From Vibrio pomeroyi (GTDB taxonomy: Bacteria; Pseudomonadota; Gammaproteobacteria; Enterobacterales; Vibrionaceae): a stretch of 64,000 bases of DNA. The stretch covers positions 1,302,001-1,366,000 of the forward strand of contig NZ_AP025506.1 of NCBI RefSeq assembly GCF_024347595.1. Direction: 5' to 3'. Below, in pieces: positions 1 to 64,000 of this stretch (position 1 is its first letter; every line of letters starts with the position of its first letter). The notes beneath the pieces were generated by a model that saw only the letters and a program-made list of their open reading frames with translations, was not told the DNA's origin and ran no database searches. Position numbers and translations under genes: made by a program.

Positions 1-822
1 AGTTGGGCAAAGCCATGGTTGATGGTCGATGTGTTCTTAATTGGTGTGTTGGTGAGCTTGATTAAGATAGCGTCTTTGGCTGACGTATCCATGGGCCTGT
101 CGTTCTGGGCGTTTTGCATTTACGCCGTGCTGGTGGTGAAGACGATATCTTTGGTGGACTTTGATTGGTTATGGGATCGCTTAGTACCAATGAAAACCTC
201 GCAAGATCAAATGGTAGGCAGCATCTTTCAAAATAAGCAGCATTTAGCCTGTCACATTTGCGGACAAGTACACAACTACAGTGAGAGCACTCATCACTGC
301 TCACGCTGCCACACGCACTTACATCGCTTTGAACCAATCAAAAACCTGCAGATAGCGTGGGCGCTGTTGTTTACTTCGGTGGTGTTTTATATCCCCGCCA
401 ACTTGTACCCGATGATGTATACCTCAGCTTTTGGAAGTAGCGAGGGCTCAACCATCATGGAAGGGGTTATCTTACTTTGGAATATGGGTTCATACCCTGT
501 GGCACTTATTATTCTTATTGCGAGTGTTTTTATCCCAATGGCGAAGATGGTCGCTCTGGCTTATTTGTACTGGAATGCCAAAAGGGTTCATGGGCTCACA
601 GAACAAAGGGCGAATCGTTACTTAAAGCTCTACCGCGTGACTGAATTTATTGGCCGTTGGTCGATGATCGATATTTTCGTTGTCGCCATCTTAGTGGCAT
701 TGGTTCAATTAGATGGCGTGATGGCTATTTATCCGGGCCCAGCAGCTCTGTCGTTTGCGTCGGTGGTCATCTTTACGATGTTGTCAGCGATGATTTTCGA
801 CTCCCGAATTATATGGAAGTAA
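1..822 (+). CDS. pqiA: Paraquat-inducible protein A (PqiA), 3' part only
   Basis: Inner-membrane component of the Pqi (MCE-type) system thought to move lipids between the two membranes. The reading frame is open from base 1, so the gene starts upstream of the window. The visible part holds the end of the first PqiA domain (motif MVDVFLIGVLVSLIK), a zinc-ribbon with paired CxxC motifs (CHICG, CSRC at about residues 81-97 of the visible part), and a complete second PqiA domain with its own motif WSMIDIFVVAILVALVQL. Several hydrophobic membrane segments are present. The duplicated architecture and the following MCE and lipoprotein genes match the pqiABC order. PqiA and YebS are close paralogues; the three-MCE partner downstream favours PqiA. 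Confidence 0.92.
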   Translation, partial: SWAKPWLMVDVFLIGVLVSLIKIASLADVSMGLSFWAFCIYAVLVVKTISLVDFDWLWDRLVPMKTSQDQMVGSIFQNKQHLACHICGQVHNYSESTHHCSRCHTHLHRFEPIKNLQIAWALLFTSVVFYIPANLYPMMYTSAFGSSEGSTIMEGVILLWNMGSYPVALIILIASVFIPMAKMVALAYLYWNAKRVHGLTEQRANRYLKLYRVTEFIGRWSMIDIFVVAILVALVQLDGVMAIYPGPAALSFASVVIFTMLSAMIFDSRIIWK

Positions 823-846
823 TCTCCCCAAAGAGGTGTGGGACAT

Positions 847-2472
847 ATGGAAAAGCAAAATACTTCAGATGCAAAAGTATCAAAAAAGAGCGAGCTGTCG
901 CCAGTCTGGATAGTACCGATTATTGCGGTGTTAGTCGGGTGTTGGATGCTATTTCAATACTTCAACAATCGTGGGCCAGAGATAACCCTTATCTTGCCGG
1001 ATGCGTCGGGTATAGAGGCAGGAAAAACGGCGATTAAGTCTAAGAATGTCCATGTGGGAACCATTACCGATGTTGCTTTGAGCGAAGACTATGAATACAT
1101 CATAGCGAAAGCACAGATCGACAAGAAAGCATCTCGTATGATTAATGCCGACACTCAATTCTGGGTCGTTGAACCCCATGTTGGTACCGATGGTATCAGT
1201 GGTCTAGAGACCATTTTGTCGGGCTCTTATATTGAATTAAAGCCGGGTAAATCGAGTGAGTCTCAGCTGAAGTTTGATGTGCTCGACACGCCACCGGTTG
1301 CGGGGCCTGATACGAAAGGCATTCGTGTTGTGGTGTCACATCATAAGGCGAATCAACTTAATGTCGGTGAGCCCGTGTTGCACCATGGTTTTGTTGTGGG
1401 GCGTGTGGAAAAAACGAGTTTCGATTACCAAAAGAAAGAGGGCAAATACCAATTGTTTATTTTCGCGCCTTATGACGGGCTGATCTTCGAAAAGACTCAG
1501 TTCTGGCTATCTTCTGGCATCGATGTGCGGTTTGGCGCCAACGGTTTAGACGTCAACTTCGCATCGATAGAAAGCATATTGACCGGTGGGGTGAGCTTTG
1601 ATGTCGCGGAGAGCATTAAGCCGGGAGCACAAATCAAAGAAAACCTACACGAGTATACGCTTTATGATAACTACGATGCGGTATTACAGGGCAAATACAC
1701 TACTTCGATTGATTACGTATTGTTGTTTGAAGAATCTGTGCGCGGTCTAAGGAAAGGCGCACCTGTAGAATATCGTGGTGTACGCATTGGTACGGTTGAT
1801 ACGGTACCGCTGCAGATTCGTATGGACAAAGATGGCAAGGTATCGAATCGTATTCCAATCCTAATCAAGCTTGAAATTGAGCGAGTATCCGAAGTCTTTA
1901 GAGCCGTGAATGCCAAAACCTTTGCAGAGCGGGTCAAACTGCAGATGGGAGAAGGGTTAAGAGCGACATTGAAAACTGGTAACTTGCTCACGGGCGCATT
2001 GTTTGTCGATATTAATTTCTATGAAGACGAAGAGCCTTACGAGCCAAGAGAGTTTGATGGTTATCCGGTATTTCCAGTGGTGGCTGGTGGATTAACGGAG
2101 ATACAAAAGCAGATCACTGATTTTCTAACCAAGATTAATGACCTGCCTTTAGATGCCACAGTGGCTAACTTAAATAGCTCGCTCTCTTCTTTAGACACTA
2201 CTTTGAAGAGCATGGATGAATTACTGGATAGTGAAGGTGCACAAGCGTTACCCCAAGATCTGAGTGAAACCATGAAGCAACTTGAGGCGACATTAGAAAG
2301 CTACGACGATGATTCCGATGCCTACAAGCAATTGATCAGTGCATCTGAAGAGTTAGAACATGTACTTAAAGAACTTCGCCCATTGATTAAGGTATTAAAT
2401 GACAAACCGAATGCGCTGGTATTTGGTAGCGATGTTGAAGAAGACCCGATTCCAGTTAAGGGAGTGGAATAA
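847..2472 (+). CDS. pqiB: PqiB, three-MCE-domain membrane protein
   Basis: MCE-family protein anchored in the inner membrane; E. coli PqiB forms a hexameric tube spanning the periplasm for lipid transport. One N-terminal membrane segment (PVWIVPIIAVLVGCWMLF, about residues 19-36) is followed by three MCE repeats: one beginning EITLILPDASGIEAG, one IRVVVSHHKANQLNVGEPV, one YVLLFEESVRGLRKGAPVEYRGV. A long helical C-terminal region (about 420-520) fits the coiled-coil needle. The length of 541 residues is close to E. coli PqiB (about 546). The ATG at 847 is chosen over a GTG at 838 because AGAGG at 832-836 is correctly spaced from 847 and too close to 838. The stop overlaps the pqiC start (TAATG). 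Confidence 0.93.
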   Translation: MEKQNTSDAKVSKKSELSPVWIVPIIAVLVGCWMLFQYFNNRGPEITLILPDASGIEAGKTAIKSKNVHVGTITDVALSEDYEYIIAKAQIDKKASRMINADTQFWVVEPHVGTDGISGLETILSGSYIELKPGKSSESQLKFDVLDTPPVAGPDTKGIRVVVSHHKANQLNVGEPVLHHGFVVGRVEKTSFDYQKKEGKYQLFIFAPYDGLIFEKTQFWLSSGIDVRFGANGLDVNFASIESILTGGVSFDVAESIKPGAQIKENLHEYTLYDNYDAVLQGKYTTSIDYVLLFEESVRGLRKGAPVEYRGVRIGTVDTVPLQIRMDKDGKVSNRIPILIKLEIERVSEVFRAVNAKTFAERVKLQMGEGLRATLKTGNLLTGALFVDINFYEDEEPYEPREFDGYPVFPVVAGGLTEIQKQITDFLTKINDLPLDATVANLNSSLSSLDTTLKSMDELLDSEGAQALPQDLSETMKQLEATLESYDDDSDAYKQLISASEELEHVLKELRPLIKVLNDKPNALVFGSDVEEDPIPVKGVE

Positions 2473-2975
2473 TGAGAAAGCTATTTATATCACTGGTCAT
2501 GTCGTTCGGGCTCCTAGGGTGTGCGACTCCCACAGATGGCACTAACGCCTATCTCTTGCCGAAAAGTACACTAGATAAACCCATATTTAAGGTAAAAACT
2601 CGGGTAGAGTTACCTGATTACTTGGACACGATTGGCATCGCTTATCGCAAGTCTGAAAATGAATTAGTCTCTGCGCGCAAGCATGTATGGGCGGAAAATC
2701 TAGAGGGGTTACTTGAAGAAAGGGTCAACAGTTCTAATGCTACGGGCGCAGCAGATAAAGAGCTAACGATTACCTTTGAGCAGTTCAATGGTTCTTATAC
2801 TGGCAATGCAGAAGTGAAAGGAACTTGGGTGCTAAGCGAACAAGATGAAGAGCTTGCTCGTGCTGATTTCGATTCAAAGGTACCGTTGAAAGAAGCAGGT
2901 TATGAAGCACTTGTTGAGGCGTTAGGTGAAGGGCTAGATGAGGTCTTGTCTGATATTCAGTCGCAATTACCTTAA
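2472..2975 (+). CDS. pqiC: PqiC, outer-membrane lipoprotein of the Pqi system
   Basis: ABC-type transport auxiliary lipoprotein (DUF330/PqiC family), the outer-membrane partner of PqiB. A lipoprotein signal is clear: a basic start, a hydrophobic core and lipobox LLGC with Cys17. The following 150 residues carry family features such as the YLLP start and the DYLDTIGIAYR segment. The start codon overlaps the pqiB stop by one base, so translation is probably coupled. No obvious terminator is visible directly downstream, but a 120-base gap separates it from the next gene. Confidence 0.9.
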   Translation: MRKLFISLVMSFGLLGCATPTDGTNAYLLPKSTLDKPIFKVKTRVELPDYLDTIGIAYRKSENELVSARKHVWAENLEGLLEERVNSSNATGAADKELTITFEQFNGSYTGNAEVKGTWVLSEQDEELARADFDSKVPLKEAGYEALVEALGEGLDEVLSDIQSQLP

Positions 2976-3094
2976 GGTCATTTTTGGGGCTGTTTTCTAT
3001 TTGGTAAATCTCGGTTTTCCTCGTTTGTTTGGTTGTTGCTGGCTAAAGTAACGCCATCGAAAGAAAAACGAATGATGAAATACAGAGGTGATGT

Positions 3095-3331
3095 ATGAAA
3101 AAATTAATCGCACTAGGCCTAATGGCTCTTTCAATGAATACAGCGTTTGCAGCAGATGGTAATTACACAGGTACAATCGATATGAACCTGACAGCCCCGA
3201 ACCAAACTAATGTAGAGCGTGTTGAATCAGAACCTGTATTACAAGGCCGCAATGAAGCATCTTCTGGTGGTTTAAAATTCCAAACTGACACACAAGATCA
3301 CGCGATCGAGCTAACAGGTCGTCGAGATTAA
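3095..3331 (+). CDS. Small exported protein of unknown function
   Basis: 78-residue protein with a clear Sec signal peptide (MKKLIALGLMALSMNTAFA, cleavage probably after AFA at about 19) and a polar mature part of about 59 residues with no cysteines. Start ATG 3095 has AGAGG at 3084-3088. An ATG at 3091 is out of frame. The gene lies alone, with a strong terminator just after it, so it appears to be a monocistronic periplasmic protein. I do not recognise a family. The mature region is rich in N, T, E and Q and probably partly disordered. Confidence 0.75.
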   Translation: MKKLIALGLMALSMNTAFAADGNYTGTIDMNLTAPNQTNVERVESEPVLQGRNEASSGGLKFQTDTQDHAIELTGRRD

Positions 3332-3359
3332 CCCAAAGCGTTAAACATATTTGTCGAAG

Positions 3360-3406
3360 AGTCCGCGTTGTTGAACATTCTGAAAATGTTGTACGCGGAC
3401 TTTTTT
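3360..3406 (+). terminator. Rho-independent terminator
   Basis: A perfect 9-base arm AGTCCGCGT (3360-3368) pairs with ACGCGGACT (3393-3401), followed by TTTTT. It ends the small exported protein gene. Confidence 0.85.
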
Positions 3407-3501
3407 GTTTCTGTCCTATCCTAATATCCCACATAAATGTCCCAGTTCTTTGCATTCTATTCCTTACCTCTCAACGCTTAGCTCTCAGTTTTTATAATCC
3501 G

Positions 3502-4125
3502 TTATGCCGCTTCCGCGAGTGAAGTGATGGCAATAAAGGCGATAAATTTGTCGACCAGAAGTGGGTTAAATTGTCCTTTCAATCTTTCATCAAACAGAAT
3601 ACGTAACGCTTTATCAGCGGGCATGCCTGTGCGGTAAGCTCTGGTTGAGGTCATGGCGTCCCAAGTGTCGACCAGTGCAATAACTTGTCCAATCAAAGGA
3701 TTTTCAGAACCTCTTAGGCGCAACGGGTATCCGTTTCCATCCCATCGTTCATGATGTAAAGAACCTAAAATAGACGCCAGTTCCAGCTCTGGAACTTCTA
3801 ACGTCATTGAGTAAGACTCTTCAACGTGCTTATTCATTACTTGGCGTTCTACAGGCGTTAACTTACCTGCTTTATGAAGCACAGCACCGGGCGTCCCCAG
3901 CTTTCCTAGATCGTGAACAAGAGCAGAATCGAAAATTAATTCTAACTGTTCTTCATTAAATTCTAAGTACTCGCCAAATGAATAAGAGAGTAAACACACC
4001 CTTAATGTGTGCTCGTAGGTTTCCATAGAATGTTGACGCATGGGCTGTAGCAACCTAAGTGCATCGAGTGAATGTTTGTGTTGTAGAGCGAGCGTGTACA
4101 CGCGGTCAATCTTGGTTTGGTTCAT
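3502..4125 (-). CDS. HD-GYP domain protein, probable c-di-GMP phosphodiesterase
   Basis: Single-domain HD-GYP protein of 207 residues. Counting from the ATG at 4125: His39, the HD pair at 71-72 (HDLGKLG), His100, the HH pair at 124-125 and GYP at 132-134 (DGNGYP), followed by LVDTWDAMTSTRAYR. The metal-binding set looks complete, so hydrolysis of cyclic di-GMP is the likely activity. There is no receiver, PAS or membrane segment, so any input must come from partners. An upstream TTG at 4143 would add six residues; neither start has a clear ribosome site. The gene lies between two surface-protein loci, where c-di-GMP control would make sense, but no direct link is visible. Confidence 0.85.
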   Translation of the reverse strand: MNQTKIDRVYTLALQHKHSLDALRLLQPMRQHSMETYEHTLRVCLLSYSFGEYLEFNEEQLELIFDSALVHDLGKLGTPGAVLHKAGKLTPVERQVMNKHVEESYSMTLEVPELELASILGSLHHERWDGNGYPLRLRGSENPLIGQVIALVDTWDAMTSTRAYRTGMPADKALRILFDERLKGQFNPLLVDKFIAFIAITSLAEAA

Positions 4126-4348
4126 AGCGGTTTGCCGTGTCAATGTGAATGAGTCGCGCAGTATGGAGAGTATGAGTAGAGGAGTTAACTTAATGTGATT
4201 GAATGTTTATTAAACAGTCTTTCTCGAAATTCATCGCGAGGTTTAGAAAAATTTAGAAGTTTGAAAGGTAATGAATTTTGAATTAATAGCTTTAATTTTC
4301 AATGGTTTAATTTTTAATAATGAATCATAGCTATTTAATGGAGTAGAA

Positions 4349-6742
4349 GTGAGACAAAGTTCACAATACAGCTCTACTTCATTAATCAGAGTGCTTTTAA
4401 TGTATCTATTCAACAGTGATTTGTTGAAACGGAATTCAACACTAAATGTGTTTACCTCAGTCAGCTTAGCGGTATTGCTAGCGGGTTGTGGTAGTGAATC
4501 TAACCCCGACGGAGAGCAAGGTATTATTGCATCTCCAACAGCATCAGCCTCGATTAGTGCGCAAGATATTCAAGATAACTCGCTGGTAGAACAAAGTTTC
4601 ACTATTGACCTGACTGAGTATGTTCATACATCAAATAACCAAGATTTTGTCGTAACCAATGCTCGCTCTCTATCTGGTGATTCTTGTCAAGTTCAGGGTA
4701 TTAGTGGAGGTAGTTTTAATGTCTATTCGTCTGACGTTAATGACTGTTTGTTTGAGTATGAAGTAGCGACTTCAGCTCGCACTTCAATGGCAACCTCTTA
4801 CGCTCGTGTTGCTATGGGGCAGAATTACTCGTCTACCACTCTTCCACGTATTACAGCATCAACCATCGAATCACAGGTGGTGGTTGTAGATCTAGAGAGC
4901 GAACTAGGTTCATCGTTACCGAGTGATGACTTTGTCCTGCAAGACAGTGTTATCAGCCTTGGTTCTGGTACGGCTCGCGTCTCTGGTGAACATCAGATTG
5001 AATTTACGCCAACGGCCAAAGGTCAAACCGAGGTGTATTACAGCTACCAAAACGGTGAGTCTATTCAACAAGGCTCACTGTCGATTGCGACTTCAGAAGA
5101 TACTTACAATACCGCACCAACAGCGGAAGATTTCGCTTTTAGTGAGTTAGCGTTATTGGGTGAAAACATTGTGGTGGATGTAGCTGATTATATCTCAGAT
5201 GTGGATCTCGATGATGTACAGCTTGTCGGCGTGCAGGACTTCAACTCAACAACATCACTTTACGATCCTGCCAATATCTCTAACACCAAGTTTGAGTTCT
5301 CTTCTACACAACCTGGCCCTCACGACGTGGCGTACACAGTAAGCGATCATATGGGTGGGTACACCACTGGACTGGCACGCATAGAAGTCGAACCAGATTT
5401 CTCTTTGATTCAAGATTGGGAAGATATTGTAATTCATGATCCTGTGATCAGCTCAGATATCCGCTTTTTCGCGCCAATGACAAAAGTGTATGCCGACTAC
5501 GTCAATGCCCCTTATACAGGCACCTATGTCGAGAATGGCACGCAAGGATTGAAAGACGCTGAAGTCGTCACTCAAACTCTTAGCCAAGCGCGCCAATATT
5601 GCAAAGTACGCGGCGGCCGCCTGCCTTTACAGCGAGAGCTTGAAACGCTTGTCACCAACGAAACCAGTGCGTTTACCAATCATAACTGGCCAACAAGTAA
5701 GAAATATTGGACCGCGGAAAATGTCAGTGAAACAAAATCTGCCACTGTTCACTTGAATGATGGCTCAATTGGTAGTCAATCTAAAACTGTTGGTATGTAC
5801 ACGACTTGTGTTGATTTGAGCAACCCGAGTGTCAGTGATTTTTCTGTCGATGTTTCAGTGAAAGAGCGAGTATCAAACCGCTATGAGTATGAAGTTCAAG
5901 TTCGTGACCCTGACGGTAATGCCACACCTTTTGCGGATGTTGAATTAGAGTCCATCAATGAACGCGGTGTGTTTTTGAATCGTGAGCCAATGACTTCAGA
6001 AAGCACGAATGAGTTTGGTTTGTTGGAAGAATCGTATTTTGATATTTCATTCAGTGAAGAAGTACTTGCAGTACGAATCAGCTCGCATGATGAACTCTAT
6101 CCATTTATCCCTGTTGATGATGCGTTGGCGATAGACGTATCAGACCCTGCCCTTTGGAGTAGTGAAGAATATTGGAGTCAAAATGTATATGCCCCTGATG
6201 AAGAGGGATTGATGTTGATGCCAAATGTTGGATATAGCAAGTTATTCCATATATATAAAATGCCATTTCTTGGTGACAACTTCGTTATTAGGTTCCGTGT
6301 TCAGAGTGACAGTAATTCGTCAAAAGGAGAATTTGCGGTCCTAATACAACAACTAGGTACTGATCAAACGACATGGCAGCAAGATGGGGTTATTAACACT
6401 GGAAATACCAGGCCTTACCCCGAAAATGAGCCAACCGCATTTGGACTAAACGTTAATTTATACGGTTCAATGCCAGTCTCGCTATTTGAGGGGGGCCAAG
6501 TATCAAGTTCACAAAGTATGAACTTACGTGATTCAGACCGTTTCTACTGGTTCGATAAACGAGGTCAAAGAGTTTACGTTTACACGTCCACCACAGATCA
6601 GAGGCCAGTACAAGAATCAGGTTACTTTGATATATCTGGCAATGTCGATCTATCACAACCTTATTGGCTCTCTATCGGAGGAAAAAATGCCGATCCGTCC
6701 AAGAATTATCGAATAACTGAATTAGACATGGCTGCGTATTAG
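4349..6742 (+). CDS. Large surface lipoprotein with Ig-like and lectin-like regions (copy A)
   Basis: Predicted lipoprotein of up to 797 residues. The GTG at 4349 has GGAG at 4340-4343. An ATG at 4400 would give a more usual 29-residue signal ending in lipobox LLAGC (Cys47 from the GTG). The mature protein has beta-rich Ig/cadherin-like stretches (about 60-350), then a cysteine-containing segment with ARQYCKVRGGRLPLQREL and NWPTSKKYWTAE, resembling C-type-lectin-like or intimin/invasin tips. Next come an Ig-like linker (DPDGNATPF) and a C-terminal domain of about 200 residues ending in alternating strands. It is a paralogue of the next gene; similarity is strong in the middle and weak at the C-terminus. 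Function unknown; surface binding or adhesion is inferred. Base composition looks AT-richer after about 6140. Confidence 0.8.
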   Translation: MRQSSQYSSTSLIRVLLMYLFNSDLLKRNSTLNVFTSVSLAVLLAGCGSESNPDGEQGIIASPTASASISAQDIQDNSLVEQSFTIDLTEYVHTSNNQDFVVTNARSLSGDSCQVQGISGGSFNVYSSDVNDCLFEYEVATSARTSMATSYARVAMGQNYSSTTLPRITASTIESQVVVVDLESELGSSLPSDDFVLQDSVISLGSGTARVSGEHQIEFTPTAKGQTEVYYSYQNGESIQQGSLSIATSEDTYNTAPTAEDFAFSELALLGENIVVDVADYISDVDLDDVQLVGVQDFNSTTSLYDPANISNTKFEFSSTQPGPHDVAYTVSDHMGGYTTGLARIEVEPDFSLIQDWEDIVIHDPVISSDIRFFAPMTKVYADYVNAPYTGTYVENGTQGLKDAEVVTQTLSQARQYCKVRGGRLPLQRELETLVTNETSAFTNHNWPTSKKYWTAENVSETKSATVHLNDGSIGSQSKTVGMYTTCVDLSNPSVSDFSVDVSVKERVSNRYEYEVQVRDPDGNATPFADVELESINERGVFLNREPMTSESTNEFGLLEESYFDISFSEEVLAVRISSHDELYPFIPVDDALAIDVSDPALWSSEEYWSQNVYAPDEEGLMLMPNVGYSKLFHIYKMPFLGDNFVIRFRVQSDSNSSKGEFAVLIQQLGTDQTTWQQDGVINTGNTRPYPENEPTAFGLNVNLYGSMPVSLFEGGQVSSSQSMNLRDSDRFYWFDKRGQRVYVYTSTTDQRPVQESGYFDISGNVDLSQPYWLSIGGKNADPSKNYRITELDMAAY

Positions 6743-6750
6743 GAATGACT

Positions 6751-9114
6751 ATGAAAGTATTAAAATCATGTGGGATAGCTCTAGGCATTTCGGCGCTGGC
6801 AGCTTGTGGGGGAGGCTCTGGTGATTCTGGTTCAACCTCTCAACCTCAACAACCATCTTCTCCATTAGAAGTACCTATTGAAGCTTCAGTAATTCAATCA
6901 AAAGCGTTGGTCAATATTGAGTCTCAAACTATTGTCAAAGTAGATTCAGACATTGATTTTCGTTTAACGTCAGTGATGCAAGTAAGCAATGGTAACTATT
7001 GTGATGTCATCTCAATTGAAGGTATGACGTTTACAACCTTATCTACTGAGGTTGGCGAATGCCAATTTGAATATAAAGTAGAACCCGTTGAGCAAGATGT
7101 TTACGCCGGGCAAGCATCATCACTCGCAAGGGTATCTGTCTCTGAAACTGCTGATAACAATACACTTCCGAATTTGTCAGAAACGACCGATATTGATTCG
7201 GCAGTGACTATTGATTTGTCTGAAGAGCTAAATAGTGAACTAGATACGTCTATATATATTGTGTCGGAAGAGGTGACTTTATTAGGAGCAGGTTCAGTTG
7301 AAGTCGATTCGCTAAATAATACGATCACATATACTCCGAACGATATTGGTGTGACACGTATTATGTACTCAATGAGTGATGGCTCTTCAACCAAACTCGG
7401 AAACATCGACGTAGCTGTCTCTGATACTGGCAATACACCACCAATCGCTAATGACTTTATTCGAGAAGGTAAGCTTGCCAAAGATATGTCGGTTGAAATT
7501 GACCTAACAGACTATGTCTCGGACGCTGAAGACAGTGTGATCTTAGATACTGTACGTGCCTATAACGCTGAAGCGGAAATTACCTCAACAACCGAGCACA
7601 CTTTTACGTTTCAGTCGTCTGAACCTGGTCCACATGAGGTCGCATATACAGTGACAGACGGGCGTGGAGGCTATGCTGTTGGCCAAGTTTATATCGAAGT
7701 AGAACCTGACTTTAGTCTCGTACAAGGTTGGGAAGATATCACGCTGTCGGATCAAGTAATAGGTAGTAATATTACGTTTTCAGCACCTATGTCTAAAGCT
7801 ATGGCTGATTATGTTAATGCCGACTATTTATCGATTCGAGAAGAAGATGGTAAATATGGTCCAAAGGGGGCTCTAGTGGTTCAAATGAATTGGACACAAG
7901 CTAAAAGTTATTGTGCAACTAGAGGTGGACGGTTGCCATTAGAAAGAGAGTTACATAGTTTATTTGGCGTTAATCCATTCCCTAATGAAAACTGGCCAAC
8001 ACATACGCCTTATTGGTCTGCAAACCGTACATCTGCTACTGATGGCACCCAGATATCTTTGGTTGATGGTCTCTCAAATACTATGGACATGAATGGACTA
8101 GGGTATGTTTCATGTGTTTATTTTGATGAAAACGTAAAAGATTTCTCAATCAAGGAAATAAATAGTGATGATTATGACGATCCGAGAAACACAACAAGGT
8201 ATATATCAGCCGTGTTAGTAGATCCTGATGGTCAGATAGCTCCTTTTCAAAGCGTAGAATTTTGGACTAGAAATAATACTGGAGGTTTTGGTTCGACTAA
8301 TAACGACCTTAGCACTATTTCAATTACAAATTCTCAAGGTTATGCCACAGCGATATATGAGTTTACTAATGGAAATGAAGATTTTGTAATGGCACAGTAT
8401 GGTGATAGTGCAATATTTACATTAGTTAGTTTGGAAGCATCAGGCTTTGATGTAACCAATCCTGATGATTGGAATATTTCTAAAATCTACGGGTCGACAG
8501 ATATAAGCGAATACCAACCCATCACAAGTGCGAGTGGAACTAAAGTAGCTTTAGGAGAAACCTCAGAGTACATTACAGCTATTTCAAAAACTATGGTTAT
8601 GGGTACTGATGTTGAAATTAAATTTGGAGTGGATAGAACCAACACAGATAGTTTGCACCATGGAAATACAAACATAATATTGCAACAAGTTAGCTCCAAA
8701 GCTCCGGATTATAATAAAGCTTGTTATATTGAAGTATATGGTGATTGCCAATGGTCAGAAAATGATAAAGATACAGCAGGCATGCCAAGGAACGACAATC
8801 GCTGGCTAGCTTTTATATTTGATTATTATGGAAGTAAAATAAAATTAAGTACACCAGATGGTATTGTTGCAACAGGTACCTTGTTAAACGAAAATATACG
8901 ACAACTGTATTATAGAATTAGCATTGATGGGGCGGATATTAACATATATCAGGCAACCAGTAAGGACTTTTCTGATGAAACCTTATCTATATCTGAAAGT
9001 ATTAGTAGTACGGAGATTGATGTGAATAAATTTTACTACTTTGGACTTTCTGGAGGTGCACACTCACGGTCGGGGGTTCACGCGACAGTAAACTATCTAG
9101 ATATAACGCAGTAA
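6751..9114 (+). CDS. Large surface lipoprotein with Ig-like and lectin-like regions (copy B)
   Basis: Paralogue of the preceding gene, starting 8 bases after its stop. ATG 6751 is preferred over ATG 6745 because AGGA at 6741-6744 is properly spaced only from 6751. The signal ends in lipobox ALAAC, followed by a glycine/serine linker. Shared blocks with copy A include YTVTDGRGGY, VEPDFSLVQGWEDI, MADYVNADY, YCATRGGRLPLEREL and NWPTHTPYWSA. After the DPDGQIAPF block the two proteins differ greatly, although both end in a similar-length beta-rich domain (ILQQV and GLSGGAHSRSG here; LIQQLG and LSIGGKN in A), perhaps a concanavalin-like lectin fold. The C-terminal third uses many AT-rich codons. 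Likely co-transcribed with copy A; role inferred as ligand binding at the surface. Confidence 0.8.
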   Translation: MKVLKSCGIALGISALAACGGGSGDSGSTSQPQQPSSPLEVPIEASVIQSKALVNIESQTIVKVDSDIDFRLTSVMQVSNGNYCDVISIEGMTFTTLSTEVGECQFEYKVEPVEQDVYAGQASSLARVSVSETADNNTLPNLSETTDIDSAVTIDLSEELNSELDTSIYIVSEEVTLLGAGSVEVDSLNNTITYTPNDIGVTRIMYSMSDGSSTKLGNIDVAVSDTGNTPPIANDFIREGKLAKDMSVEIDLTDYVSDAEDSVILDTVRAYNAEAEITSTTEHTFTFQSSEPGPHEVAYTVTDGRGGYAVGQVYIEVEPDFSLVQGWEDITLSDQVIGSNITFSAPMSKAMADYVNADYLSIREEDGKYGPKGALVVQMNWTQAKSYCATRGGRLPLERELHSLFGVNPFPNENWPTHTPYWSANRTSATDGTQISLVDGLSNTMDMNGLGYVSCVYFDENVKDFSIKEINSDDYDDPRNTTRYISAVLVDPDGQIAPFQSVEFWTRNNTGGFGSTNNDLSTISITNSQGYATAIYEFTNGNEDFVMAQYGDSAIFTLVSLEASGFDVTNPDDWNISKIYGSTDISEYQPITSASGTKVALGETSEYITAISKTMVMGTDVEIKFGVDRTNTDSLHHGNTNIILQQVSSKAPDYNKACYIEVYGDCQWSENDKDTAGMPRNDNRWLAFIFDYYGSKIKLSTPDGIVATGTLLNENIRQLYYRISIDGADINIYQATSKDFSDETLSISESISSTEIDVNKFYYFGLSGGAHSRSGVHATVNYLDITQ

Positions 9115-9142
9115 AATTAGTTTTTAAACCATGCTGAATTAT

Positions 9143-9177
9143 AAATGGTGCAGCACTATTTTAAGTGCGCACCATTT
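9143..9177. terminator. Hairpin between convergent genes, probable bidirectional terminator
   Basis: AAATGGTGC (9143-9151) pairs with GCACCATTT (9169-9177), with an inner GCACT/AGTGC pairing. It sits between the stop of lipoprotein B and the stop of the minus-strand regulator. T tracts are short on both sides. Confidence 0.55.
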
Positions 9178-9205
9178 CTACATATATAAATCAAGTTAAT
9201 TAAAA

Positions 9206-11068
9206 TCAACCATATGTATTAATGAACGATATAACATGCTTATTACTAAGTAATTCTATTTTATCGATGGTTAATATGCAGTATCGGTATGATTTGTTTT
9301 TGAAGGTGATATTGGACATCTCTTCTGTTGGCTCTGAGAACTTATAGATATCAAACCCGAGATTCTTCATTAGCTCTAATGCATTGGGGTTCTTGATGAT
9401 CATCGAGTACTTTTTGATCTTATGATTTCTTGCTAAAAGCTTCATGTCAGCAACTAAGTTGGCGATTGAATGTTCACGCTTTTCAGAATGTCCGCTGACT
9501 ACAATGTAGTTTAAGTCTTGATGAGAATCTAAAGAGCAAGCCTGCTTAATATGCAGGTTTTGATTTTGGTATTCATCAAATAACTCTTGATTGAAAAAGA
9601 AGCCCAAACTATGGCTGACAATATCTCCATCTTGGTTGACAATCTTTCTGCCATAAGCCTTTCTCTCACTGCAATACAAAAACAAATCGATAGTATCCAG
9701 CGCTGAAGGATCCACCTTTGTGTAATGTGAAATTAGCTTGATTCTATCGATTATGTCTTTGTCATTTTGGTCAGCCATTAATGGCATGATCTCAAATTCG
9801 CCATCATCCTTATCGATTTCACCTTTAGTGATCGATGATATACGGCTCTGAAATGAGAAAAAACGCTCACTAAGAAACTCATCAAGCAGTGTGTTTCCTT
9901 GTTCATCTTCTAAATCATATGACTTCAAGGTGCTATATAAATCGACACCAAGACAATCTAAAATTTTCAATGCTTTATAACTACTTGGTTTTACTTTACT
10001 GTTTTCCCAGCGATTCACAGTAACGACATCTACAGAGTTGAATTCATTATCTAAGTGATTGATGTATGCCGCGAAATCCTTTTGCGTTAATTTCAGCTTC
10101 TTGCGTGCTTCACGCAGTAAAAGTGGAAATGCTCTCATAGTAGAATATTCATCTTTGATTAGTGACATTACATGTCGATTAGTAAGAAAGTCTATTTTAT
10201 CAATGGTTAATATACAGTAACAGTACGATTTGTTCTTGAATGTAATATTGTTTTTTTCTGATGATGGTTCAGAGAATTTAAATACTTCGAACCCAATACT
10301 CTTCATAACCTTAATAGCATTTGGATCTTTTACCAAGACGGAGTATGTCTTGATGTTACTATTTTTTGACAACAGTTTTATATCTGAAATTATATTCTCA
10401 ATGGCATGATGCTTACTTTCTGCATGTGAGCTTGCATTCAAATAATTGAGATTTCTATTTGAGTTGAGTGAACAAGACAATTTGAGATCTATTTTCTTGC
10501 TCTTGTAGCTGGCGAATTGATCATCATCGAAAAAGAAACCAAGATTGTGGCTAACAATATCGCCATGCTTGTCGACTATTTTTTGACCATAAGCTCTTTT
10601 CTCGAAGTAATAGAGAAACAGATCGATCGACTCTAATGGCGAAAAGTCCATTTTAGTGAAGACCGAAAGCAGCCTCATTCTATCGATTACCGCGGTATCA
10701 TTAACGTCAACCATGAGTGGTAAACTTTTATAGTCTGCCGTGTTGATTTTTTGATCAAGATTTGCCAAAGAAGCGATACGACTCTGAAACGAGCAGAAAG
10801 CCTCAGTCAGGAAGCCATCGATAATCGTCTCTTTTTGTTTTGGTTTAAAGCACTTTAAAGCGTCGTAGAGATCAACATCAAGGTAGTTGAGTAGCTTCAA
10901 TGCTTTGTATGTACTTGGCTTTACCTTATTGTTTTCCCAACGATTTATCGTGACAACATCAACCGCATTAAACTCATCATCTAGGTGGTTTAAGTAGGTT
11001 GCAAATTCCGTTTGTGTAAATTTAAGTTCCTTTCTTAAGTTACGTAGCAACTGTGAAAAATCACTCAT
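9206..11068 (-). CDS. Regulator made of two fused HTH-protein copies
   Basis: 620-residue protein built from two equal 310-residue halves. Each half starts with an Xre-type helix-turn-helix of about 75 residues (half 1: FTQTEFATYL, TINRWENNKVKPSTYKAL; half 2 from Met311: LTQKDFAAYI, TVNRWENSKVKPSSYKAL). Each then carries about 230 residues ending in a segment such as NPNALELMKNLGFDIYKF plus YRYCILTIDKIELLSNKHV. That segment looks like the last part of a GNAT fold (helix, strand, N-A-x-x-x-M/L-x-x-x-GF), though the acetyl-CoA loop is not obvious, so it may be a degenerate or sensory version. The HTH halves are about three quarters identical by eye. The gene is divergent from the giant surface-protein operon across 180-230 bases, and probably controls it or itself. 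Family not recognised; function inferred. Confidence 0.75.
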   Translation of the reverse strand: MSDFSQLLRNLRKELKFTQTEFATYLNHLDDEFNAVDVVTINRWENNKVKPSTYKALKLLNYLDVDLYDALKCFKPKQKETIIDGFLTEAFCSFQSRIASLANLDQKINTADYKSLPLMVDVNDTAVIDRMRLLSVFTKMDFSPLESIDLFLYYFEKRAYGQKIVDKHGDIVSHNLGFFFDDDQFASYKSKKIDLKLSCSLNSNRNLNYLNASSHAESKHHAIENIISDIKLLSKNSNIKTYSVLVKDPNAIKVMKSIGFEVFKFSEPSSEKNNITFKNKSYCYCILTIDKIDFLTNRHVMSLIKDEYSTMRAFPLLLREARKKLKLTQKDFAAYINHLDNEFNSVDVVTVNRWENSKVKPSSYKALKILDCLGVDLYSTLKSYDLEDEQGNTLLDEFLSERFFSFQSRISSITKGEIDKDDGEFEIMPLMADQNDKDIIDRIKLISHYTKVDPSALDTIDLFLYCSERKAYGRKIVNQDGDIVSHSLGFFFNQELFDEYQNQNLHIKQACSLDSHQDLNYIVVSGHSEKREHSIANLVADMKLLARNHKIKKYSMIIKNPNALELMKNLGFDIYKFSEPTEEMSNITFKNKSYRYCILTIDKIELLSNKHVISFINTYG

Positions 11069-11137
11069 CTTAAAACACTAACCTTTTGATAATTAACTTA
11101 ATACAGTTGATTCTAATTTAGACATCCGACTCGCTAT

Positions 11138-11174
11138 TTAACATCGCCATCAATTTGTTTTTTGCGGATGTTAA
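11138..11174. promoter_or_regulatory. Inverted repeat in divergent promoter region, candidate operator
   Basis: TTAACATC (11138-11145) and GATGTTAA (11167-11174) form an exact 8-base inverted repeat with centres about 29 bases apart. It lies between the dual-HTH regulator and the giant surface-protein gene. A second, overlapping pair is ACATCCG (11122-11128) with CGGATGT (11165-11171). The symmetry would suit a protein with two HTH domains or a dimer. Promoter elements were not clearly identified. Confidence 0.4.
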
Positions 11175-11296
11175 TTGTTCGGATTGTTTGAACTGTATGT
11201 TGCGCATGTCCCTAAAAGGCAAAGTGCCAAATTAGTGACGTCAAATCTATGGCATTCCGCCTAGAGACTTGTCAATCTACTGTGAAGTGCGCGTTA

Positions 11297-14200
11297 ATGT
11301 TCAGATACAACCTTGCCTTTTTCTTATCCATTTTATTGTTTCCATTCGCCTCCTATGCGGACACGACAGGCCTAGTCATGGATCTGTCTGTTGATAGTGC
11401 GTCTTACGACAATGACCAGCAGGTGGTTTACACGCTTGTTCTTACGAATGAATCGGATAGAAGCATCCATGATTTTGACGTTAAAGATGAGCTATTAGAT
11501 ATCTTAACGACAGATGATGAAGGGAATGAGGTTAACGCCTTTATTAAAGCGTCAATCCAAGCAGAGGCAACGCTTCTTTCATCGCCGGGCACTTACGATC
11601 GTTTGGGAAACTTAGAGGCGACTGACGTACGTATTACGGCGGGTGGCTCGGTGACCTATACGATGACCGCTACAGTCTCTAGTGATGCTGCGGGTACGAT
11701 TGATAACGTCGCGAGTGCGAGTTCTGGACCTCTCTATTCTGTTGAATCCAATACGGAGTCCATTCAACGAGGTTTGTATGAACACGATGTTGTGGTGTCA
11801 GTAGATAAGGCAAACTACCAACTGAATAAAGAACTGACGTATTCGATCAAGGTATCGAATACTGGCGATACGGTGATTCGAACGCTTAATGTTCAAGATG
11901 CTATTTCAGATATCAAGACACTCGACATTGATGGTGTTCTTCAACAGGCCTTCACTAACAATGTGAATTCAGCCGAGGTCCAAGGCGGGGAAAGTGATGC
12001 CGGTAACTTCAGTTCTTCAGGGGATCTGTCAGTCACAGATGCGTCGATAGATATTGGCGGATCTATCACCTACACAATTCAAACGACCGTTGCCGACAAA
12101 CTCGTCGGCGATATTGTTAATGACAACATAACGGCAGAAACACGAGATGCGCAAGTCACTGGGAATGAAATCACTACGCCACCCACAGCGCCCAATCTCA
12201 CGCTCAAACATACCTTGAACCAAACAGAGAACTATCTTGTTGACGATGAGTTCTCTTACACGGTTACTGTAACCAACCAAGCAAATTCCGGTATCGCTTA
12301 TCGCTATTCTGTTCAGCAGTTACTTGCTGACTTAGAGACCGACTTAGGTAACGACATAAGCAATGATAAAAATGCTACCGATACTGCGGGGAATCCTTAC
12401 GAATCTTGGACCAATCAAGTTATTACTATTGGGCCAAACAGCACCTCTGAACTGGCCGCTAGCGGCGTTGAATCCAACCATTCACTGGATGATGTAGTCT
12501 CTATTTACCCGGGTGAAGAGATACTTTACTCAGTTGAAGTCGATGTCAGCCCTGTTTCAATTGGCGAAATTCCTAAAGTTATCGCCCGAGTAGTGGATGC
12601 TGAAGGCACGGCAGATTCTGCTGATGTAGTGACTAACCCTCTAGATACGCAAGAAGTTCTGAATTCTTCATCAAGCCAAATTACCCGCAACAAGAACACA
12701 ACGGATACCACTTATGTCCCTGGAATATCGGGTGAAAATGAAGTGGTCTACGACATTGTTATCTCCAATAAAGACACTGAATTTTTCGCTAACGATGTTG
12801 AAGTGATCGACAAGTTCGCTTGTATCGTGACAGAGCAAGCCGATGGTACTACCGATTCTGCGTTTTCCGAGTGGAAGCTGGAAGTGGATGAAAGCAGCGG
12901 TGAGGGTTCTAACTATGGCTCATTTAATTATGGGGCTTGGACTACGAACGACATCAACCTAAAAGTCGATCTAGCACCTGAGGGCTTTGTTCACTACAAG
13001 CTAACAGCAAGAGTAGCAGATACCAGTGTGGGTCAAATTGTTGATGATGGTACCGATGCAGGTTTGTGTTTGGGAGATAACCTGGGTGAGGCGGGTTCTG
13101 GCGTGCAAATGCCAAACTCCAAGTTAAAAGTACAGAAGGAAGTGGACTCTCGTTACTACTCTGCAGGTGGCACTCTTAACTATGAAATCACAGTAGAAAA
13201 CAACGGTGACGGCTACGCGATCGATGTGCCAGTATACGATGACATTGCATCAATCATGACCAAATCAATCACGGATGAGCCTACCAAAGCGTACTTGAGT
13301 TGGGTTGTGACGGCGAAATCTTATGGCTCTGATGACTTAGTCTCAATAAACAGTGACCCCGGTTTTAGCGGTGAAATTTCAGGTAATCAGAGTAATAAGA
13401 ATATCTTAGATGTGAAGGCAAAGTTAGCCCCGCACGACAAAATCATCTATAGCATTGCAGCGGTGGTAAACCCGATTGCCGATGACGAGATTCGCAATGA
13501 AGTGACGGTAGATAGCGTGCTTTATTCCGACAGAGGTTCATACCCGAGGGACTACTACCTCGTATTGGATAAGCGTGTCGACGGCAACAATGAGCAAAGC
13601 GCGTACACCGACACGACTAAGGAAGTCACTTATACAATCAGTGTTACTAACCCAGAAGGGAATGGTTTCGCGTCTAACATCAATATTAAAGATGAAATCA
13701 GCACGATAGAGGCTGAGTTACTGCATGAGCCGGGTGAAACTAAGCCTGTGTTTAAATCTTGGACGATCACGGCTGACAGAGATGCGGCTTCTCCTTGGGT
13801 AAAAGCGGTCACCGATCCTGGAGAATTTTCAGATAACACTGACCTGAATGCCACGGCACAAATCCCACCGGGTGCAACCATTACCTATACCATTGTTGGC
13901 AAACTCGATCGTGACGTAGACAGTGAAATTCTGTGGGGCACGTTCACCAACACGGCAACAGTGACAGGCCTAGATACCAACTTGTCAGATACCGTTCGCA
14001 CCTATCCTAGCGAACCAAACCTCGTGGTTGCTAAGACAGCTCAAAATACCGATTTTGTGGTCGGTGAGCGTTCTACCTTCGATATCTATATTTATAACCG
14101 AGGCGTTGGCTACGCAAATGACGCAACCGTAAAAGACAGTATTTCAGCGCTTAACTTTTTTGATAGCTGGACTGTTGCCGGTTCAACCAACACGGATAAA

Positions 14201-17200
14201 CCGGGATCTCGCTACGGTGACATCGCTGACAACACAGACATCGATACTGATATGGATATCACTCCAGGAGGCTGGGTGCATTACGAGGTGACAGGTGTTG
14301 TTAAGTCTGACTATGAAGAAGATCAAGTTTCTAACCGCGTTGATGTTTATGACCCAATCACAGACCGTGACCACAGCTCTTCTGCGCAGATAGACAACTC
14401 GAACAGTGCTTACGACATCAATGTATCTTTGTCTAAAACAACCGATGTGGTTCGTTATACGCCGGGTGAAGATCTTACTTACACCATTGTCATTGGTAAC
14501 AATGGTGATACCGATGAAACTGACCTTATCTTTATGGATCGATTGAGTGAGATCACCACTACGCTTGCCAATGATAAAGATGGTCAAGTGGAAGATCTTC
14601 TTGACCAAAATCCATTTGAATATTGGTCGGTTGATACTGGTTCGGGTTTCGGCCCGAATACCACTGATGATGTAGAGATCCCAATCTCAATTGACGCTAA
14701 AGATTTCGTGACTGTACGCATTAAAGCGCACGTAAAGGACAATGCTGTATCGAATGGTGTCGCAGATCGAGACGGCGGTATTATCCGTAACGAAGCGGTG
14801 TTGATCCATGCTGATAATGCGGGTTGTACTGAAGATTGCGAATACGCAAAACGTGCCGTGGCTGAAAACCATCAAGTCCACAATAACGGTACCGTGGTTC
14901 GTACAACCAACATCAACCGCTACTCTCCGGGTGATGAACTGACTTACACCATCAAATACAACTCTCAAGATGGTCACGGCTATCGCAACAACGTTGACGT
15001 TAATGAACTGATCAATGATATCTCGGTTGAGTTACAAGACGGCACATCAGGCAATCCATTCTTCGACGATGCGGTGGGTACCAACAAGTTTACGGTTGCG
15101 GTAGCTAAGAGTGACCCAGCAAATGCAGGCACAACCGATGGTACAAAAGACGGTAAGGTTGTGGATGACACCAATATCGTGACTTCGATTGATATCGATG
15201 CCGGCGAAGACGTGACTTACACGGTAACTGGTACTGTTAGGCCTGACGCCGTCGGTGATATTCACTATCGAGATACAGTAGTGATCCCTGATGACTACCA
15301 CTTAGATTTTGATAAAACCACCGATGAAGTGGTGTATGAGCCGGCTCAGACGGTAACTTATCACTTGGTGATTGAGAATGACGGTAAAGGTAATGCTCAT
15401 GACATTCCAATTGTCGATAACCTCAAAGATATTACCGTTGATCTCGTAGACGGCACGACTGGACCTGCGTATTCAACGTGGACTATTACCTCTATCGCAA
15501 CGGGCACTGATTCTGAGTATGTCGATGCAGGCGCGGGCGCGGGCAACGTTTATACATCAACAGACAGCAACCTTAACGAAGAAGCCGATATTCCGATGGG
15601 CGCTAAGCTTGAATACCAAGTGGTTGCAACCATCAACGATAAAGCTAATGGCGATATTATCAATGTGCTGACTGTCGATGGAGATACTATCTCTCATGAT
15701 ATATCGCAAACCGTTCGTCAAATTGATTACGAAAAAAATATTCTGGACTACTACGATACCGATGGGAACAAGATTCCGGGAGCAACGAGCTACATGCCCG
15801 GTGGCTACATCGAATATGAAATCTATATCGAAAATATCGCAACAGCGCACGTTGATGATATTAGCCTTCGTGATGATATCGACCAGATAACGACTCAATA
15901 CTACGACGGAACTCGCGGTCCGGCGTTTGATAGCTGGACCATTGAAACGTCTGCAGACAGTTCAGGGATCTCTGATCCTGATGTCGATAACTCGATCAAA
16001 GACAATCAACCGATTGATACGCACTTTGATATATCGGCAGACAACTTTGGCCGTGCAGTATCGTCATCGTTTGTGCGTTATGTCATCAAAGCCAAAATCA
16101 GTCCAAAAGCAGTGGGTTCATTCACTAACCGAGCGTATATCGATGAAGATGATGGCAACCAGTTCATTGCTGTTTCCCCACCAACGTCGATGTCAGAACC
16201 AGAGATAACATTCTCAAAAAAGGCGTTCTATGACGCAGGCTTCTCTTCGGCAAAGACTGAGTACTCTCAAGCTGCTGGTGAGAGTGAGGTTTATTACCGC
16301 GTTCAAATTAAGAACACGGGCAACGGCATTGAATATGGCTCTCATCTCGAAGATACCATCTCAGCAATTCAGACTCGCATTGCAGAAGATGCCTCGACTT
16401 CGGGCACTGACCCTGTCGGCCAGCCATTTTTGTCTGGTTGGGAAGTGCAGTTAGAAAAAACGGCCGCGGCAGGTTCGATTACAGACGCGGTTGACTTTGT
16501 TTCTGGTAACGACGTCAATATTGATAACGATATTGTTATCGCGCCTAAAGAAAGTCTAACGTTCACCATCCATGCTGATATTCGTGAGGATGCGTTGGGC
16601 GATATTCAGAACAAAGCGAATTATGACGGTATGGTTCGTACTGCGACTCTAATGCCACTAGGAAATAATATCAGTGTTGAAAAACGCGTAGTGTCGATTA
16701 ACGACAACCCGTTCAATGATGGGGATACCTATCTACCGGGTGACGAAGTCGAGTATGAATTCGTGGTCACTAACCCTGAAAACGGTTGGGCTAATGATAT
16801 TCAGATCAAAGACACGGTAAAGGATATTCAAGTTGAGGTTATCGGCGGAACAATGGAGTCTGCCTTTGTTTCGGGCGATATCACTCACGAAGTCAGCAAT
16901 GGTATTGATGCTAACGTTGATACTTATGTTCCGAGCTATAACCCAAACAGTAACCTGAATATTGAAACCGATATTGCCGCAGGTGAAATACTGACGTTTA
17001 ACTTAAGGGGTGTTATCCGTGATGACGCTTTGGGAACTATCGAAGCCAACCGAGTGACGGCAGAAAATGAGTCTGCGACATCAGAAACGATTCCACCACA
17101 AGCGGCTGAGCTCGACTACTTCAAAACTCTGGTATACACCGATGGTGATTCGGATGGCTGCTCAGTGCCTTCAAACGATGGTAGCAGCTGTACCTATGCA

Positions 17201-20200
17201 CCGCGTGGTGATGTTGAATATCAAGTCACCTTAGATAATACGGGCGATAGTATTGCCAATGATGTGCGTGTTATCGATGCCATCCATACCATCAAAACCG
17301 AAGACGGCGATGATGCGTTCTCTGACTGGGCAACAGCGATTGCGGTTGAGCCGGTTGGAACTTATGACGTGCAGGGTAACTACAATGGCAGTGTGCCGCT
17401 GAATGCGACTGTCGATCTTCGCCCTGGCGAACGCATCGTGTTCGATGTCAAAGGCACGGTTTCAACATCGGCAACAGGCACCATTACCAATACGGCACAA
17501 GTGAACGGTGATAATACCAACGACATCGTACTTGACCCTGGTCGCTCAAATATCCTAATCGATAAGTGGACAGATACACCTACGTACACACCCGGTGGAA
17601 CGGTGAATTATTACATCGACATTACCAATGACGATGTGGATTCTGGCCTATTCTCAATCCGCGACATCATTAGTGGCTTCGAAGTCGAAACTGTCGATGG
17701 TTCAATGCAAACCGCACTCACGGAGTGGAGCGTCGATTACGATGTTTTATACAACTCTGCACCATCGGATCCTGACGCGAATGATTTCTCAGAGTTAGAT
17801 AAGCTCGTTGGGCAAAGCAGCCCAGACATCGATTTACCTGCTGAGTCAGTCAAGATGGCAGGGCGTGATGATTCGGGCACTGGCGGCGGTGACAAGTACA
17901 CGGTTGTTCGAATCCATGTTGAAGGCAAGGTTCGTGATGACGCGATTGGTCGCTTTACCAATACTGCATATCTACGACATGGCTTGGACGATTCGAAAAT
18001 CGCTCGCTTAAGAGAGGGCTACATCACGCCTCAACCGGGGCAGTTGGTGTTAACCAAAGAAACCACCCCGATTGCTGAGCCTGATGCTAAGTACCAACCG
18101 GGTCAACCTATCTCCTACAAGATTACCGTGGCTAACACAGGTGAAGGTTACCTTGTGGATCAATTCCTGACGGATCGTATCGATACCATCATGACAGAAG
18201 TGGCGAACAGCCCAGATCAAGAACAAGCCCTTACTGGCAGCTGGATCATCAGCGATGAACAGATTGATGGTAGTGGCGACCCAACATTGAATGCTCGCAA
18301 GGATGTGTCTAGTACTACTCAAGGTTATAGCGCCACTTACAGCATTCACCCCGGCGATAGCTATTCGTTTGTTGTCACTAATACCGTGAATGACAAAGCC
18401 AAAGGCGAGATCACTAACGTTGTTAAAGTGGCTAGCGATGATGGTGAATACACCGCAGACGCGACCTATATTCCAGAAGACGCACAAGTTGAGATCACAA
18501 AAGACGTTGATAAAGCCGAGTACCTTCCGGGAGAAACACTTCAATACACCGTGACCGTTAAAAATAACGGCTTAGGTTGGGCTGAAGACGTCGTAATTGA
18601 AGATGCGTTGAAGTCGGTGGAAACCACGATTGCTGGTGGTGAGACGAAGCAAGCCTTTGATCCTGCTTCAATCCAAATATCAGCTATTTCGACAACAGGT
18701 GAAACGCCCGTACCAGACGCAACCAGTGGTGAAGACCTCAACGAGACGCTCGATATCGCACCGGAAGACAGTATTGTGTTCACGGTTCAAGTAGCAACGA
18801 ATGCACTTGCGACTGGCGATATCACCAATATGGCATCAGCGACCTTTGACGGGACAACTTTCAATGACTCGGCAACCAGTACACCTGTGTTGGCGACGGT
18901 TTCTATCGATAAGACTGTCGACACGTCATCTTATGAAGTGACCAAGCTGGTTAACTACGAGGTAACGGTAAGCAATAGTTCCGATGCTTTTGCCTCTGAT
19001 GTTCAGCTGCAAGACATCATCAGTGATATTGAAGTGGATACGACCGCAGACAAAAAAGAGTCGGCATTCCTGATGTGGGAAGTGAGTTTTGAAACTTCAG
19101 ATGACCGTACGGTCGTGACGCCGAAGACGTTTGAATTGAGTGAAGACATCGACGTCAACATGGATGTGGCGCCGCAAAGTACCGTGACATTCCATGTTAA
19201 GGCGTTGATTCGTACGACGGCGATTGGCGATATCAGTAACACGGCAACCATCACTTACAACGGTACACCACAAGACTCAACGGTAGTCATGACGCCGAAA
19301 GATTCTGAGTTTGTTGCGACGAAAACTAACGTACAAACTGAGTATGAGCCGGGTGGTGAGCTGGAGTTCTTGATCACTGTTGAAAACACCTCAAACAACT
19401 ACATCAGCGACCTAAGTGTCGTCGATGACATGAGCACGATAGAGGTGAGCTATTACGATGGCACCACTGGGCCTGCTTTTGTTGCCGGCACCACGTCTTT
19501 GGTAGTTGAATCAACCACGGTAGGTACGACGACTGAGCAAATCAGCCCGATTGAATACAGTGTGGATATTGCACCGCACGGTACGGTTGTATTCCGCTCA
19601 AAAGGCACGGTAGTCGATACTGCAACGGGACGTATCATCAATACAGCACAAGTCGACGGCGGCGATGTGGTTAGTCCTCCAGTCAATACTGTTGCGGCGG
19701 TTGTTCAAGCTGAGCTCTATACAGACGCGCATTATTACGTACCGGGTGACCAAGTTGAGTATCACTTAGTGGTACAAAACATTGGCCGCGGTATTGCTAA
19801 AGATGTGGCGCTTTACACCCAGTTCTCTGAGTCAATGGGTGACTACATCGATGGCTCTCGCAGCAATGCTTTTGATGATTGGACACTAACAGCATCATCG
19901 GAAGGGGCTGAAACGCAACCGGGTACGTTCGATAACGATAAAGACCTCTTCACCTTGGTCGACATCGCGCCGGGCGGCAAGATTGATTACACCTTCACAT
20001 TGACGGTCAACGAAGACATGTTGACCAATATCGATGTACTTGGTTACTACCTTGATTTAACCGGTAGCCCAACGATGCGAGCTCGATCTAAAGGCATGTT
20101 GGCATCAGAAGCCTCGATGCAGGCAGTAGCAGACCAAGTATCAGCTTTGGATCTACCGCCTGTGGGTGCAGATCTGATTGTCGAAAAGCGTTCAGACAAG

Positions 20201-21769
20201 CCTGAATACACCGAAGACGACGACAGTGTCACTTATTACTTAGCCGTAACCAACAATGGTTTAGGTAACGCAGCGAACGTGCGACTCACTGATGAGATCA
20301 GCGAGCTGCAAAATAGCGTTGGCAACAAAGTCTTTACTGACTGGACGATTGAAGGCGTGGAAGTCGATGACACAGGTGCAGTGATTCAGCGTCATAGCTA
20401 CCCGTCGAGTAAAGACTTAGACACTACCGTTAACCTAAAGTCCCAAAAGCGAAATGCTTATGCGTTTGAAGTAGTGGGTACATTAGGCAAAGGTTTGGAT
20501 GACGACATCACCAATACCTTCACGGCGACTGAATCGGACGGTACTGAAACCAGCGACAGCGTAACCACTCACATCAAGAAGATTCCTGACAATTCTGGGG
20601 AATTGGAGCTGACCAAGTCGGCGCTGCAAGATACCGCGCAAGTCGGTGATGCGGTTGAGTACGAGATCATCGTTGAAAACAACAATGAATCTTACTTTAA
20701 GAACGTGACGGTAGAAGACCGTTACCCAGGTGGCTTGAAATACATCTTGGACACGTCAGAAATCGTGTTGAGCGGTATTGATGGTGAGTTTGGTACGGAA
20801 GACGATCAGGTTCTTTCTCAAGAACCATCAGACACTGGCAAGCTGATGTTCACTTCGTTGAACTTTGATCCGGGCGAGAAGCTACGTATTCGTTACTTAT
20901 TGCGAGTATCGGTAGGTGCGACCTTTGGTGACTATATCAACACCGCAGTCGCGAAAGTGGATGGCTCAGCAGTTTCCAATGAAGACACAGCCAAAGTAAC
21001 CGTAGAACCGGACAAGGTGTTCGATACCTCATCGATCATCGGCAAAGTCTTTGAAGATCACAACAAAGATGGATTCCAAGCAGATGCCACTGCGTTCGAT
21101 GTTGAGTTAACTGCGAACCTAGCAACACAAGGCTACATCGCTGATTCGACACACATCATTCGTGATGGACAAGACGTTGCTGTCGAAGATGGCGCAGTAA
21201 CCAATGCTCTTGAGCAAGGTTTGGAGCTTGGCGACCTTTGGGGTCATTCAGTGAACCGAACACTGCCAGAAACCAGCAAAGTGGTGATTCAATTCAAGAC
21301 TCGAACACAGCAGAGCTTTGATTTCTATGTCACGACCGATGCGGGCTCCCGTATCGAGTTTGATGCACAAGGTCAGATTCAGTTTAAGCATGAATCCGAT
21401 AAGAAGAAGGGACTGAGCGCGGAAAACCTCAACGTAACCAGAAACCTGTATCGTGATGGCGAGGATTACCTGTGGGAAATCGTTATCGAGAACAAAGGTA
21501 TTTACGAAGATGGTATTCCGGGCGTTAAGTTGATGACGGTTGAGGGAATCGTTATTTACACAGACCAGTACGGTCGTTACCACGTGCCCGACCAATGGGT
21601 ACTCAATAAGAAAGGTAAGAACTTCCTCGTGAAGTTGGACACTGACTCGCTATCCACCTCAATGGAAGTGGTGAGCGAAAACCCGAAAGTGTTGCGAATT
21701 ACCCCGAACAAGCTCACCAAGTTCAACTTTAGCGTTCATCGCAAAGAGCAAGAAAGTGAACAGAAGTAA
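11297..21769 (+). CDS. Giant exported repeat protein with about 22 DUF11-like domains
   Basis: About 3,490 residues. The ATG at 11297 gives a standard 22-residue signal peptide (MFRYNLAFFLSILLFPFASYA) and has GAAG nine bases upstream; an in-frame ATG at 11249 would add 16 residues. The mature protein is a chain of about 22 beta-sandwich units of roughly 145 residues. Most begin with a K/D-rich strand and Y-x-P-G-x-x-x-x-Y-x-I-x-V-x-N-x-G, then A-x-D-x-x-x-x-D and a late D-I-x-N-x-A strand: a DUF11 variant. Six cysteines occur in three within-repeat pairs. After the last, more classical DUF11 unit comes an SdrD-B-like segment (GKVFEDHNKDGFQ), then a C-terminal module with GIPGVKLMTVEG, TDQYGRYHVPD and LRITPNKL. 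No membrane anchor, LPxTG or autotransporter barrel is present. First gene of a three-gene operon; probably a long surface stalk or adhesin. Confidence 0.85.
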   Translation: MFRYNLAFFLSILLFPFASYADTTGLVMDLSVDSASYDNDQQVVYTLVLTNESDRSIHDFDVKDELLDILTTDDEGNEVNAFIKASIQAEATLLSSPGTYDRLGNLEATDVRITAGGSVTYTMTATVSSDAAGTIDNVASASSGPLYSVESNTESIQRGLYEHDVVVSVDKANYQLNKELTYSIKVSNTGDTVIRTLNVQDAISDIKTLDIDGVLQQAFTNNVNSAEVQGGESDAGNFSSSGDLSVTDASIDIGGSITYTIQTTVADKLVGDIVNDNITAETRDAQVTGNEITTPPTAPNLTLKHTLNQTENYLVDDEFSYTVTVTNQANSGIAYRYSVQQLLADLETDLGNDISNDKNATDTAGNPYESWTNQVITIGPNSTSELAASGVESNHSLDDVVSIYPGEEILYSVEVDVSPVSIGEIPKVIARVVDAEGTADSADVVTNPLDTQEVLNSSSSQITRNKNTTDTTYVPGISGENEVVYDIVISNKDTEFFANDVEVIDKFACIVTEQADGTTDSAFSEWKLEVDESSGEGSNYGSFNYGAWTTNDINLKVDLAPEGFVHYKLTARVADTSVGQIVDDGTDAGLCLGDNLGEAGSGVQMPNSKLKVQKEVDSRYYSAGGTLNYEITVENNGDGYAIDVPVYDDIASIMTKSITDEPTKAYLSWVVTAKSYGSDDLVSINSDPGFSGEISGNQSNKNILDVKAKLAPHDKIIYSIAAVVNPIADDEIRNEVTVDSVLYSDRGSYPRDYYLVLDKRVDGNNEQSAYTDTTKEVTYTISVTNPEGNGFASNINIKDEISTIEAELLHEPGETKPVFKSWTITADRDAASPWVKAVTDPGEFSDNTDLNATAQIPPGATITYTIVGKLDRDVDSEILWGTFTNTATVTGLDTNLSDTVRTYPSEPNLVVAKTAQNTDFVVGERSTFDIYIYNRGVGYANDATVKDSISALNFFDSWTVAGSTNTDKPGSRYGDIADNTDIDTDMDITPGGWVHYEVTGVVKSDYEEDQVSNRVDVYDPITDRDHSSSAQIDNSNSAYDINVSLSKTTDVVRYTPGEDLTYTIVIGNNGDTDETDLIFMDRLSEITTTLANDKDGQVEDLLDQNPFEYWSVDTGSGFGPNTTDDVEIPISIDAKDFVTVRIKAHVKDNAVSNGVADRDGGIIRNEAVLIHADNAGCTEDCEYAKRAVAENHQVHNNGTVVRTTNINRYSPGDELTYTIKYNSQDGHGYRNNVDVNELINDISVELQDGTSGNPFFDDAVGTNKFTVAVAKSDPANAGTTDGTKDGKVVDDTNIVTSIDIDAGEDVTYTVTGTVRPDAVGDIHYRDTVVIPDDYHLDFDKTTDEVVYEPAQTVTYHLVIENDGKGNAHDIPIVDNLKDITVDLVDGTTGPAYSTWTITSIATGTDSEYVDAGAGAGNVYTSTDSNLNEEADIPMGAKLEYQVVATINDKANGDIINVLTVDGDTISHDISQTVRQIDYEKNILDYYDTDGNKIPGATSYMPGGYIEYEIYIENIATAHVDDISLRDDIDQITTQYYDGTRGPAFDSWTIETSADSSGISDPDVDNSIKDNQPIDTHFDISADNFGRAVSSSFVRYVIKAKISPKAVGSFTNRAYIDEDDGNQFIAVSPPTSMSEPEITFSKKAFYDAGFSSAKTEYSQAAGESEVYYRVQIKNTGNGIEYGSHLEDTISAIQTRIAEDASTSGTDPVGQPFLSGWEVQLEKTAAAGSITDAVDFVSGNDVNIDNDIVIAPKESLTFTIHADIREDALGDIQNKANYDGMVRTATLMPLGNNISVEKRVVSINDNPFNDGDTYLPGDEVEYEFVVTNPENGWANDIQIKDTVKDIQVEVIGGTMESAFVSGDITHEVSNGIDANVDTYVPSYNPNSNLNIETDIAAGEILTFNLRGVIRDDALGTIEANRVTAENESATSETIPPQAAELDYFKTLVYTDGDSDGCSVPSNDGSSCTYAPRGDVEYQVTLDNTGDSIANDVRVIDAIHTIKTEDGDDAFSDWATAIAVEPVGTYDVQGNYNGSVPLNATVDLRPGERIVFDVKGTVSTSATGTITNTAQVNGDNTNDIVLDPGRSNILIDKWTDTPTYTPGGTVNYYIDITNDDVDSGLFSIRDIISGFEVETVDGSMQTALTEWSVDYDVLYNSAPSDPDANDFSELDKLVGQSSPDIDLPAESVKMAGRDDSGTGGGDKYTVVRIHVEGKVRDDAIGRFTNTAYLRHGLDDSKIARLREGYITPQPGQLVLTKETTPIAEPDAKYQPGQPISYKITVANTGEGYLVDQFLTDRIDTIMTEVANSPDQEQALTGSWIISDEQIDGSGDPTLNARKDVSSTTQGYSATYSIHPGDSYSFVVTNTVNDKAKGEITNVVKVASDDGEYTADATYIPEDAQVEITKDVDKAEYLPGETLQYTVTVKNNGLGWAEDVVIEDALKSVETTIAGGETKQAFDPASIQISAISTTGETPVPDATSGEDLNETLDIAPEDSIVFTVQVATNALATGDITNMASATFDGTTFNDSATSTPVLATVSIDKTVDTSSYEVTKLVNYEVTVSNSSDAFASDVQLQDIISDIEVDTTADKKESAFLMWEVSFETSDDRTVVTPKTFELSEDIDVNMDVAPQSTVTFHVKALIRTTAIGDISNTATITYNGTPQDSTVVMTPKDSEFVATKTNVQTEYEPGGELEFLITVENTSNNYISDLSVVDDMSTIEVSYYDGTTGPAFVAGTTSLVVESTTVGTTTEQISPIEYSVDIAPHGTVVFRSKGTVVDTATGRIINTAQVDGGDVVSPPVNTVAAVVQAELYTDAHYYVPGDQVEYHLVVQNIGRGIAKDVALYTQFSESMGDYIDGSRSNAFDDWTLTASSEGAETQPGTFDNDKDLFTLVDIAPGGKIDYTFTLTVNEDMLTNIDVLGYYLDLTGSPTMRARSKGMLASEASMQAVADQVSALDLPPVGADLIVEKRSDKPEYTEDDDSVTYYLAVTNNGLGNAANVRLTDEISELQNSVGNKVFTDWTIEGVEVDDTGAVIQRHSYPSSKDLDTTVNLKSQKRNAYAFEVVGTLGKGLDDDITNTFTATESDGTETSDSVTTHIKKIPDNSGELELTKSALQDTAQVGDAVEYEIIVENNNESYFKNVTVEDRYPGGLKYILDTSEIVLSGIDGEFGTEDDQVLSQEPSDTGKLMFTSLNFDPGEKLRIRYLLRVSVGATFGDYINTAVAKVDGSAVSNEDTAKVTVEPDKVFDTSSIIGKVFEDHNKDGFQADATAFDVELTANLATQGYIADSTHIIRDGQDVAVEDGAVTNALEQGLELGDLWGHSVNRTLPETSKVVIQFKTRTQQSFDFYVTTDAGSRIEFDAQGQIQFKHESDKKKGLSAENLNVTRNLYRDGEDYLWEIVIENKGIYEDGIPGVKLMTVEGIVIYTDQYGRYHVPDQWVLNKKGKNFLVKLDTDSLSTSMEVVSENPKVLRITPNKLTKFNFSVHRKEQESEQK

Positions 21770-21796
21770 GCCATTGGAACCGTATCTGGAAATTGT

Positions 21797-24700
21797 ATGA
21801 AAGTATTTAGTAAGTCTCGTTTAGCAACGTGTGTGTTAGCTGCCATCCCTGTGATGGCGGTAGCGAAAGACACAGGTAAGCTTGAAAAACTCGGTTCTGA
21901 GACGACAGGCATTGAAATCACCAAGCCGAACCAAGACCAAGACAGCTCGCGTATATACTTAGAGCAAGGCGCTATTTGGGCAAGCCGTGATATCACTCGC
22001 TTTGACCCAGTATTAGATGTCAGTGTCAGCGATGAGTTGGAAGTTGAGCAGGGCACACTGCGAGACAGTGTCGGATTCACCATTACCACCAACTATGGTT
22101 ACTACATCAAAAAGTACCAGTTAGAGGTGTACCGTGTCGGTGACTTTGGTTTGTCTGAGCCCATCGCTGTGCTTGATGGCGATAAACTGGCAAACGACTC
22201 TGATATCAATTGGGATGGTCAAACCGATGTTGACTACCAGTTTAAGGTCGGTGAGCAGTTGATGTTCCGCCTAAAAGCGTGGGACAAAGATGGCAACATG
22301 GACGTGACCACGGTTGGTGTGACGGATTTGGTTAAGCCAGACTCTGAAGTCGATATCGATCGCAACGATAACGACGATGAAGAGAGTAAAGACAAAAGCT
22401 ACGGCCAAGCCAAGTTGATGCGTCATAACATTCCAACCAATGCGGGCTTAGCTAAGTTCATTGGTACCGGTTTAAAAGGCGTTGATAAAGTCATCATCGG
22501 TGAAGATGAATTTGACGTTGAAGACGGCAACTTATACGCAGAGCAGTACTTACCAACAGACTCCTACATTTTTCCAACCAAAGTTGTGTTTGATAACGGT
22601 GATGAGCGCCGCTACAAGCTTTACGTTCGTATCCCAGATACCTACTACGCACAAACGGGTTTGGCTGATCTTTATGTTGGTAAAAACAACGTTTCTGGTA
22701 ACAGTGATGCATTGAGTGTCGATGACCAGTATCAAGACGACATCTATAACCAAGGGCGTTTAGCGTACTTTGGTCAAGGTAAATTCGGTGACAAGCTTCG
22801 CGTGACCACTCACTTCGATACTCGAGAAAGTGAGATAAAAGACATGTTCAAACATCCGTTCGCATCAGACGATTCGGATGTGTTTGATATTCTCGAAGAT
22901 GACGATGAGCTGTATTACGGCAACTATGGTGACAGCTCAAACATCGAAAAAGTAGTCAATACTAAGGGTAAGGTTTACCTCAACGTAGAATACGATAAAT
23001 CGCAGTATTTATGGGGTAACTACAACACAGGGTTGACCGGTACTGAGAACAACGATTACAACCGTAGCCTCTATGGTTTCAAGGCCGATTACCGTACTCG
23101 CGATACCACACAATATGGTGAAGATCGCTTGAACGTGGTTGGTTTTACGGCAGAAGCTGACTCCTTGTATGCGCACGATGAGTTCTTAGGTACGGGCGGT
23201 TCTCTTTACTTCCTTCGCCACGGTGAAGCGGTACCGGGAAGTGACAAGGTCTACGTAAAAGTAAAAGATGAATCTGGCCTAGTACAAAACGAAATTCCGC
23301 TTGAGCCGGGTGTCGACTATGACTTCGACCCGTACCAGGGTCGAATCATTCTGACCAAGCCACTCGACAATATTTTGTCTGACAGTTTCGGCAGCGTGAT
23401 TGAAAACGGTGACGATTACGAAAACTTTCTGGTTGTCGATTATGAGTATGTTCCACAAGGTTCAGACTCGCTGGATGCGATGTCTTACGGTGGTCGTGCC
23501 AAGGGTTGGATTAACGATTACGTTGGTGTGGGTGTGACGTATGCGACTCAAGAAAAAGACAATCAAGACTACGAGTCTTACGGCACTGATTTAACGTTGC
23601 GTGCGACGGAGGGCACCTACATCAAGGCCGAGTTTGCCCGCAGTGAAGGTACTCAAACCGAGTCGAATTTTGTCTCTATCGATGGTGGTTTAACCTTTAC
23701 GCCGATTGGCGACACGCTAGAAGACCGCGAAGGTGACAGCATTCAAATCACCGCAGTAACAAGCCTTTATGACCTTGCTCCAACGATCTTTGGTGCAGTA
23801 GGTAATGACCTGAAGCTTTGGTATCGAGACAAAGATGCAGGGTACAGTTACGCGAGCAGCAGCGACGACTTAGAACAAGAAGCCTATGGTGCCGAGCTTC
23901 GTTTGCAAGCGACCGACCGTTTGGCGGTGCTGTCTCGTTTTTCGACAAACGAAGAGCGCGATATCGACGGCAACTTAGAAGCGGATACTGAAACCATTGA
24001 GGTCGAGACTCAAGTGAAAATCACTGAGCACATCAAGGTGTCTGCAGCGGGGCAACAAACCGAAGAGCTGAACCAAAACGATGAGCAAAGCGATGCGACC
24101 TTAGCCGGTGTGCGTTTGGAATATATGTGGGACAGCGACAACAGCGTCTACATCAAAGGACAAACCACAGTCTCTCAATCGGATGACTACGACGAGAACG
24201 ATAGCGCATCGATTGGTGCGGAATTCCAAGTATTGGAAGATTTGTCATTGGGTGGTGAATACACCGATGGCGACCGCGGCCAGGTTGCCGAAGCAACGGT
24301 GACTTATGATGTATCGGATGACCACTCCACGTACGTGACTTACGTTGATGATAACTATGAAGGTGAAAACAATGTGATTGTCGGTCAGCGTGCAGACCTG
24401 ACCAGCAGTGTCGATTTCTACCAAGAGAACCAGTTCGTTGATGAAAACGATGGTCACGGCCGTATCGATTCGTATGGCTTTGGTTACGACGTGACGGAAG
24501 ATGTCGAGATGGGCATCGGTTATCAGCTTGGTGAAATTGAAGATGACGAGAACATCACCACAGAGCGTGAGTCCATCAGCTTCAATGCATCGATTGACCT
24601 AGACGACATCACCCTAAGCCACAAATTCGAATATCGAGTGGACAAGAGTGAAGACGACCCAGAGATAGCCCAACGTGAGCTGCAACAAATCGTGACGACC

Positions 24701-25312
24701 AACCGTTACACGCATCACTTAACAGAAGAATACACGTTGTTTGGTAAGTACAACTATTCAATTACAGAGAGTGAAACCACTGGCGAAACCATGGCGCAAT
24801 TTACCGAGGCGACGGGCGGACTTGCGTATCGTCCGATCTACAACGATCGACTCAACTTACTGAGCCGCTACACCTATATTGCAGACTTCGATCAACTGGA
24901 TCGCGATGTGGATTATCAAGACGAAACTAGCCAGATAATTGAAGTTGAAGCGATCTATTCAATCGATCAGCACTGGGACGTCGGCACTAAATATGCGCAT
25001 AAAGACAAAGAGCAAGCCTTCGAGCGAGCGTCTGGTGCGAATGAGATGGTCAAGAGCGACATCGACTTATACGGACTGAGTGCTTCTTATCGCGTAATGA
25101 AAGAGTGGGATGTCACGGGTGAGTATCACTGGAAAACCGACACACTCAATGATGAGTTAGAGCACGGCGCGCTGGTCTCTGTCAACAAGCACATCGGTGA
25201 AAACTTAAAAATGGGCATTGGTTATAACTTCTCTGCGTTTGATAGTGATTTAACCAACGATGATGATTATGACGCTTCAGGTGTGTTCATTAACTTAGTC
25301 GGTAAGATTTAA
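21797..25312 (+). CDS. Large outer-membrane protein with C-terminal beta-barrel
   Basis: 1,171 residues, 27 bases after the giant repeat gene. It has a signal peptide (MKVFSKSRLATCVLAAIPVMAVA). The N-terminal 320 residues contain Ig-like beta domains (YYIKKYQLEVYRVGD; KDGNMDVTTVGV) and an acidic linker rich in D and N at about 185-205. From about residue 300 (YYAQTGLADLYVGKNN) to the end the pattern is alternating amphipathic strands with acidic turns, typical of a big outer-membrane barrel. Family-like blocks include HDEFLGTGGSLYFLRHGE and PLEPGVDYDFDPYQGRIILTKPL, which I recall from barrel proteins found together with DUF11 repeats. There are no cysteines in the mature chain. It is probably the outer-membrane partner that anchors or exports the repeat protein; that role is inferred. 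No TonB box or plug domain is evident. Confidence 0.8.
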   Translation: MKVFSKSRLATCVLAAIPVMAVAKDTGKLEKLGSETTGIEITKPNQDQDSSRIYLEQGAIWASRDITRFDPVLDVSVSDELEVEQGTLRDSVGFTITTNYGYYIKKYQLEVYRVGDFGLSEPIAVLDGDKLANDSDINWDGQTDVDYQFKVGEQLMFRLKAWDKDGNMDVTTVGVTDLVKPDSEVDIDRNDNDDEESKDKSYGQAKLMRHNIPTNAGLAKFIGTGLKGVDKVIIGEDEFDVEDGNLYAEQYLPTDSYIFPTKVVFDNGDERRYKLYVRIPDTYYAQTGLADLYVGKNNVSGNSDALSVDDQYQDDIYNQGRLAYFGQGKFGDKLRVTTHFDTRESEIKDMFKHPFASDDSDVFDILEDDDELYYGNYGDSSNIEKVVNTKGKVYLNVEYDKSQYLWGNYNTGLTGTENNDYNRSLYGFKADYRTRDTTQYGEDRLNVVGFTAEADSLYAHDEFLGTGGSLYFLRHGEAVPGSDKVYVKVKDESGLVQNEIPLEPGVDYDFDPYQGRIILTKPLDNILSDSFGSVIENGDDYENFLVVDYEYVPQGSDSLDAMSYGGRAKGWINDYVGVGVTYATQEKDNQDYESYGTDLTLRATEGTYIKAEFARSEGTQTESNFVSIDGGLTFTPIGDTLEDREGDSIQITAVTSLYDLAPTIFGAVGNDLKLWYRDKDAGYSYASSSDDLEQEAYGAELRLQATDRLAVLSRFSTNEERDIDGNLEADTETIEVETQVKITEHIKVSAAGQQTEELNQNDEQSDATLAGVRLEYMWDSDNSVYIKGQTTVSQSDDYDENDSASIGAEFQVLEDLSLGGEYTDGDRGQVAEATVTYDVSDDHSTYVTYVDDNYEGENNVIVGQRADLTSSVDFYQENQFVDENDGHGRIDSYGFGYDVTEDVEMGIGYQLGEIEDDENITTERESISFNASIDLDDITLSHKFEYRVDKSEDDPEIAQRELQQIVTTNRYTHHLTEEYTLFGKYNYSITESETTGETMAQFTEATGGLAYRPIYNDRLNLLSRYTYIADFDQLDRDVDYQDETSQIIEVEAIYSIDQHWDVGTKYAHKDKEQAFERASGANEMVKSDIDLYGLSASYRVMKEWDVTGEYHWKTDTLNDELEHGALVSVNKHIGENLKMGIGYNFSAFDSDLTNDDDYDASGVFINLVGKI

Positions 25313-25375
25313 GCCAGCCCCAAAGAGGGAAGAGCGTAGAGAGTAGAGATTTTAAAGTTGAAGATTGAACGTAAA

Positions 25376-26371
25376 ATGAAAATAACAATTGGCCTAGTCA
25401 GCGGCGTAATGAGCGCTTTGCTTCTTGCTGGCTGTGCAACCGACACCTATGTGAGTCAAGAAAATCGAGATAAGTTTGCCGGCTTAGATGTGTCTAAGTT
25501 TTTGATTAGCGAATGTTTAGCGCCTGAACGCGAAGTGCACATTGCGATTGCAGAGCACTTTGCTTTTGATAAATACAAACTGCGCGATCTCGACAAGATC
25601 AACCTAGATACCTTTGTCGAAGAGATCAGAGGCCTAAAAGGGCGCATCACGATCGTTGGACACACCGATTACAAAGGCTCGTTGGATTACAACCAGCGCC
25701 TTTCACAACGCCGTGCTAAGTCGGTCGCAGACTATTTGAAAGCGCACCTCGACCCAACGAGTTACGACTGGGAAGTGAAGCACCTTGGTGAGACTCAACC
25801 TCTATTGTTAGGCAAAACCGATAAAGATCGAGCGGAAAACCGCCGTGCGTTTATCGTGTTTGAAGAAGCTCAGAAGTACGAAGAGATGCCTTTCTGTGAA
25901 CCACCAAAGCCTGAGCGTAAAGTGTACATGGCAATGACGCCACACTTTGATTTTGATAAATCAGTACTTAAGCCAGAAGACTTAACTCAGTTGGATGATT
26001 TCACAGCGCAATTAAGTGGTTTGCAAGGCAGCATCTTGGTCGCAGGACACACCGACCAAGCGGGTTCGGTTTCTTACAATGAGAAGTTAGCGGAGCGCCG
26101 TGCAAAAACAGTGGTTGAATACCTTAAAACTAAACTCGACCCGAATCAGTTCATTTGGGAAGTGAAGTCGTTTGGTAAATTGCAGCCAGCAATCAATGAA
26201 CGTTCAGATAAAGCCGATGCGCTCAACCGTCGAGCGTTTATCGTGTTTAAAGAGTCGGATATTACTGCCGAGCAACAAATGCTTTCCGGCAGTCAGCAGC
26301 AGGCGCTTTCTGACAGTGAAGAGCAAGCTTTGACTATAGAGAGTAAGCAGGAAGCTTCAGCTGACAACTAA
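25376..26371 (+). CDS. Lipoprotein with two OmpA peptidoglycan-binding domains
   Basis: 331 residues from the ATG at 25376; an in-frame TTG at 25358 would add six. Lipobox LLAGC gives a 20-residue signal. Two OmpA-C domains lie in tandem: domain 1 with HFAFDKYKL, GHTDYKGSLDYNQRLSQRRAKSV and NRRAFIVFEE; domain 2 with HFDFDKSVL, GHTDQAGSVSYNEKLAERRAKTV and NRRAFIVFKE. Both keep the Asp and Arg residues that bind diaminopimelate in this family. The C-terminal tail is Q/E/S-rich. It is the last gene of the stalk operon, followed by a strong terminator. The expected role is to tie the outer-membrane partner or the outer membrane to the cell wall. Duplicated OmpA-C domains in one lipoprotein are unusual. 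Confidence 0.88.
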   Translation: MKITIGLVSGVMSALLLAGCATDTYVSQENRDKFAGLDVSKFLISECLAPEREVHIAIAEHFAFDKYKLRDLDKINLDTFVEEIRGLKGRITIVGHTDYKGSLDYNQRLSQRRAKSVADYLKAHLDPTSYDWEVKHLGETQPLLLGKTDKDRAENRRAFIVFEEAQKYEEMPFCEPPKPERKVYMAMTPHFDFDKSVLKPEDLTQLDDFTAQLSGLQGSILVAGHTDQAGSVSYNEKLAERRAKTVVEYLKTKLDPNQFIWEVKSFGKLQPAINERSDKADALNRRAFIVFKESDITAEQQMLSGSQQQALSDSEEQALTIESKQEASADN

Positions 26372-26400
26372 TAAGTTGTTGTTAGATCTAGACTTAGTTG

Positions 26401-26432
26401 CAAAAAAGCCCCATGCATCGGGGCTTTTTTGC
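26401..26432. terminator. Bidirectional rho-independent terminator
   Basis: AAAAAAGCCCC and GGGGCTTTTTT form a stem around ATGCATC, with T runs in both directions. It separates the convergent stalk operon and pilus operon. Confidence 0.9.
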
Positions 26433-26449
26433 GCGACTTTCTGAAGTTA

Positions 26450-26941
26450 TCAATCTATCTTGGGGTAGCTGCCTTGAATCCTGGCAAATTGAGTCTGTAC
26501 CTTTTTAAACTGCAGCTCTTCATCGAATGACATGACGACCTTGTGTTCTCCCTGAGCCTTTAACCGAACGTCAAAAAGCCGATTGTTGGCATTGATGAAG
26601 TCACGTTTTAACTCCGGGGATAAGTGGTCGTCTACATGTAAGTACCTTGACTCCAAAATAAGAAAATAGAGCGTGTTTTGCGTGAAGCCAACTAACCCCG
26701 AGCTCTTTCTCGTTGTGCCGTCAGACAGAATATTCACAAAGGTAAACACACCATTATTGATGTAGACATGCAGCGAACGTTCCGGACCACTTAAAGAGCT
26801 CTCAAGTGTGAATTCATACCCGACGAGTTTGATCCAAGGGCTTATCAAAAGCAAAATCGCCAGTAGCAAAGATACCTTCCATAATGAGATTCTACCAGAA
26901 GCCCAAATCGCCCCTAAATTGAATGTTTTCGATTTTTTCAT
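26450..26941 (-). CDS. Small membrane-anchored periplasmic protein, distal pilus operon (ToxS-like position)
   Basis: 163 residues with one N-terminal membrane segment (WKVSLLLAILLLISPWIKL, about 21-39) and a periplasmic domain of about 120 residues. Core signature: GVFTFVNILSDGTTRKSSG then NTLYFLILES. The same layout (G-x-F/Y, a turn with GT/GxG, then D/N-T/S-x-Y/F-x-L/F-x-L/V-x-S/D) recurs in the protein encoded just before it and in the two proteins at 35138-36048, so all four seem to be one family. Its start lies 50 bases inside the upstream gene. It is the last gene of the pilus operon, before a terminator. No known family recognised; partner of the winged-helix regulator is inferred. 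Confidence 0.7.
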   Translation of the reverse strand: MKKSKTFNLGAIWASGRISLWKVSLLLAILLLISPWIKLVGYEFTLESSLSGPERSLHVYINNGVFTFVNILSDGTTRKSSGLVGFTQNTLYFLILESRYLHVDDHLSPELKRDFINANNRLFDVRLKAQGEHKVVMSFDEELQFKKVQTQFARIQGSYPKID

Positions 26942-27317
26942 GTTCCAACCGTTTTCGCATATAAATTGTATTTTTATCAGAGCTTAGCTGTGCGACATTG
27001 ATTTTAGATAAGTGCTGAATCGCATCGAGTTTTAATACCTCCCTGTCGTCAATGTTGGGATTAAGAAATTCGTAGTCTTTGTCTAACGAGAGCATGAATA
27101 CCGTGTCATTGAGCACGGCATAAACGCCATATCCTTTTCTCACTACTTCATGTGGCAGAAACTGAACCGATGAATAAAGACCGTGGAAAAATTGCATGTG
27201 GGTTTCGGCATGTCGCTTAGTCTGCCCAGAGTAAATTGAGAACTCGCCGCCAGTGGCATTGATATAGGGAATAGCCAAAATGGCTAAGATAATCAGTAGT
27301 GGTCGTTTGAGCTTCAT
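26892..27317 (-). CDS. Small membrane-anchored periplasmic protein downstream of winged-helix regulator
   Basis: 141 residues, with a single N-terminal hydrophobic segment (LLIILAILAIPYI) acting as anchor or signal, then a periplasmic domain. It aligns well with the 35138-35593 product: GVYAVLNDTVFMLSLDKDYE here against GIYASLGDSLYFFSLDGDYE there, and both end in FRGDLGFW / IQGRLKVWD. The start is 7 bases after the stop of the winged-helix gene and the end overlaps the next gene by 50 bases. By position and topology it resembles ToxS/TcpH, the periplasmic partners of membrane-bound transcription factors, but no sequence similarity to them is claimed. Confidence 0.75.
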   Translation of the reverse strand: MKLKRPLLIILAILAIPYINATGGEFSIYSGQTKRHAETHMQFFHGLYSSVQFLPHEVVRKGYGVYAVLNDTVFMLSLDKDYEFLNPNIDDREVLKLDAIQHLSKINVAQLSSDKNTIYMRKRLEHEKIENIQFRGDLGFW

Positions 27318-27324
27318 GAAAACC

Positions 27325-27876
27325 TCAGTTGAAAATCGAGTGATAGAGAGTAAAAGCGTAAGTCCAGATACCTACCGTCAGTATCAGGTCTTCCCAACGA
27401 AGCCGCTGGTGCTTGCGAGTGCAACTAGAAATGCCTGGATTAATTCGTTTCCTCTTCGCTCTTTTTTCCACTGATAGAGGGCTTATAGGATCAGTACCTG
27501 AGGCTTTGAGTCGTTTATAACTCGCACTCCGTTTGATGCTGGGCAGCTCGCCTTCTCCAACCAACTGAATGGAAGTCGGAATTAACAGCTTGTAGCCATG
27601 TGACGGCACTACGCGTATTTCTGAGTCGTCAATGATGGCCTTAAGTTTTTTCCTCAGGTGCATGATGCAGACATTCAACGAATTTGGGCCAACCACACGA
27701 TCTGGCCAACCCGCCTTTTTCAAGTCTTGACGACTACAAGGCTTATAACTGTTGTCATAGAGAACATGCAGCACATTAAACTCGATGGTGCTCAGAGAGA
27801 TGGAGTGCAACAGAGTGAGTGGTTCTCCGTCATAGAGTTCTAATGCATCTCGTTTTGAATTTAGATACAACAACAT
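27325..27876 (-). CDS. Membrane-anchored winged-helix regulator (ToxR/CadC class), pilus operon copy
   Basis: 183 residues. An OmpR/ToxR-type winged helix occupies about residues 1-100 (STIEFNVLHVLYDN, KKAGWPDRVVGPNSLNVCIM, LRKKL, VPSHGYKL). A basic linker of about 60 residues (KRAKRKR) leads to a single membrane helix at the extreme C-terminus (LILTVGIWTYAFTLYHSIF). It ends right after that helix, so there is essentially no periplasmic domain, unlike ToxR, TcpP or CadC. It shares GWPxRVVGxNSLxVxIMxLRKKL with the regulator at 34534. Starts 3 bases after the OmpA-LysM stop. Likely regulates the pilus promoter; inferred from position. Confidence 0.82.
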   Translation of the reverse strand: MLLYLNSKRDALELYDGEPLTLLHSISLSTIEFNVLHVLYDNSYKPCSRQDLKKAGWPDRVVGPNSLNVCIMHLRKKLKAIIDDSEIRVVPSHGYKLLIPTSIQLVGEGELPSIKRSASYKRLKASGTDPISPLSVEKRAKRKRINPGISSCTRKHQRLRWEDLILTVGIWTYAFTLYHSIFN

Positions 27877-27879
27877 GGC

Positions 27880-28704
27880 TTAATTACAGTGCTCGCTAGG
27901 AAGAAACACGATATCGCCCGCATGAATCAAGTCGATATCTTTGAGATCTGTAAAGCTATGATTGTGCTTTTTGAGTTCTTCAAAACTAATGTGGTGATTG
28001 TGAGCAATCTTAATCAGCCAATCGTCTTTTTTAACGATATAGCGAACAGTCTCGCAGGTTTGAGGCTCTACTTCAGCGACAACCTTAGGTTCATACACCG
28101 TCACTTCTGACGTAGAAGAGACAGAAATGTCGTCGTACACAATCGGTTCAAGTACTGATTCATTTTGTGTCGGGAAATGGTAGCGCATACCGACACTGAG
28201 AACTTGCAGATCTTTTTCTGGGTCATCGCTGAAGATGAACTTATAGCCGAACTTCATGGTGAGCTGTTCGTCGAACTCATACTCTAAGCCGAGTTGGCTG
28301 ATTGGAGACCATGTATTGCCCTCCAATAACGAACCCGCGCCAGCGTAAAGGTTGTAATGGCGTGACAGTGGGATCGTCCCGAGTAACGAAATATCCGTGC
28401 TGTTGAATCTTTTTTCCTCAACTTCTGAATAGGGGAGGTCTGGTTCTTTCATGGTTTTAATGTGTCCGTAAAAGCCAGTGCTGGCTTCGACAGACCACGT
28501 TTTGTTTAGGTCGTAACCCAATAGAATTTGACCACCAAATGCGGTATCAGATACCTCCGAGTTTGTTTTGCCTGCGTTCGTGACGTCAGCTCCGATGTAA
28601 AACGGAGAAGTGTCGGCCAAGCATAGGTTAGGCAGCATTAAGGCTCCGGCGATAACGTATTTCGTCCTTAAAGCGTCACCGAAAGAAAAAGCCGATAGTT
28701 TCAT
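27880..28704 (-). CDS. OmpA-type barrel protein with C-terminal LysM domain
   Basis: 274 residues. A signal peptide ends near NLCLA (about 30). An OmpA-like 8-strand barrel follows (FYIGADVTNAG, GGQILLGYDLNKTWSVEASTGFYGH, YNLYAGAGSLLEG, LGLEYEFDEQLTMKFGYKF, VGMRYHF, about 33-183). After a Val/Glu-rich linker comes a LysM-like domain (VRYIVKKDDWLIKIAHNHHISFEELKKHN cut at the usual turn, ending AGDIVFLP, about 218-270). It would sit in the outer membrane with LysM gripping peptidoglycan. It shares a base with the tip-protein stop and is followed by the regulator gene, so it is an integral operon member. Its presence in a chaperone-usher operon is unusual. Confidence 0.8.
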   Translation of the reverse strand: MKLSAFSFGDALRTKYVIAGALMLPNLCLADTSPFYIGADVTNAGKTNSEVSDTAFGGQILLGYDLNKTWSVEASTGFYGHIKTMKEPDLPYSEVEEKRFNSTDISLLGTIPLSRHYNLYAGAGSLLEGNTWSPISQLGLEYEFDEQLTMKFGYKFIFSDDPEKDLQVLSVGMRYHFPTQNESVLEPIVYDDISVSSTSEVTVYEPKVVAEVEPQTCETVRYIVKKDDWLIKIAHNHHISFEELKKHNHSFTDLKDIDLIHAGDIVFLPSEHCN

Positions 28705-29744
28705 TAGTACAGTTCCTCAAACATCACGGTGAAGTTTCCTGAATAAGTACCGGTTTCAACGTCTGTCGAAGGAATATTCTGGTAGTTAACATTAAGATCG
28801 AAATTGATCACTGAGCTCGGTGACTGAATCACATAGCTGGTTTGATTATTGTCGAGTTGATTGACGCCATTTTTAACCCAATCTGTATCCTCACAGCTCG
28901 CTTCATTGCATTGGATAGAGTAGGGAATCGATGTCTTACCTGATGCTGATGTCAGCTCAAATTCGTTGGTGAGTAGTGTCATTGATAAGCCAGTACTGAA
29001 TTGGCCTAGCGCAGTGATATTGAACGTGGTCTGCGCTGAGACAGTATGATTCGTTGTGTCATACACTGGGCTCAATACACCATCGCCTACCACATTGATG
29101 CTTTCTAAGCTGTTTGGTGTGTAATCGATATTGACGGTAAAAACGTCAGGCAAAATTCGATAGGTTAGCGCTCCACCCGCAGAGCGGTAGTAGTATTTGA
29201 TGTCAGCAGGGATCGTTGCCGTGTAGACACCTTTTGCCTGACCTTGAAGTGCATTCAATAGTGAGGCTGTGTCTATGTTGAAGGTTGGGCGATAGAAATA
29301 AAACGGCGTGATGGATTGCGGATACTCCAATGAGAAATCCGCACTGCAGCTTTGTGTATCACTATCATGAAGCGTAACGATGTTTCCCGATAATTGAGAT
29401 TGGCTGCATACCGGTGTCACGAACAGGTTGTCACCGCGCGTGAAAGGGTTTGATGCCGTATTGTATTGCAGACCATTGACTGCTATTGCCGCTTCCACAC
29501 TCTGACCAGCATTACTGGTTAATGTCATGGTGTCTGGTTTGTCTGTAATAAACGCACTTGGCAAAAACTGACTCGTTGTCGTGAGGCCACTCGCGATAGA
29601 CCAATCACTCAAGGTGTAGTTATTTCCACCGAGTGTGATGGCGTTTTCAAAGCGTATCTGTTGCCCCTCAATATTGATGTTGAGAGTGGCTGCATAATTT
29701 GGCATAGCCGCGAACAGTAGCGACCATAAAACGAGTCGTTTCAT
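28704..29744 (-). CDS. Pilus tip adhesin-like minor subunit (CfaE/CooD position)
   Basis: 346 residues with signal peptide MKRLVLWSLLFAAMPNYA. The mature chain is beta-rich with two halves of about 160 residues, as in the two-domain tip adhesins of CS1-type pili. It has paired cysteines (VCSQSQ / SCSADF and QCNEASCEDTD) consistent with disulfides. The second half ends in alternating strands (GTYSGNFTVMFEELY) reminiscent of pilin-domain C-termini with GxYxGxxxV. It overlaps the chaperone stop (TAATG) and the OmpA-LysM start by one base each. Sequence similarity to CfaE is not obvious by eye; the call rests on operon order, size and fold pattern. Confidence 0.65.
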   Translation of the reverse strand: MKRLVLWSLLFAAMPNYAATLNINIEGQQIRFENAITLGGNNYTLSDWSIASGLTTTSQFLPSAFITDKPDTMTLTSNAGQSVEAAIAVNGLQYNTASNPFTRGDNLFVTPVCSQSQLSGNIVTLHDSDTQSCSADFSLEYPQSITPFYFYRPTFNIDTASLLNALQGQAKGVYTATIPADIKYYYRSAGGALTYRILPDVFTVNIDYTPNSLESINVVGDGVLSPVYDTTNHTVSAQTTFNITALGQFSTGLSMTLLTNEFELTSASGKTSIPYSIQCNEASCEDTDWVKNGVNQLDNNQTSYVIQSPSSVINFDLNVNYQNIPSTDVETGTYSGNFTVMFEELY

Positions 29745-30442
29745 TATTTGCTCTCGCTCAGAGTCACATCTTGGCGGTAACTTTCGTCGTGGTTAACAAC
29801 AGTGACTTTTAGGTCTGAAAGATCGATGTTTTCCGGTAGAGGGTAGTTACGCTCACGGCCAGCTAGAGACATGATCGTGACTTCACAATCTTCTGTTACT
29901 TCATCTGTGCATTGATCGACATAGGCACGCACAAAGCTGTTACCTGTGTTGTTGATGTGCAATTGGCCTTGATCTAAAGAAATCGAGTAATCAATATTTT
30001 GAGCTTGTGCAGGGATAACAAACAACGGTCGGTAGCCAAAGTTGATTGTCACTGCTGAATTCAGCTTGCCTTCAGGGTCGTATGGCGAAGGTTCAAAGCT
30101 GACGAGGTAGTACTGGTCTTCAGTGAAGTCACATTTGTTACCACACAAAGAGCGCACGCCAATTTGCTTTTGACGGTGGGGTTCTAGGATGGTTTTGTTA
30201 TGAGTCAGCGTGACGTGCCAATCTTCAAAGTTGTTTTCTGAGTATGGAACACGCGTGATCTCGCCATCTTCAACCACCAATTGAGTAATGTTGGATTGGA
30301 TGAATTCCGTGATCTTGTTGCTGTTAGTTAAAGTGAATACACCGTTTCCGTATTCGTCTCCAACCAATAACATGGTATCGACGTTCATCGCGTTAACAGA
30401 GGTTGCAAGAGCAGCAGTCAGTAAAATAGGAAGCTTTTTCAT
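29744..30442 (-). CDS. Periplasmic pilus chaperone, CS1/alpha type
   Basis: 232 residues with signal peptide MKKLPILLTAALATSVNA. It has two Ig-like halves: N-terminal strands (MLLVGDEYGNGVFTLTNSN, WHVTLTHNKTILEPHRQKQIGVRSLC) resemble the groove and G1 region of pilus chaperones, and the second half (DQGQLHINNTGNSFVRAYVDQC) carries the typical N-N-x-G turn. Four cysteines occur as two pairs. It begins 2 bases after the usher stop and overlaps the tip gene by one base. Its partner would be the usher upstream. CS1-class chaperones diverge strongly from PapD, which fits the weak similarity. Confidence 0.75.
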   Translation of the reverse strand: MKKLPILLTAALATSVNAMNVDTMLLVGDEYGNGVFTLTNSNKITEFIQSNITQLVVEDGEITRVPYSENNFEDWHVTLTHNKTILEPHRQKQIGVRSLCGNKCDFTEDQYYLVSFEPSPYDPEGKLNSAVTINFGYRPLFVIPAQAQNIDYSISLDQGQLHINNTGNSFVRAYVDQCTDEVTEDCEVTIMSLAGRERNYPLPENIDLSDLKVTVVNHDESYRQDVTLSESK

Positions 30443-30444
30443 AA

Positions 30445-33228
30445 TCAGTTACCTTTAGGTCGGTTAAGTACAAAGTTGTGCTCTCGTAGCGATTCCGAAT
30501 TGGCGTAGCGAGCAACATTTTCTATGTGTTGACGTTGTTGATGACTGAGTTGAAGATCCTTATTTACAGTCAGGTAAACAAAAGAAGTACGACCTAGACG
30601 AGTGGTAATAAACTCCATCCCGCTGTCAGTCAGTGCATGCAATTGTTCGTTCAGTGTGTTGATGTCATCGAATTCACCGATGTACATCACGTTAATTTCT
30701 TCGTTGTTGCTAACCAACATCATTGATTCCATTGGATTCAAGTTTGGTTGGCAGAAGTTAGTACCAAAATTCAGCTGTTTCGCATCGTCGACAGAAGGTA
30801 AATAACACTGCTGACCATTACTGGTTAGTGCGAACTGTTGACCTTCTTGTACATCGACTTTATGAATGCCAGACGTAATGCTTGATACGTTCAAACAAGC
30901 AGGGCCTTCACATTCAATGTCGTGTACATCGTTGCCGAAAATATCTTTGAATTTGCTGACAAAACTGATCACACGGCTCACGTTTGAATTCAATTCGATG
31001 ACCGAACCAGGGTGTGTGTATCCTGTTACCGATTGCTGGCCAGTGTTGTGCAAAGCGACGCTCTCGACATCAAGCTCGATGGTTGCGGCTTGGTAGTCGT
31101 CTAGCGTAATGACTGCTCGGTCGTCGTAGATGTATTGTTTGTTCATCACTTGGTCATCGGTTCTTACCACCACCAAGCCTTTGGTTTTGCGTTCATCGGC
31201 ATCAAATCGAATGTTGTTTTGGGTATCGACAACCACATAAGCATCACTTTGTGCTGTAGTGAAACTCACGCTCTCGCCACCAATAATTTGGGTACTGCGT
31301 AATGTCGCGTTTAACGCTTTTTCGCCATTGTTCGCGGCGTACACATAGCCATCAGCTTGGTAATGCTCATCCCGTTTAGCTGCATACGCTGTTACATTCG
31401 TCACCGCCGCATTAGGGGAGTTAACGTAGTAACTGTTACTGGCAGTAAGTCGTAAATCGGTATCTTGGTTTTCGACTAAATCTTGTGTCTCTAAGCTGTT
31501 GGTGTATTGGCTAAAGCCATTCTCTGTGACGGTGAAACCTGTGTTGCCAGTAAGCTTCGACGAAAGAGGTACCGACCAATTGAGAGAGATGGAGAGTTCA
31601 CCATCGTCCCAATTGGATGTCAGTTGCTCATTGTTAAAGGTGACGTTCAGGTCGAGAGTTGAATCGACAATAAACGGTGCACTTAAACCAGAAGACAGTG
31701 ACCAGTTACTTAGCGAACTGTTGTATAAATTACTTTGTTCGATGTAATTCACTGAGCTATACCCACGCACCGTGTCACCAATGGTGTAGCTGGTGGAAAT
31801 ACCGAGCTGTTCTTTGTCACTGACACCGTATAAGTATTCTGCAAATGGGTTTTGGTCTGGGTTGTTTAGGCGCTCATAGGTAAAGCCCAAGCTGCCAAGG
31901 TTCCAATAACCAGACAAATACCAAGCTTCGCTATCGATGTTCGAAAGGAACATTTCATAGCGGCTATCGAATGGCAGGTAGCCTTTAAAACCCAATTGGC
32001 CCATCGCATGTTCGTTGGTCAAAGTGCTACCAATCGCGACCGTCTGTGTGTCCGACCATTTATAAGCCAACCCACCTTGAAGAAATGCCACGCCTTCGAA
32101 TTCATTAGTTGAAGACATCCCTGATGGTTGGTCTTCGTCACTCTGATAAGTGTCGTTGTTTTGAAATTGGCCTGCGGCGATCGAGTAATCGAATTCGCCA
32201 GTATTCAATGTGTCTGTATTCGCGTTGTAAATTCGTACCGATTCAGAAGAGACCACTTGAGTACCTACGGAGATCTCAACGGTTACGTCATAAACGCCAT
32301 TGGGTAGCTCTGAGTAGCTGATGCTGCCTTGGCCTTCTTGTACAGACTGCTGCACGATGATTTGCTCATCGCGGAATATCTTGAGTACGCCTTGTGTTTG
32401 CGCATAGAAGTACAGCGATTGGTCTTCGTTTTTAGCGGTACGGCTTAGGTTCTTGCTCGAAGACAAATTCACGTTTACGTCATGATATTGCGTGCTGTTG
32501 AGCAAGAAAGAGGTGCTGTTTAGCGCCAAGCGATCTTGGTGGTAGCCTGCTGTTAAACGCAGGTTTTGGTACTCTAAGTTGTAGTAACCGTAATTCAGTT
32601 CAGATGCATCTTCTTGGTTGCTCAGATAGGTATCGACATGAACTGAGCCATAAGGCAGCCCCAAGATGAATTGATCGCTTAAATTCACATTCAAGTTATT
32701 AGTAAAATCGCTTGATGTGTACAAGCTTGCGTTGTTAATCAAGCCTGGGTTTGCGTTGTAAGTCGACGCGTAATGCTTCTTGAGAGCTTTCGGTTTGCTT
32801 TCCTCAAGCAGTTCTTTGTTCACATAGAGGTACAGCTTGTTCGAGTGATAGTCATAAAATGTGTCATAGCTTTTCGGTGTTAGGCTACATAAGTTCAGGT
32901 CACCTTGGCAGTCGACAGTATTCGATTGACCGTGAGTAAACCCAGCGACTATCTGCTTTGCTGTACGCTCATTTAATCCTGATGACATCAGTTCATTTGC
33001 AACGGCAGCCGCATCTTCAGGGTTGCTGAATTGCACTGAATCGTAAGTTACCGACATAGGAATCGTCATGTAACGGCCATCAATGTTTTTTATCTCGACA
33101 TCGCGCTCTTGTTTCGAATAAAAATCTTCAAATCCCGCTGGGATTAAAGTGTTTCCATTAGCAAAAACCAGTTGTGACAAGGTCAACGAACCTAAGATCG
33201 TTGTTGTAATAAACGTGCTGTTTTTCAC
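30445..33228 (-). CDS. Outer-membrane usher, TcfC/CooC type
   Basis: About 927 residues. The GTG at 33228 is the likely start: GGAG lies 7 bases upstream, the signal peptide KNSTFITTTILGSLTLSQLVFA follows, and the GTG overlaps the TGA of the minor pilin gene (GTGA), implying coupled translation. The mature protein has an N-terminal domain with a Cys pair (VDCQGDLNLCSL), a large barrel region with repeated short strands (GLPYGSVHVDTYLSNQ, GYHQDRLALNS), a plug-like segment (VLKIFRDEQIIVQQSV, YSELPNGVYDVTVEI), and a C-terminal domain with more Cys pairs. The plug motif and size match alpha-clade ushers of CS1-like pili rather than FimD/PapC. It assembles and secretes the two pilins and tip protein. 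Confidence 0.88.
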   Translation of the reverse strand: MKNSTFITTTILGSLTLSQLVFANGNTLIPAGFEDFYSKQERDVEIKNIDGRYMTIPMSVTYDSVQFSNPEDAAAVANELMSSGLNERTAKQIVAGFTHGQSNTVDCQGDLNLCSLTPKSYDTFYDYHSNKLYLYVNKELLEESKPKALKKHYASTYNANPGLINNASLYTSSDFTNNLNVNLSDQFILGLPYGSVHVDTYLSNQEDASELNYGYYNLEYQNLRLTAGYHQDRLALNSTSFLLNSTQYHDVNVNLSSSKNLSRTAKNEDQSLYFYAQTQGVLKIFRDEQIIVQQSVQEGQGSISYSELPNGVYDVTVEISVGTQVVSSESVRIYNANTDTLNTGEFDYSIAAGQFQNNDTYQSDEDQPSGMSSTNEFEGVAFLQGGLAYKWSDTQTVAIGSTLTNEHAMGQLGFKGYLPFDSRYEMFLSNIDSEAWYLSGYWNLGSLGFTYERLNNPDQNPFAEYLYGVSDKEQLGISTSYTIGDTVRGYSSVNYIEQSNLYNSSLSNWSLSSGLSAPFIVDSTLDLNVTFNNEQLTSNWDDGELSISLNWSVPLSSKLTGNTGFTVTENGFSQYTNSLETQDLVENQDTDLRLTASNSYYVNSPNAAVTNVTAYAAKRDEHYQADGYVYAANNGEKALNATLRSTQIIGGESVSFTTAQSDAYVVVDTQNNIRFDADERKTKGLVVVRTDDQVMNKQYIYDDRAVITLDDYQAATIELDVESVALHNTGQQSVTGYTHPGSVIELNSNVSRVISFVSKFKDIFGNDVHDIECEGPACLNVSSITSGIHKVDVQEGQQFALTSNGQQCYLPSVDDAKQLNFGTNFCQPNLNPMESMMLVSNNEEINVMYIGEFDDINTLNEQLHALTDSGMEFITTRLGRTSFVYLTVNKDLQLSHQQRQHIENVARYANSESLREHNFVLNRPKGN

Positions 33229-33743
33229 AGTGAAAGCTCCGCTAAAACAGATAACTGGCCTTGGCACAGGTTTGAGCCTGTCGGTAAAGCCCCAAAGGAT
33301 AAGGTCACGTCGTATTCGCCACCCTTTAGGTCGTCTGATGAGGTATTGAAATCCATCAGAACTGGGTTCGATGAAGTTAAGGGTTGATCCGCGACAGTGA
33401 CATCGACAAGGTCAGCAGGCGTTGGTAATGTTTGCTTATCAATATCGAAACACTGCGCTGTATTGCCCGTCATGAATAACTGGAACCGAGTCGATTGGTC
33501 TGAACTTGGAATATCGGTCTCAACCAATAACTGGGTTGTTGCATCACGGAAAGAGTCGCTTTTTGGATCGACCGTTAATGTCAATGAAGAAGGGGAAAAC
33601 GCGACCTCTGTAATCTGATAAGAGAAAAAATTCTTTTTATCGATATCGCTCGTTAACTGGAACGTATGAGTTTCTGCATTGGCATAAAAGCTCATAACGC
33701 CTGCAGTCAACAGAACGAGAAGTGGGCGAGTTAAGTAATTCAC
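33225..33743 (-). CDS. Pilin subunit 2 (CS1-type, probable minor pilin)
   Basis: 172 residues from the GTG at 33743, with GGGGA five bases upstream; a TTG at 33755 is also possible but lacks a site. The signal peptide ends FYANA. The mature chain is a beta-rich pilin of about 149 residues with two cysteines (QCFDID, NLCQGQL) and C-terminal strands GGEYDVTLSFGA ... QLSVLAELSL, similar to the GxYxGxVxVV end of CS1/CFA pilins. It lies between the first pilin and the usher, with its stop overlapping the usher start. It is probably an ancillary or alternative shaft subunit. Confidence 0.72.
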   Translation of the reverse strand: MNYLTRPLLVLLTAGVMSFYANAETHTFQLTSDIDKKNFFSYQITEVAFSPSSLTLTVDPKSDSFRDATTQLLVETDIPSSDQSTRFQLFMTGNTAQCFDIDKQTLPTPADLVDVTVADQPLTSSNPVLMDFNTSSDDLKGGEYDVTLSFGALPTGSNLCQGQLSVLAELSL

Positions 33744-33760
33744 AGTTTTCCCCAAACGAC

Positions 33761-34279
33761 TTAAAGCTGTTCTACGTAGCTGGCAGCCATTTGCACTGAG
33801 ACAGTAGCATTGCCTTGTACTGGAATATCAGTAATCTCAATGTCATTCTTCACGGCGAGCTTGACATATGAAATGTCAATCACGGTAGGCGTTGCTTTCT
33901 GAAGTTCCAAACCGTCGTCGTAAACTTTGATCTCAGCTTGGTCGGAGACTTGACCGTCAAGCAAAAGCTGAGATGTTACGTAAGTCCAGGTAGCTCCAGG
34001 TTGTCGGTCACCAACTGTTGCGGTTTCTGGGTCAAACTGACGAGATTCGAGTACCACTTCCGACGATGAGAATGTACCTTTTGAATCAACGTATAATTTG
34101 CCTGTTTCAATGTCTCCACCGCCCAAACCAGTGATGATTAGATTAGAGCTTGGAATCGACGAACCAATGTCACCAGACCAAATTACATTAGCGATAGCCG
34201 CATCATCTGCCGCGTATACCGAACCAGAAGTCATAGCGAATGCTGTTGCACCCATCACGAAAAAGTTATTAAGTTTCAT
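33761..34279 (-). CDS. Pilin subunit 1 (probable major pilin)
   Basis: 172 residues from the ATG at 34279 (AGGTG upstream; an in-frame GTG at 34288 is less well placed). Signal peptide MKLNNFFVMGATAFAMTSGSVYA, then a mature beta-rich pilin of about 149 residues without cysteines. The chain ends VSVQMAASYVEQL, an alternating strand pattern typical of donor-strand pilins. First gene of the pilus operon and first after the divergent control region, so it is likely the most expressed subunit. Sequence relation to CfaB/CooA is faint; the assignment depends on the usher/chaperone context. Confidence 0.72.
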   Translation of the reverse strand: MKLNNFFVMGATAFAMTSGSVYAADDAAIANVIWSGDIGSSIPSSNLIITGLGGGDIETGKLYVDSKGTFSSSEVVLESRQFDPETATVGDRQPGATWTYVTSQLLLDGQVSDQAEIKVYDDGLELQKATPTVIDISYVKLAVKNDIEITDIPVQGNATVSVQMAASYVEQL

Positions 34280-34533
34280 CTTTGTCACCTATTGTTTATA
34301 AATGTATGTATAAAAATAAAAGGTGCATTGGAATCGAGATCACATGCACACTTTCGAGGTGACTGATTTGACTTCAATGGCGTATGAATTGGAAATAAAA
34401 GCCCGTTAATAGTGCTTTATACGCAGTTAATAACGTTTAATTTTTTAGGTTTATCACGGTTAACTGACTGATAAATCGTGTTTTATGTTTTTTTAGGCTA
34501 CTTTTAGTAGGTGGCAGTAATACAGGGAAAAGA
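34280..34533. promoter_or_regulatory. Divergent control region between pilus operon and second regulator cassette
   Basis: An AT-rich intergenic stretch of about 250 bases. It contains an inverted repeat TTTATCA (34450-34456) / TGATAAA (34469-34475) around CGGTTAACTGAC, and several GTTAAT/TTTAAT motifs at about 34403-34440 (GTTAATAGT, GTTAATAACGTTTAAT). These are plausible binding sites for the two flanking winged-helix proteins. Promoters must fire in both directions here. Exact -35/-10 pairs were not resolved. Confidence 0.5.
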
Positions 34534-35151
34534 ATGTTTAAAAGACTTTCTATAGATACAGTAAGAAGAACCATCACTTTGATAGACAGTGACTCTGGGC
34601 AGGAGAATCAACCCTTAGAACTGAACCGAAGTGAATACAACTTGCTGTTGGCTTTCTGTGAATCACACGGAGAAGTGATTGATAAGCAGGCGTTGATAGA
34701 GAAAGGTTGGCCAGGAAGAGTGGTTGGTGATAACTCTTTGGCCGTTGCTATCATGAAGTTGAGAAAAAAGTTAGACAGTTTAGAGCTTGGGTTTGAAGTG
34801 AATAATTTGCCCGGAGAAGGGTATGTGTTCATCAACGCCATGAACATTGAAATTGTTCATGATGAATCTGCAGCAAATAATGAAGCGGTCATTGAGTCTC
34901 ACGAATTAGGTCATGATAAAGAGACAATTCAAGAGCCCGTTTCTCAGGCAGCTGATGACAATGTAGAAACGCCGATGACGACTCAAGATTCGACCGTGTC
35001 TTCCGACTCTAACGTGTTTCAACGTTGGAGCAAAAAGCCCGTTGTTTGGGAAATCACCATTGCACTGTTTATCGGCCTAATCATGTTCTACTTCGTTTAT
35101 CGAGAAGCCTTCGAGTGCTTTGAGTGTTTCGGCGGGGGTGCTGGTGGTTAG
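34534..35151 (+). CDS. Membrane-anchored winged-helix regulator (ToxR/CadC class), divergent copy
   Basis: 205 residues; ATG with AGGGAAAAG upstream. The winged helix spans about 1-105 (LNRSEYNLLLAFCESHG, EKGWPGRVVGDNSLAVAIMKLRKKL, LPGEGYVF), followed by an acidic linker rich in E, S and T (about 110-160). One membrane helix follows (VVWEITIALFIGLIMFYFVY, about 168-188) with a short tail of about 15 residues containing CFECFGGG. As with its paralogue at 27325, there is no real periplasmic domain. It is the first gene of a three-gene cassette overlapping the next gene, divergent from the pilus operon, which it probably controls. Confidence 0.85.
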   Translation: MFKRLSIDTVRRTITLIDSDSGQENQPLELNRSEYNLLLAFCESHGEVIDKQALIEKGWPGRVVGDNSLAVAIMKLRKKLDSLELGFEVNNLPGEGYVFINAMNIEIVHDESAANNEAVIESHELGHDKETIQEPVSQAADDNVETPMTTQDSTVSSDSNVFQRWSKKPVVWEITIALFIGLIMFYFVYREAFECFECFGGGAGG

Positions 35152-35593
35152 CCTTAAGTCTTTGAGCCTACGGATTGGGCTTTTTATTGTGGTGCTGTTT
35201 TTGGTGCCGTGGTTTTTGTCTTTGGGTACTTACTTTTCTGGCTATGCTCACTTTGAAGACGATGAACATGACATTATTTTGAACGCAAAATCTGGCCTTT
35301 ATAAGACCATCCACAGTTATGAAGGGCAGGTGTATCGAGTGCATCGAGGGATTTATGCATCTTTGGGTGACTCATTGTATTTCTTTTCCTTAGATGGTGA
35401 TTATGAAGCGAACCTTGACCCCGAGTTTGCAGCCAAGGTTGTGGCGAGCGACTTGGAAAACTATTTTAGAGGTTTAACCCATGTGCGTATCGCTGAGCAA
35501 AATGGCAAAGTGATTGGGTTATTGCAGAAAGACGATATTAAAAAGAAGTTCGACCAAGTCGTAATTCAAGGACGGTTAAAAGTATGGGATTAA
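35138..35593 (+). CDS. Small membrane-anchored periplasmic protein, partner of regulator at 34534
   Basis: About 151 residues. The start is uncertain: GTG at 35138 or 35144 (near a GGCGGGGG stretch), or TTG at 35120. All overlap the end of the regulator gene. One N-terminal membrane segment (IGLFIVVLFLVPWFLSL) precedes a periplasmic domain of about 120 residues with GIYASLGDSLYFFSLDGDYE. It is paralogous to the 26892-27317 product along most of its length, including the terminal IQGRLKVWD. The arrangement recalls ToxR-ToxS and TcpP-TcpH, but similarity to ToxS/TcpH is not seen. Confidence 0.75.
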   Translation: MLVVSLKSLSLRIGLFIVVLFLVPWFLSLGTYFSGYAHFEDDEHDIILNAKSGLYKTIHSYEGQVYRVHRGIYASLGDSLYFFSLDGDYEANLDPEFAAKVVASDLENYFRGLTHVRIAEQNGKVIGLLQKDDIKKKFDQVVIQGRLKVWD

Positions 35594-36048
35594 CAAGAAA
35601 AACGAAGGTTCTATCCATCATTGTCTTACTTGTATTGCTACTACTTGTACCTTGGGCAAATGCCATGTTTAGCGACTTCAAAATAACCAGTCATTTCGAC
35701 GATCGTGATGTGACCATCATCGGCTCTCATGGTCGTTTCAAAGCTCAAGCCGCTTATCACGATGGTACTCATGCTGTCGGCACGGGCTATTATGGCACCT
35801 TACTTGATACGATTTACTTACTGACAGTGCGTAGTGATAAAGTCGTGGAAGGCAATCCTAACAATCTCAATGCGTTTCTTCGTTCCCACCAAACATTACT
35901 GGTTTTTAAGATTAAGCAAGACGAGCAAGGGCAATACGTTGTAAGAAGGCTTGAGGAGGACCCAAGGCTAGGAATGCACGAAAACAAAATTGAGGCCGCT
36001 GGATACTTTGGGCCGATTTCATCTATACCAACTCCAGCACCGTTATAG
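35584..36048 (+). CDS. Second small membrane-anchored periplasmic protein of the divergent cassette
   Basis: 154 residues; the ATG overlaps the previous gene by 10 bases. One N-terminal membrane segment (VLSIIVLLVLLLLVPWA, about 8-25) is followed by a periplasmic domain with GRFKAQAAYHDGTHAVGTGYYG and DTIYLLTVRSD. It corresponds to the 26450-26941 product (GVFTFVNILSDGTTRKSSG, NTLYFLILES) and more distantly to the other two small proteins, forming a four-member family in this locus. It is the last gene of the cassette, before a strong hairpin. Function unknown. Confidence 0.72.
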   Translation: MGLTRKTKVLSIIVLLVLLLLVPWANAMFSDFKITSHFDDRDVTIIGSHGRFKAQAAYHDGTHAVGTGYYGTLLDTIYLLTVRSDKVVEGNPNNLNAFLRSHQTLLVFKIKQDEQGQYVVRRLEEDPRLGMHENKIEAAGYFGPISSIPTPAPL

Positions 36049-36093
36049 ATTGTTGTTTGTATTTATCGGATTATCTTGAGCGTTAGCATGAAA

Positions 36094-36127
36094 CAGAAAA
36101 GGCTAGATTCACATCTAGCCTTTTCTG
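36094..36127. terminator. Bidirectional terminator, perfect 15-base stem
   Basis: CAGAAAAGGCTAGAT and ATCTAGCCTTTTCTG flank a four-base TCAC loop. It serves the plus-strand regulator cassette and the minus-strand BLUF gene. Confidence 0.9.
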
Positions 36128-36194
36128 TATCTGTGCTTAGCAACAGAGTGATGTTTGCCCTTCAACTCGCTGGCGATTTGGTTTGGAATACAGG

Positions 36195-36614
36195 TTATTG
36201 AGATGGCAAATTTTGTTTCAGCTCTAGAAGCATTTGATACGCACTTTCTCCAGACATCTCATAAGGGTTGAATTGATCAGATGTTGAAAACTGTAAGTTC
36301 ACTAATTCGGTCAGGTTTGATTGCGGAATATCGCCCATCGACCAATCGCCAAACTCCCGACAATCTATCTCTTTGAAATACAAGATCATGACTTTCTCGT
36401 GCCGTTTATCATTGAGAATATGATTGTAGGTATGGTTAACCGCAGTTCTAGAACCTTCGATACATTGTAGGAAATACTTATCGTTGTGGCTAAGAAGGCC
36501 AGTTAAGTGGCTCTGCTTATTACGATCGTGTGAGATCTTGAGAATTTCATCTAAAGCCTTCGAGTCGCAGCTTTCACAAAGCGTACTGACATAGATTAAC
36601 CGAGTTAGGCGCAT
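36195..36614 (-). CDS. Short BLUF-domain blue-light photoreceptor
   Basis: 139 residues from the ATG at 36614; upstream ATG 36620 and GTG 36623 are in frame, but GAAG is best spaced from 36614. The BLUF flavin-binding core is complete: Tyr8 (LIYVS), Asn32 (DRNKQ), Gln50 (FLQCIEG), and Trp91/Met93 (DWSMG), the residues of the light-switch hydrogen-bond network. A C-terminal extension of about 40 residues ends MLLELKQ. No output domain is attached, so it must signal through a protein partner. It stands alone on the minus strand. Confidence 0.92.
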   Translation of the reverse strand: MRLTRLIYVSTLCESCDSKALDEILKISHDRNKQSHLTGLLSHNDKYFLQCIEGSRTAVNHTYNHILNDKRHEKVMILYFKEIDCREFGDWSMGDIPQSNLTELVNLQFSTSDQFNPYEMSGESAYQMLLELKQNLPSQ

Positions 36615-36812
36615 AGGCATCACTTCGAATTTTGTTCAAAAGGTACTAATAAATATAAGCCAAGCTCATGGAATTGCTAATTATTGGTAGAATTATCACT
36701 AAAGGATTTTTGGGAAAGGATAACAATCAGGATTCGTTAGAAAAGAAGTAGTGGAAATCGGTTTTAGAATAATGGGAGAGTTTATAACTTGATCGTTTCT
36801 GAGATAGGAGCC

Positions 36813-36902
36813 ATGAGCAGGCAACTTTCGTTATTTTACTCGTGTATGTTGTCTTTAATAACCATACTTTCGATTAACTATCGTTACCTGCATGTAATCT
36901 AG
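36813..36902 (+). CDS. Possible 29-residue hydrophobic peptide
   Basis: ATG 36813 preceded by AGGAG (36806-36810), a near-ideal ribosome site. The peptide MSRQLSLFYSCMLSLITILS continues with INYRYLHVI and ends at TAG 36900-36902. It would form one membrane helix. It lies in a 300-base gap between minus-strand genes, with a CTAGCGCTAG palindrome over its stop. It could be a small membrane protein or chance; conservation is needed to decide. Confidence 0.3.
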   Translation: MSRQLSLFYSCMLSLITILSINYRYLHVI

Positions 36903-36920
36903 CGCTAGCTTTTAATATCG

Positions 36921-37112
36921 CTACTTGTTTAAAACCGAAATCGATTCAACGTTTGAAGATGCATCAAATCGGACATTGACCATCACGCTTTCACGCTCAA
37001 AAGTCACATCATCAAAATCTGTTGCTGCGATCTTAAATCCATTCTTTGCGAATAGGCTCGTCACCATCGTTCGTTGTTTCTGTTCCATAGCGTATGTCAG
37101 TAGTTCGTCCAT
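36921..37112 (-). CDS. Small soluble protein of unknown function
   Basis: 63 residues from the ATG at 37112 (MDELLTYAMEQKQRT), which has GGAG six bases upstream. Longer in-frame starts up to 37163 lack such a site. The composition is protein-like: an N-terminal helix, then FAKNGFKIAATDFDDVTFERESVMVNVRFD, suggesting an alpha/beta mini-fold. No signal or membrane segment. It stands alone and no family is recognised. Confidence 0.55.
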   Translation of the reverse strand: MDELLTYAMEQKQRTMVTSLFAKNGFKIAATDFDDVTFERESVMVNVRFDASSNVESISVLNK

Positions 37113-37587
37113 CGTCATCTCCATTAGGCAACAGTGTGTATAAAGTAACCATACAGACTCCATATTATGAGATCAATTGCTTAATTGATAGGCGCTGTTG
37201 ATGTCATGCAATGAATGATTTGATCATTCAGCTTGCTAATAGGCGGGTGGCACAACTATGGCAAAGCTTATGGTTAATGGTGGTGTTATGTGACAAGGCT
37301 TCAAGCTCTGGAGTGGAAGCTGTTTTTTATCAAAATTGGATAGAAATAAGTGGTTACAAAACGGCTCAACGCTGTTTGTTGTTTTGGCCAACTTCTCCCA
37401 TGGAGCTAACATCCAAGATGCGTATATATCTATTGGGATTGTAAATGTCAGGTTGGTATTGTCATAAGTATTATTAATTGCATAAGCTTGATTTTAACAT
37501 TTGTTTGATTTATAAATTCCTCATTCATCAATAGCCTCATGATTATATTAGTTTTTACTAACCTTTAAATAACATGGAGAAAAGGCG
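37113..37587. other. 475-base region without a convincing gene
   Basis: An AT-rich 3' half and a more mixed 5' half. A 77-codon open frame at 37211-37444 (+) has no ribosome site and an unusual composition, so I do not call it. It may hold a decayed cassette. The promoter of the downstream membrane-protein gene should lie at about 37480-37560. Confidence 0.4.
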
Positions 37588-38013
37588 ATGAATAAGAACC
37601 AAGCACGCAATGGGTTAGCGAATTTAATTAGATTTCGTAAGCCTTATAAGGCAACGGATTTTCTTGTCAGCTCTAGTGAACTGCGAGTTAAGAAAGATGT
37701 GTATAGCTTGCGTAAGATTAAGCAGTTAGAAATTCGTCAATTGGGCCTTAAAGAAAACGCAATCAATATCGTTTCATTGGCTTTGGTGCTCTCTGCTGCG
37801 ACTTGGGCGTTTGTACCTCAGTTTGGCTTGCCAATGCTTGCACTGACTTTTATTTTGGCTTTTGTTTCATGGCGAAAATACGAGTTGCGTGCAGAGTTTA
37901 AAGGGGCAGACGAAACCGGCGATCATTGGGTGTCCGTGGCTCGTGGTTGCACTCGAGAAGAGTTCAAAGTGTTGAAAAATGTCGAATTGGCATTACGCGA
38001 CCAAGTTTCTTAG
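37588..38013 (+). CDS. Small membrane protein of unknown function
   Basis: 141 residues with ATGGAGAAAAGG upstream of the ATG. A basic N-terminal domain of about 55 residues (FLVSSSELRVKKDVYSLRKIKQLEIRQL, split by normal turns) looks like a small PH-like strand set. Two adjacent membrane helices follow (AINIVSLALVLSAATWAFVP and FGLPMLALTFILAFVSW, about 57-95), then a soluble C-terminal part (KYELRAEFKGADETGDHWVSVARG). The strands-TM-TM-strands layout is shared by several bacterial DUF families. A terminator follows, so it is probably monocistronic. Confidence 0.7.
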   Translation: MNKNQARNGLANLIRFRKPYKATDFLVSSSELRVKKDVYSLRKIKQLEIRQLGLKENAINIVSLALVLSAATWAFVPQFGLPMLALTFILAFVSWRKYELRAEFKGADETGDHWVSVARGCTREEFKVLKNVELALRDQVS

Positions 38014-38054
38014 TAAACAGGGTATCGCAATACGTTAGGTTCAATAATAAATAA

Positions 38055-38083
38055 GGCTCGTCATCAATTGGCGAGCTTTTTAT
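38055..38083 (+). terminator. Rho-independent terminator
   Basis: GCTCG (38056-38060) pairs with CGAGC (38072-38076), followed by TTTTTATTTT. It ends the small membrane protein gene. Confidence 0.75.
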
Positions 38084-38215
38084 TTTCTGAAAAACATCGA
38101 TAGAACAAGTTACTTTGAGAGACCACTCTTATATGTGTAATAGTGATTTTTATAAATCTTGAGTCACGGCATTTATAGTGTTCTTTAAGATTTTGAACTT
38201 AGGGAGAGGGTGGCG

Positions 38216-39028
38216 GTGAATACACAAGTAAATAAGAGTTTCTTAAAAAGGCTCATCCGGGTCGTTGGTTATGTTCTGATTATGGTGTTGAGCTTTAGCC
38301 GATTTTCCAATGCTCAAACCATAGAGCTTCCTACTTGTGCGCAGAGTGAAGTTTTGAATACAGAGATCCACCTTTATGTTGATGAATCTGTGTTAGCCGA
38401 ATATTCCCAAGAATTTATAACCTCTAAGATAGCGACATGGGAAAGCTATTCAAATCTGGTGTTGAAGAACTCCTGCATTCCTATGACGAGAAAAGTAACC
38501 ATGGTGACTTATAGCTCGGTAATCGATAGCCTCTGGTTTCAAGACTTGAGCGCAGCAGAGAGGTTATTAAAACTATCGATGGAAGAACCGATTCCTGAAA
38601 CAACAGAGGAAGGTGTTCCCATTTTTAAAGGGATAGTATTTTCTAACTATAATTCTAGTTTCGAGTCTGATTATTGTGGTATCTCATCTCCTGTATCCTA
38701 TTTTTTCTCTTTGGCTATAAATTGCCCAGACTCGACAATGGAACATGAAATTGGCCATTTGAGTGGTGCTAATCACGACTACAAAACGTTATTGAAAGAC
38801 TCTGGTAGCATCGAAAGTTACATTTCTGGATCGTACCCAAGAGTTCCTCAATATTCCTTTGGCGCAATTTGTGCTGACAGAGGCACAGTGATGTCTTATG
38901 AGCGAGATGTTATACCTGCTTATTCCAGCCCGGACATCAGAGTGGATGGCATAAAGTGCGGGGATAGCAAACACCACAACAATGCGAGAGTGCTTAGAGA
39001 ATTCGCACAAGCTTATTTAGTCCAATAG
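38216..39028 (+). CDS. Secreted metzincin-type zinc metalloprotease
   Basis: 270 residues from the GTG at 38216, where AGGGAGAGG at 38201-38209 has proper spacing; a GTG at 38210 abuts that site. A signal peptide is clear (basic start, hydrophobic VVGYVLIMVLSFS, ending SNA). The catalytic signature HEIGHLSGANHD at about 182-193 fits the metzincin consensus HExxHxxGxxH/D, and a later TVMSY supplies the Met-turn. Six or more cysteines suggest extracellular disulfides. No pro-domain typical of vibriolysin is present and the length is short for M12. It lies alone with no immunity or transport genes nearby. Substrate unknown. Confidence 0.8.
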   Translation: MNTQVNKSFLKRLIRVVGYVLIMVLSFSRFSNAQTIELPTCAQSEVLNTEIHLYVDESVLAEYSQEFITSKIATWESYSNLVLKNSCIPMTRKVTMVTYSSVIDSLWFQDLSAAERLLKLSMEEPIPETTEEGVPIFKGIVFSNYNSSFESDYCGISSPVSYFFSLAINCPDSTMEHEIGHLSGANHDYKTLLKDSGSIESYISGSYPRVPQYSFGAICADRGTVMSYERDVIPAYSSPDIRVDGIKCGDSKHHNNARVLREFAQAYLVQ

Positions 39029-39142
39029 CGGATCGTGATTAGTTTGGCAGTCATCCGACTGAGTTACTTCATTCTTAATGACTGTTATGGTTAAGATCAA
39101 TCCCGCGGTAATCAAGACCAAGATCTAAAGCAAGGAGAGCGA

Positions 39143-39664
39143 ATGCAAGTAACTATCAGACCTGCAATACCAAGCGAACTAGCAGCCATTTATGCCTTGG
39201 TTATCTCAAACGATGAGTGGACCAAGTTTAATGGCCCTTATTTCCCATACTCTCATCCATCATTAGAAAAGTTTGAAGAACATTCTTTTCAACGGTTGCT
39301 TGATGGCGACGATATGCAGTTGGTAGTGGTCGATGGTGTGCCAGCTGGAACCGTGAGTAGCTACTGGGAATGCGAAGAGACACGTTGGCTCGAAGCTGGC
39401 GTGGTCATTTATAACTCAGATTACTGGGGTAAGGGCATTGCAGCATTGGCACTTCCGCTCTGGATTACTTACTTATTCGAAAACAAACAGATAGAGCGTG
39501 TAGGGCTAACCACTTGGTCAGGTAACCCGCGCATGATGTCTCTGGCTTTGAAATTGGGTTTCCAGCAAGAAGCAAGGCTGAGAAAGGTGCGCTATTACCA
39601 AGGCGAGTATTATGATTCGGTAAAATATGGAGTGCTGCGCTGCGAGTGGCAGGAGAGAGGATAG
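39143..39664 (+). CDS. GNAT family N-acetyltransferase (RimJ/RimL-like)
   Basis: 173 residues; ATG with AAGGAGAG upstream. GNAT features: beta4 and motif A (LEAGVVIYNSDYWGKGIAALALPLWITYLFE split across the loop), with the pyrophosphate loop reduced to YWGKGIA, and motif B (VGLTTWSGNPRMMSLALKLGFQQEARLR). The ending KVRYYQGEYYDSVKYGVLRCEW is typical of the RimJ/RimL-like group. Substrate cannot be deduced. Part of the accessory gene patch. Confidence 0.88.
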   Translation: MQVTIRPAIPSELAAIYALVISNDEWTKFNGPYFPYSHPSLEKFEEHSFQRLLDGDDMQLVVVDGVPAGTVSSYWECEETRWLEAGVVIYNSDYWGKGIAALALPLWITYLFENKQIERVGLTTWSGNPRMMSLALKLGFQQEARLRKVRYYQGEYYDSVKYGVLRCEWQERG

Positions 39665-39777
39665 CGAAAAACCTTTGTTTTTTGCCAGGTGATTTTTTAG
39701 CGATTCAATGATAACGCTTTGATCTAAAAAGTGAGAGATAGCGTACTTCTTCCCAGTTTCTAAAGGATGAGTATGCA

Positions 39778-40029
39778 ATGAAGTTATCGAAAGAGAATGA
39801 ATCAAGAATTATAGAAATGGCGTGGGAAGACAGAACCCCGTTTGAGGCGATTGAGTTGCAATTTGGTTTGAATGAGTCACAAGTGATTCGTTTTATGCGG
39901 AGCCATATGAAGCCTGGTAGCTTCAAATTGTGGCGCGCTCGCGTCGCAGGTCGTGCGACAAAACATGTAAAACTTCGTAGCTCTGAAGTGTCGAGAGGTT
40001 ATTGTCCTTCTCAATACAAGCATCGTTAA
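39778..40029 (+). CDS. DUF2805 / TIGR03643 family protein
   Basis: 83 residues with AAAGGATGAG upstream. Recognisable family blocks: IIEMAWEDRTPFEAIELQFGL, then SQVIRFMRSHMKPGSFKLWR, then GRATKHVKLR. It looks like a small helix-turn-helix fold with a basic C-terminal half, probably nucleic-acid binding, although the family has no established function that I know. Widespread in marine Gammaproteobacteria and Bacteroidetes as a lone gene. Confidence 0.85.
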   Translation: MKLSKENESRIIEMAWEDRTPFEAIELQFGLNESQVIRFMRSHMKPGSFKLWRARVAGRATKHVKLRSSEVSRGYCPSQYKHR

Positions 40030-40095
40030 ATAAGGGCTTATTTATCCATCAATTCCAATGAATACCTCAATATGGAAACGACAGGAAGAAAAGGA

Positions 40096-40491
40096 ATGAG
40101 ACATTTTTTTACTTTAGTTTTGGTCACACTTTGCATTGGTGTTGGTTATGTTCAAGCCAACGATGTTCGTCTTAAGCAAGCTTATGAGCGTCACCAAAGC
40201 GATGTACAAGTTCGTGGCTCTGGTACCGTTTTTCGAATACTTCCAGATGATAATAAAGGTTCTAGACATCAGAAATTCATCTTACGTTTGGACAGTAAAC
40301 AAACCGTGTTAGTCACGCACAATATTGACTTGGCTCCTCGTATTCAAGATATAAGAAAAGGAGACCGAGTTGAATTCTATGGTGAATACGAGTGGAACAA
40401 GAAAGGTGGTGTGATTCACTGGACTCATCGAGACCCTAATAACAGGCATGTCCATGGTTGGTTAAAACACAATGGGAACCTATACGAGTAA
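40096..40491 (+). CDS. DUF3465 exported protein
   Basis: 131 residues from the ATG at 40096, with AGGAAG seven bases upstream; an ATG at 40072 adds eight polar residues before the signal and is less likely. Signal peptide RHFFTLVLVTLCIGVGYVQA. The mature part carries the DUF3465 pattern: GSGTVFRILPDDNKGSRHQKFI, RKGDRVEFYGEYEWN, GVIHWTHRDP, HVHGWLKHNG. An OB-like small beta barrel in the periplasm is likely. Function unknown. Confidence 0.85.
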   Translation: MRHFFTLVLVTLCIGVGYVQANDVRLKQAYERHQSDVQVRGSGTVFRILPDDNKGSRHQKFILRLDSKQTVLVTHNIDLAPRIQDIRKGDRVEFYGEYEWNKKGGVIHWTHRDPNNRHVHGWLKHNGNLYE

Positions 40492-40542
40492 ACACCTTCG
40501 AGACTTATCCTTCCATGGCTATAAGACAAAAAAGGAATTCTG

Positions 40543-41077
40543 ATGTTCAAACTGGAAACTGATAAGTTGGTTCTCCGAGATATGACGCTCGAGGATAAAA
40601 GCGCGTTTGTCGCTATGTCACAGGATGCGAAATATCAGCGCTTCTACGATGAGACTGATTGTGAGCCTAGTAAGTATCAACAACTCACCCAATTGTTTGT
40701 TGAACAGGCTGAGGAAGATCCTCGGCAGTCCTATCAATTAGCTGTTGAAAGTAAAGAGTCAGGGAAGTTTATCGGAACCATGTGTTTACGCCTTGAAGAT
40801 AACCAGCAAGCTTCAATGGGCTGCGCTTTTGCGAGAGAGATTCAGGGGAAAGGGCTACCTATAGAAGCGACTAAAGCTCTGGCTGAGTTTGGGTTTTCAG
40901 AGTTAGGGGTTCATCGTATTTATGCAGAAACCATTGGTGATAATCTAGCAGCTATAAGATTGTAAATCACTCGGGACGAGACAAGAAGCGTGTTTTAAAG
41001 AGCACAGGTTCTTCAAAAATAAGTGGTGGGATACAGTCGTATTCGCGATTCTTAGTACTGAATGGGAAAGGTGCTGA
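40543..41077 (+). pseudogene. GNAT acetyltransferase gene with a frameshift
   Basis: The first 140 codons (stop at 40963-40965) encode a RimJ/RimL-type GNAT up to NLAAIRL. The missing C-terminal part is present in the +2 frame from TGT at 40961: CKSLGTRQEACFKEHRFF, then KNKWWDTVVFAILSTEW and TGA at 41075-41077. This is the normal motif B end and tail of the family. A loss of two bases, or gain of one, near 40960 therefore split the gene. The truncated protein lacks motif B and is probably inactive. A sequencing error at this point would give the same picture. Confidence 0.8.
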
Positions 41078-41219
41078 AATACCCAAGCGTACTTATCTAA
41101 TTTATTAACCATTGATTCTTAACATGTGGCACTTCCTTAGTAATTTAAAAAATTACTAATACTTCGAACTTTAGGCTTTGTTGGCTAGTCACTTGTAACT
41201 TTATGGGGGTACTTCTTTA

Positions 41220-41882
41220 GTGGATATAGTGGAAACGGTTAATCGGCATCTTTCAGAAGTTGGCTATCCGAAAGCAAGCATCAAAACAGGTCAGGTTCGA
41301 ACCATATCTGCTCAGACTTTTAAGGCTATTGAAGATAAAGACATCTCACACGTGTTGTCTTTGTGCACTCAATTATTAGAACAAAGAGACTGGGCACTAG
41401 GTGTTATCGCTTACGATTGGGCTTTTAGGGTAAGGAAACAATATTCAAAAGACACGTTCCCGATCTTTGAACGTTGGTTAAAAGAGTTCGTCACAGACTG
41501 GAACGATTGTGACGACTTTTGTACTCATGCTTTTGGGGATTTGTTGTCTCAGTATAATGATTTGTTCGATCTCACAATCAAATGGGTCGAGCATTCGAAT
41601 TTTGCTGTACGTAGAGCCGCTGCTGTCATCTTAATTTATCCAATCAATCAGAATCGATACGCCGCGTTGGATCCGTTTCGCGTGGCGGATCTATTGCTCG
41701 AAGATAACCATGACTTAGTACAGAAAGGCTATGGTTGGATGCTTAAAGTGCTCAGTCAAAAAGAGCCTGAATTGGTTGTTCGTTATTTAAAGGCTAACTA
41801 TGCAGTAATGCCAAGAGTGGCATTTCGCTACGCGATTGAAAAGTTGGATGATAAAACTAAACGAGAGCTCATGTCACTTTGA
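41220..41882 (+). CDS. AlkD-like DNA alkylation repair protein (HEAT-like repeats)
   Basis: 220 residues, GTG start. An all-helical HEAT-like protein of the AlkD/AlkC DNA glycosylase superfamily. Family-type residues are visible: a Trp/Asp pair (VTDWNDCDDFC), an Arg in WVEHSNFAVRRAAAV, and Trp in QKGYGWMLKVLSQKEPELVV, at positions equivalent to the DNA-contacting Trp-Asp-Arg-Trp set of AlkD. Release of alkylated bases is the expected role; exact substrate unknown. Part of the accessory block. Confidence 0.8.
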   Translation: MDIVETVNRHLSEVGYPKASIKTGQVRTISAQTFKAIEDKDISHVLSLCTQLLEQRDWALGVIAYDWAFRVRKQYSKDTFPIFERWLKEFVTDWNDCDDFCTHAFGDLLSQYNDLFDLTIKWVEHSNFAVRRAAAVILIYPINQNRYAALDPFRVADLLLEDNHDLVQKGYGWMLKVLSQKEPELVVRYLKANYAVMPRVAFRYAIEKLDDKTKRELMSL

Positions 41883-41953
41883 CCAATGGCATACCTGAAA
41901 TCATTATCAGAATTCTGTGTGATTAATTATAACTATTCAAATAGGAACTCTAG

Positions 41954-42709
41954 GTGGAAGAGCAAGCTAAAGGTCTCGACAAAGACGGGTTCATCGAAAA
42001 TCTATATTCATCTAAGAATATCGCACCCGAATTCCAAGGTGTGGTGAATGCTGTTATTGACTCGCTGTTAAGTGGCCTTCCGAATCAAATTGATGGTATC
42101 TACCTATACGGAAGTGTGCCGAGAGGAACGGCGGTTGTTGGTCACTCGGATTTGGATGTTTCTATCGTACTCAATACGCCTATTGGTCAAAAAGAGAATC
42201 GACTATTTCAGCACCTTTCTGACACCATTCCCAAAACATATCCCCAAGTCAGTAAGCTTGATATCGACCCTGGCTCACTTTCAGAAGTTCTGCAGCCACA
42301 AGAAAAATTCCATTGGCAGTTTTGGCTCAAGCACTGTTGCTGTTGTGTTTGGGGTAATGATCTATCTATTGATTTTCCACGCCACAAACCTAGTCGTGAA
42401 ATAGCCCTAGCGCTTAATGGTGACTTGTCTACTTTTCTTGAGCAAATGAGTCTGGCCTTTAAAACAATGACCGATGCGGATGTCGCTAAGGTTATTGGCA
42501 AGAAGTTAGTGCGGGCGGCGTACTACTTTGTCGCTGAGAAAGACGACAGTTGGTACACCAACCTGAGCCAGTGTACTGCAGTAGCCAAGCGTTATTATCC
42601 AGAACAAAGTGACGATATTGAATTAGCACATCAATACGCTCTCGGGCAATTAACCTCTAAAGCTAAAGCCTTGGAGTTGTATGAAAGACTAAGCAAGAAC
42701 TTGTCGTGA
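41954..42709 (+). CDS. Nucleotidyltransferase, aminoglycoside-adenylyltransferase-like
   Basis: 251 residues, GTG start. The nucleotidyltransferase motif is clear: IYLYGSVPRGTAVVGHSDLDVSIV (G-S-x5-G ... S-D-x-D) at about 52-75, preceded by a helical region. A helical C-terminal domain follows (VIGKKLVRAAYYFVAEKDDSWYTNLSQC cut in two helices), as in ANT(3'')-like and related KNTase proteins. The substrate may be a small molecule; antibiotic modification is only a possibility. A run of four cysteines (HCCCCVWG) at about 130 is odd for the family. Stands alone. Confidence 0.75.
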   Translation: MEEQAKGLDKDGFIENLYSSKNIAPEFQGVVNAVIDSLLSGLPNQIDGIYLYGSVPRGTAVVGHSDLDVSIVLNTPIGQKENRLFQHLSDTIPKTYPQVSKLDIDPGSLSEVLQPQEKFHWQFWLKHCCCCVWGNDLSIDFPRHKPSREIALALNGDLSTFLEQMSLAFKTMTDADVAKVIGKKLVRAAYYFVAEKDDSWYTNLSQCTAVAKRYYPEQSDDIELAHQYALGQLTSKAKALELYERLSKNLS

Positions 42710-42860
42710 GCGTTAGTGAGCCTGCAAATCGGTGGGGTAAATCATTGGCATATGCATGCCGCTTCGCATTTGTTTTATAAATCATAACTAGTTGAATGTA
42801 TTAAAAACTGATGTGTTGTAGGGTCTGTGCTTTATTGCCAATAGAGACTAAGGAACAAGA

Positions 42861-43370
42861 ATGTACGTCGATAAGTATTCAAATTTTTGGAGACGCTTCT
42901 TTGCTATCTGGATAGATTCAATCGTATTTATACCTTTGGAGTGGATAGACGATTACGTGTTTTCTGGCGTGATAAATTCCGGTGGTGTGTTTGCTTGGGG
43001 AGTTGCGTATTCACTAATTGGGATCGCTTACTATGTGGGTATGCACGCCAAATACGGGCAAACGATCGGTAAGATGATCACGAGAGTAAAAGTGGTCGAT
43101 GTATCTGAAAGTCGAAACCTAACTCTCAAACAATCTTGCATGAGAGATATTGTCCCAATCATGTTTATTCCTTTTCAAGTTTACTCTTATGCACAACTGT
43201 CGTTCTACGGCCAAACCTGGGAAAGTTTAGAACAAGGTCGAGCTTTTATTTTCGTTGGTTATGTGGCGATTGGCTGGGTTCTTTTAGAGTTCATTTCCAT
43301 GTTGTTTAACCACAAACGCAGAGCGATTCACGATTTCATTGCGGGCTCTGTTGTCGTAAGGAAAGTCTAA
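42861..43370 (+). CDS. RDD family membrane protein
   Basis: 169 residues; AAGGAACAAG before the ATG. RDD features: FWRRFFAIWIDSIVFIPL at the start, TIGKMITRVKVVD in the first loop, LKQSCMRDI, and RRAIHDFIAGSVVV at the end. About four membrane segments. The family includes some cation/proton antiporters, but most members are uncharacterised. The first helix has the arginine-arginine-aspartate trio that names the family. Confidence 0.9.
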   Translation: MYVDKYSNFWRRFFAIWIDSIVFIPLEWIDDYVFSGVINSGGVFAWGVAYSLIGIAYYVGMHAKYGQTIGKMITRVKVVDVSESRNLTLKQSCMRDIVPIMFIPFQVYSYAQLSFYGQTWESLEQGRAFIFVGYVAIGWVLLEFISMLFNHKRRAIHDFIAGSVVVRKV

Positions 43371-43400
43371 ATATCTAAATTATGGCTTAAGGAAAAATCT

Positions 43401-43793
43401 ATGGATGTCCATGAGTGTGTCTCTTTTATCTTGCTGGACGAATCACATGTATTGCTGGAAAAGCGCAGCGATTCTAAGGACACTGATCCCGGCTTGGTCA
43501 CTATACCTGGCGGACATATAGAGCAGGGTGAAAATCAAGTTCAGACATTGCTTAGAGAGCTAAATGAAGAGCTAAACGTTACTCCAACTGAATACACATT
43601 CTTATGTTCACTTTACCACCTAACAAAAGAGTTACAGTTGATTCATTACTTTGTGGTAACCCAATGGCAAGGTGAAATCACAGCACAAGAAGCAGACAGC
43701 ATCGCGTGGCATCCATTGGATTCCGCGCCTGTTGGTATCATAGCTGATGGTGTTGCTTTGAAAGAATTGGAGCGAGTGGGGATGTTTCTCTAA
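43401..43793 (+). CDS. NUDIX hydrolase
   Basis: 130 residues; AAGGAAAAATCT before the ATG. A full Nudix box is present at about 37-59: GGHIEQGENQVQTLLRELNEEL, matching G-x5-E-x7-R-E-U-x-E-E. It hydrolyses a nucleoside diphosphate linked to some group; the substrate is not readable from the sequence. Thirty bases separate it from the RDD gene, so the two may be co-transcribed. Confidence 0.9.
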   Translation: MDVHECVSFILLDESHVLLEKRSDSKDTDPGLVTIPGGHIEQGENQVQTLLRELNEELNVTPTEYTFLCSLYHLTKELQLIHYFVVTQWQGEITAQEADSIAWHPLDSAPVGIIADGVALKELERVGMFL

Positions 43794-43843
43794 CACTGCC
43801 GTGATAAGAGGCTTTACGACGTTTTTGAGGGCTCAGAAACGGT

Positions 43844-43874
43844 GAAACCCCGATGTTGGTAGCATCGGGGTTTC
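43844..43874. terminator. Strong hairpin between convergent genes
   Basis: GAAACCCCGATG pairs with CATCGGGGTTTC around a seven-base loop. It lies between the NUDIX gene and rplY and probably ends rplY transcription. Only three T residues follow on each side. Confidence 0.65.
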
Positions 43875-43961
43875 GAATTTCTAGATTTCTCGACTGGTAA
43901 GATCGATTATCTTTTCTATGCAGAAGGCTGGATTAATCCAATCTTATTCCTTGGTAGGGAA

Positions 43962-44240
43962 TTAGATGCGGATGAAGTCCATGTGCTCAACTTTAGGCTT
44001 GAACGCGTGACGTTGAACGTCTTGTGGCTTAACCTTAACTTCAGCGCCGTCAATCACTAGAGTGATTGCTTCGTAGAACTCAGGCTTGTCCATTTGGTTG
44101 ATCACTTCAGCGTGAACAAGTTCGATAGATACAGCTGCTGCTTCACCACCGTAGATTACAGCTGGGAATTTACCAGCGTGACGTAGGCGGCGGCTCGCAC
44201 CTTTACCTAGTTCAGTACGTACTACTGCTTCAAATTTCAT
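43962..44240 (-). CDS. rplY: Ribosomal protein L25
   Basis: 92 residues, the short single-domain gammaproteobacterial form (E. coli L25 has 94). It binds 5S rRNA loop E in the large subunit. Diagnostic blocks: [21 protein letters not shown] at the start, [19 protein letters not shown], and [23 protein letters not shown] at the end. Monocistronic on the minus strand. In E. coli it also lies near rsuA-bcr-radD, which are only 8 kb away here. Confidence 0.97.
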
Positions 44241-44609
44241 AGTTTTACTCTCAAATTAGTAAAAATTAACTTCACACCTCAATGCGACCTTGAGTATGTG
44301 GTAATGCTTAGGCATAAACGAGTTCATGCTCAAGCGAGCGCGGATACTAACATCACATTCGAATATGAGCAAGTAAGAAGCCCATCACAAAGTGAATTTC
44401 CTTCGATAATTGGCTCGTTTGTAGATAAAACGCTCGCTAGCCCTAATTTATCCCTTTTTTGCTGTTCCTGTATCGCTATTTGAGCTCATTTATATTGGTG
44501 CGAAATCATCGAGTTAATGAACGGAAAATGAATGTTCACCTAAGGCTTGGTTAATGCTTGGTTGGGTAACCTTAGTGTTAATTAATCAGCAGAATGAACA
44601 GGTGAAAAC
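44241..44609. promoter_or_regulatory. Divergent region upstream of rplY and the glycosyltransferase gene
   Basis: About 370 bases without a gene. The rplY leader contains a small stem CTCAA/TTGAG (44278-44294) about 40-55 bases before the start codon; autogenous L25 control through its leader is known in E. coli, but no specific mimic of 5S loop E could be confirmed. On the plus side, CTTGGTTAATG and CTTGGTTGGGTAA form an imperfect direct repeat at about 44546-44572, just before the glycosyltransferase gene. Confidence 0.35.
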
Positions 44610-45338
44610 ATGGAACCAGTAAGCATTGTCGTTATTACATTAAACGAAGAGAAACGCATTAGCCGCTTGATGGAAGAGTTGAGCGTACAAACCCACCAAG
44701 AGTTTGAAGTGATTGTTGTCGATTCAAACAGCGAAGACAACACAAGAGAAGTTGCGCAGGCTTATGAAAGCGCACTACCAAAACTTACCGTCCATCACAT
44801 GCAAGAACGTGGCGTAAGCCTTGGTAGAAATACAGGTGCAGCTTTAGCTCAGTACAACAGAGTCCTTTTCTTGGATGCAGACGTAAGCTTGCCTCGTAAC
44901 TTCCTCGCTAAAGCGCTTTACGAGTTAGAAGAGAAAAAGCTAGAAGTCGCTGGTGTGTACATGAGTTCAAAAGGGCTGCCATTGGTGCATAAGTTTGGCT
45001 ATGGGCTATTTAACGCAGGTCTGTTTGCTACTCAGTTCTTTTTCCCTACCGCGATTGGTGCGTGTATTTTCTCGACCAAGCGAGCGCATGATGAGATCGG
45101 CGGGTTTGATGAGGAAATTGTATTGTGTGAAGACTGCGACTACGTAAAGCGAGCGAGCAAAACGTGGCGATTCCGATTCTTGAACATGACGTTTGGCTTT
45201 GACCCACGTCGTTTAGACCAAGATGGTGTCGTGAAAACAGGCACAACTTATCTTAAAGCCAATGTAAGACGCTTCTTTAAAGGCGAAATGCGTAACAACG
45301 AGATGAACTATAAGTTTGGTCACTACAAAGAACAGTAA
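44610..45338 (+). CDS. Family 2 glycosyltransferase
   Basis: 242 residues. GT-A fold markers: SIVVITLNEEKRISRLMEEL at the N-terminus, IVVDSNSEDNTREVA, RNTGAALAQYNRVLFLDADV (D-x-D), and EIGGFDEEIVLCEDCDYVKRA near the acceptor site. No strong membrane helix apart from a mildly hydrophobic stretch at about 130-150. The next gene, DedA-LssY, starts 14 bases later, so the pair is probably one operon acting on a lipid-linked or membrane substrate. Confidence 0.88.
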   Translation: MEPVSIVVITLNEEKRISRLMEELSVQTHQEFEVIVVDSNSEDNTREVAQAYESALPKLTVHHMQERGVSLGRNTGAALAQYNRVLFLDADVSLPRNFLAKALYELEEKKLEVAGVYMSSKGLPLVHKFGYGLFNAGLFATQFFFPTAIGACIFSTKRAHDEIGGFDEEIVLCEDCDYVKRASKTWRFRFLNMTFGFDPRRLDQDGVVKTGTTYLKANVRRFFKGEMRNNEMNYKFGHYKEQ

Positions 45339-45352
45339 GGGCTGAGGTTGTT

Positions 45353-46660
45353 ATGTTTGATGGACTAGGGTTGTTTTTGGGTGCATTAGGTGATGCACTC
45401 ATTGGCCCGAACCTATTTGTACCGGGAGAGCCCTTCTTTATTGCTGCGGGTTTTCAACTGTATTCAGGTGCATGGATGGCGTTGGTGATGGTGATGTTGG
45501 GTGGCTTTATTGGCGATCAACTCAGTTACTTCATTGGCTCAAAGTGGGGGGCTACTGCGCAAAAGAAGCTTATTAAATTTCGGCCAAAAACCAAAAGGCT
45601 GATCGCTCGGTGTCGTTACCTCATTGCTAAGAAGGGAACGTATATTATTGTGGCTGCGCGCCTGTTAGGGCCGATTGCTTGGGTAGTGCCTTTTATCGCA
45701 GGTTCTCATCGTGTTAAATGGAGCAGTTTTACACTGTTCTCTTCGATAGGTTTGTTGCTTGGTGGCGGTCAATTTGTTGCTTGGGGCATGTTGTTAGCAC
45801 ACGGCGTTGAACAGTTTCCTTTACTGAGCGCGGTTAAGGTTTTTCTCACGGAACATCAAAGCTTGTTGATTGGCTTAGTGGCGGTGTCTGTTTTTATCGT
45901 CATGGGTTACAAACTTAAATGGCGAAAGCTAACGTTGAAAACCAGTGCCTTTTTAGTCGCTTGGTTATGTTACGCAAACTATGCTCATTTCTTCTGGAAG
46001 GCCGATGACTTTCAAGCTCAACAAACATCGGCACAGGTGAACTCTGTCGACCTACAACAAGTGACTTACAAAGCATTTCCTGGGCTGTCTCCTATTTATG
46101 ACGCGCAAGCAATCAATGTCGTGTATGTCGGGGAATCGCCACGTGAGCTAATGAATCAACTGGGTTGGATTGAGAACCAGACTTTCTCTCGAAACGAGAT
46201 CGAGTGGACTCATTACCTTGCTCTGCTTAAAGATAAGACGCCGCCCGTGTCTGACCTGTATTGGCGTAATCAACCACAAGACATGGCGTTCCAACTGCCG
46301 GGAAACTTGATGAAAAGAAGCCACATACGCTGGTGGAACGCTGGGCTAGACAGCAACAGCAATCAACCTAAGTGGTTAGGAGCAATCAGTTATGATGATG
46401 GTTTAAAAGTGACACCGTATTCTGGGATTGTCACCATACTTCATAAGATTGACCCGAATGTCGATGAAGAGCGTGATAGGTTGGCTCTGCAAATTAAATC
46501 GGCTTACCCAAGCATCGAACTGGTCAATTTGCCTCTCGCCAATGCTGAAGCAATGAATGATCAACATGACTACTACACCGACGGAAAGATCTTGGTCATC
46601 GGTGCAAGCTCGTACAGTAATGAGTCACAAACCTTAGATGTTGCGGTTAATGATATCTAG
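45353..46660 (+). CDS. DedA membrane protein fused to LssY C-terminal domain
   Basis: 435 residues. The N-terminal 200 residues are a DedA (VTT/SNARE-associated) domain with GEPFFIAAGF, GDQLSYFIGSKWG and AARLLGPIAWVVPFIAGSH. DedA proteins are lipid-carrier flippases or scramblases. A further membrane segment precedes a C-terminal LssY_C domain of about 190 residues (INVVYVGESPRELMNQLGW, RRSHIRWWNAG-like KRSHIRWWNAG, GAISYDDGLKV). Canonical LssY proteins often also have a PAP2 phosphatase; it is absent here. Operon with the glycosyltransferase. Confidence 0.85.
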   Translation: MFDGLGLFLGALGDALIGPNLFVPGEPFFIAAGFQLYSGAWMALVMVMLGGFIGDQLSYFIGSKWGATAQKKLIKFRPKTKRLIARCRYLIAKKGTYIIVAARLLGPIAWVVPFIAGSHRVKWSSFTLFSSIGLLLGGGQFVAWGMLLAHGVEQFPLLSAVKVFLTEHQSLLIGLVAVSVFIVMGYKLKWRKLTLKTSAFLVAWLCYANYAHFFWKADDFQAQQTSAQVNSVDLQQVTYKAFPGLSPIYDAQAINVVYVGESPRELMNQLGWIENQTFSRNEIEWTHYLALLKDKTPPVSDLYWRNQPQDMAFQLPGNLMKRSHIRWWNAGLDSNSNQPKWLGAISYDDGLKVTPYSGIVTILHKIDPNVDEERDRLALQIKSAYPSIELVNLPLANAEAMNDQHDYYTDGKILVIGASSYSNESQTLDVAVNDI

Positions 46661-46699
46661 CCTTTAGGTTTTTTGAACTCTTTCTTATACCCGTCTAAT

Positions 46700-46737
46700 A
46701 GGAACCCTGTTTGAATGCCAAATTCAACAGGGTTTGG
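46700..46737 (+). terminator. Hairpin after DedA-LssY gene
   Basis: AACCCTGTTTGAAT pairs with AATTCAACAGGGTT apart from one bulged base; four-base loop GCCA. Weak T tract (TTTGG). Confidence 0.6.
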
Positions 46738-46880
46738 TCGTTTCTGTTTGTTCATCTCTATCTATTTTGTTCATGCGGACTGAAGCCAACACTCTCTTTC
46801 AGTCATCTCCCAACTCTAACTTCGCCAACTTTGTCTATCCTAATTAAGGGTGAACAAGGGCGAAAGCTAAGGACAAAGTG

Positions 46881-47261
46881 ATGCAAATGAATCCGGTTGG
46901 TTGGTTTGAAATCTATGTCGACGACATGGCGAGAGCAAAAACGTTTTACGAAGCGGTGTTTAAAGTGACGTTGGAGAAGCTAGATAACGAAACGGGCATC
47001 GATATTGAAATGTGGGTGTTTCCTTGCGAGATGGAAAAATACGGCGCGACAGGAGCCTTGTGTTCCATGCCTAACGTAAAGGCGGGAGGTAATAGTACTA
47101 TGGTGTATTTCTCTTGTGAAGACTGCGCGACAGAGGCCAGTTTAGCGGCAGCGAATGGTGGCGTTTTGCAAGTACCCAAAATGGCGATTGGACAGCATGG
47201 TTTCATTAGCGTTGTTATTGATACCGAAGGCAATGTCATTGGTCTGCATTCGATGAGCTAA
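46881..47261 (+). CDS. VOC superfamily protein (glyoxalase/bleomycin-resistance fold)
   Basis: 126 residues from the ATG at 46881, with AAGGA seven bases upstream; a GTG at 46878 is in frame. Two beta-alpha-beta-beta-beta repeats: GWFEIYVDDMARAKTFYEAVF at the start, and MVYFSCEDCATEASLAAANGG plus GFISVVIDTEGNVIGLHS. Metal ligand positions are not all typical (Glu12 and His123 visible). Substrate unknown. A strong terminator follows. Confidence 0.88.
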   Translation: MQMNPVGWFEIYVDDMARAKTFYEAVFKVTLEKLDNETGIDIEMWVFPCEMEKYGATGALCSMPNVKAGGNSTMVYFSCEDCATEASLAAANGGVLQVPKMAIGQHGFISVVIDTEGNVIGLHSMS

Positions 47262-47290
47262 CCCAGTTTGAGTTATAACCATATCAAGAT

Positions 47291-47333
47291 AAATCAGGAG
47301 TTTGCGATTGATATGCAAACTCCTGATTTTTTA
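47291..47333. terminator. Strong terminator, convergent genes
   Basis: ATCAGGAGTTTGC pairs with GCAAACTCCTGAT, with TTTTTTA following; on the minus strand the sensor-kinase gene also ends here. Confidence 0.88.
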
Positions 47334-47366
47334 TTGAAGGGCTAATGCGATTATGAGTTTCTTGGT

Positions 47367-48716
47367 TTAAGAAGCTTGAGATACTTTTAGGACAAGAGAG
47401 GCTTTCAAGCCGCCCATTGAGCTTTTACTGAGCGTTAAGCTGCCACGGTAGCTGTGTGCCATCTCATTCACAATGTTCAGCCCTAGTCCGGTTCCGGGAG
47501 TGGTTTCATCGAGCCTTACACCTCGCTTGGTCACTTGTGCGAGTTTCTCTTCGGGAATGCCTTGTCCGTCATCCTCAATAATCAATTCGACATTGCCGTT
47601 GGCCAGTTCATTAGCGTGAACTCGAATAATACTGCCCGCCCACTTGTAACTGTTTTCCAGTAGGTTGCCGACCATTTCATCGAGGTCGGTTTTTTCGACA
47701 GCAACCTCAAGTTCAGAGTCCAGTTCATTGATCATAGTGACTTCATTGGCGGCATAAACTTTATCAAACGCCATCGAGATCGCTTCAACACGTTCAAAAG
47801 GTGACGACTTCACCGAAAGGATGTTCATTGCACCCGCCATACGAGCGCGACCAAGGTGATAATCTATCTGGCTTTGGATTTGTTGAATGGGCTGCTGTAA
47901 CAGTTTCTTCTCGTTGTCAGGAAGCATCTCTATTTCATTTTTCATCACCGATAGCGGTGTTTTCAATGCATGAGAGAGGTTACCCGCGTGGTTACGAGCA
48001 CGTTCCAGCAATTCTTGGTAATGAAAGAGTAGGGCATTGAGGTCTGATACTAGTGGAGAAACTTCTTTTGGGTAGTTATCACTTAGCCCTTGTTGTTCGC
48101 CTTTTCTCAGCATCACCAATTCACGCTGCATCTTACTAAGAGGTAATAGAGACCAGCTGACTTGAATACCAATTAGCATCAGCACGCCAACGAACAACAA
48201 CATCAGAATCAACCATACTTGCCCCGTTAGTTCTGCAAGCGTTGACTCTAATGGATCTTCATCAATACCAATGGTGATGGTGATAGGATCGCTGAGTGAC
48301 GGAAGGTAGATGTCTTGTTCGATGTAAATCAGCTTTTCTTTTTCAGGCCCTTTGATAGAGGTGTGAATAGGAGAGCGCTTGATGGTGAGGTCCTTGTCCC
48401 ATAGTGAGCGAGAACGAATTATTTGGTCTTGGGTTGAGGCGCGCCAATAGATACCACTGTAAGGTTGGTTGAACCTTGGGTCAGAAAGACGTTCCGCCAT
48501 GATAAGGTTGCCATTGTCGTTGGTTTCGATATTGGCGGTGAGCTCGTCCATAGTAAGGGAAAGCTGCTGCTTCATGTCATCGACCAGGTAGTCGTTCACC
48601 AGTTTCGGTATTCCGACACCTGCCGCTAATATCATCGCACCAAGCCAAAAAGCCGCAGCGAGGAGCAAGCGGCTTTTTAGACTGATGTTTTTAAGAGTTC
48701 GTTTCTTTAGATTCAT
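47367..48716 (-). CDS. carS: Sensor histidine kinase (CarS/VprB-like)
   Basis: 449 residues. The N-terminal membrane helix (LLLAAAFWLGAMILAAGVGI, about 16-36) and second helix (VWLILMLLFVGVLMLIGIQV) enclose a periplasmic sensor of about 125 residues. HAMP-like region, then H-box SHALKTPL, N-box MVGNLLENSYKWA, and G-boxes DDGQGIPEEKL and GTGLGLNIV. The PhoQ/QseC-like build and the response regulator upstream match V. cholerae CarS (VprB), which controls lipid A glycinylation and biofilm genes. A 126-base gap separates it from the regulator gene, wider than usual. Symbol assigned from similarity to a remembered sequence. Confidence 0.75.
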   Translation of the reverse strand: MNLKKRTLKNISLKSRLLLAAAFWLGAMILAAGVGIPKLVNDYLVDDMKQQLSLTMDELTANIETNDNGNLIMAERLSDPRFNQPYSGIYWRASTQDQIIRSRSLWDKDLTIKRSPIHTSIKGPEKEKLIYIEQDIYLPSLSDPITITIGIDEDPLESTLAELTGQVWLILMLLFVGVLMLIGIQVSWSLLPLSKMQRELVMLRKGEQQGLSDNYPKEVSPLVSDLNALLFHYQELLERARNHAGNLSHALKTPLSVMKNEIEMLPDNEKKLLQQPIQQIQSQIDYHLGRARMAGAMNILSVKSSPFERVEAISMAFDKVYAANEVTMINELDSELEVAVEKTDLDEMVGNLLENSYKWAGSIIRVHANELANGNVELIIEDDGQGIPEEKLAQVTKRGVRLDETTPGTGLGLNIVNEMAHSYRGSLTLSKSSMGGLKASLVLKVSQAS

Positions 48717-48842
48717 GCATTTCCAGCCTGCCTTTGCCCACCGTTATTTGATTGTATTTCGATGATCAGAACAGGCTGTCCATTTAATTGGCTATTACAC
48801 TGAGTCTCGTTGACGATTGCTCTAGTGTAATTAGATAGGGTG
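48717..48842 (-). promoter_or_regulatory. Structured spacer between regulator and kinase genes
   Basis: Two inverted repeats: TTACACT (48795-48801) with AGTGTAA (48824-48830), and CAGCCTG (48724-48730) with CAGGCTG (48772-48778). Candidates for a regulator-binding site and an RNA stem that tunes kinase expression. Confidence 0.35.
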
Positions 48843-49502
48843 CTATTCAGCGTTCAGTTGGTAGCCAAGGCCACGCACCGTTTTGATGATCTTCGGTGCG
48901 ATTTTCTTACGAATACGGCCAATGAACACCTCAACCGTGTTTGAGTCACGGTCGAAATCTTGTTTGTAGATGTGTTCAACCAATTCAGTGCGCGAGATAA
49001 CCTTGTTTTGGTTATGCATGAAATACGCGACAACCTTATATTCAAGTGCTGTTAGGCTTACAGCTTGGCCTTGCCACAGTACTTTAGAACTGCGAGTGTC
49101 TAGGCTTAAATCACCAATTTGAAGAACTGGCGCTGCGCTGCCTGAAGCTCGGCGCAATTGAGCGCGAATACGAGCAATCAACTCAACCATTTCGAATGGT
49201 TTAGTCAGGTAATCATCTGCGCCTGCGTTTAAGCCTTCAACACGCTGGGTTAGCGTGTCACGAGCACTCAAGATAATCACTGGCGTGTTAATGTTTTCGT
49301 CTCGAATACCTTTTAAAACGGTCAGGCCATCAAGCTTAGGCAGTCCTAAATCAAGAACAATCGCGTCCCACTCTTCTGAGGTAGCACGGTAGAGTGCATC
49401 AATACCATCTTGAGAAAGTTCTGGAACCCAGTCGGCTCCCTCAAGTGTTTCAATAATTTGTTGGCCCAAACGAGGTTCGTCTTCAACGACTAAAATTTTC
49501 AT
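48843..49502 (-). CDS. carR: OmpR-family response regulator (CarR/VprA-like)
   Basis: 219 residues. The receiver has the acidic pair EDE (8-10 region), the phospho-Asp in VLDLGLPKLDGL, a conserved Ser/Thr and Lys in TKPFEMVELIARI, and a winged helix with LTALEYKVVAYFMHNQNKVISRTELVEHIY and DSNTVEVFIGRIRKKI. It matches the PhoP/QseB group and my memory of V. cholerae CarR (VprA), which responds to calcium and polymyxin through its kinase. Followed by the kinase after a 126-base spacer. Confidence 0.8.
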   Translation of the reverse strand: MKILVVEDEPRLGQQIIETLEGADWVPELSQDGIDALYRATSEEWDAIVLDLGLPKLDGLTVLKGIRDENINTPVIILSARDTLTQRVEGLNAGADDYLTKPFEMVELIARIRAQLRRASGSAAPVLQIGDLSLDTRSSKVLWQGQAVSLTALEYKVVAYFMHNQNKVISRTELVEHIYKQDFDRDSNTVEVFIGRIRKKIAPKIIKTVRGLGYQLNAE

Positions 49503-49563
49503 AATTGTTCTTCTTAATTCTTGTAATGATTCTTCGTTGTGCTGGATTATTCGTCGCGCTTAA

Positions 49564-49962
49564 TTAGTCGCCGTGTTTAATTGCGTTTTTAAAGTTGCGG
49601 CCTTCAATTTTCAGCATGTCTAACGTTTCGGCGTTGTATTCAACTTTTATGATGTTGTTTTGGAAGTTAATTTTTAGTTCATACACCCAAATATCATCAT
49701 CTTCTTCTAGCTCGACTTTAATGATTCGGCCATGAAGATCGTTTTCTACTGCGGCATACATTTCAGAGAAAGGGCGAATATAGCCTTCTCGAACCGCTTC
49801 ATAGACTTCGTCTTGATCTTCTTCGAATTCGATGCGGGTTCCTGCTTTGTGAACGTCTTGTACTAGGTCGTGACCATTATGATGTGAGTCAGCCCATGCG
49901 CCAGCAGAAACAAATAAGCCTAAGCTTATAGAAAACAAAGAAATCATAGCTTTACTAAACAT
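49564..49962 (-). CDS. Exported PepSY-domain protein
   Basis: 132 residues with signal peptide (MISLFSISLGLFVSAGAWA). The mature part is very acidic and holds a PepSY-like repeat: GYIRPFSEMYAAVENDLHGRIIKVELEEDDDIWVYELKINFQ and then YNAETLDMLKIEG. Located 61 bases upstream of the response regulator on the same strand, so probably in the carRS operon or regulon. PepSY proteins often act as periplasmic inhibitors or modulators; here it could modulate the sensor or bind calcium through its acidic patches (inference). Confidence 0.8.
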   Translation of the reverse strand: MFSKAMISLFSISLGLFVSAGAWADSHHNGHDLVQDVHKAGTRIEFEEDQDEVYEAVREGYIRPFSEMYAAVENDLHGRIIKVELEEDDDIWVYELKINFQNNIIKVEYNAETLDMLKIEGRNFKNAIKHGD

Positions 49963-50136
49963 AGCGAATCCTAGAGAAGGTTGATAGCGTTCAGTATAAA
50001 AAAGTAATTCTGAACAGAAAGTGAACCTGATTAATAATGAGAATTTGATACCGAAAAACTTAACGCTTAAATGGCGAATGCTTTAATACGCCAGACTAAC
50101 CACCAAGTGTTAAGAACGTAAGACTTAGCTTTAACC

Positions 50137-51879
50137 TCAACGTTGCTGTAGTTCATCTTCGAATATCTTGTCTCTCATTTTCCAAAAGCGTCCAACTTTA
50201 CGTGCAATCACGAATTGTGGTAGGCGGAATCTGTGTTGGTGAGCAACCACTTTCGATGGCGACGCTTCTTCAAAAGGCCTGTGTCTATCCGCAAGGTGAG
50301 GGCGAACAAACTGATCTTTGAAGTTTTGCTTCTGCTTCTTGGTGGTTAATGACCAAAATTCATGCACTTGCGCTTGGTTTTCGCCTCGGTAGGTGACTTT
50401 AAGCTGCGACTTGCCTTTATCATCCTTGAGTACATTGAGGTCCATTTCTAAACACTCAAACACCAAAGCATCTTTTAGATTGAGTGCCTCTTTGAGCTTT
50501 TTGTCTGGGTCAACTAAGGTAGCGTCGCATTCATGACAAATGCGTGCCGCAATGTCGTTGTCCGCACCACACTCACCGCAGTATTTGGCGCGGAAGCGAT
50601 AGTTACAATGCTCACGTTCGCCCGTGTCTTCATCTGTAAAGTAGCCTTGGCATTTACGGCCAAAGTGTTCGAGCAAGAAGCCGTTACTGTCTAGCTTGCC
50701 CCAGAAGTTGTTATTGAAGCCGCAGGCAGGGCAAGGGATGGTGATGATTTCACTGTCTGAATCCGGTTTGGGGTCGCCAACTTCAGGCTGGTAAAGGTCA
50801 TAGCTGTTGCCCGCATAGTCGAGAACCAAACACTCTTTTTTACCCGGAGACAAACGCAATCCACGGCCAACGATCTGTTGGTACAAACTGATGGATTCTG
50901 TTGGGCGAAGTATCGCGATTAAATCGACATGCGGTGCATCAAAGCCAGTGGTTAATACTGATACGTTGACCAAGAATTTGATTTTTCGGTCTTTGAAGTC
51001 ATTGATGATTTGGTCGCGTTCGAGTGTTGGGGTATCGCCAATCACAATTGCCGCTTCGCCTTCGGGTAATAAGCCAAGGATCTCTTGAGCGTGTCGAACC
51101 GTGGCTGCAAACACCATAATGCCAAGCTTATCTTGGGCAAGATGAATGATCTGGTCGACAATCTGTGGTGTAGCGCGTTTCGATTGCTCGATTACCATAT
51201 CAAGCTCAGCTTCTTTGTACCGGCCTGTGCTTGCCGGTTTTAATTGTGAGAAGTCATAACTTAATACTGGTGCATCTATCATGCGGGCAGGGGTTAAGAA
51301 GCCTTCATCAAGCAAGTAGCGAATCGGCAGCTCAAAGATGCAGTCACGGAAGAAGCGTGGCTCATCCGAACGTACTTGGCCGCGAGTGTGATATTGATAA
51401 ATCCAACCCATGCCAAGGCGATACGGTGTTGCCGTTAAGCCAAGCACTTTGATGCCGGAATTATTCTCGCGTAAGTGAGTGATCACTTTCTGATAGCTAC
51501 TGGTCTTTTCGTCAGGTACGCGGTGGCATTCGTCGATAACCAACAGCGAAAATTGATTAGAGAATGAATCGAGGTTGCGAACTACAGATTGAACCGACGC
51601 GAATACCACTTGTTGGTCGGTCTCTTTACGGCCTAAACCCGCCGAGAAAATCGAGCCTTTTAACCCATAACCTTCATATTTTTCATGGTTCTGTTCAACC
51701 AGCTCTTTTACGTGAGCAAGCACCAACACTCGACCTTTCGCAAGCCTCGCCAGTTCTGCAATCACAAGGCTTTTTCCTGCCCCTGTCGGTAGCACGAGAA
51801 CAGCCGGAGTTTGGTGTTTTCTGAAGTAATGAATCACTGATTTTACGGAATCAGCTTGGTACGGGCGGAGTGTATACAT
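50137..51879 (-). CDS. radD: RadD (YejH), DEAD/DEAH-box helicase-like repair ATPase
   Basis: 580 residues from the ATG at 51879 (MYTLRPYQADSV), matching the E. coli RadD start; an upstream TTG at 51924 is unlikely. Helicase motifs: TGAGKSLV (Walker A), DECHR (motif II), LGLTATPYRLG (III), VLTTGFDAPHVDLI, and QQIVGRGLRLSPGK (VI). The C-terminal part has two zinc-finger-like cysteine sets (CPACG ... CQG, CGECGADNDIAARICHEC). RadD helps repair double-strand breaks and cross-links with RecA. Divergent from rsuA across 97 bases, as in enterics. Confidence 0.94.
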   Translation of the reverse strand: MYTLRPYQADSVKSVIHYFRKHQTPAVLVLPTGAGKSLVIAELARLAKGRVLVLAHVKELVEQNHEKYEGYGLKGSIFSAGLGRKETDQQVVFASVQSVVRNLDSFSNQFSLLVIDECHRVPDEKTSSYQKVITHLRENNSGIKVLGLTATPYRLGMGWIYQYHTRGQVRSDEPRFFRDCIFELPIRYLLDEGFLTPARMIDAPVLSYDFSQLKPASTGRYKEAELDMVIEQSKRATPQIVDQIIHLAQDKLGIMVFAATVRHAQEILGLLPEGEAAIVIGDTPTLERDQIINDFKDRKIKFLVNVSVLTTGFDAPHVDLIAILRPTESISLYQQIVGRGLRLSPGKKECLVLDYAGNSYDLYQPEVGDPKPDSDSEIITIPCPACGFNNNFWGKLDSNGFLLEHFGRKCQGYFTDEDTGEREHCNYRFRAKYCGECGADNDIAARICHECDATLVDPDKKLKEALNLKDALVFECLEMDLNVLKDDKGKSQLKVTYRGENQAQVHEFWSLTTKKQKQNFKDQFVRPHLADRHRPFEEASPSKVVAHQHRFRLPQFVIARKVGRFWKMRDKIFEDELQQR

Positions 51880-51976
51880 ATCGCGTCTTGTAAAAGGGAA
51901 AACAAATAGTGTGAAATAGCTCAACTAATTGAGCAAAGGTGACTATAATACCCGACTTAGATTAGTTGAGGTATTC

Positions 51977-52672
51977 ATGCGTTTAGATAAATTTCTGTGC
52001 GATGCGTTAGGCGTCACTCGAAGAGAAGCAACACACTTATTAAAATCAAAAGCAGTGACAGTCAATGACGTCATTCAAAAAAGCGGTTCACTTAAGGTAA
52101 CGGAAGAGTGTGTTGTTGAATGGCAGGGTAATGAACTGAATGTTCATGGTCCACGTTACATCATGCTTTATAAGCCAGAAGGCTTTGTTTGTTCGCATGA
52201 AGATGGCTCAAATCGCACTGCGTTTGAATTACTTGATGAAATCAAAATGGACAAGCTGCACTTTGCTGGTCGTCTAGATGTTGATACAACAGGCCTTGTC
52301 CTGATCACTGATGATGGTAAGTGGTCTCACCGCATCACAGCACCGAAACACAAGTGCGAAAAAATGTACCGAGTGTGGTTGGTTGATCCAGTAGAACCTG
52401 ACTACGTTGAAAAATTCAAAGAGGGCATCCAGCTTAAGAGCGAAGATGGCCTAACACTTCCTGCACATCTTGAAGTACGTGCAGAACGTGAAGTACTACT
52501 AACGATTCACGAAGGCAAATACCACCAAGTAAAACGCATGTTTGCTGCGCTTGGTAACAAGGTAGAAGCACTGCACCGTGAACGTATTGGCGAAATCGAG
52601 ATGGACGAGTCTTTAGAATTAGGTGAATACCGTTACCTAACTCAAGAAGAAGTCGACTCTATCTGGAAGTAA
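51977..52672 (+). CDS. rsuA: 16S rRNA pseudouridine-516 synthase
   Basis: 231 residues from ATG 51977 with GAGG five bases upstream; an earlier in-frame TTG is unlikely. N-terminal S4 RNA-binding domain (MRLDKFLCDALGVTRREATHLL), then the pseudouridine-synthase core with catalytic Asp in GRLDVDTTGLVLIT, and the KYHQVKRMFAALGNKVEALHR block of the RsuA/RluB/E/F group. It acts on the small ribosomal subunit. Neighbours radD and bcr are its usual partners. Confidence 0.95.
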   Translation: MRLDKFLCDALGVTRREATHLLKSKAVTVNDVIQKSGSLKVTEECVVEWQGNELNVHGPRYIMLYKPEGFVCSHEDGSNRTAFELLDEIKMDKLHFAGRLDVDTTGLVLITDDGKWSHRITAPKHKCEKMYRVWLVDPVEPDYVEKFKEGIQLKSEDGLTLPAHLEVRAEREVLLTIHEGKYHQVKRMFAALGNKVEALHRERIGEIEMDESLELGEYRYLTQEEVDSIWK

Positions 52673-52756
52673 CCCTTAGCTAGAAGCTGTTTAAAATCAG
52701 CAAAACTGTTGATGACAGAACATCGCTCATAGCAGGAAATAGCCCTTTCGTTGTAA

Positions 52757-52780
52757 AGCCGACCATGGATAGCGTCGGCT
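52757..52780 (+). promoter_or_regulatory. Stem-loop in bcr leader
   Basis: AGCCGAC (52757-52763) pairs with GTCGGCT (52774-52780), loop of ten bases. It is not followed by T residues. Could be a leader structure that affects bcr expression. Confidence 0.3.
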
Positions 52781-52876
52781 GATGATGTTGACTGGTACTA
52801 GGAAAGTCTCAGCCAATCTTTTGACTTGCGTGCTCGCGTAGGTCCCTAGCTCTACCAGTTGAACATTCGGAGAACC

Positions 52877-54094
52877 ATGCAGACATCTACCACACAGAGC
52901 CCAAGCTCCCAACCTGAAACTCCTCAATTAGGCTTAATGCTATTTTTGATTCTCGGTGCAATTGGCGCACTGACGCCGCTCGCGATCGATATGTATTTGC
53001 CGGCGATGCCGACCATTGCCAAAGATCTTGGTGTGACGGCGGGTGAAGTACAAATTACGCTAACAGCTTATACCGCAGGTTTCGCGTTGGGGCAGTTATT
53101 GCACGGTCCATTAGCCGACAGTTATGGTCGCAAGCCTGTACTGTTGATTGGTGTGTTCCTGTTTGCTATCGCTTCTATGGTAAGTGCAACAACGCATGGT
53201 ATTGAAGCGCTGACTTACATCCGTACCGCGCAAGGTTTTGCAGGTGCTGCAGCCGCCGTTATTATTCAAGCTGTGGTAAGAGACATGTTTGACCGCGAAG
53301 ATTTCGCGAGAACCATGTCTTTCGTTACCTTGGTCATGACGGTTGCACCATTAGTCGCTCCTATGATTGGTGGTTACTTGGCATTGTGGTTCGGCTGGCG
53401 CTCAATTTTCTGGGTATTGGCTATTTTTGCGGTGATCGTAATCTTAGCGGTATCGATGAAGATTCCAGAAACGCTGCCAACGGAAAATCGTCAACCGCTG
53501 CGTTTCAAAACCACGATTCGTAACTATGCTCGTTTATGTAAAAACCCGACGGCTATGGGCCTGATTTTCTCAGGTGCGTTCTCTTTCTCGGGAATGTTCG
53601 CATTCTTAACGGCAGGTTCTTTCGTTTACATCGACATCTATGGTGTTCGTCCTGATCTATTTGGTTACTTGTTTGGCTTGAACATTGTCGCGATGATCTT
53701 GATGACGAGCATTAATGGACGAATCGTAAAGAAAGTTGGCTCTCACGCGATGCTAAAATTGGGTTTATCGATTCAATTGTTCGCGGGTTTAGGTTTGTTG
53801 GTCGGCTGGTCACTAGACATCGGCTTATGGGGTATTGTGCCATTCGTGATGCTGTTTATCGGCACACTGTCTACCATTGGTAGTAACTCAATGGCGCTGC
53901 TTTTAAGCGGATACCCGAATATGGCCGGAACAGCTTCTTCGCTGGCGGGCACATTAAGATTTGGTACTGGTTCTGTGGTAGGCGCAATTGTCGCAATGCT
54001 ACCAAGTGACACTGCAGGGCCAATGGCTATGGTGATGGCAGCATGTGCAATACTGTCAGCATTACTATATTGGACATTAGGAAAGAAGGCATAA
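52877..54094 (+). CDS. bcr: Bcr/CflA family multidrug MFS transporter
   Basis: 405 residues from ATG 52877 (GGAG at 52869-52872); an earlier TTG at 52859 adds six residues. Twelve membrane helices. MFS and DHA1 markers: ALTPLAIDMYLPAMPTIA in helix 1, and motif A in GPLADSYGRKPVLLIG. In E. coli Bcr exports bicyclomycin and dipeptides. The rsuA-bcr order is conserved, but a 204-base gap with a stem-loop lies between them. The stop overlaps the start of the next gene (TAATG). Confidence 0.92.
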   Translation: MQTSTTQSPSSQPETPQLGLMLFLILGAIGALTPLAIDMYLPAMPTIAKDLGVTAGEVQITLTAYTAGFALGQLLHGPLADSYGRKPVLLIGVFLFAIASMVSATTHGIEALTYIRTAQGFAGAAAAVIIQAVVRDMFDREDFARTMSFVTLVMTVAPLVAPMIGGYLALWFGWRSIFWVLAIFAVIVILAVSMKIPETLPTENRQPLRFKTTIRNYARLCKNPTAMGLIFSGAFSFSGMFAFLTAGSFVYIDIYGVRPDLFGYLFGLNIVAMILMTSINGRIVKKVGSHAMLKLGLSIQLFAGLGLLVGWSLDIGLWGIVPFVMLFIGTLSTIGSNSMALLLSGYPNMAGTASSLAGTLRFGTGSVVGAIVAMLPSDTAGPMAMVMAACAILSALLYWTLGKKA

Positions 54095-54753
54095 TGTCAA
54101 AATACTATATTGAAATTCAGAAGTTAGTGAACGATGCGTTAGGTGAGCTATACGCTCTGCATAAGTCAGGTAAAGCGATTGACGCTCCTATTGCAAACAA
54201 CCTTTACCTTGTTCGTTGGGTAACCAAAGCGATCAAGGCTCAATCTTACGATCGCGTGATAGTGCCTGACTTAGTTCGCTGGCAAAAGCAGGGTCGCTCG
54301 AAGGGTAACAACTCTGATTTAACCTTTACCTTCAAACGTATCTCTGCGTTTTACGGTCAGTTCTTCCCTGAAGGCGAAGAGCCGAAAGCGCTAAAAGACA
54401 GCGATGTTGAAGCGTTTATGGATAAGATGTATGAGATGGGTTGGAGCGTATCAAGCGAAGACGAGCTAACCACTGGCGGCAAAATCCAATTCTTTACCGA
54501 TGGTGAGCACTCTTTTGCCTTGTGTGGCAAACAGTGTGACGACTCTTTCGACGGTGAGTTGATGGTAAAGCCAATGAACTGGTTTGTACGTGGTAACCAC
54601 GCTGAGTTTATTCAAGCGGCGATGGAAGCGGGCTTTATGCTTCACAAAGTGACGGACTACAAGTCTGCAGTGAAGTACCACGGTGAATATATCGTGTACC
54701 CAGCTAACCAAGGTAATCAATTGGCAGAGATTCCAATTAGCGTTATCGGCTAG
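54094..54753 (+). CDS. DUF2913 family protein
   Basis: 219 residues from ATG 54094, overlapping the bcr stop by one base, with AGGAAAGAAGG upstream. It begins YYIEIQKLVNDALGELYALHKSGKA and has RWVTKAIKAQSYDRVIVPDLVRWQKQGRSKG, as I recall for DUF2913, a family restricted mostly to Vibrionales. Soluble, mostly helical in the first half and mixed after. Function unknown; coupled to bcr. Confidence 0.8.
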   Translation: MSKYYIEIQKLVNDALGELYALHKSGKAIDAPIANNLYLVRWVTKAIKAQSYDRVIVPDLVRWQKQGRSKGNNSDLTFTFKRISAFYGQFFPEGEEPKALKDSDVEAFMDKMYEMGWSVSSEDELTTGGKIQFFTDGEHSFALCGKQCDDSFDGELMVKPMNWFVRGNHAEFIQAAMEAGFMLHKVTDYKSAVKYHGEYIVYPANQGNQLAEIPISVIG

Positions 54754-54755
54754 TA

Positions 54756-54914
54756 GCGGATTCGGGATTCGAAGAGCGGAATTGTCCGCTCTTTATCGCC
54801 TCTCACAGCGCATGTCGCTAATTTGCTGTTAAGTCTTTTCGCATCACGTCACTCGAATCCCGCATCTGCTTTTTAATCTCTTCGCACCTCGTTACCCGAA
54901 TCTCGTATCTGCTT
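54756..54914. repeat. Short interspersed GAATCCCGCATCTGCT-type repeats
   Basis: Two direct copies, 54847-54871 and 54890-54914 (CACTCGAATCCCGCATCTGC and TACCCGAATCTCGTATCTGC cores), plus an inverted copy at 54756-54774 (GCGGATTCGGGATTCGAAG). Similar imperfect repeats are, as I recall, scattered in Vibrio genomes. They fill the space between DUF2913 and the SDR gene, and the second copy touches the SDR stop codon. Confidence 0.55.
54773..54796 (+). terminator. Terminator of bcr-DUF2913 operon
   Basis: AGAGCGGA pairs with TCCGCTCT around ATTG, followed by TTTAT. Confidence 0.75.
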
Positions 54915-56345
54915 CTAGCCCAGCTCTTTCGCCTGCTTCTCTATCGCTTTCACCATCCCTTTAAAGATAAATAGGTGAGCTGGCATCATTGCAAACCAAT
55001 ACAGTAATCCTAGAAAGCCTTTCGGGTGCCACCAAGCTGATATGTTCAGTTCACGAGAATCTCCGTTATCAGAAACGGTAATTTCCAGTCGCCCTAAGCC
55101 CGGGCCTTTCATCCCGAACAACAACGATAAGAATTGGTTCTCTTCACAGCGAATCACTTTCCATGAGTCAATTTTGTCGCCTACTTTTAGTTTTGGCCCT
55201 TCTGGCATTTGTCGAACGGGTACACCGCCGCCAAACAGAAGATCTAACCATTCTCTTGTGCGCCATAAAGAGTTAGCGAAGAAGTAACCTTGTTTCGGGC
55301 TGCCTATCTTTTGAACGACGTGCCAAAGCGACTCTAGCGAGGCAGTCGACGTGATACTTGCGCCAGTCTTCTTGGGGTAGTAACCATATCCGGCTTGCCA
55401 GCGTTTGAATGCGGTTTTATCGAAGCCCCACACATTACTTTTTACGAAGTTACCTTCAGCGTGAATCGCTTGTTCTACCATGCTCTCGAATGACACGAGT
55501 TTTTGCGGATACTTTTCTTGGATAGTGGTCGAGTTGGCAATAAAGTCATGCTTTAAACCCGCAAGTAACGCTCTACCTATGTTGGAAGGGACAGAGGTCA
55601 CCACGCCAAGCCAATAAGAAGCGATTTTAGGTGTGAATAGGGAGGTTGCCCACAGCCTAAGTGGACGATCGGCGGTTTTGGCAATATGCGCGAATTGATT
55701 TCGATAAGAGACGATATCTGGCCCGCCCACCTCAAAGGTTTGGCTTTCACTTGGAGTATCTTGCGCTAGCTTTAATAAATAGTAATTTAGGTTTTTCAAT
55801 GCGATAGGGTTCGCTTTTGAGTCGACCCATTTCGGCGCAATCATGATTGGCAAGTTGTAAACGAAGTCTCGCATTATCTCAAATGCAGCAGAGCCCGGGC
55901 CGATAATGACGCCAGCTCGCAGCTCGGTAACAGGAACAGACCCTTTACGAAGCAGCTCACCCGTTTTTTTTCTGGCTTGAAGGTGCTCAGAGTCGCCGGT
56001 TTGAGGTTGAAGTGAACTCAGATAGATAACATGTTGGTTTTTAGGGCCAAGTGCAGAGACAAAGTTGCGAGCTAGGTTTAACTCGTAATCAATGAAGTCG
56101 TGGCCTTCAGCCATCCCGTGGACAAGGAAGAAGATAAGGTCAAAGTCGGGAACCAAAGCTTGTGTTGCTGATTGGTCAGCCAGATCGAGATATTCGAGTG
56201 ACAAATTCTCATGAGGCTCAGTTCTCGCTTTTAAGTAGTCGATATGCCTTGCTGCTGCGGTTACCTGATAACCTTGCTCTAGCAGAAGGGGAAGCAGCTG
56301 TGAACCAACATATCCAGAAGCGCCTAAAACCAGTACTTTCTTCAT
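54915..56345 (-). CDS. SDR-type NAD(P)-binding protein with DUF2867 domain
   Basis: 476 residues. The N-terminal Rossmann fold has the dinucleotide motif VLGASGYVGSQLLPLL and later VTELRAGVIIGPGSAAFEIM, of the atypical SDR/NmrA type. The C-terminal 150 residues form a DUF2867 domain (SLWRTREWLDLLFGGG, KVGDKIDSWKVI, RLEITVSDNGD, WHPKGFLGLLYWFAMMPAH). The last part is hydrophobic and might touch the membrane. Such fusions are common in proteobacteria and are not biochemically defined. Stands alone. Confidence 0.85.
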   Translation of the reverse strand: MKKVLVLGASGYVGSQLLPLLLEQGYQVTAAARHIDYLKARTEPHENLSLEYLDLADQSATQALVPDFDLIFFLVHGMAEGHDFIDYELNLARNFVSALGPKNQHVIYLSSLQPQTGDSEHLQARKKTGELLRKGSVPVTELRAGVIIGPGSAAFEIMRDFVYNLPIMIAPKWVDSKANPIALKNLNYYLLKLAQDTPSESQTFEVGGPDIVSYRNQFAHIAKTADRPLRLWATSLFTPKIASYWLGVVTSVPSNIGRALLAGLKHDFIANSTTIQEKYPQKLVSFESMVEQAIHAEGNFVKSNVWGFDKTAFKRWQAGYGYYPKKTGASITSTASLESLWHVVQKIGSPKQGYFFANSLWRTREWLDLLFGGGVPVRQMPEGPKLKVGDKIDSWKVIRCEENQFLSLLFGMKGPGLGRLEITVSDNGDSRELNISAWWHPKGFLGLLYWFAMMPAHLFIFKGMVKAIEKQAKELG

Positions 56346-56433
56346 CGTTACTCCATGTATTGCGTATCAAACCATCCTTTGCTCATACTACGCTAACTTT
56401 TCTACAAAACCAATTGAGCCACGAGTAATGAAA

Positions 56434-56466
56434 AAGCCAATAGAAAGAATCTATTGGCTTAAGTTT
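56434..56466 (-). terminator. Terminator of the cytochrome c peroxidase gene
   Basis: On the minus strand AAGCCAATAG pairs with CTATTGGCTT around a seven-base loop, followed by TTTC. Confidence 0.8.
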
Positions 56467-56500
56467 ATCGGCAGCATTTAATCGCTTCGATGGACGTTAG

Positions 56501-57928
56501 TTAGCTCTGCTGCTGAGCTTTAGGGCTAAGGTTGTTTCCCTTGTATTCGCCGGTGAGCGTTTTTAGGAATGCTTTGATGGCATCCACTTCATCATCACTC
56601 ATTTCGACACCCACTTGATATTTACCCATATCAAAGATCGCTTGTTCTAGTGTCTCTGCATGGCCGTCGTGGAAGTAGGGCGCAGTGAGTTCAATGTTTC
56701 TCAGCGTTGGCACCTTGAACTTGTGCTTGTCGGACTCAATCGCCGTGACGTTGTATCTTCCCAAGTCCTCTGGGGTGATGTCAGTTCCTCTGTCTGAGAA
56801 GTAGTCCGCTTTCATACCCATGGTTTCAAAGGTTTCACCGCCCATGGCTTCACCCGTGTGGCACGTATCACAGCTGTATTGTTTGAATAGCTTCAGTCCA
56901 TGTTTTTCATGAGCGTCCATTGCGTCGGTATTACCCGTCAGGTATTGGTCGAATCGGCTGTTTGGTGTCACCAAGGTTTTTTCAAATTCGGCGATAGCAT
57001 GAGTGATGGTGTCACCGGTGATTTCACCGTTATAAGTCTTATTGAATTTGGCAACTAACTCAGGATCACTGCTCAGTTTATCGATGATCTGTTGCCAACC
57101 CTCTGATCCCATTTCGATAGGGTTAAAAGGAGGGCCGCCCGCTTGGTCTTGCAAGTCATTCGCCCTGCCGTCCCAAAATTGCAGTTTGTTATACGCCGAG
57201 TTGAAAACCGTTGGCGCATTGATGCCGCCAACTTGACCATGAATGCCAACAGAGCCAACTAAGTTGTCGACACCGCCTGTATCTAGGCTATGGCAAGTGG
57301 CACAAGAAATCGTGTCATCACCTGATAGGCGCGTGTCATGGTAGAGCGCTTTGCCCAGCTTTACTCTGTCTTCGTCTACTTCAAACTCGGTGTAGATTGG
57401 CTGAAGCGTACCTTCTCTGCGGCTGTCATCTACTGGAGAGTCTTGGTGAATGTCTGCTCTTGTTTGGCGTATCCATTTTAATAAGGTGTGCTTTTCTTCA
57501 TTTGAAATGCCTGCAGACCAGTGCATGGATTGATAGATCTTAGGTGGCATAGAATCGTCGTAGAGCACTTTTTCGATGCGCGCGAGCGCTACTTCGGATA
57601 CTGGTTCATTATTCTGAATACCGTTGAAGAGTTGCGTAATCTCAAAGTGCTTCATACCTGTTTGTATGTCGGCATTCATGAGGGTTTTCGCGATTGGCCA
57701 TTCAGAGTAGAAGGGCATTTCACTTTCGTTGGTGTGGCAGTAAGCACACCCTTTATCACTGAGTACTTTCATTGCTTGGTAGTCTAAAGAGGACTTATCC
57801 AAAGATGAAAATTGCGCGAGGCTTTCAGCAGCAATGCGTTGATCGTTTTTATCAACCGTATACACCGTACCTAAATAAGCCAAGATACCGACACCTGCCA
57901 AACTCATTATTAATTTTTTATTATTCAT
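56501..57928 (-). CDS. ccp: Tri-heme cytochrome c peroxidase (Ccp/YhjA-like)
   Basis: 475 residues with an uncleaved N-terminal membrane helix (LIMSLAGVGILAYLGTVYTV, about 6-25). Three CxxCH heme sites: CAYCH at 61-65, CATCH at 209-213, CDTCH at 353-357. The first belongs to an extra N-terminal cytochrome domain; the other two form the classical di-heme peroxidase (IAPTVFNSAY-like INAPTVFNSAYNKLQFWDGRA; PTLRNIELTAPYFHDG). This build matches E. coli YhjA/Ccp (465 residues), which uses quinol to reduce hydrogen peroxide in the periplasm under oxygen limitation. The upstream region holds an FNR-like box. Confidence 0.9.
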   Translation of the reverse strand: MNNKKLIMSLAGVGILAYLGTVYTVDKNDQRIAAESLAQFSSLDKSSLDYQAMKVLSDKGCAYCHTNESEMPFYSEWPIAKTLMNADIQTGMKHFEITQLFNGIQNNEPVSEVALARIEKVLYDDSMPPKIYQSMHWSAGISNEEKHTLLKWIRQTRADIHQDSPVDDSRREGTLQPIYTEFEVDEDRVKLGKALYHDTRLSGDDTISCATCHSLDTGGVDNLVGSVGIHGQVGGINAPTVFNSAYNKLQFWDGRANDLQDQAGGPPFNPIEMGSEGWQQIIDKLSSDPELVAKFNKTYNGEITGDTITHAIAEFEKTLVTPNSRFDQYLTGNTDAMDAHEKHGLKLFKQYSCDTCHTGEAMGGETFETMGMKADYFSDRGTDITPEDLGRYNVTAIESDKHKFKVPTLRNIELTAPYFHDGHAETLEQAIFDMGKYQVGVEMSDDEVDAIKAFLKTLTGEYKGNNLSPKAQQQS

Positions 57929-58410
57929 TTTAACTCCCTATTGAAACTGGGGTGGAAGTTATTGAATTAAAGATGATTTATGAAATGACAAAAAGGAATG
58001 AATATTAATCGAATAATTAGATGGATAAAAATTTGACACAATAAAACCACTCAAATCATGCGGTTAAGGCGATGTGTGAAAATTGATAACAAATTCAATG
58101 AAATAAACATCGGGAGTAACTTTGATTTCCGTCAATTTAGGTTTTTAGGAGATCAAGTCGAGTGTTGTATGTATGAGCGCTGTTTGATATCTACTTTTTA
58201 TGGCTAATTTGAGAATTGATTATATTTACCAAACTTATTCTTACCTAGGCTTGGGAGTCTCACCTTATTGCCATTCAATTGATGAAACGTGAAAAGACGT
58301 TATACGGAAATTGATGTCCTCAGTATGATTTATGTATGGTTGAAATTCGAACATTGATATACTGAAAGAATAATCCTTTTGTCATCAACACGTTCCGTTC
58401 AGGTATTCCT
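57929..58410. other. 480-base divergent region between peroxidase and MATE genes
   Basis: AT-rich. It contains an FNR-like box (58122-58135, listed separately) and another loose TTGAT element at 58083 (TTGATAACAAATTCAA). No convincing ORF is present. Confidence 0.5.
58122..58135. promoter_or_regulatory. FNR-like binding site upstream of peroxidase
   Basis: TTGATTTCCGTCAA matches TTGAT-N4-ATCAA in nine of ten specified bases. It lies about 200 bases upstream of the peroxidase start on the divergent side. Known FNR control of E. coli yhjA makes the site plausible; the distance is long for direct activation. Confidence 0.4.
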
Positions 58411-59784
58411 ATGTTGCTCTCTTCAATTATCCATCACACACGCGGCGATTTTGTTCGTAGGTTGATTGCCATTGCTTTGCCAATCACCTTGCAGAGCATC
58501 ATGTTTTCAAGCCGAGGCTTAGTGGATGTATTGATGTTAGGACAACTTGGGGAAGCAGATATTGCCGCTGTCGGTGTTGCAAGTCGCGCGATGTTTGTGA
58601 CGACTATTATGCTGGTGGGCGTGACCACGGGCGGGGCCCTGTTGACAGCTCAATATTGGGGAGCGGGCAACAAACAAGGTGTGAGAGAAAGCACTGCATT
58701 AACCTGGCTGGTTTCGACGCTGTTTGCACTGCTGACCATCGTGTTCTTTGTCTCTTTCCCGGCACAAATTATGGGTGTGACTACCGACTCTCAAGAAGTT
58801 ATTAGCTTGGGCGTTGAATACATCGTTATCACCTCATTTAGCATGTTAGCCGTATCGTGTGTCAGCAGTATGGCTGTTGGCCTAAGAGCGATGCATAAAC
58901 CTGGGTTGAGTACCTTCTTCAGTGGTATTGGTATCCTGTCTAACGTGTTCTTAAACTGGGTGCTAATCTTCGGTAACTTAGGATTTCCGGCTCTTGGCAT
59001 CAAAGGTGCGGCGATTGCGACCGTACTGAGTGGCGCAATTGAAGTGGCGACCTTGTTTGGCTACCTCTATTTCTCTAAACATTTATTAGCCTTCAAACTT
59101 TGTGATATCAAAGCAGCGGCTACTGTGGAGAAAGTCGTTCGCTTCTTGAAATTGTCTCTGCCGACAACCTTTAACTTTTTAGCTTGGGCTGGTGGCTTAT
59201 TCGCTTATCACGCCATCATGGGGCAATCGGGCGTGCAAGGGTTAGCAGCACTTTCGGTGATGACGCCCGTTGAATCTATCTCATTGAGTTTATTAATTGG
59301 TATGTCGAATGCAGCCGCGGTTTTGGTGGGGAACCAGCTTGGTGCGAAGAACAATGAAGCGGTCTACTATCAAGCACTCGGCTTAACGATTTTGTGCTTC
59401 TTGACCAGTATTGTAGTGGCGATTTTCCTCTACTTTATACAAACGCCAATATTGAATGCCTTTAGTGCTTTGACTGAAGAAACCCGAGCGCTTTCAGAGA
59501 AGTTTATTTTGATTCTCAGCGTGGGTATTGTCATTCGTTCTATTCCAATGACAGTGATCGTTGGTGTACTCAGAGCGGGCGGTGACGTTAAGTTCTGTCT
59601 TTACCAAGATCTGATTGCTCAGTGGGTGATAGGTATTCCGTTGGCAGCCATCGCCGCTATTTACTTTAAGTTTCCACCTGAGTGGGTTTACCTGCTGTTC
59701 CTCACTGAAGAAGTGATTAAGTGGGGCGGGTCGCTCTATCGCATGAAAACAAGAAAATGGATTAAAAACTTGATAGGAAGTTGA
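58411..59784 (+). CDS. MATE family multidrug/sodium antiporter
   Basis: 457 residues with about twelve membrane helices in two similar halves. Family blocks: LPITLQSIMFSSRGLVDVLMLGQLGE at the start, GGALLTAQYWGAGNKQGVRES, and VLVGNQLGAKNNEAVYYQ at the start of the second half. Exporter of cationic drugs using Na+ or H+. It is one of many MATE copies in Vibrio; no specific name can be set. The start at 58411 has no strong ribosome site. Confidence 0.9.
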   Translation: MLLSSIIHHTRGDFVRRLIAIALPITLQSIMFSSRGLVDVLMLGQLGEADIAAVGVASRAMFVTTIMLVGVTTGGALLTAQYWGAGNKQGVRESTALTWLVSTLFALLTIVFFVSFPAQIMGVTTDSQEVISLGVEYIVITSFSMLAVSCVSSMAVGLRAMHKPGLSTFFSGIGILSNVFLNWVLIFGNLGFPALGIKGAAIATVLSGAIEVATLFGYLYFSKHLLAFKLCDIKAAATVEKVVRFLKLSLPTTFNFLAWAGGLFAYHAIMGQSGVQGLAALSVMTPVESISLSLLIGMSNAAAVLVGNQLGAKNNEAVYYQALGLTILCFLTSIVVAIFLYFIQTPILNAFSALTEETRALSEKFILILSVGIVIRSIPMTVIVGVLRAGGDVKFCLYQDLIAQWVIGIPLAAIAAIYFKFPPEWVYLLFLTEEVIKWGGSLYRMKTRKWIKNLIGS

Positions 59785-59906
59785 AGTCGGGCGCACCAAT
59801 CGCATCACTTTATCGTTGGTGTGTGATCTATCTTTCAAAATACTTCCTCCTAACAGGGAATTAGTGTAGATTCTCCTTCCAAATTCTAACTAATGCGAGC
59901 TGTTTA

Positions 59907-60578
59907 ATGTTAAAGCTGTCAGACCTATGTAAAGGCTATGTCGATGGGGGGGAGTTCCACCCTGTTTTGCAAGGTGCTGAACTGACATTAAACCAAGGTG
60001 ACCAGCTGGCATTAATGGGCGAAAGCGGTTCAGGTAAAAGTACTTTACTGAATCTTATCGCGGGTTTAGACCTAGCCGATTCAGGTGAAATCGCTTTCCC
60101 TCACTTCAACATGCACGACTCTACCGAGCGTGACCGCACCGCTTATCGCAGAAACAACATTGGCCATATCTTTCAGCAGTTCAACTTACTGCCGACATTG
60201 AATATTGCTGATAACATTCGTTTTTGCCGCCAATTAAAAGGCTTACCTGAAGACAAGGGGCTCTGGAGGCAGATTCTTTCTGCTTTAGATCTAATGCCTT
60301 TGCTTGGTCGTTACCCTGAAGAGGCGTCTGGTGGACAGCAACAACGTGCAGCGATTGCTCGTGCGTTGTATATGGAACCAAAAATCTTATTGGCCGATGA
60401 ACCAACAGGTAGTCTAGATGAACGTAATGCCGAAGCGGTAATGCGTTTGCTTACGTCTTTGGCTCGCCAATTAGAATGCACTTTGTTGTTGGTGACACAC
60501 AGTGAAAAAGTAGCGTTACACATGGATGGCCGGATCCGTCTACAAGGAGGGCAACTGCATGTTATGGCCCGTAGTTAA
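59907..60578 (+). CDS. ABC transporter ATP-binding protein (LolD/MacB type)
   Basis: 223 residues. Walker A GESGSGKST (about 38-46), Q-loop FQQFNLLPTLNI, signature SGGQQQRAAIARAL (about 143-156), Walker B ILLADEPTGSLD, and H-loop VTHSEKVA. This is the class that pairs with FtsX-like permeases. It overlaps the permease gene by 20 bases. With the permease and the CrtC-domain protein it forms one operon. Confidence 0.93.
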   Translation: MLKLSDLCKGYVDGGEFHPVLQGAELTLNQGDQLALMGESGSGKSTLLNLIAGLDLADSGEIAFPHFNMHDSTERDRTAYRRNNIGHIFQQFNLLPTLNIADNIRFCRQLKGLPEDKGLWRQILSALDLMPLLGRYPEEASGGQQQRAAIARALYMEPKILLADEPTGSLDERNAEAVMRLLTSLARQLECTLLLVTHSEKVALHMDGRIRLQGGQLHVMARS

Positions 60579-63012
60579 GGCACTACTCGGTCATTATCGA
60601 CGTTACCCACTTCAGATTATCTTGGTATGGCTTGGTTTAACCCTCGGTGTATCACTTTTGGTTGGTGTTACTGCCATTAACCAGCACGCCAAGCAAAGCT
60701 ATGCTCATGGCGAAAAACTCTTTTCGAATCCTCTTCCTTACCGTATTCGACCAAAACACAACGCCAATAAAATCCCACAAGGCTTTTATATCCACCTTCG
60801 CCGTGAGGGCTTTCAGCAGTGTTCTCCTTTTGATCACCATCGTATCACTGATGAAAACGGTTCAAACTTCATGCTGATTGGCATAGACCCAGTATCTATG
60901 CTTCAACTGCAACCGGGCGTTGCGTTAAAAGATCTCAATACGTTAAACCTCATGAAGCCGCCGTATCCGATTCTTGTGAGCGATGATCTCGCTGAACACA
61001 TGCAATGGAACAATGGTGATTACATTCCTCTTCTGGATGGCTCTGAACTTGGCCCTGTGATGGTTGACGAGAACAACATTATTAATGGTACAAGATTGAT
61101 TGCGGATATTTCGCTGCTGAGAATGCTCAAGCGAAGTGCCGGTTTATCTGTGATTGCTTGCTCAGAGATGTCTACCGAGAAGTTTGAGCGCCTTAAGAAT
61201 ATGTTGCCAAACGGTTTAACGATTTCGCGCAGCTCTAAAGCCGAACTTGAGTCTCTAACCAGTGCATTCCATTTAAACTTAAAAGCGATGGGTATGCTGT
61301 CGTTTGTGGTTGGCTTGTTCATTTTCTATCAAGCAATGTCGCTTTCTTTTATTCAACGTCAACCGTTAGTCGGAATTTTAAGACAGACGGGTGTGTCTGG
61401 TTGGCAGCTGACGAAAGCGCTCTGTTTAGAATTATTGCTACTGGTTTTACTGAGCTGGATCTGCGGCAATGTGTTTGGCGTGATGCTAGCAAACCAATTG
61501 TTACCTGCCGTATCTTCAAGCTTGGGCGATTTATATGACGCCAACGTCGGATTAACGATCGATTGGAATTGGCGTTGGAGCGGTTACAGCTTACTGATGG
61601 CATTGATTGGTGCTTTCTTAGCGTGTGCTTGGCCACTGGTTCGTTTACTTAAGTCTCAACCGATTCGTCTCTCTTCTCGTTTGTCTTTGATGCGTTTTGC
61701 TGGCACCGAGTTCACTTGGCAAGCACTGATTGGCTGTGGCTTCTTGGTTGCTGCTGTTGCTGTGTACCAAGCTCCGCAAACACAAGAGTCTGGCTTTGCA
61801 ATTATCGCACTGATGTTGGTGAGTGTGGCTCTGTTCACGCCATTCTTAATGTGGAAACTGTTTAACAGCCTGTCTTATTCATTGCGTTGGGTTCGTGCTC
61901 GCTGGTTCTTCGCGGACGCAGCATCAAGCATGAGCTATCGTGGTGTCGCGACTATGGCCTTTATGCTAGCGCTGACGGCGAACATTGGCGTAGAAACCAT
62001 GGTAGGTAGCTTTAGGGACACTACCGATAAGTGGCTAACACAGCGTTTGGCGGCTGACCTCTATATTTACCCAACCAACAATGCGGCGGCTCGTATGAGT
62101 AGTTGGCTATCAGAACAGCCTGAAGTTGATTCTGTTTGGTGGCGTTGGGAGAAAGATGTCGCTTCTCCAGTAGGCAGTATTCAAGTGGTGAGTACGGGAC
62201 CTTCTGAAGGCGAACTAGAAGCGCTAACGATTAAACTCGGTATTCCAAATTACTGGTATCACTTACACCATTCTAAAGGTGTGTTGATCAGCGAATCGAT
62301 GTCTCTCAAGCTGGGTATTCGCCCGGGAGACTATATTGACCTCTATGACAACCTAGGCTCCGGTTGGCAAGTTGTGGGCGTTTATTACGATTATGGTAAC
62401 CCTTACCATCAAGTGATGATGTCACACCGAAACTGGCTATACGGTTTTGCTGGGCGAGGCAATGTTGGCCTTGGCGTGATACTCAAAGATGATGTCAATT
62501 CAATCGGTCTTAGAAGCCGATTGGAAAGCGTATTCAGGCTCGGATCTGAACGTATCTTTGATAACAACAATATTCACAGCCAAGCGATGCGGGTATTTGA
62601 TAGAACGTTCGCGATTGCAGATACGCTAGGCAACATCACTTTGGTTATAGCTGTGTTCGGTATCTTCTTTGCAACTGTTGCGGGTGAAGTATCGCGGCAA
62701 AGGCATATCTCGCTGCAGCGCTGTTTAGGTGTCTCTGCGAAAGAGCTGATTCTGACAGGCAGTTTACAACTGTTTGTGTTTGGACTTATTTCCTCTTTAA
62801 TCGCGATTCCGCTTGGCTTAGCGTTAGCGAGCTTGATCGTTGATATCGTTATCAAGCAGTCTTTTGGGTGGTCACTCGAGTTACAAGTGCTTCCTTGGGA
62901 CTATTTAGAGACATTTGCTTGGGCAATGGCAGCATTGATGCTAGCTGGTGCTTTACCAGTGATGAGAATGATTCGGAACACGCCGATGAAGTCACTGAGG
63001 GATGCCCTTTAA
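60559..63012 (+). CDS. FtsX-like ABC permease, eight-helix double-domain type
   Basis: 817 residues from ATG 60559, which has AAGGAGG eight bases upstream inside the previous gene. One N-terminal helix, a periplasmic domain of about 190 residues, FtsX-like helices (LSFVVGLFIFYQAMSLSFIQRQPLVGILRQTG), a middle region with further helices, a second periplasmic domain (about 480-680), and a second FtsX set ending in VMRMIRNTPMKSLRDAL. The family shuttles lipids or lipoproteins or acts in mechanotransmission. The pairing with a CrtC/AttH protein suggests envelope lipid handling. Confidence 0.9.
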   Translation: MLWPVVKALLGHYRRYPLQIILVWLGLTLGVSLLVGVTAINQHAKQSYAHGEKLFSNPLPYRIRPKHNANKIPQGFYIHLRREGFQQCSPFDHHRITDENGSNFMLIGIDPVSMLQLQPGVALKDLNTLNLMKPPYPILVSDDLAEHMQWNNGDYIPLLDGSELGPVMVDENNIINGTRLIADISLLRMLKRSAGLSVIACSEMSTEKFERLKNMLPNGLTISRSSKAELESLTSAFHLNLKAMGMLSFVVGLFIFYQAMSLSFIQRQPLVGILRQTGVSGWQLTKALCLELLLLVLLSWICGNVFGVMLANQLLPAVSSSLGDLYDANVGLTIDWNWRWSGYSLLMALIGAFLACAWPLVRLLKSQPIRLSSRLSLMRFAGTEFTWQALIGCGFLVAAVAVYQAPQTQESGFAIIALMLVSVALFTPFLMWKLFNSLSYSLRWVRARWFFADAASSMSYRGVATMAFMLALTANIGVETMVGSFRDTTDKWLTQRLAADLYIYPTNNAAARMSSWLSEQPEVDSVWWRWEKDVASPVGSIQVVSTGPSEGELEALTIKLGIPNYWYHLHHSKGVLISESMSLKLGIRPGDYIDLYDNLGSGWQVVGVYYDYGNPYHQVMMSHRNWLYGFAGRGNVGLGVILKDDVNSIGLRSRLESVFRLGSERIFDNNNIHSQAMRVFDRTFAIADTLGNITLVIAVFGIFFATVAGEVSRQRHISLQRCLGVSAKELILTGSLQLFVFGLISSLIAIPLGLALASLIVDIVIKQSFGWSLELQVLPWDYLETFAWAMAALMLAGALPVMRMIRNTPMKSLRDAL

Positions 63013-63013
63013 T

Positions 63014-64000
63014 ATGTTTCTACGGAATAGCTCAACCAAGTTAAGACAGCGAATTTTGTCTTCTCTATTGTTAATCAGTTTCTTCGGCATCTTTTTGAGT
63101 GTTTGGGGTTACTACTCCTATTTCATCGACCCTGGCGAAAAAGGGGTCAATGAGGTGAACTCTGTTTTGGTAAGTGAACACTTCAACGTGTTTGAACCTG
63201 TGTTGCCAGACCGTAACGTTTCGCTACCACAAGATTTCAAGTTTCATCCGGAGTTTCAGCACGAATGGTGGCACTACTTTGCGTCTTTGAAAGGGGACGA
63301 TGGCAAAGACTATTCGGTTCAGTGGAGCTTTTTCCGTATCGCGACAGACGAACGTGAAACGCCCGGATGGCAGAGTCCACAAGTCTATATCTCAAACGTG
63401 GTGGTCTCTTCCAAATCTAAAGTATGGAAAGAGCAGCGCATGGCTCGTGGTGGCATTGGCCAAGCGGGAATGACCAATCGTCCGTTTAGAATTTGGATTG
63501 ATAATTGGAATTGGCGTTCGCTGGGTAACACGCCGTTTCCTGGTCGCCTGCAAGTACAAACGGATACGTTCGGTCTCCAATTAGATACAGTGGCGAAAGG
63601 GCCATATGTACTTAATGGGGAAAACGGCTATCAGAAAAAGCACGATTTACTACCTGTTGCATCTTATAACTTCAGCGCGCCGTTCTTATCATTGAGTGGC
63701 GTATTGAATCTCGACGGTGTCGCCAAGGAAGTTGAAGGCACAGCGTGGGTACATAAAGAGTGGGGCAGTGGTTTACTCGGAGTGGGTCAACAAGGTTGGG
63801 ATTGGTTTGTATTCAATCTTGATGATGGTACAGCGCTGAGCATTAATCGCTATCGTCATAATCAACAGTTGCCTTATGTGTTCGGCACTTTAGCGACTCG
63901 TTCCGGTAAGGTATACCAACTGACCGAAGCCGATATTTCGATTCAGCCTTTGCAAAACACAACCTTGATGAATGGTCGACGAATGCCACTTCAGTGGATC
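63014..64000 (+). CDS. CrtC/AttH lipocalin-like exported protein, 5' part only
   Basis: Open frame of 329 codons from ATG 63014 to the window end, one base after the permease stop. An N-terminal hydrophobic segment (LSSLLLISFFGIFLSVWGYY) serves as anchor or signal. Family markers of the CrtC/AttH fold: HPEFQHEWWHYFASLKGDDGK with the EWWHY motif at about 78-82, and VHKEWGSGLLG later. AttH-type proteins accompany ABC transporters of the AttEFGH kind; their ligand is probably a lipid. Cut by the window edge. Confidence 0.85.
   Translation, partial: MFLRNSSTKLRQRILSSLLLISFFGIFLSVWGYYSYFIDPGEKGVNEVNSVLVSEHFNVFEPVLPDRNVSLPQDFKFHPEFQHEWWHYFASLKGDDGKDYSVQWSFFRIATDERETPGWQSPQVYISNVVVSSKSKVWKEQRMARGGIGQAGMTNRPFRIWIDNWNWRSLGNTPFPGRLQVQTDTFGLQLDTVAKGPYVLNGENGYQKKHDLLPVASYNFSAPFLSLSGVLNLDGVAKEVEGTAWVHKEWGSGLLGVGQQGWDWFVFNLDDGTALSINRYRHNQQLPYVFGTLATRSGKVYQLTEADISIQPLQNTTLMNGRRMPLQWI

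Follow-up and report, generated by a model that had tools for sequence, protein, structure and literature searches.

Layout of the pilus locus

The window, i.e., the whole 64,000-nucleotide stretch of Vibrio pomeroyi DNA analyzed here, carries a CS1-type pilus operon on the minus strand, which runs from 34288 down to 26450 and has at its 3′ end a regulator gene, R1, and two small-protein genes, S1a and S2a. A paralogous second set, R2–S1b–S2b, is transcribed divergently from the pilin promoter on the plus strand. All genes were found where the sequence-only reading had placed them, confirming that doubled three-gene cassettes bracket the operon. The features are as follows:

6745..9114, + strand, lipoprotein-like protein with Ig domains (Big_9), of a type commonly encoded at CS1 loci
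26450..26941, − strand, S2a, fourth member of the S1/S2 family, overlapping S1a by 50 bp
26892..27317, − strand, S1a, paralogue of S1b by HMM cross-scores
27325..27876, − strand, R1, winged-helix regulator, predicted transmembrane helix at about residues 164–182
27880..28704, − strand, outer-membrane barrel and LysM protein of the operon (PF13505, PF01389, PF01476)
28704..29744, − strand, tip adhesin by position
29744..30442, − strand, chaperone by position, with relatives that adjoin ushers
30445..33267, − strand, CS1-type usher (PF16967 TcfC and PF15976 CooC_C)
33225..33755, − strand, second periplasmic pilus gene by position, in a conserved gene order
33761..34288, − strand, major pilin by position, fast-diverging
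34289..34533, no strand, control region common to the pilin and R2, aligned over the window and nine further loci
34384..34421, no strand, densest conserved block of the control region, reading towards the pilin TAAAGCACTATTAAC...CTTTTATTT
34534..35151, + strand, R2, winged-helix regulator, predicted transmembrane helix at about residues 170–188, 17-residue tail YREAFECFECFGGGAGG
35120..35593, + strand, S1b, membrane-anchored lipocalin-like partner
35584..36048, + strand, S2b, second membrane-anchored lipocalin-like partner, overlapping S1b by 10 bp

Both usher domains scored above the cut-off (TcfC, E 7.5e-14; CooC_C, E 1.1e-11). The pilin, chaperone and adhesin matched no Pfam family; their gene order and similarity are common to usher loci elsewhere. 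Pilin identity was 61–69% at loci L039–L044, though usher identity there was 92–98%, and against L040 the pilin dS was 1.26, compared with 0.15–0.18 for MIN, USH, CHAP and ADH. Homologues of the Ig-domain lipoprotein-like protein occur in 40 of 50 usher loci; its gene lies less than 2 kb from S2a in four relatives and far from S2a in the window.

Within the shared control region, 30 of 40 columns of the block at 34384..34421 were invariant, against 63 of 270 elsewhere (eight sequences; L043 and L047 left out), and the block is a candidate regulator or RNA polymerase site. Helically phased TNAA half-sites, a pattern noticed after looking and mixed across loci, reached the observed level in at most 15 of 1,000 shuffles at five of ten loci and in 36, 112, 378, 510 and 500 shuffles at the other five. 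As ToxR-box-like sites of the pilin/R2 promoter, these phased half-sites are suggestive only.

Regulators and their small partners

Both regulators matched PF00486 (Trans_reg_C) above the cut-off (R1, E 2.9e-13; R2, E 6e-13), and their profile matches in the PDB include ToxR, CadC and TcpP chains. They are 33% identical over 104 residues (E 2e-16), which bears out their proposed kinship. The motif GWPxRVVGxNSL, once taken to mark the pair, is indeed shared by R1 and R2 and is not private to them: close variants also occur in regulators with a single partner. A single transmembrane helix is predicted behind the winged helix, with hydropathy peaks of 2.05–2.48 in R2-type and a weaker 1.29–1.67 in R1-type proteins. 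The periplasmic alpha-beta domain is absent; 0–1 residues follow the helix in R1-type proteins (9/9; R1 itself, of 183 residues, keeps one) and 16–19 in R2-type proteins (11/11). All 11 R2-type proteins carry a CxxC tail, which R1 lacks.

The S1b gene probably starts at the GTG at 35144, judging from homologue starts, and would then overlap R2 by 8 bp. S1a and S1b are 25% identical over 143 columns (E 7e-11) and S2a and S2b 25% over 64 columns (E 1e-4), so both pairs are significantly similar. The S1 and S2 profiles also cross-hit and align to each other (hhalign, E 1.3e-18); on this profile evidence the four proteins are one family. Neither this common origin of the small proteins nor the missing periplasmic domain of the regulators had been noticed in the sequence-only reading. 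Its one-to-one pairing held for S1, where S1a and S1b are mutual best HMM cross-scores at about 42 bits, and did not hold for S2, since S2a scored 31–33 bits with S1a versus 18–25 bits with S2b. Both the cross-scores and the S trees left out the broken S1b of L046 (105 residues), used the L041 S1b trimmed to its last 149 residues and took one of the two S2b proteins of genome G148.

AlphaFold models of S1b and S2b placed ToxS and VtrC entries at ranks 1–5 (VIA-align; 1,000 and 999 PDB chains), rank 5 being about level with other barrels, and Foldseek returned ToxS as the best match of the S1b model (E 1.7e-3, probability 1.00). The ToxRS/TcpPH analogy drawn earlier is therefore right by predicted fold. 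A PDB sequence search with the S1 and S2 profiles gave no meaningful match, so the fold link rests on the models.

Occurrence, descent and selection

Among 227 genomes of the genus, the three-gene form was detected in 10, always with a CS1-type usher nearby, and these cassettes are thus not found mostly apart from pilus operons. Given 40 usher genomes, such co-occurrence would arise by chance with a probability of 1e-8 if the genomes were independent, which they are not. Of the 227, ten matched the S1 profile and eleven the S2 profile. Nine of the ten carry both cassettes; G148 is without the R1-type one. The bracketing arrangement recurs in eight further genomes of the genus (L039–L046), and in one of these, G079, S1b contains an in-frame stop, which suggests that this genome may do without the cassette concerned. 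A search for three-gene cassettes free of pili gave none: the eleventh S2 match, in G125 (43 residues, E 0.008), was left out of the count as weak. With a wider profile, the same genome showed a one-partner cassette on another contig, beside a FimD-type usher. A plasmid origin was also rejected: neither the R2–S1b–S2b DNA nor an S1b protein had a match in 72,556 plasmid records.

The dN/dS of the six cassette genes was 0.03–0.20 in the 20 of 24 comparisons with computable dS, with several dS values near saturation. Purifying selection thus seems to act on all six. Together with recurrence in eight further genomes, these values argue that the arrangement is not due to chance.

In all, 71 entries contained an S gene, leaving 69 complete cassettes once two with the regulator beyond the stretch end had been set aside (L047 18137, a gene that also appears in L089, and L204, at a contig end). 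The profiles behind this sample were built in part on this locus and will have missed unlike partners. Two partners are present in 20 cassettes, all with a regulator tail of 0–19 residues past the membrane helix, and the two-S layout was seen nowhere outside the CS1-pilus clade among the 69. The other 49 have one partner and in 43 cases a tail of 47–58 residues; L199, L201 and L202 have tails of 23–26 residues, and L171, L243 and L252 tails of 9, 6 and 3. These last headless regulators have a single S protein, so a missing tail needs no second partner. Since the 20 two-partner cassettes are related by descent, the correlation between tail and partner number may reflect one or two events. Chaperone-usher genes lie near nine of the 49 one-partner cassettes, and 40 have no usher within the stretch read. 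Location thus supports the suggested dedication to one pilus in the three-gene form, but the one-partner family is found mostly away from pili.

Duplication of the cassette, as originally proposed, is likely from the common R–S–S layout; the trees give no proof that R1 and R2 (AU p 0.33) or S1a and S1b (AU p 0.43) are sisters. The regulator tree included 28 of the 49 one-partner regulators and the first 125–135 residues only, the L043 R2 having been cut beforehand to its last 205. Strict one-to-one descent of all three cassette genes was set aside, as the trees gave no resolution.

A putative transmembrane switch

The co-component signal transduction family, comprising VtrA/VtrC, ToxR/ToxS, TcpP/TcpH and GrvA/FidL, is already known (Kinch et al. 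2022, PMC9214523). In that source, its members pair a membrane-tethered winged-helix regulator with an eight-stranded, lipocalin-like partner that is anchored by its N-terminus, diverges fast in sequence and is encoded downstream, often by an overlapping gene; Table 1 gives 14 regulator–neighbor pairs with one partner each, and the screen put aside pairs without input domains. A periplasmic complex that binds lipid or bile and activates transcription is a further mark of the family. The N-terminal winged helix of CadC/OmpR type, the single predicted transmembrane helix and the downstream overlapping gene for a lipocalin-like partner are all found here. The regulators differ in having 0–19 residues outside the membrane in place of a periplasmic domain and two paralogous partners each (20/20 of the clade) in place of one, and the set is present twice.

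A chaperone-usher pilus adjoining one such pair has its precedent in PsaE/PsaF and MyfE/MyfF of Yersinia (PMC9820224, PMC8407435 and PMC10269533), and here too a regulator pair adjoins a chaperone-usher operon. As these sources describe them, the Yersinia loci have one pair and a different pilus type, and the periplasmic domain of PsaE contains two cysteines; PsaE/PsaF is required for the fimbria, and PsaF senses pH (PMC8407435). The claim that no pilus locus of this form has been described therefore needs narrowing to the headless regulator with two partners and to its two copies: a literature search that covered few subscription papers found no description of this locus or of a co-component regulator with two partners. 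VtrB of V. parahaemolyticus, with a winged helix in its N-terminal residues 1–101 and a C-terminal transmembrane helix at 159–181, has the layout of R1 but is part of a cascade under VtrA/VtrC (PMC12282083), and a table in PMC10269533 lists no associated protein for it. The CS1-type pili of enterotoxigenic E. coli share the usher with TcfC and CooC_C domains; the extra LysM barrel gene is not known to be part of them. Their known members are activated by AraC-type Rns, not by membrane regulators (PMC9820224).

The analysis shows which genes are present, how they are related, their predicted fold, their conservation and linkage, and the purifying selection on them; on this basis we consider it fairly probable that both cassettes are co-component, ToxR/ToxS- or VtrA/VtrC-like transmembrane switches controlling the pilus operon through headless activators and S1/S2 receptors. 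We infer that R1 and R2 would be winged-helix activators tethered to the membrane, in which the usual periplasmic domain has been lost. The paralogous, membrane-anchored, lipocalin-like S1 and S2 would form a complex, presumably with a ligand, that serves as the whole periplasmic receptor of each regulator and may hold or release it through contacts with the transmembrane helix and tail. The divergently made R2–S1b–S2b would act first at the shared promoter; the operon, once transcribed, would yield R1–S1a–S2a, a further switch whose receptor has diverged, and thereby feedback. This fits the gene order, in which R1 starts 3 bp behind the LysM barrel gene in the window and in seven of eight orthologues (2 bp in the remaining one). 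The sign of the feedback would most likely be positive, which would give bistable or dual-signal control.

Other readings of the same genes were weighed. S1 and S2 might sense no ligand and mainly shield the regulators from regulated intramembrane proteolysis, the two copies setting dosage. TcpH and PsaF offer a precedent, PsaF stabilizing PsaE much as TcpH does TcpP (PMC8407435), but a periplasmic protease would find little to hold, as R1 stops at the membrane and only 16–19 residues of R2 are exposed, and a guard would not be needed in two copies only 25% identical; we regard this as rather unlikely. That R1–S1a–S2a and R2–S1b–S2b were recruited independently for different regulons, and that their meeting is an accident kept by linkage, seems less likely again. 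The lack of proven sisterhood and the occurrence of R–S pairs at many unlike places agree with it, but the two-S layout is confined to this clade and both sets occur together in nine of ten genomes.

It is most doubtful that R1, with almost no tail, is a competitor on the same sites that shuts the operon and makes pilus synthesis pulse. Its divergence from R2, its lack of the CxxC tail and a gene order implying that it is made while the operon is on would suit such a role, yet its winged helix retains the conserved core GWP...NSL...RKKL. ToxR and TcpP are activators, which also counts against a brake. So do the analogues PsaE (PMC8407435) and VtrB (PMC12282083), both described as activators.

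A more specific form of the co-component switch, which we put forward tentatively, is that the S1 and S2 barrels are obligate partners in a heterodimer. This would be the ToxS homodimer in a form fixed by the genes, and it would make up a complete receptor separate from the DNA-binding chain, with the two diverged receptors reading two different signals. If so, the pilus would carry a two-input switch with memory: one signal would open the operon through R2, and on another the operon-made R1 would hold or close it.

In the Vibrio family, partner-plus-regulator cassettes lie close to several chaperone-usher pili of dissimilar kinds, beyond the enteric pathogens of earlier descriptions. How a signal crosses the membrane in ToxR-type regulators has long been an open question, and most work on it has kept the regulator's periplasmic domain in place. 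With that domain gone, the partner doubled and two diverged copies at one promoter, the question becomes testable here by simple gene removals.

Layout of the pilus locus and its control region

The locus lies on the larger of two contigs (3.6 Mb of a 5.66-Mb genome), assigned to Vibrio from its named homologues, and its usher passes both the TcfC and the CooC_C cut-offs. Two regulator cassettes flank the operon, each consisting of a membrane winged-helix regulator (R1 or R2) followed by two small membrane-anchored, lipocalin-like partners (S1a and S2a, or S1b and S2b).

Features of the CS1-type pilus locus, from the gene map
34534 to 36048, opposite to the operon: R2, S1b and S2b
34288-33761, minus: pilin, first gene of the operon
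following the pilin, minus: second subunit-like gene, usher, chaperone-like gene and adhesin-like gene, in this order
27880-28704, minus: LysM barrel, the gene preceding R1
after the LysM barrel, down to 26450, minus: R1, S1a and S2a, the 3' end of the operon

The sequence-only reading had noted two paralogous three-gene cassettes here, and the finding proved real: two diverged copies of the set bracket the operon. Within the 245-bp divergent region, the block 34384-34421 has 30 of 40 columns invariant across eight loci, against 63 of 270 elsewhere, and is common even to L045 and L046, two relatives with pilin identities of 54 and 52%. TNAA half-sites in the window are spaced by about 11 bp, an arrangement equalled in 7 of 1,000 shuffles and reached by none of 38 other divergent regions; it is found in some relatives and absent from others, and because the pattern was picked after inspection of the region, we count it as a lead.

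The pilin (33761-34288) has diverged much further than the operon it belongs to: compared with the two-cassette relative L040, its dS is 1.26, against 0.15-0.18 for the second pilus gene, usher, chaperone-like and adhesin-like genes, which suggests pilin allele exchange. A BLUF blue-light sensor gene (36195-36623) follows S2b convergently, and is also present in L039-L042. On the other side of the locus is a Big_9 lipoprotein-like gene (6745-9114), homologues of which occur in 40 of 50 CS1 usher loci. In L041, L043, L045 and L046 it is less than 2 kb from S2a; the two are separated in the window by about 17 kb (9206-26371), which encodes a two-headed HTH protein, a 3506-aa DUF11 protein, a 1171-aa protein and an OmpA protein. 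The 620-aa HTH protein (9206-11068) consists of two HTH_3 halves, 54% mutually identical, with relatives in 10 and 11 of the 50 loci. Genes of 305-324 aa, by eye of the same HTH kind, are divergent from the pilin in L048, L050, L051, L053 and L060, loci that carry no three-gene cassette.

Regulators and their small partners

R1 and R2 have no periplasmic domain: by hydropathy, the membrane helix of R1 is at the extreme C-terminus and that of R2 lies 16-19 residues before it. R2 tails retain CFECF, CFDCF or CFECY. Regulators of related cassettes with one partner mostly extend 47-58 residues past the helix and as a rule bear two cysteines about nine positions apart, cysteines being absent from the tails of L234, L235 and L247. 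According to PMC9214523, known co-component regulators, VtrA excepted, have a disulfide in the periplasmic domain; the R2 tail may be a remnant of such a domain.

No family in Pfam or NCBIfam matches S1 or S2 above cut-off. The four small proteins are one family: in addition to their pairwise matches, the S1 profile retrieves S2 proteins and the S2 profile S1 proteins from the same genomes, with best E values of 4e-12 and 8e-15, respectively, and profile-profile alignment gives a probability of 99.1 (E 1.3e-18). Each of S1a, S1b, S2a and S2b forms a clean clade (bootstrap 99-100, SH-aLRT 97-99). The best tree weakly groups S1a with S2a (77/31), and trees constrained to S1a+S1b, S2a+S2b or S1a+S2b were not rejected (AU p 0.43, 0.42 and 0.36). 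The one-to-one pairing claimed earlier holds in part: HMM cross-scores favour the S1a-S1b tie, but reveal no special tie between S2a and S2b. In G079 (L046), S1b is broken by an in-frame stop.

Distribution of two- and one-partner cassettes

The usher query matched in 40 of 227 genus genomes, and the three-gene form was found in 10. Nine of these (the window and L039-L046) carry both cassettes; the tenth, G148, has a 52% identical usher and carries two R2-type cassettes and none of the R1 type: one is divergent, the other lies about 12 kb away from it and 8 kb from the usher. Protein-database homologues, as far as those seen were named (several were not), are all from Vibrio, including V. splendidus, crassostreae, lentus, chagasii, aestuarianus, owensii and parahaemolyticus. 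A CS1-type usher in G006 (C1:744065-746277) is split, with stops.

With the S profile widened by sequences of a second genus, relatives were detected in 31 of the 227 genus genomes, 25 of 52 genomes of the second genus and 9 of 345 order-wide genomes (three of the same genus, six from two further families). Besides the usher loci, 46 further stretches were mapped (L171-L181, L199-L205, L225-L252), where every S gene has a same-strand regulator upstream, save two cut by the stretch end. The tally is 20 cassettes with two S genes and 49 with one. Nine of the latter lie near pili: two in tandem downstream of a CS1-type operon, other genes intervening (G021, L085/L090), one near a CS1-type operon in G316 (L252/L253), and six near FimD-type ushers (L171, L226, L227, L234, L235, L247; L171 and L234 have confirmed Pfam Usher matches, L226 a Fimbrial_K88 subunit). 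The same tandem pair in G136 (L225), on a 13-kb contig without usher, was left out of this count. The other 40 have no usher-like reading frame within the stretches read, so the family serves pilus control among other uses.

EAL-domain proteins directly adjoin one-partner cassettes at two unlike chaperone-usher operons (L171 8159-8911, L226 9061-9747), which hints at a c-di-GMP link. In G021, L242 (7574-9992) holds two one-partner cassettes end to end and facing, with no usher within the stretch read. Two pilin-like genes with identical first 60 residues precede the CS1-type usher of G316 (L253 2946-3509 and 4392-4955).

A putative pilus-specific activator pair

The most economical reading of the cassettes is that they form a pair of activators specific to the pilus. 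Having a promoter arm to itself, R2-S1b-S2b would serve as the standing sensor; R1-S1a-S2a, which starts 3 bp after the last structural gene of the operon, would be produced along with the pilus and exert feedback. A 2026 preprint (PMC13042144) describes a ToxS homodimer induced by bile, together with a heterotetramer model of ToxRS; a tandem pair of partners could be a fixed heterodimer of the ToxS-homodimer kind, able to function without a regulator domain. PMC8407435 presents PsaF, of the Yersinia fimbrial pair PsaE/PsaF, as a partner capable of both sensing pH and stabilising its regulator.

The analogy drawn from the sequence with ToxRS and TcpPH is correct. The locus departs from known co-component signalling in its regulators without periplasmic domain, its two paralogous partners and the presence of two diverged copies of the set, one at each end of a single pilus operon; it belongs within co-component signalling and is no separate signalling kind.
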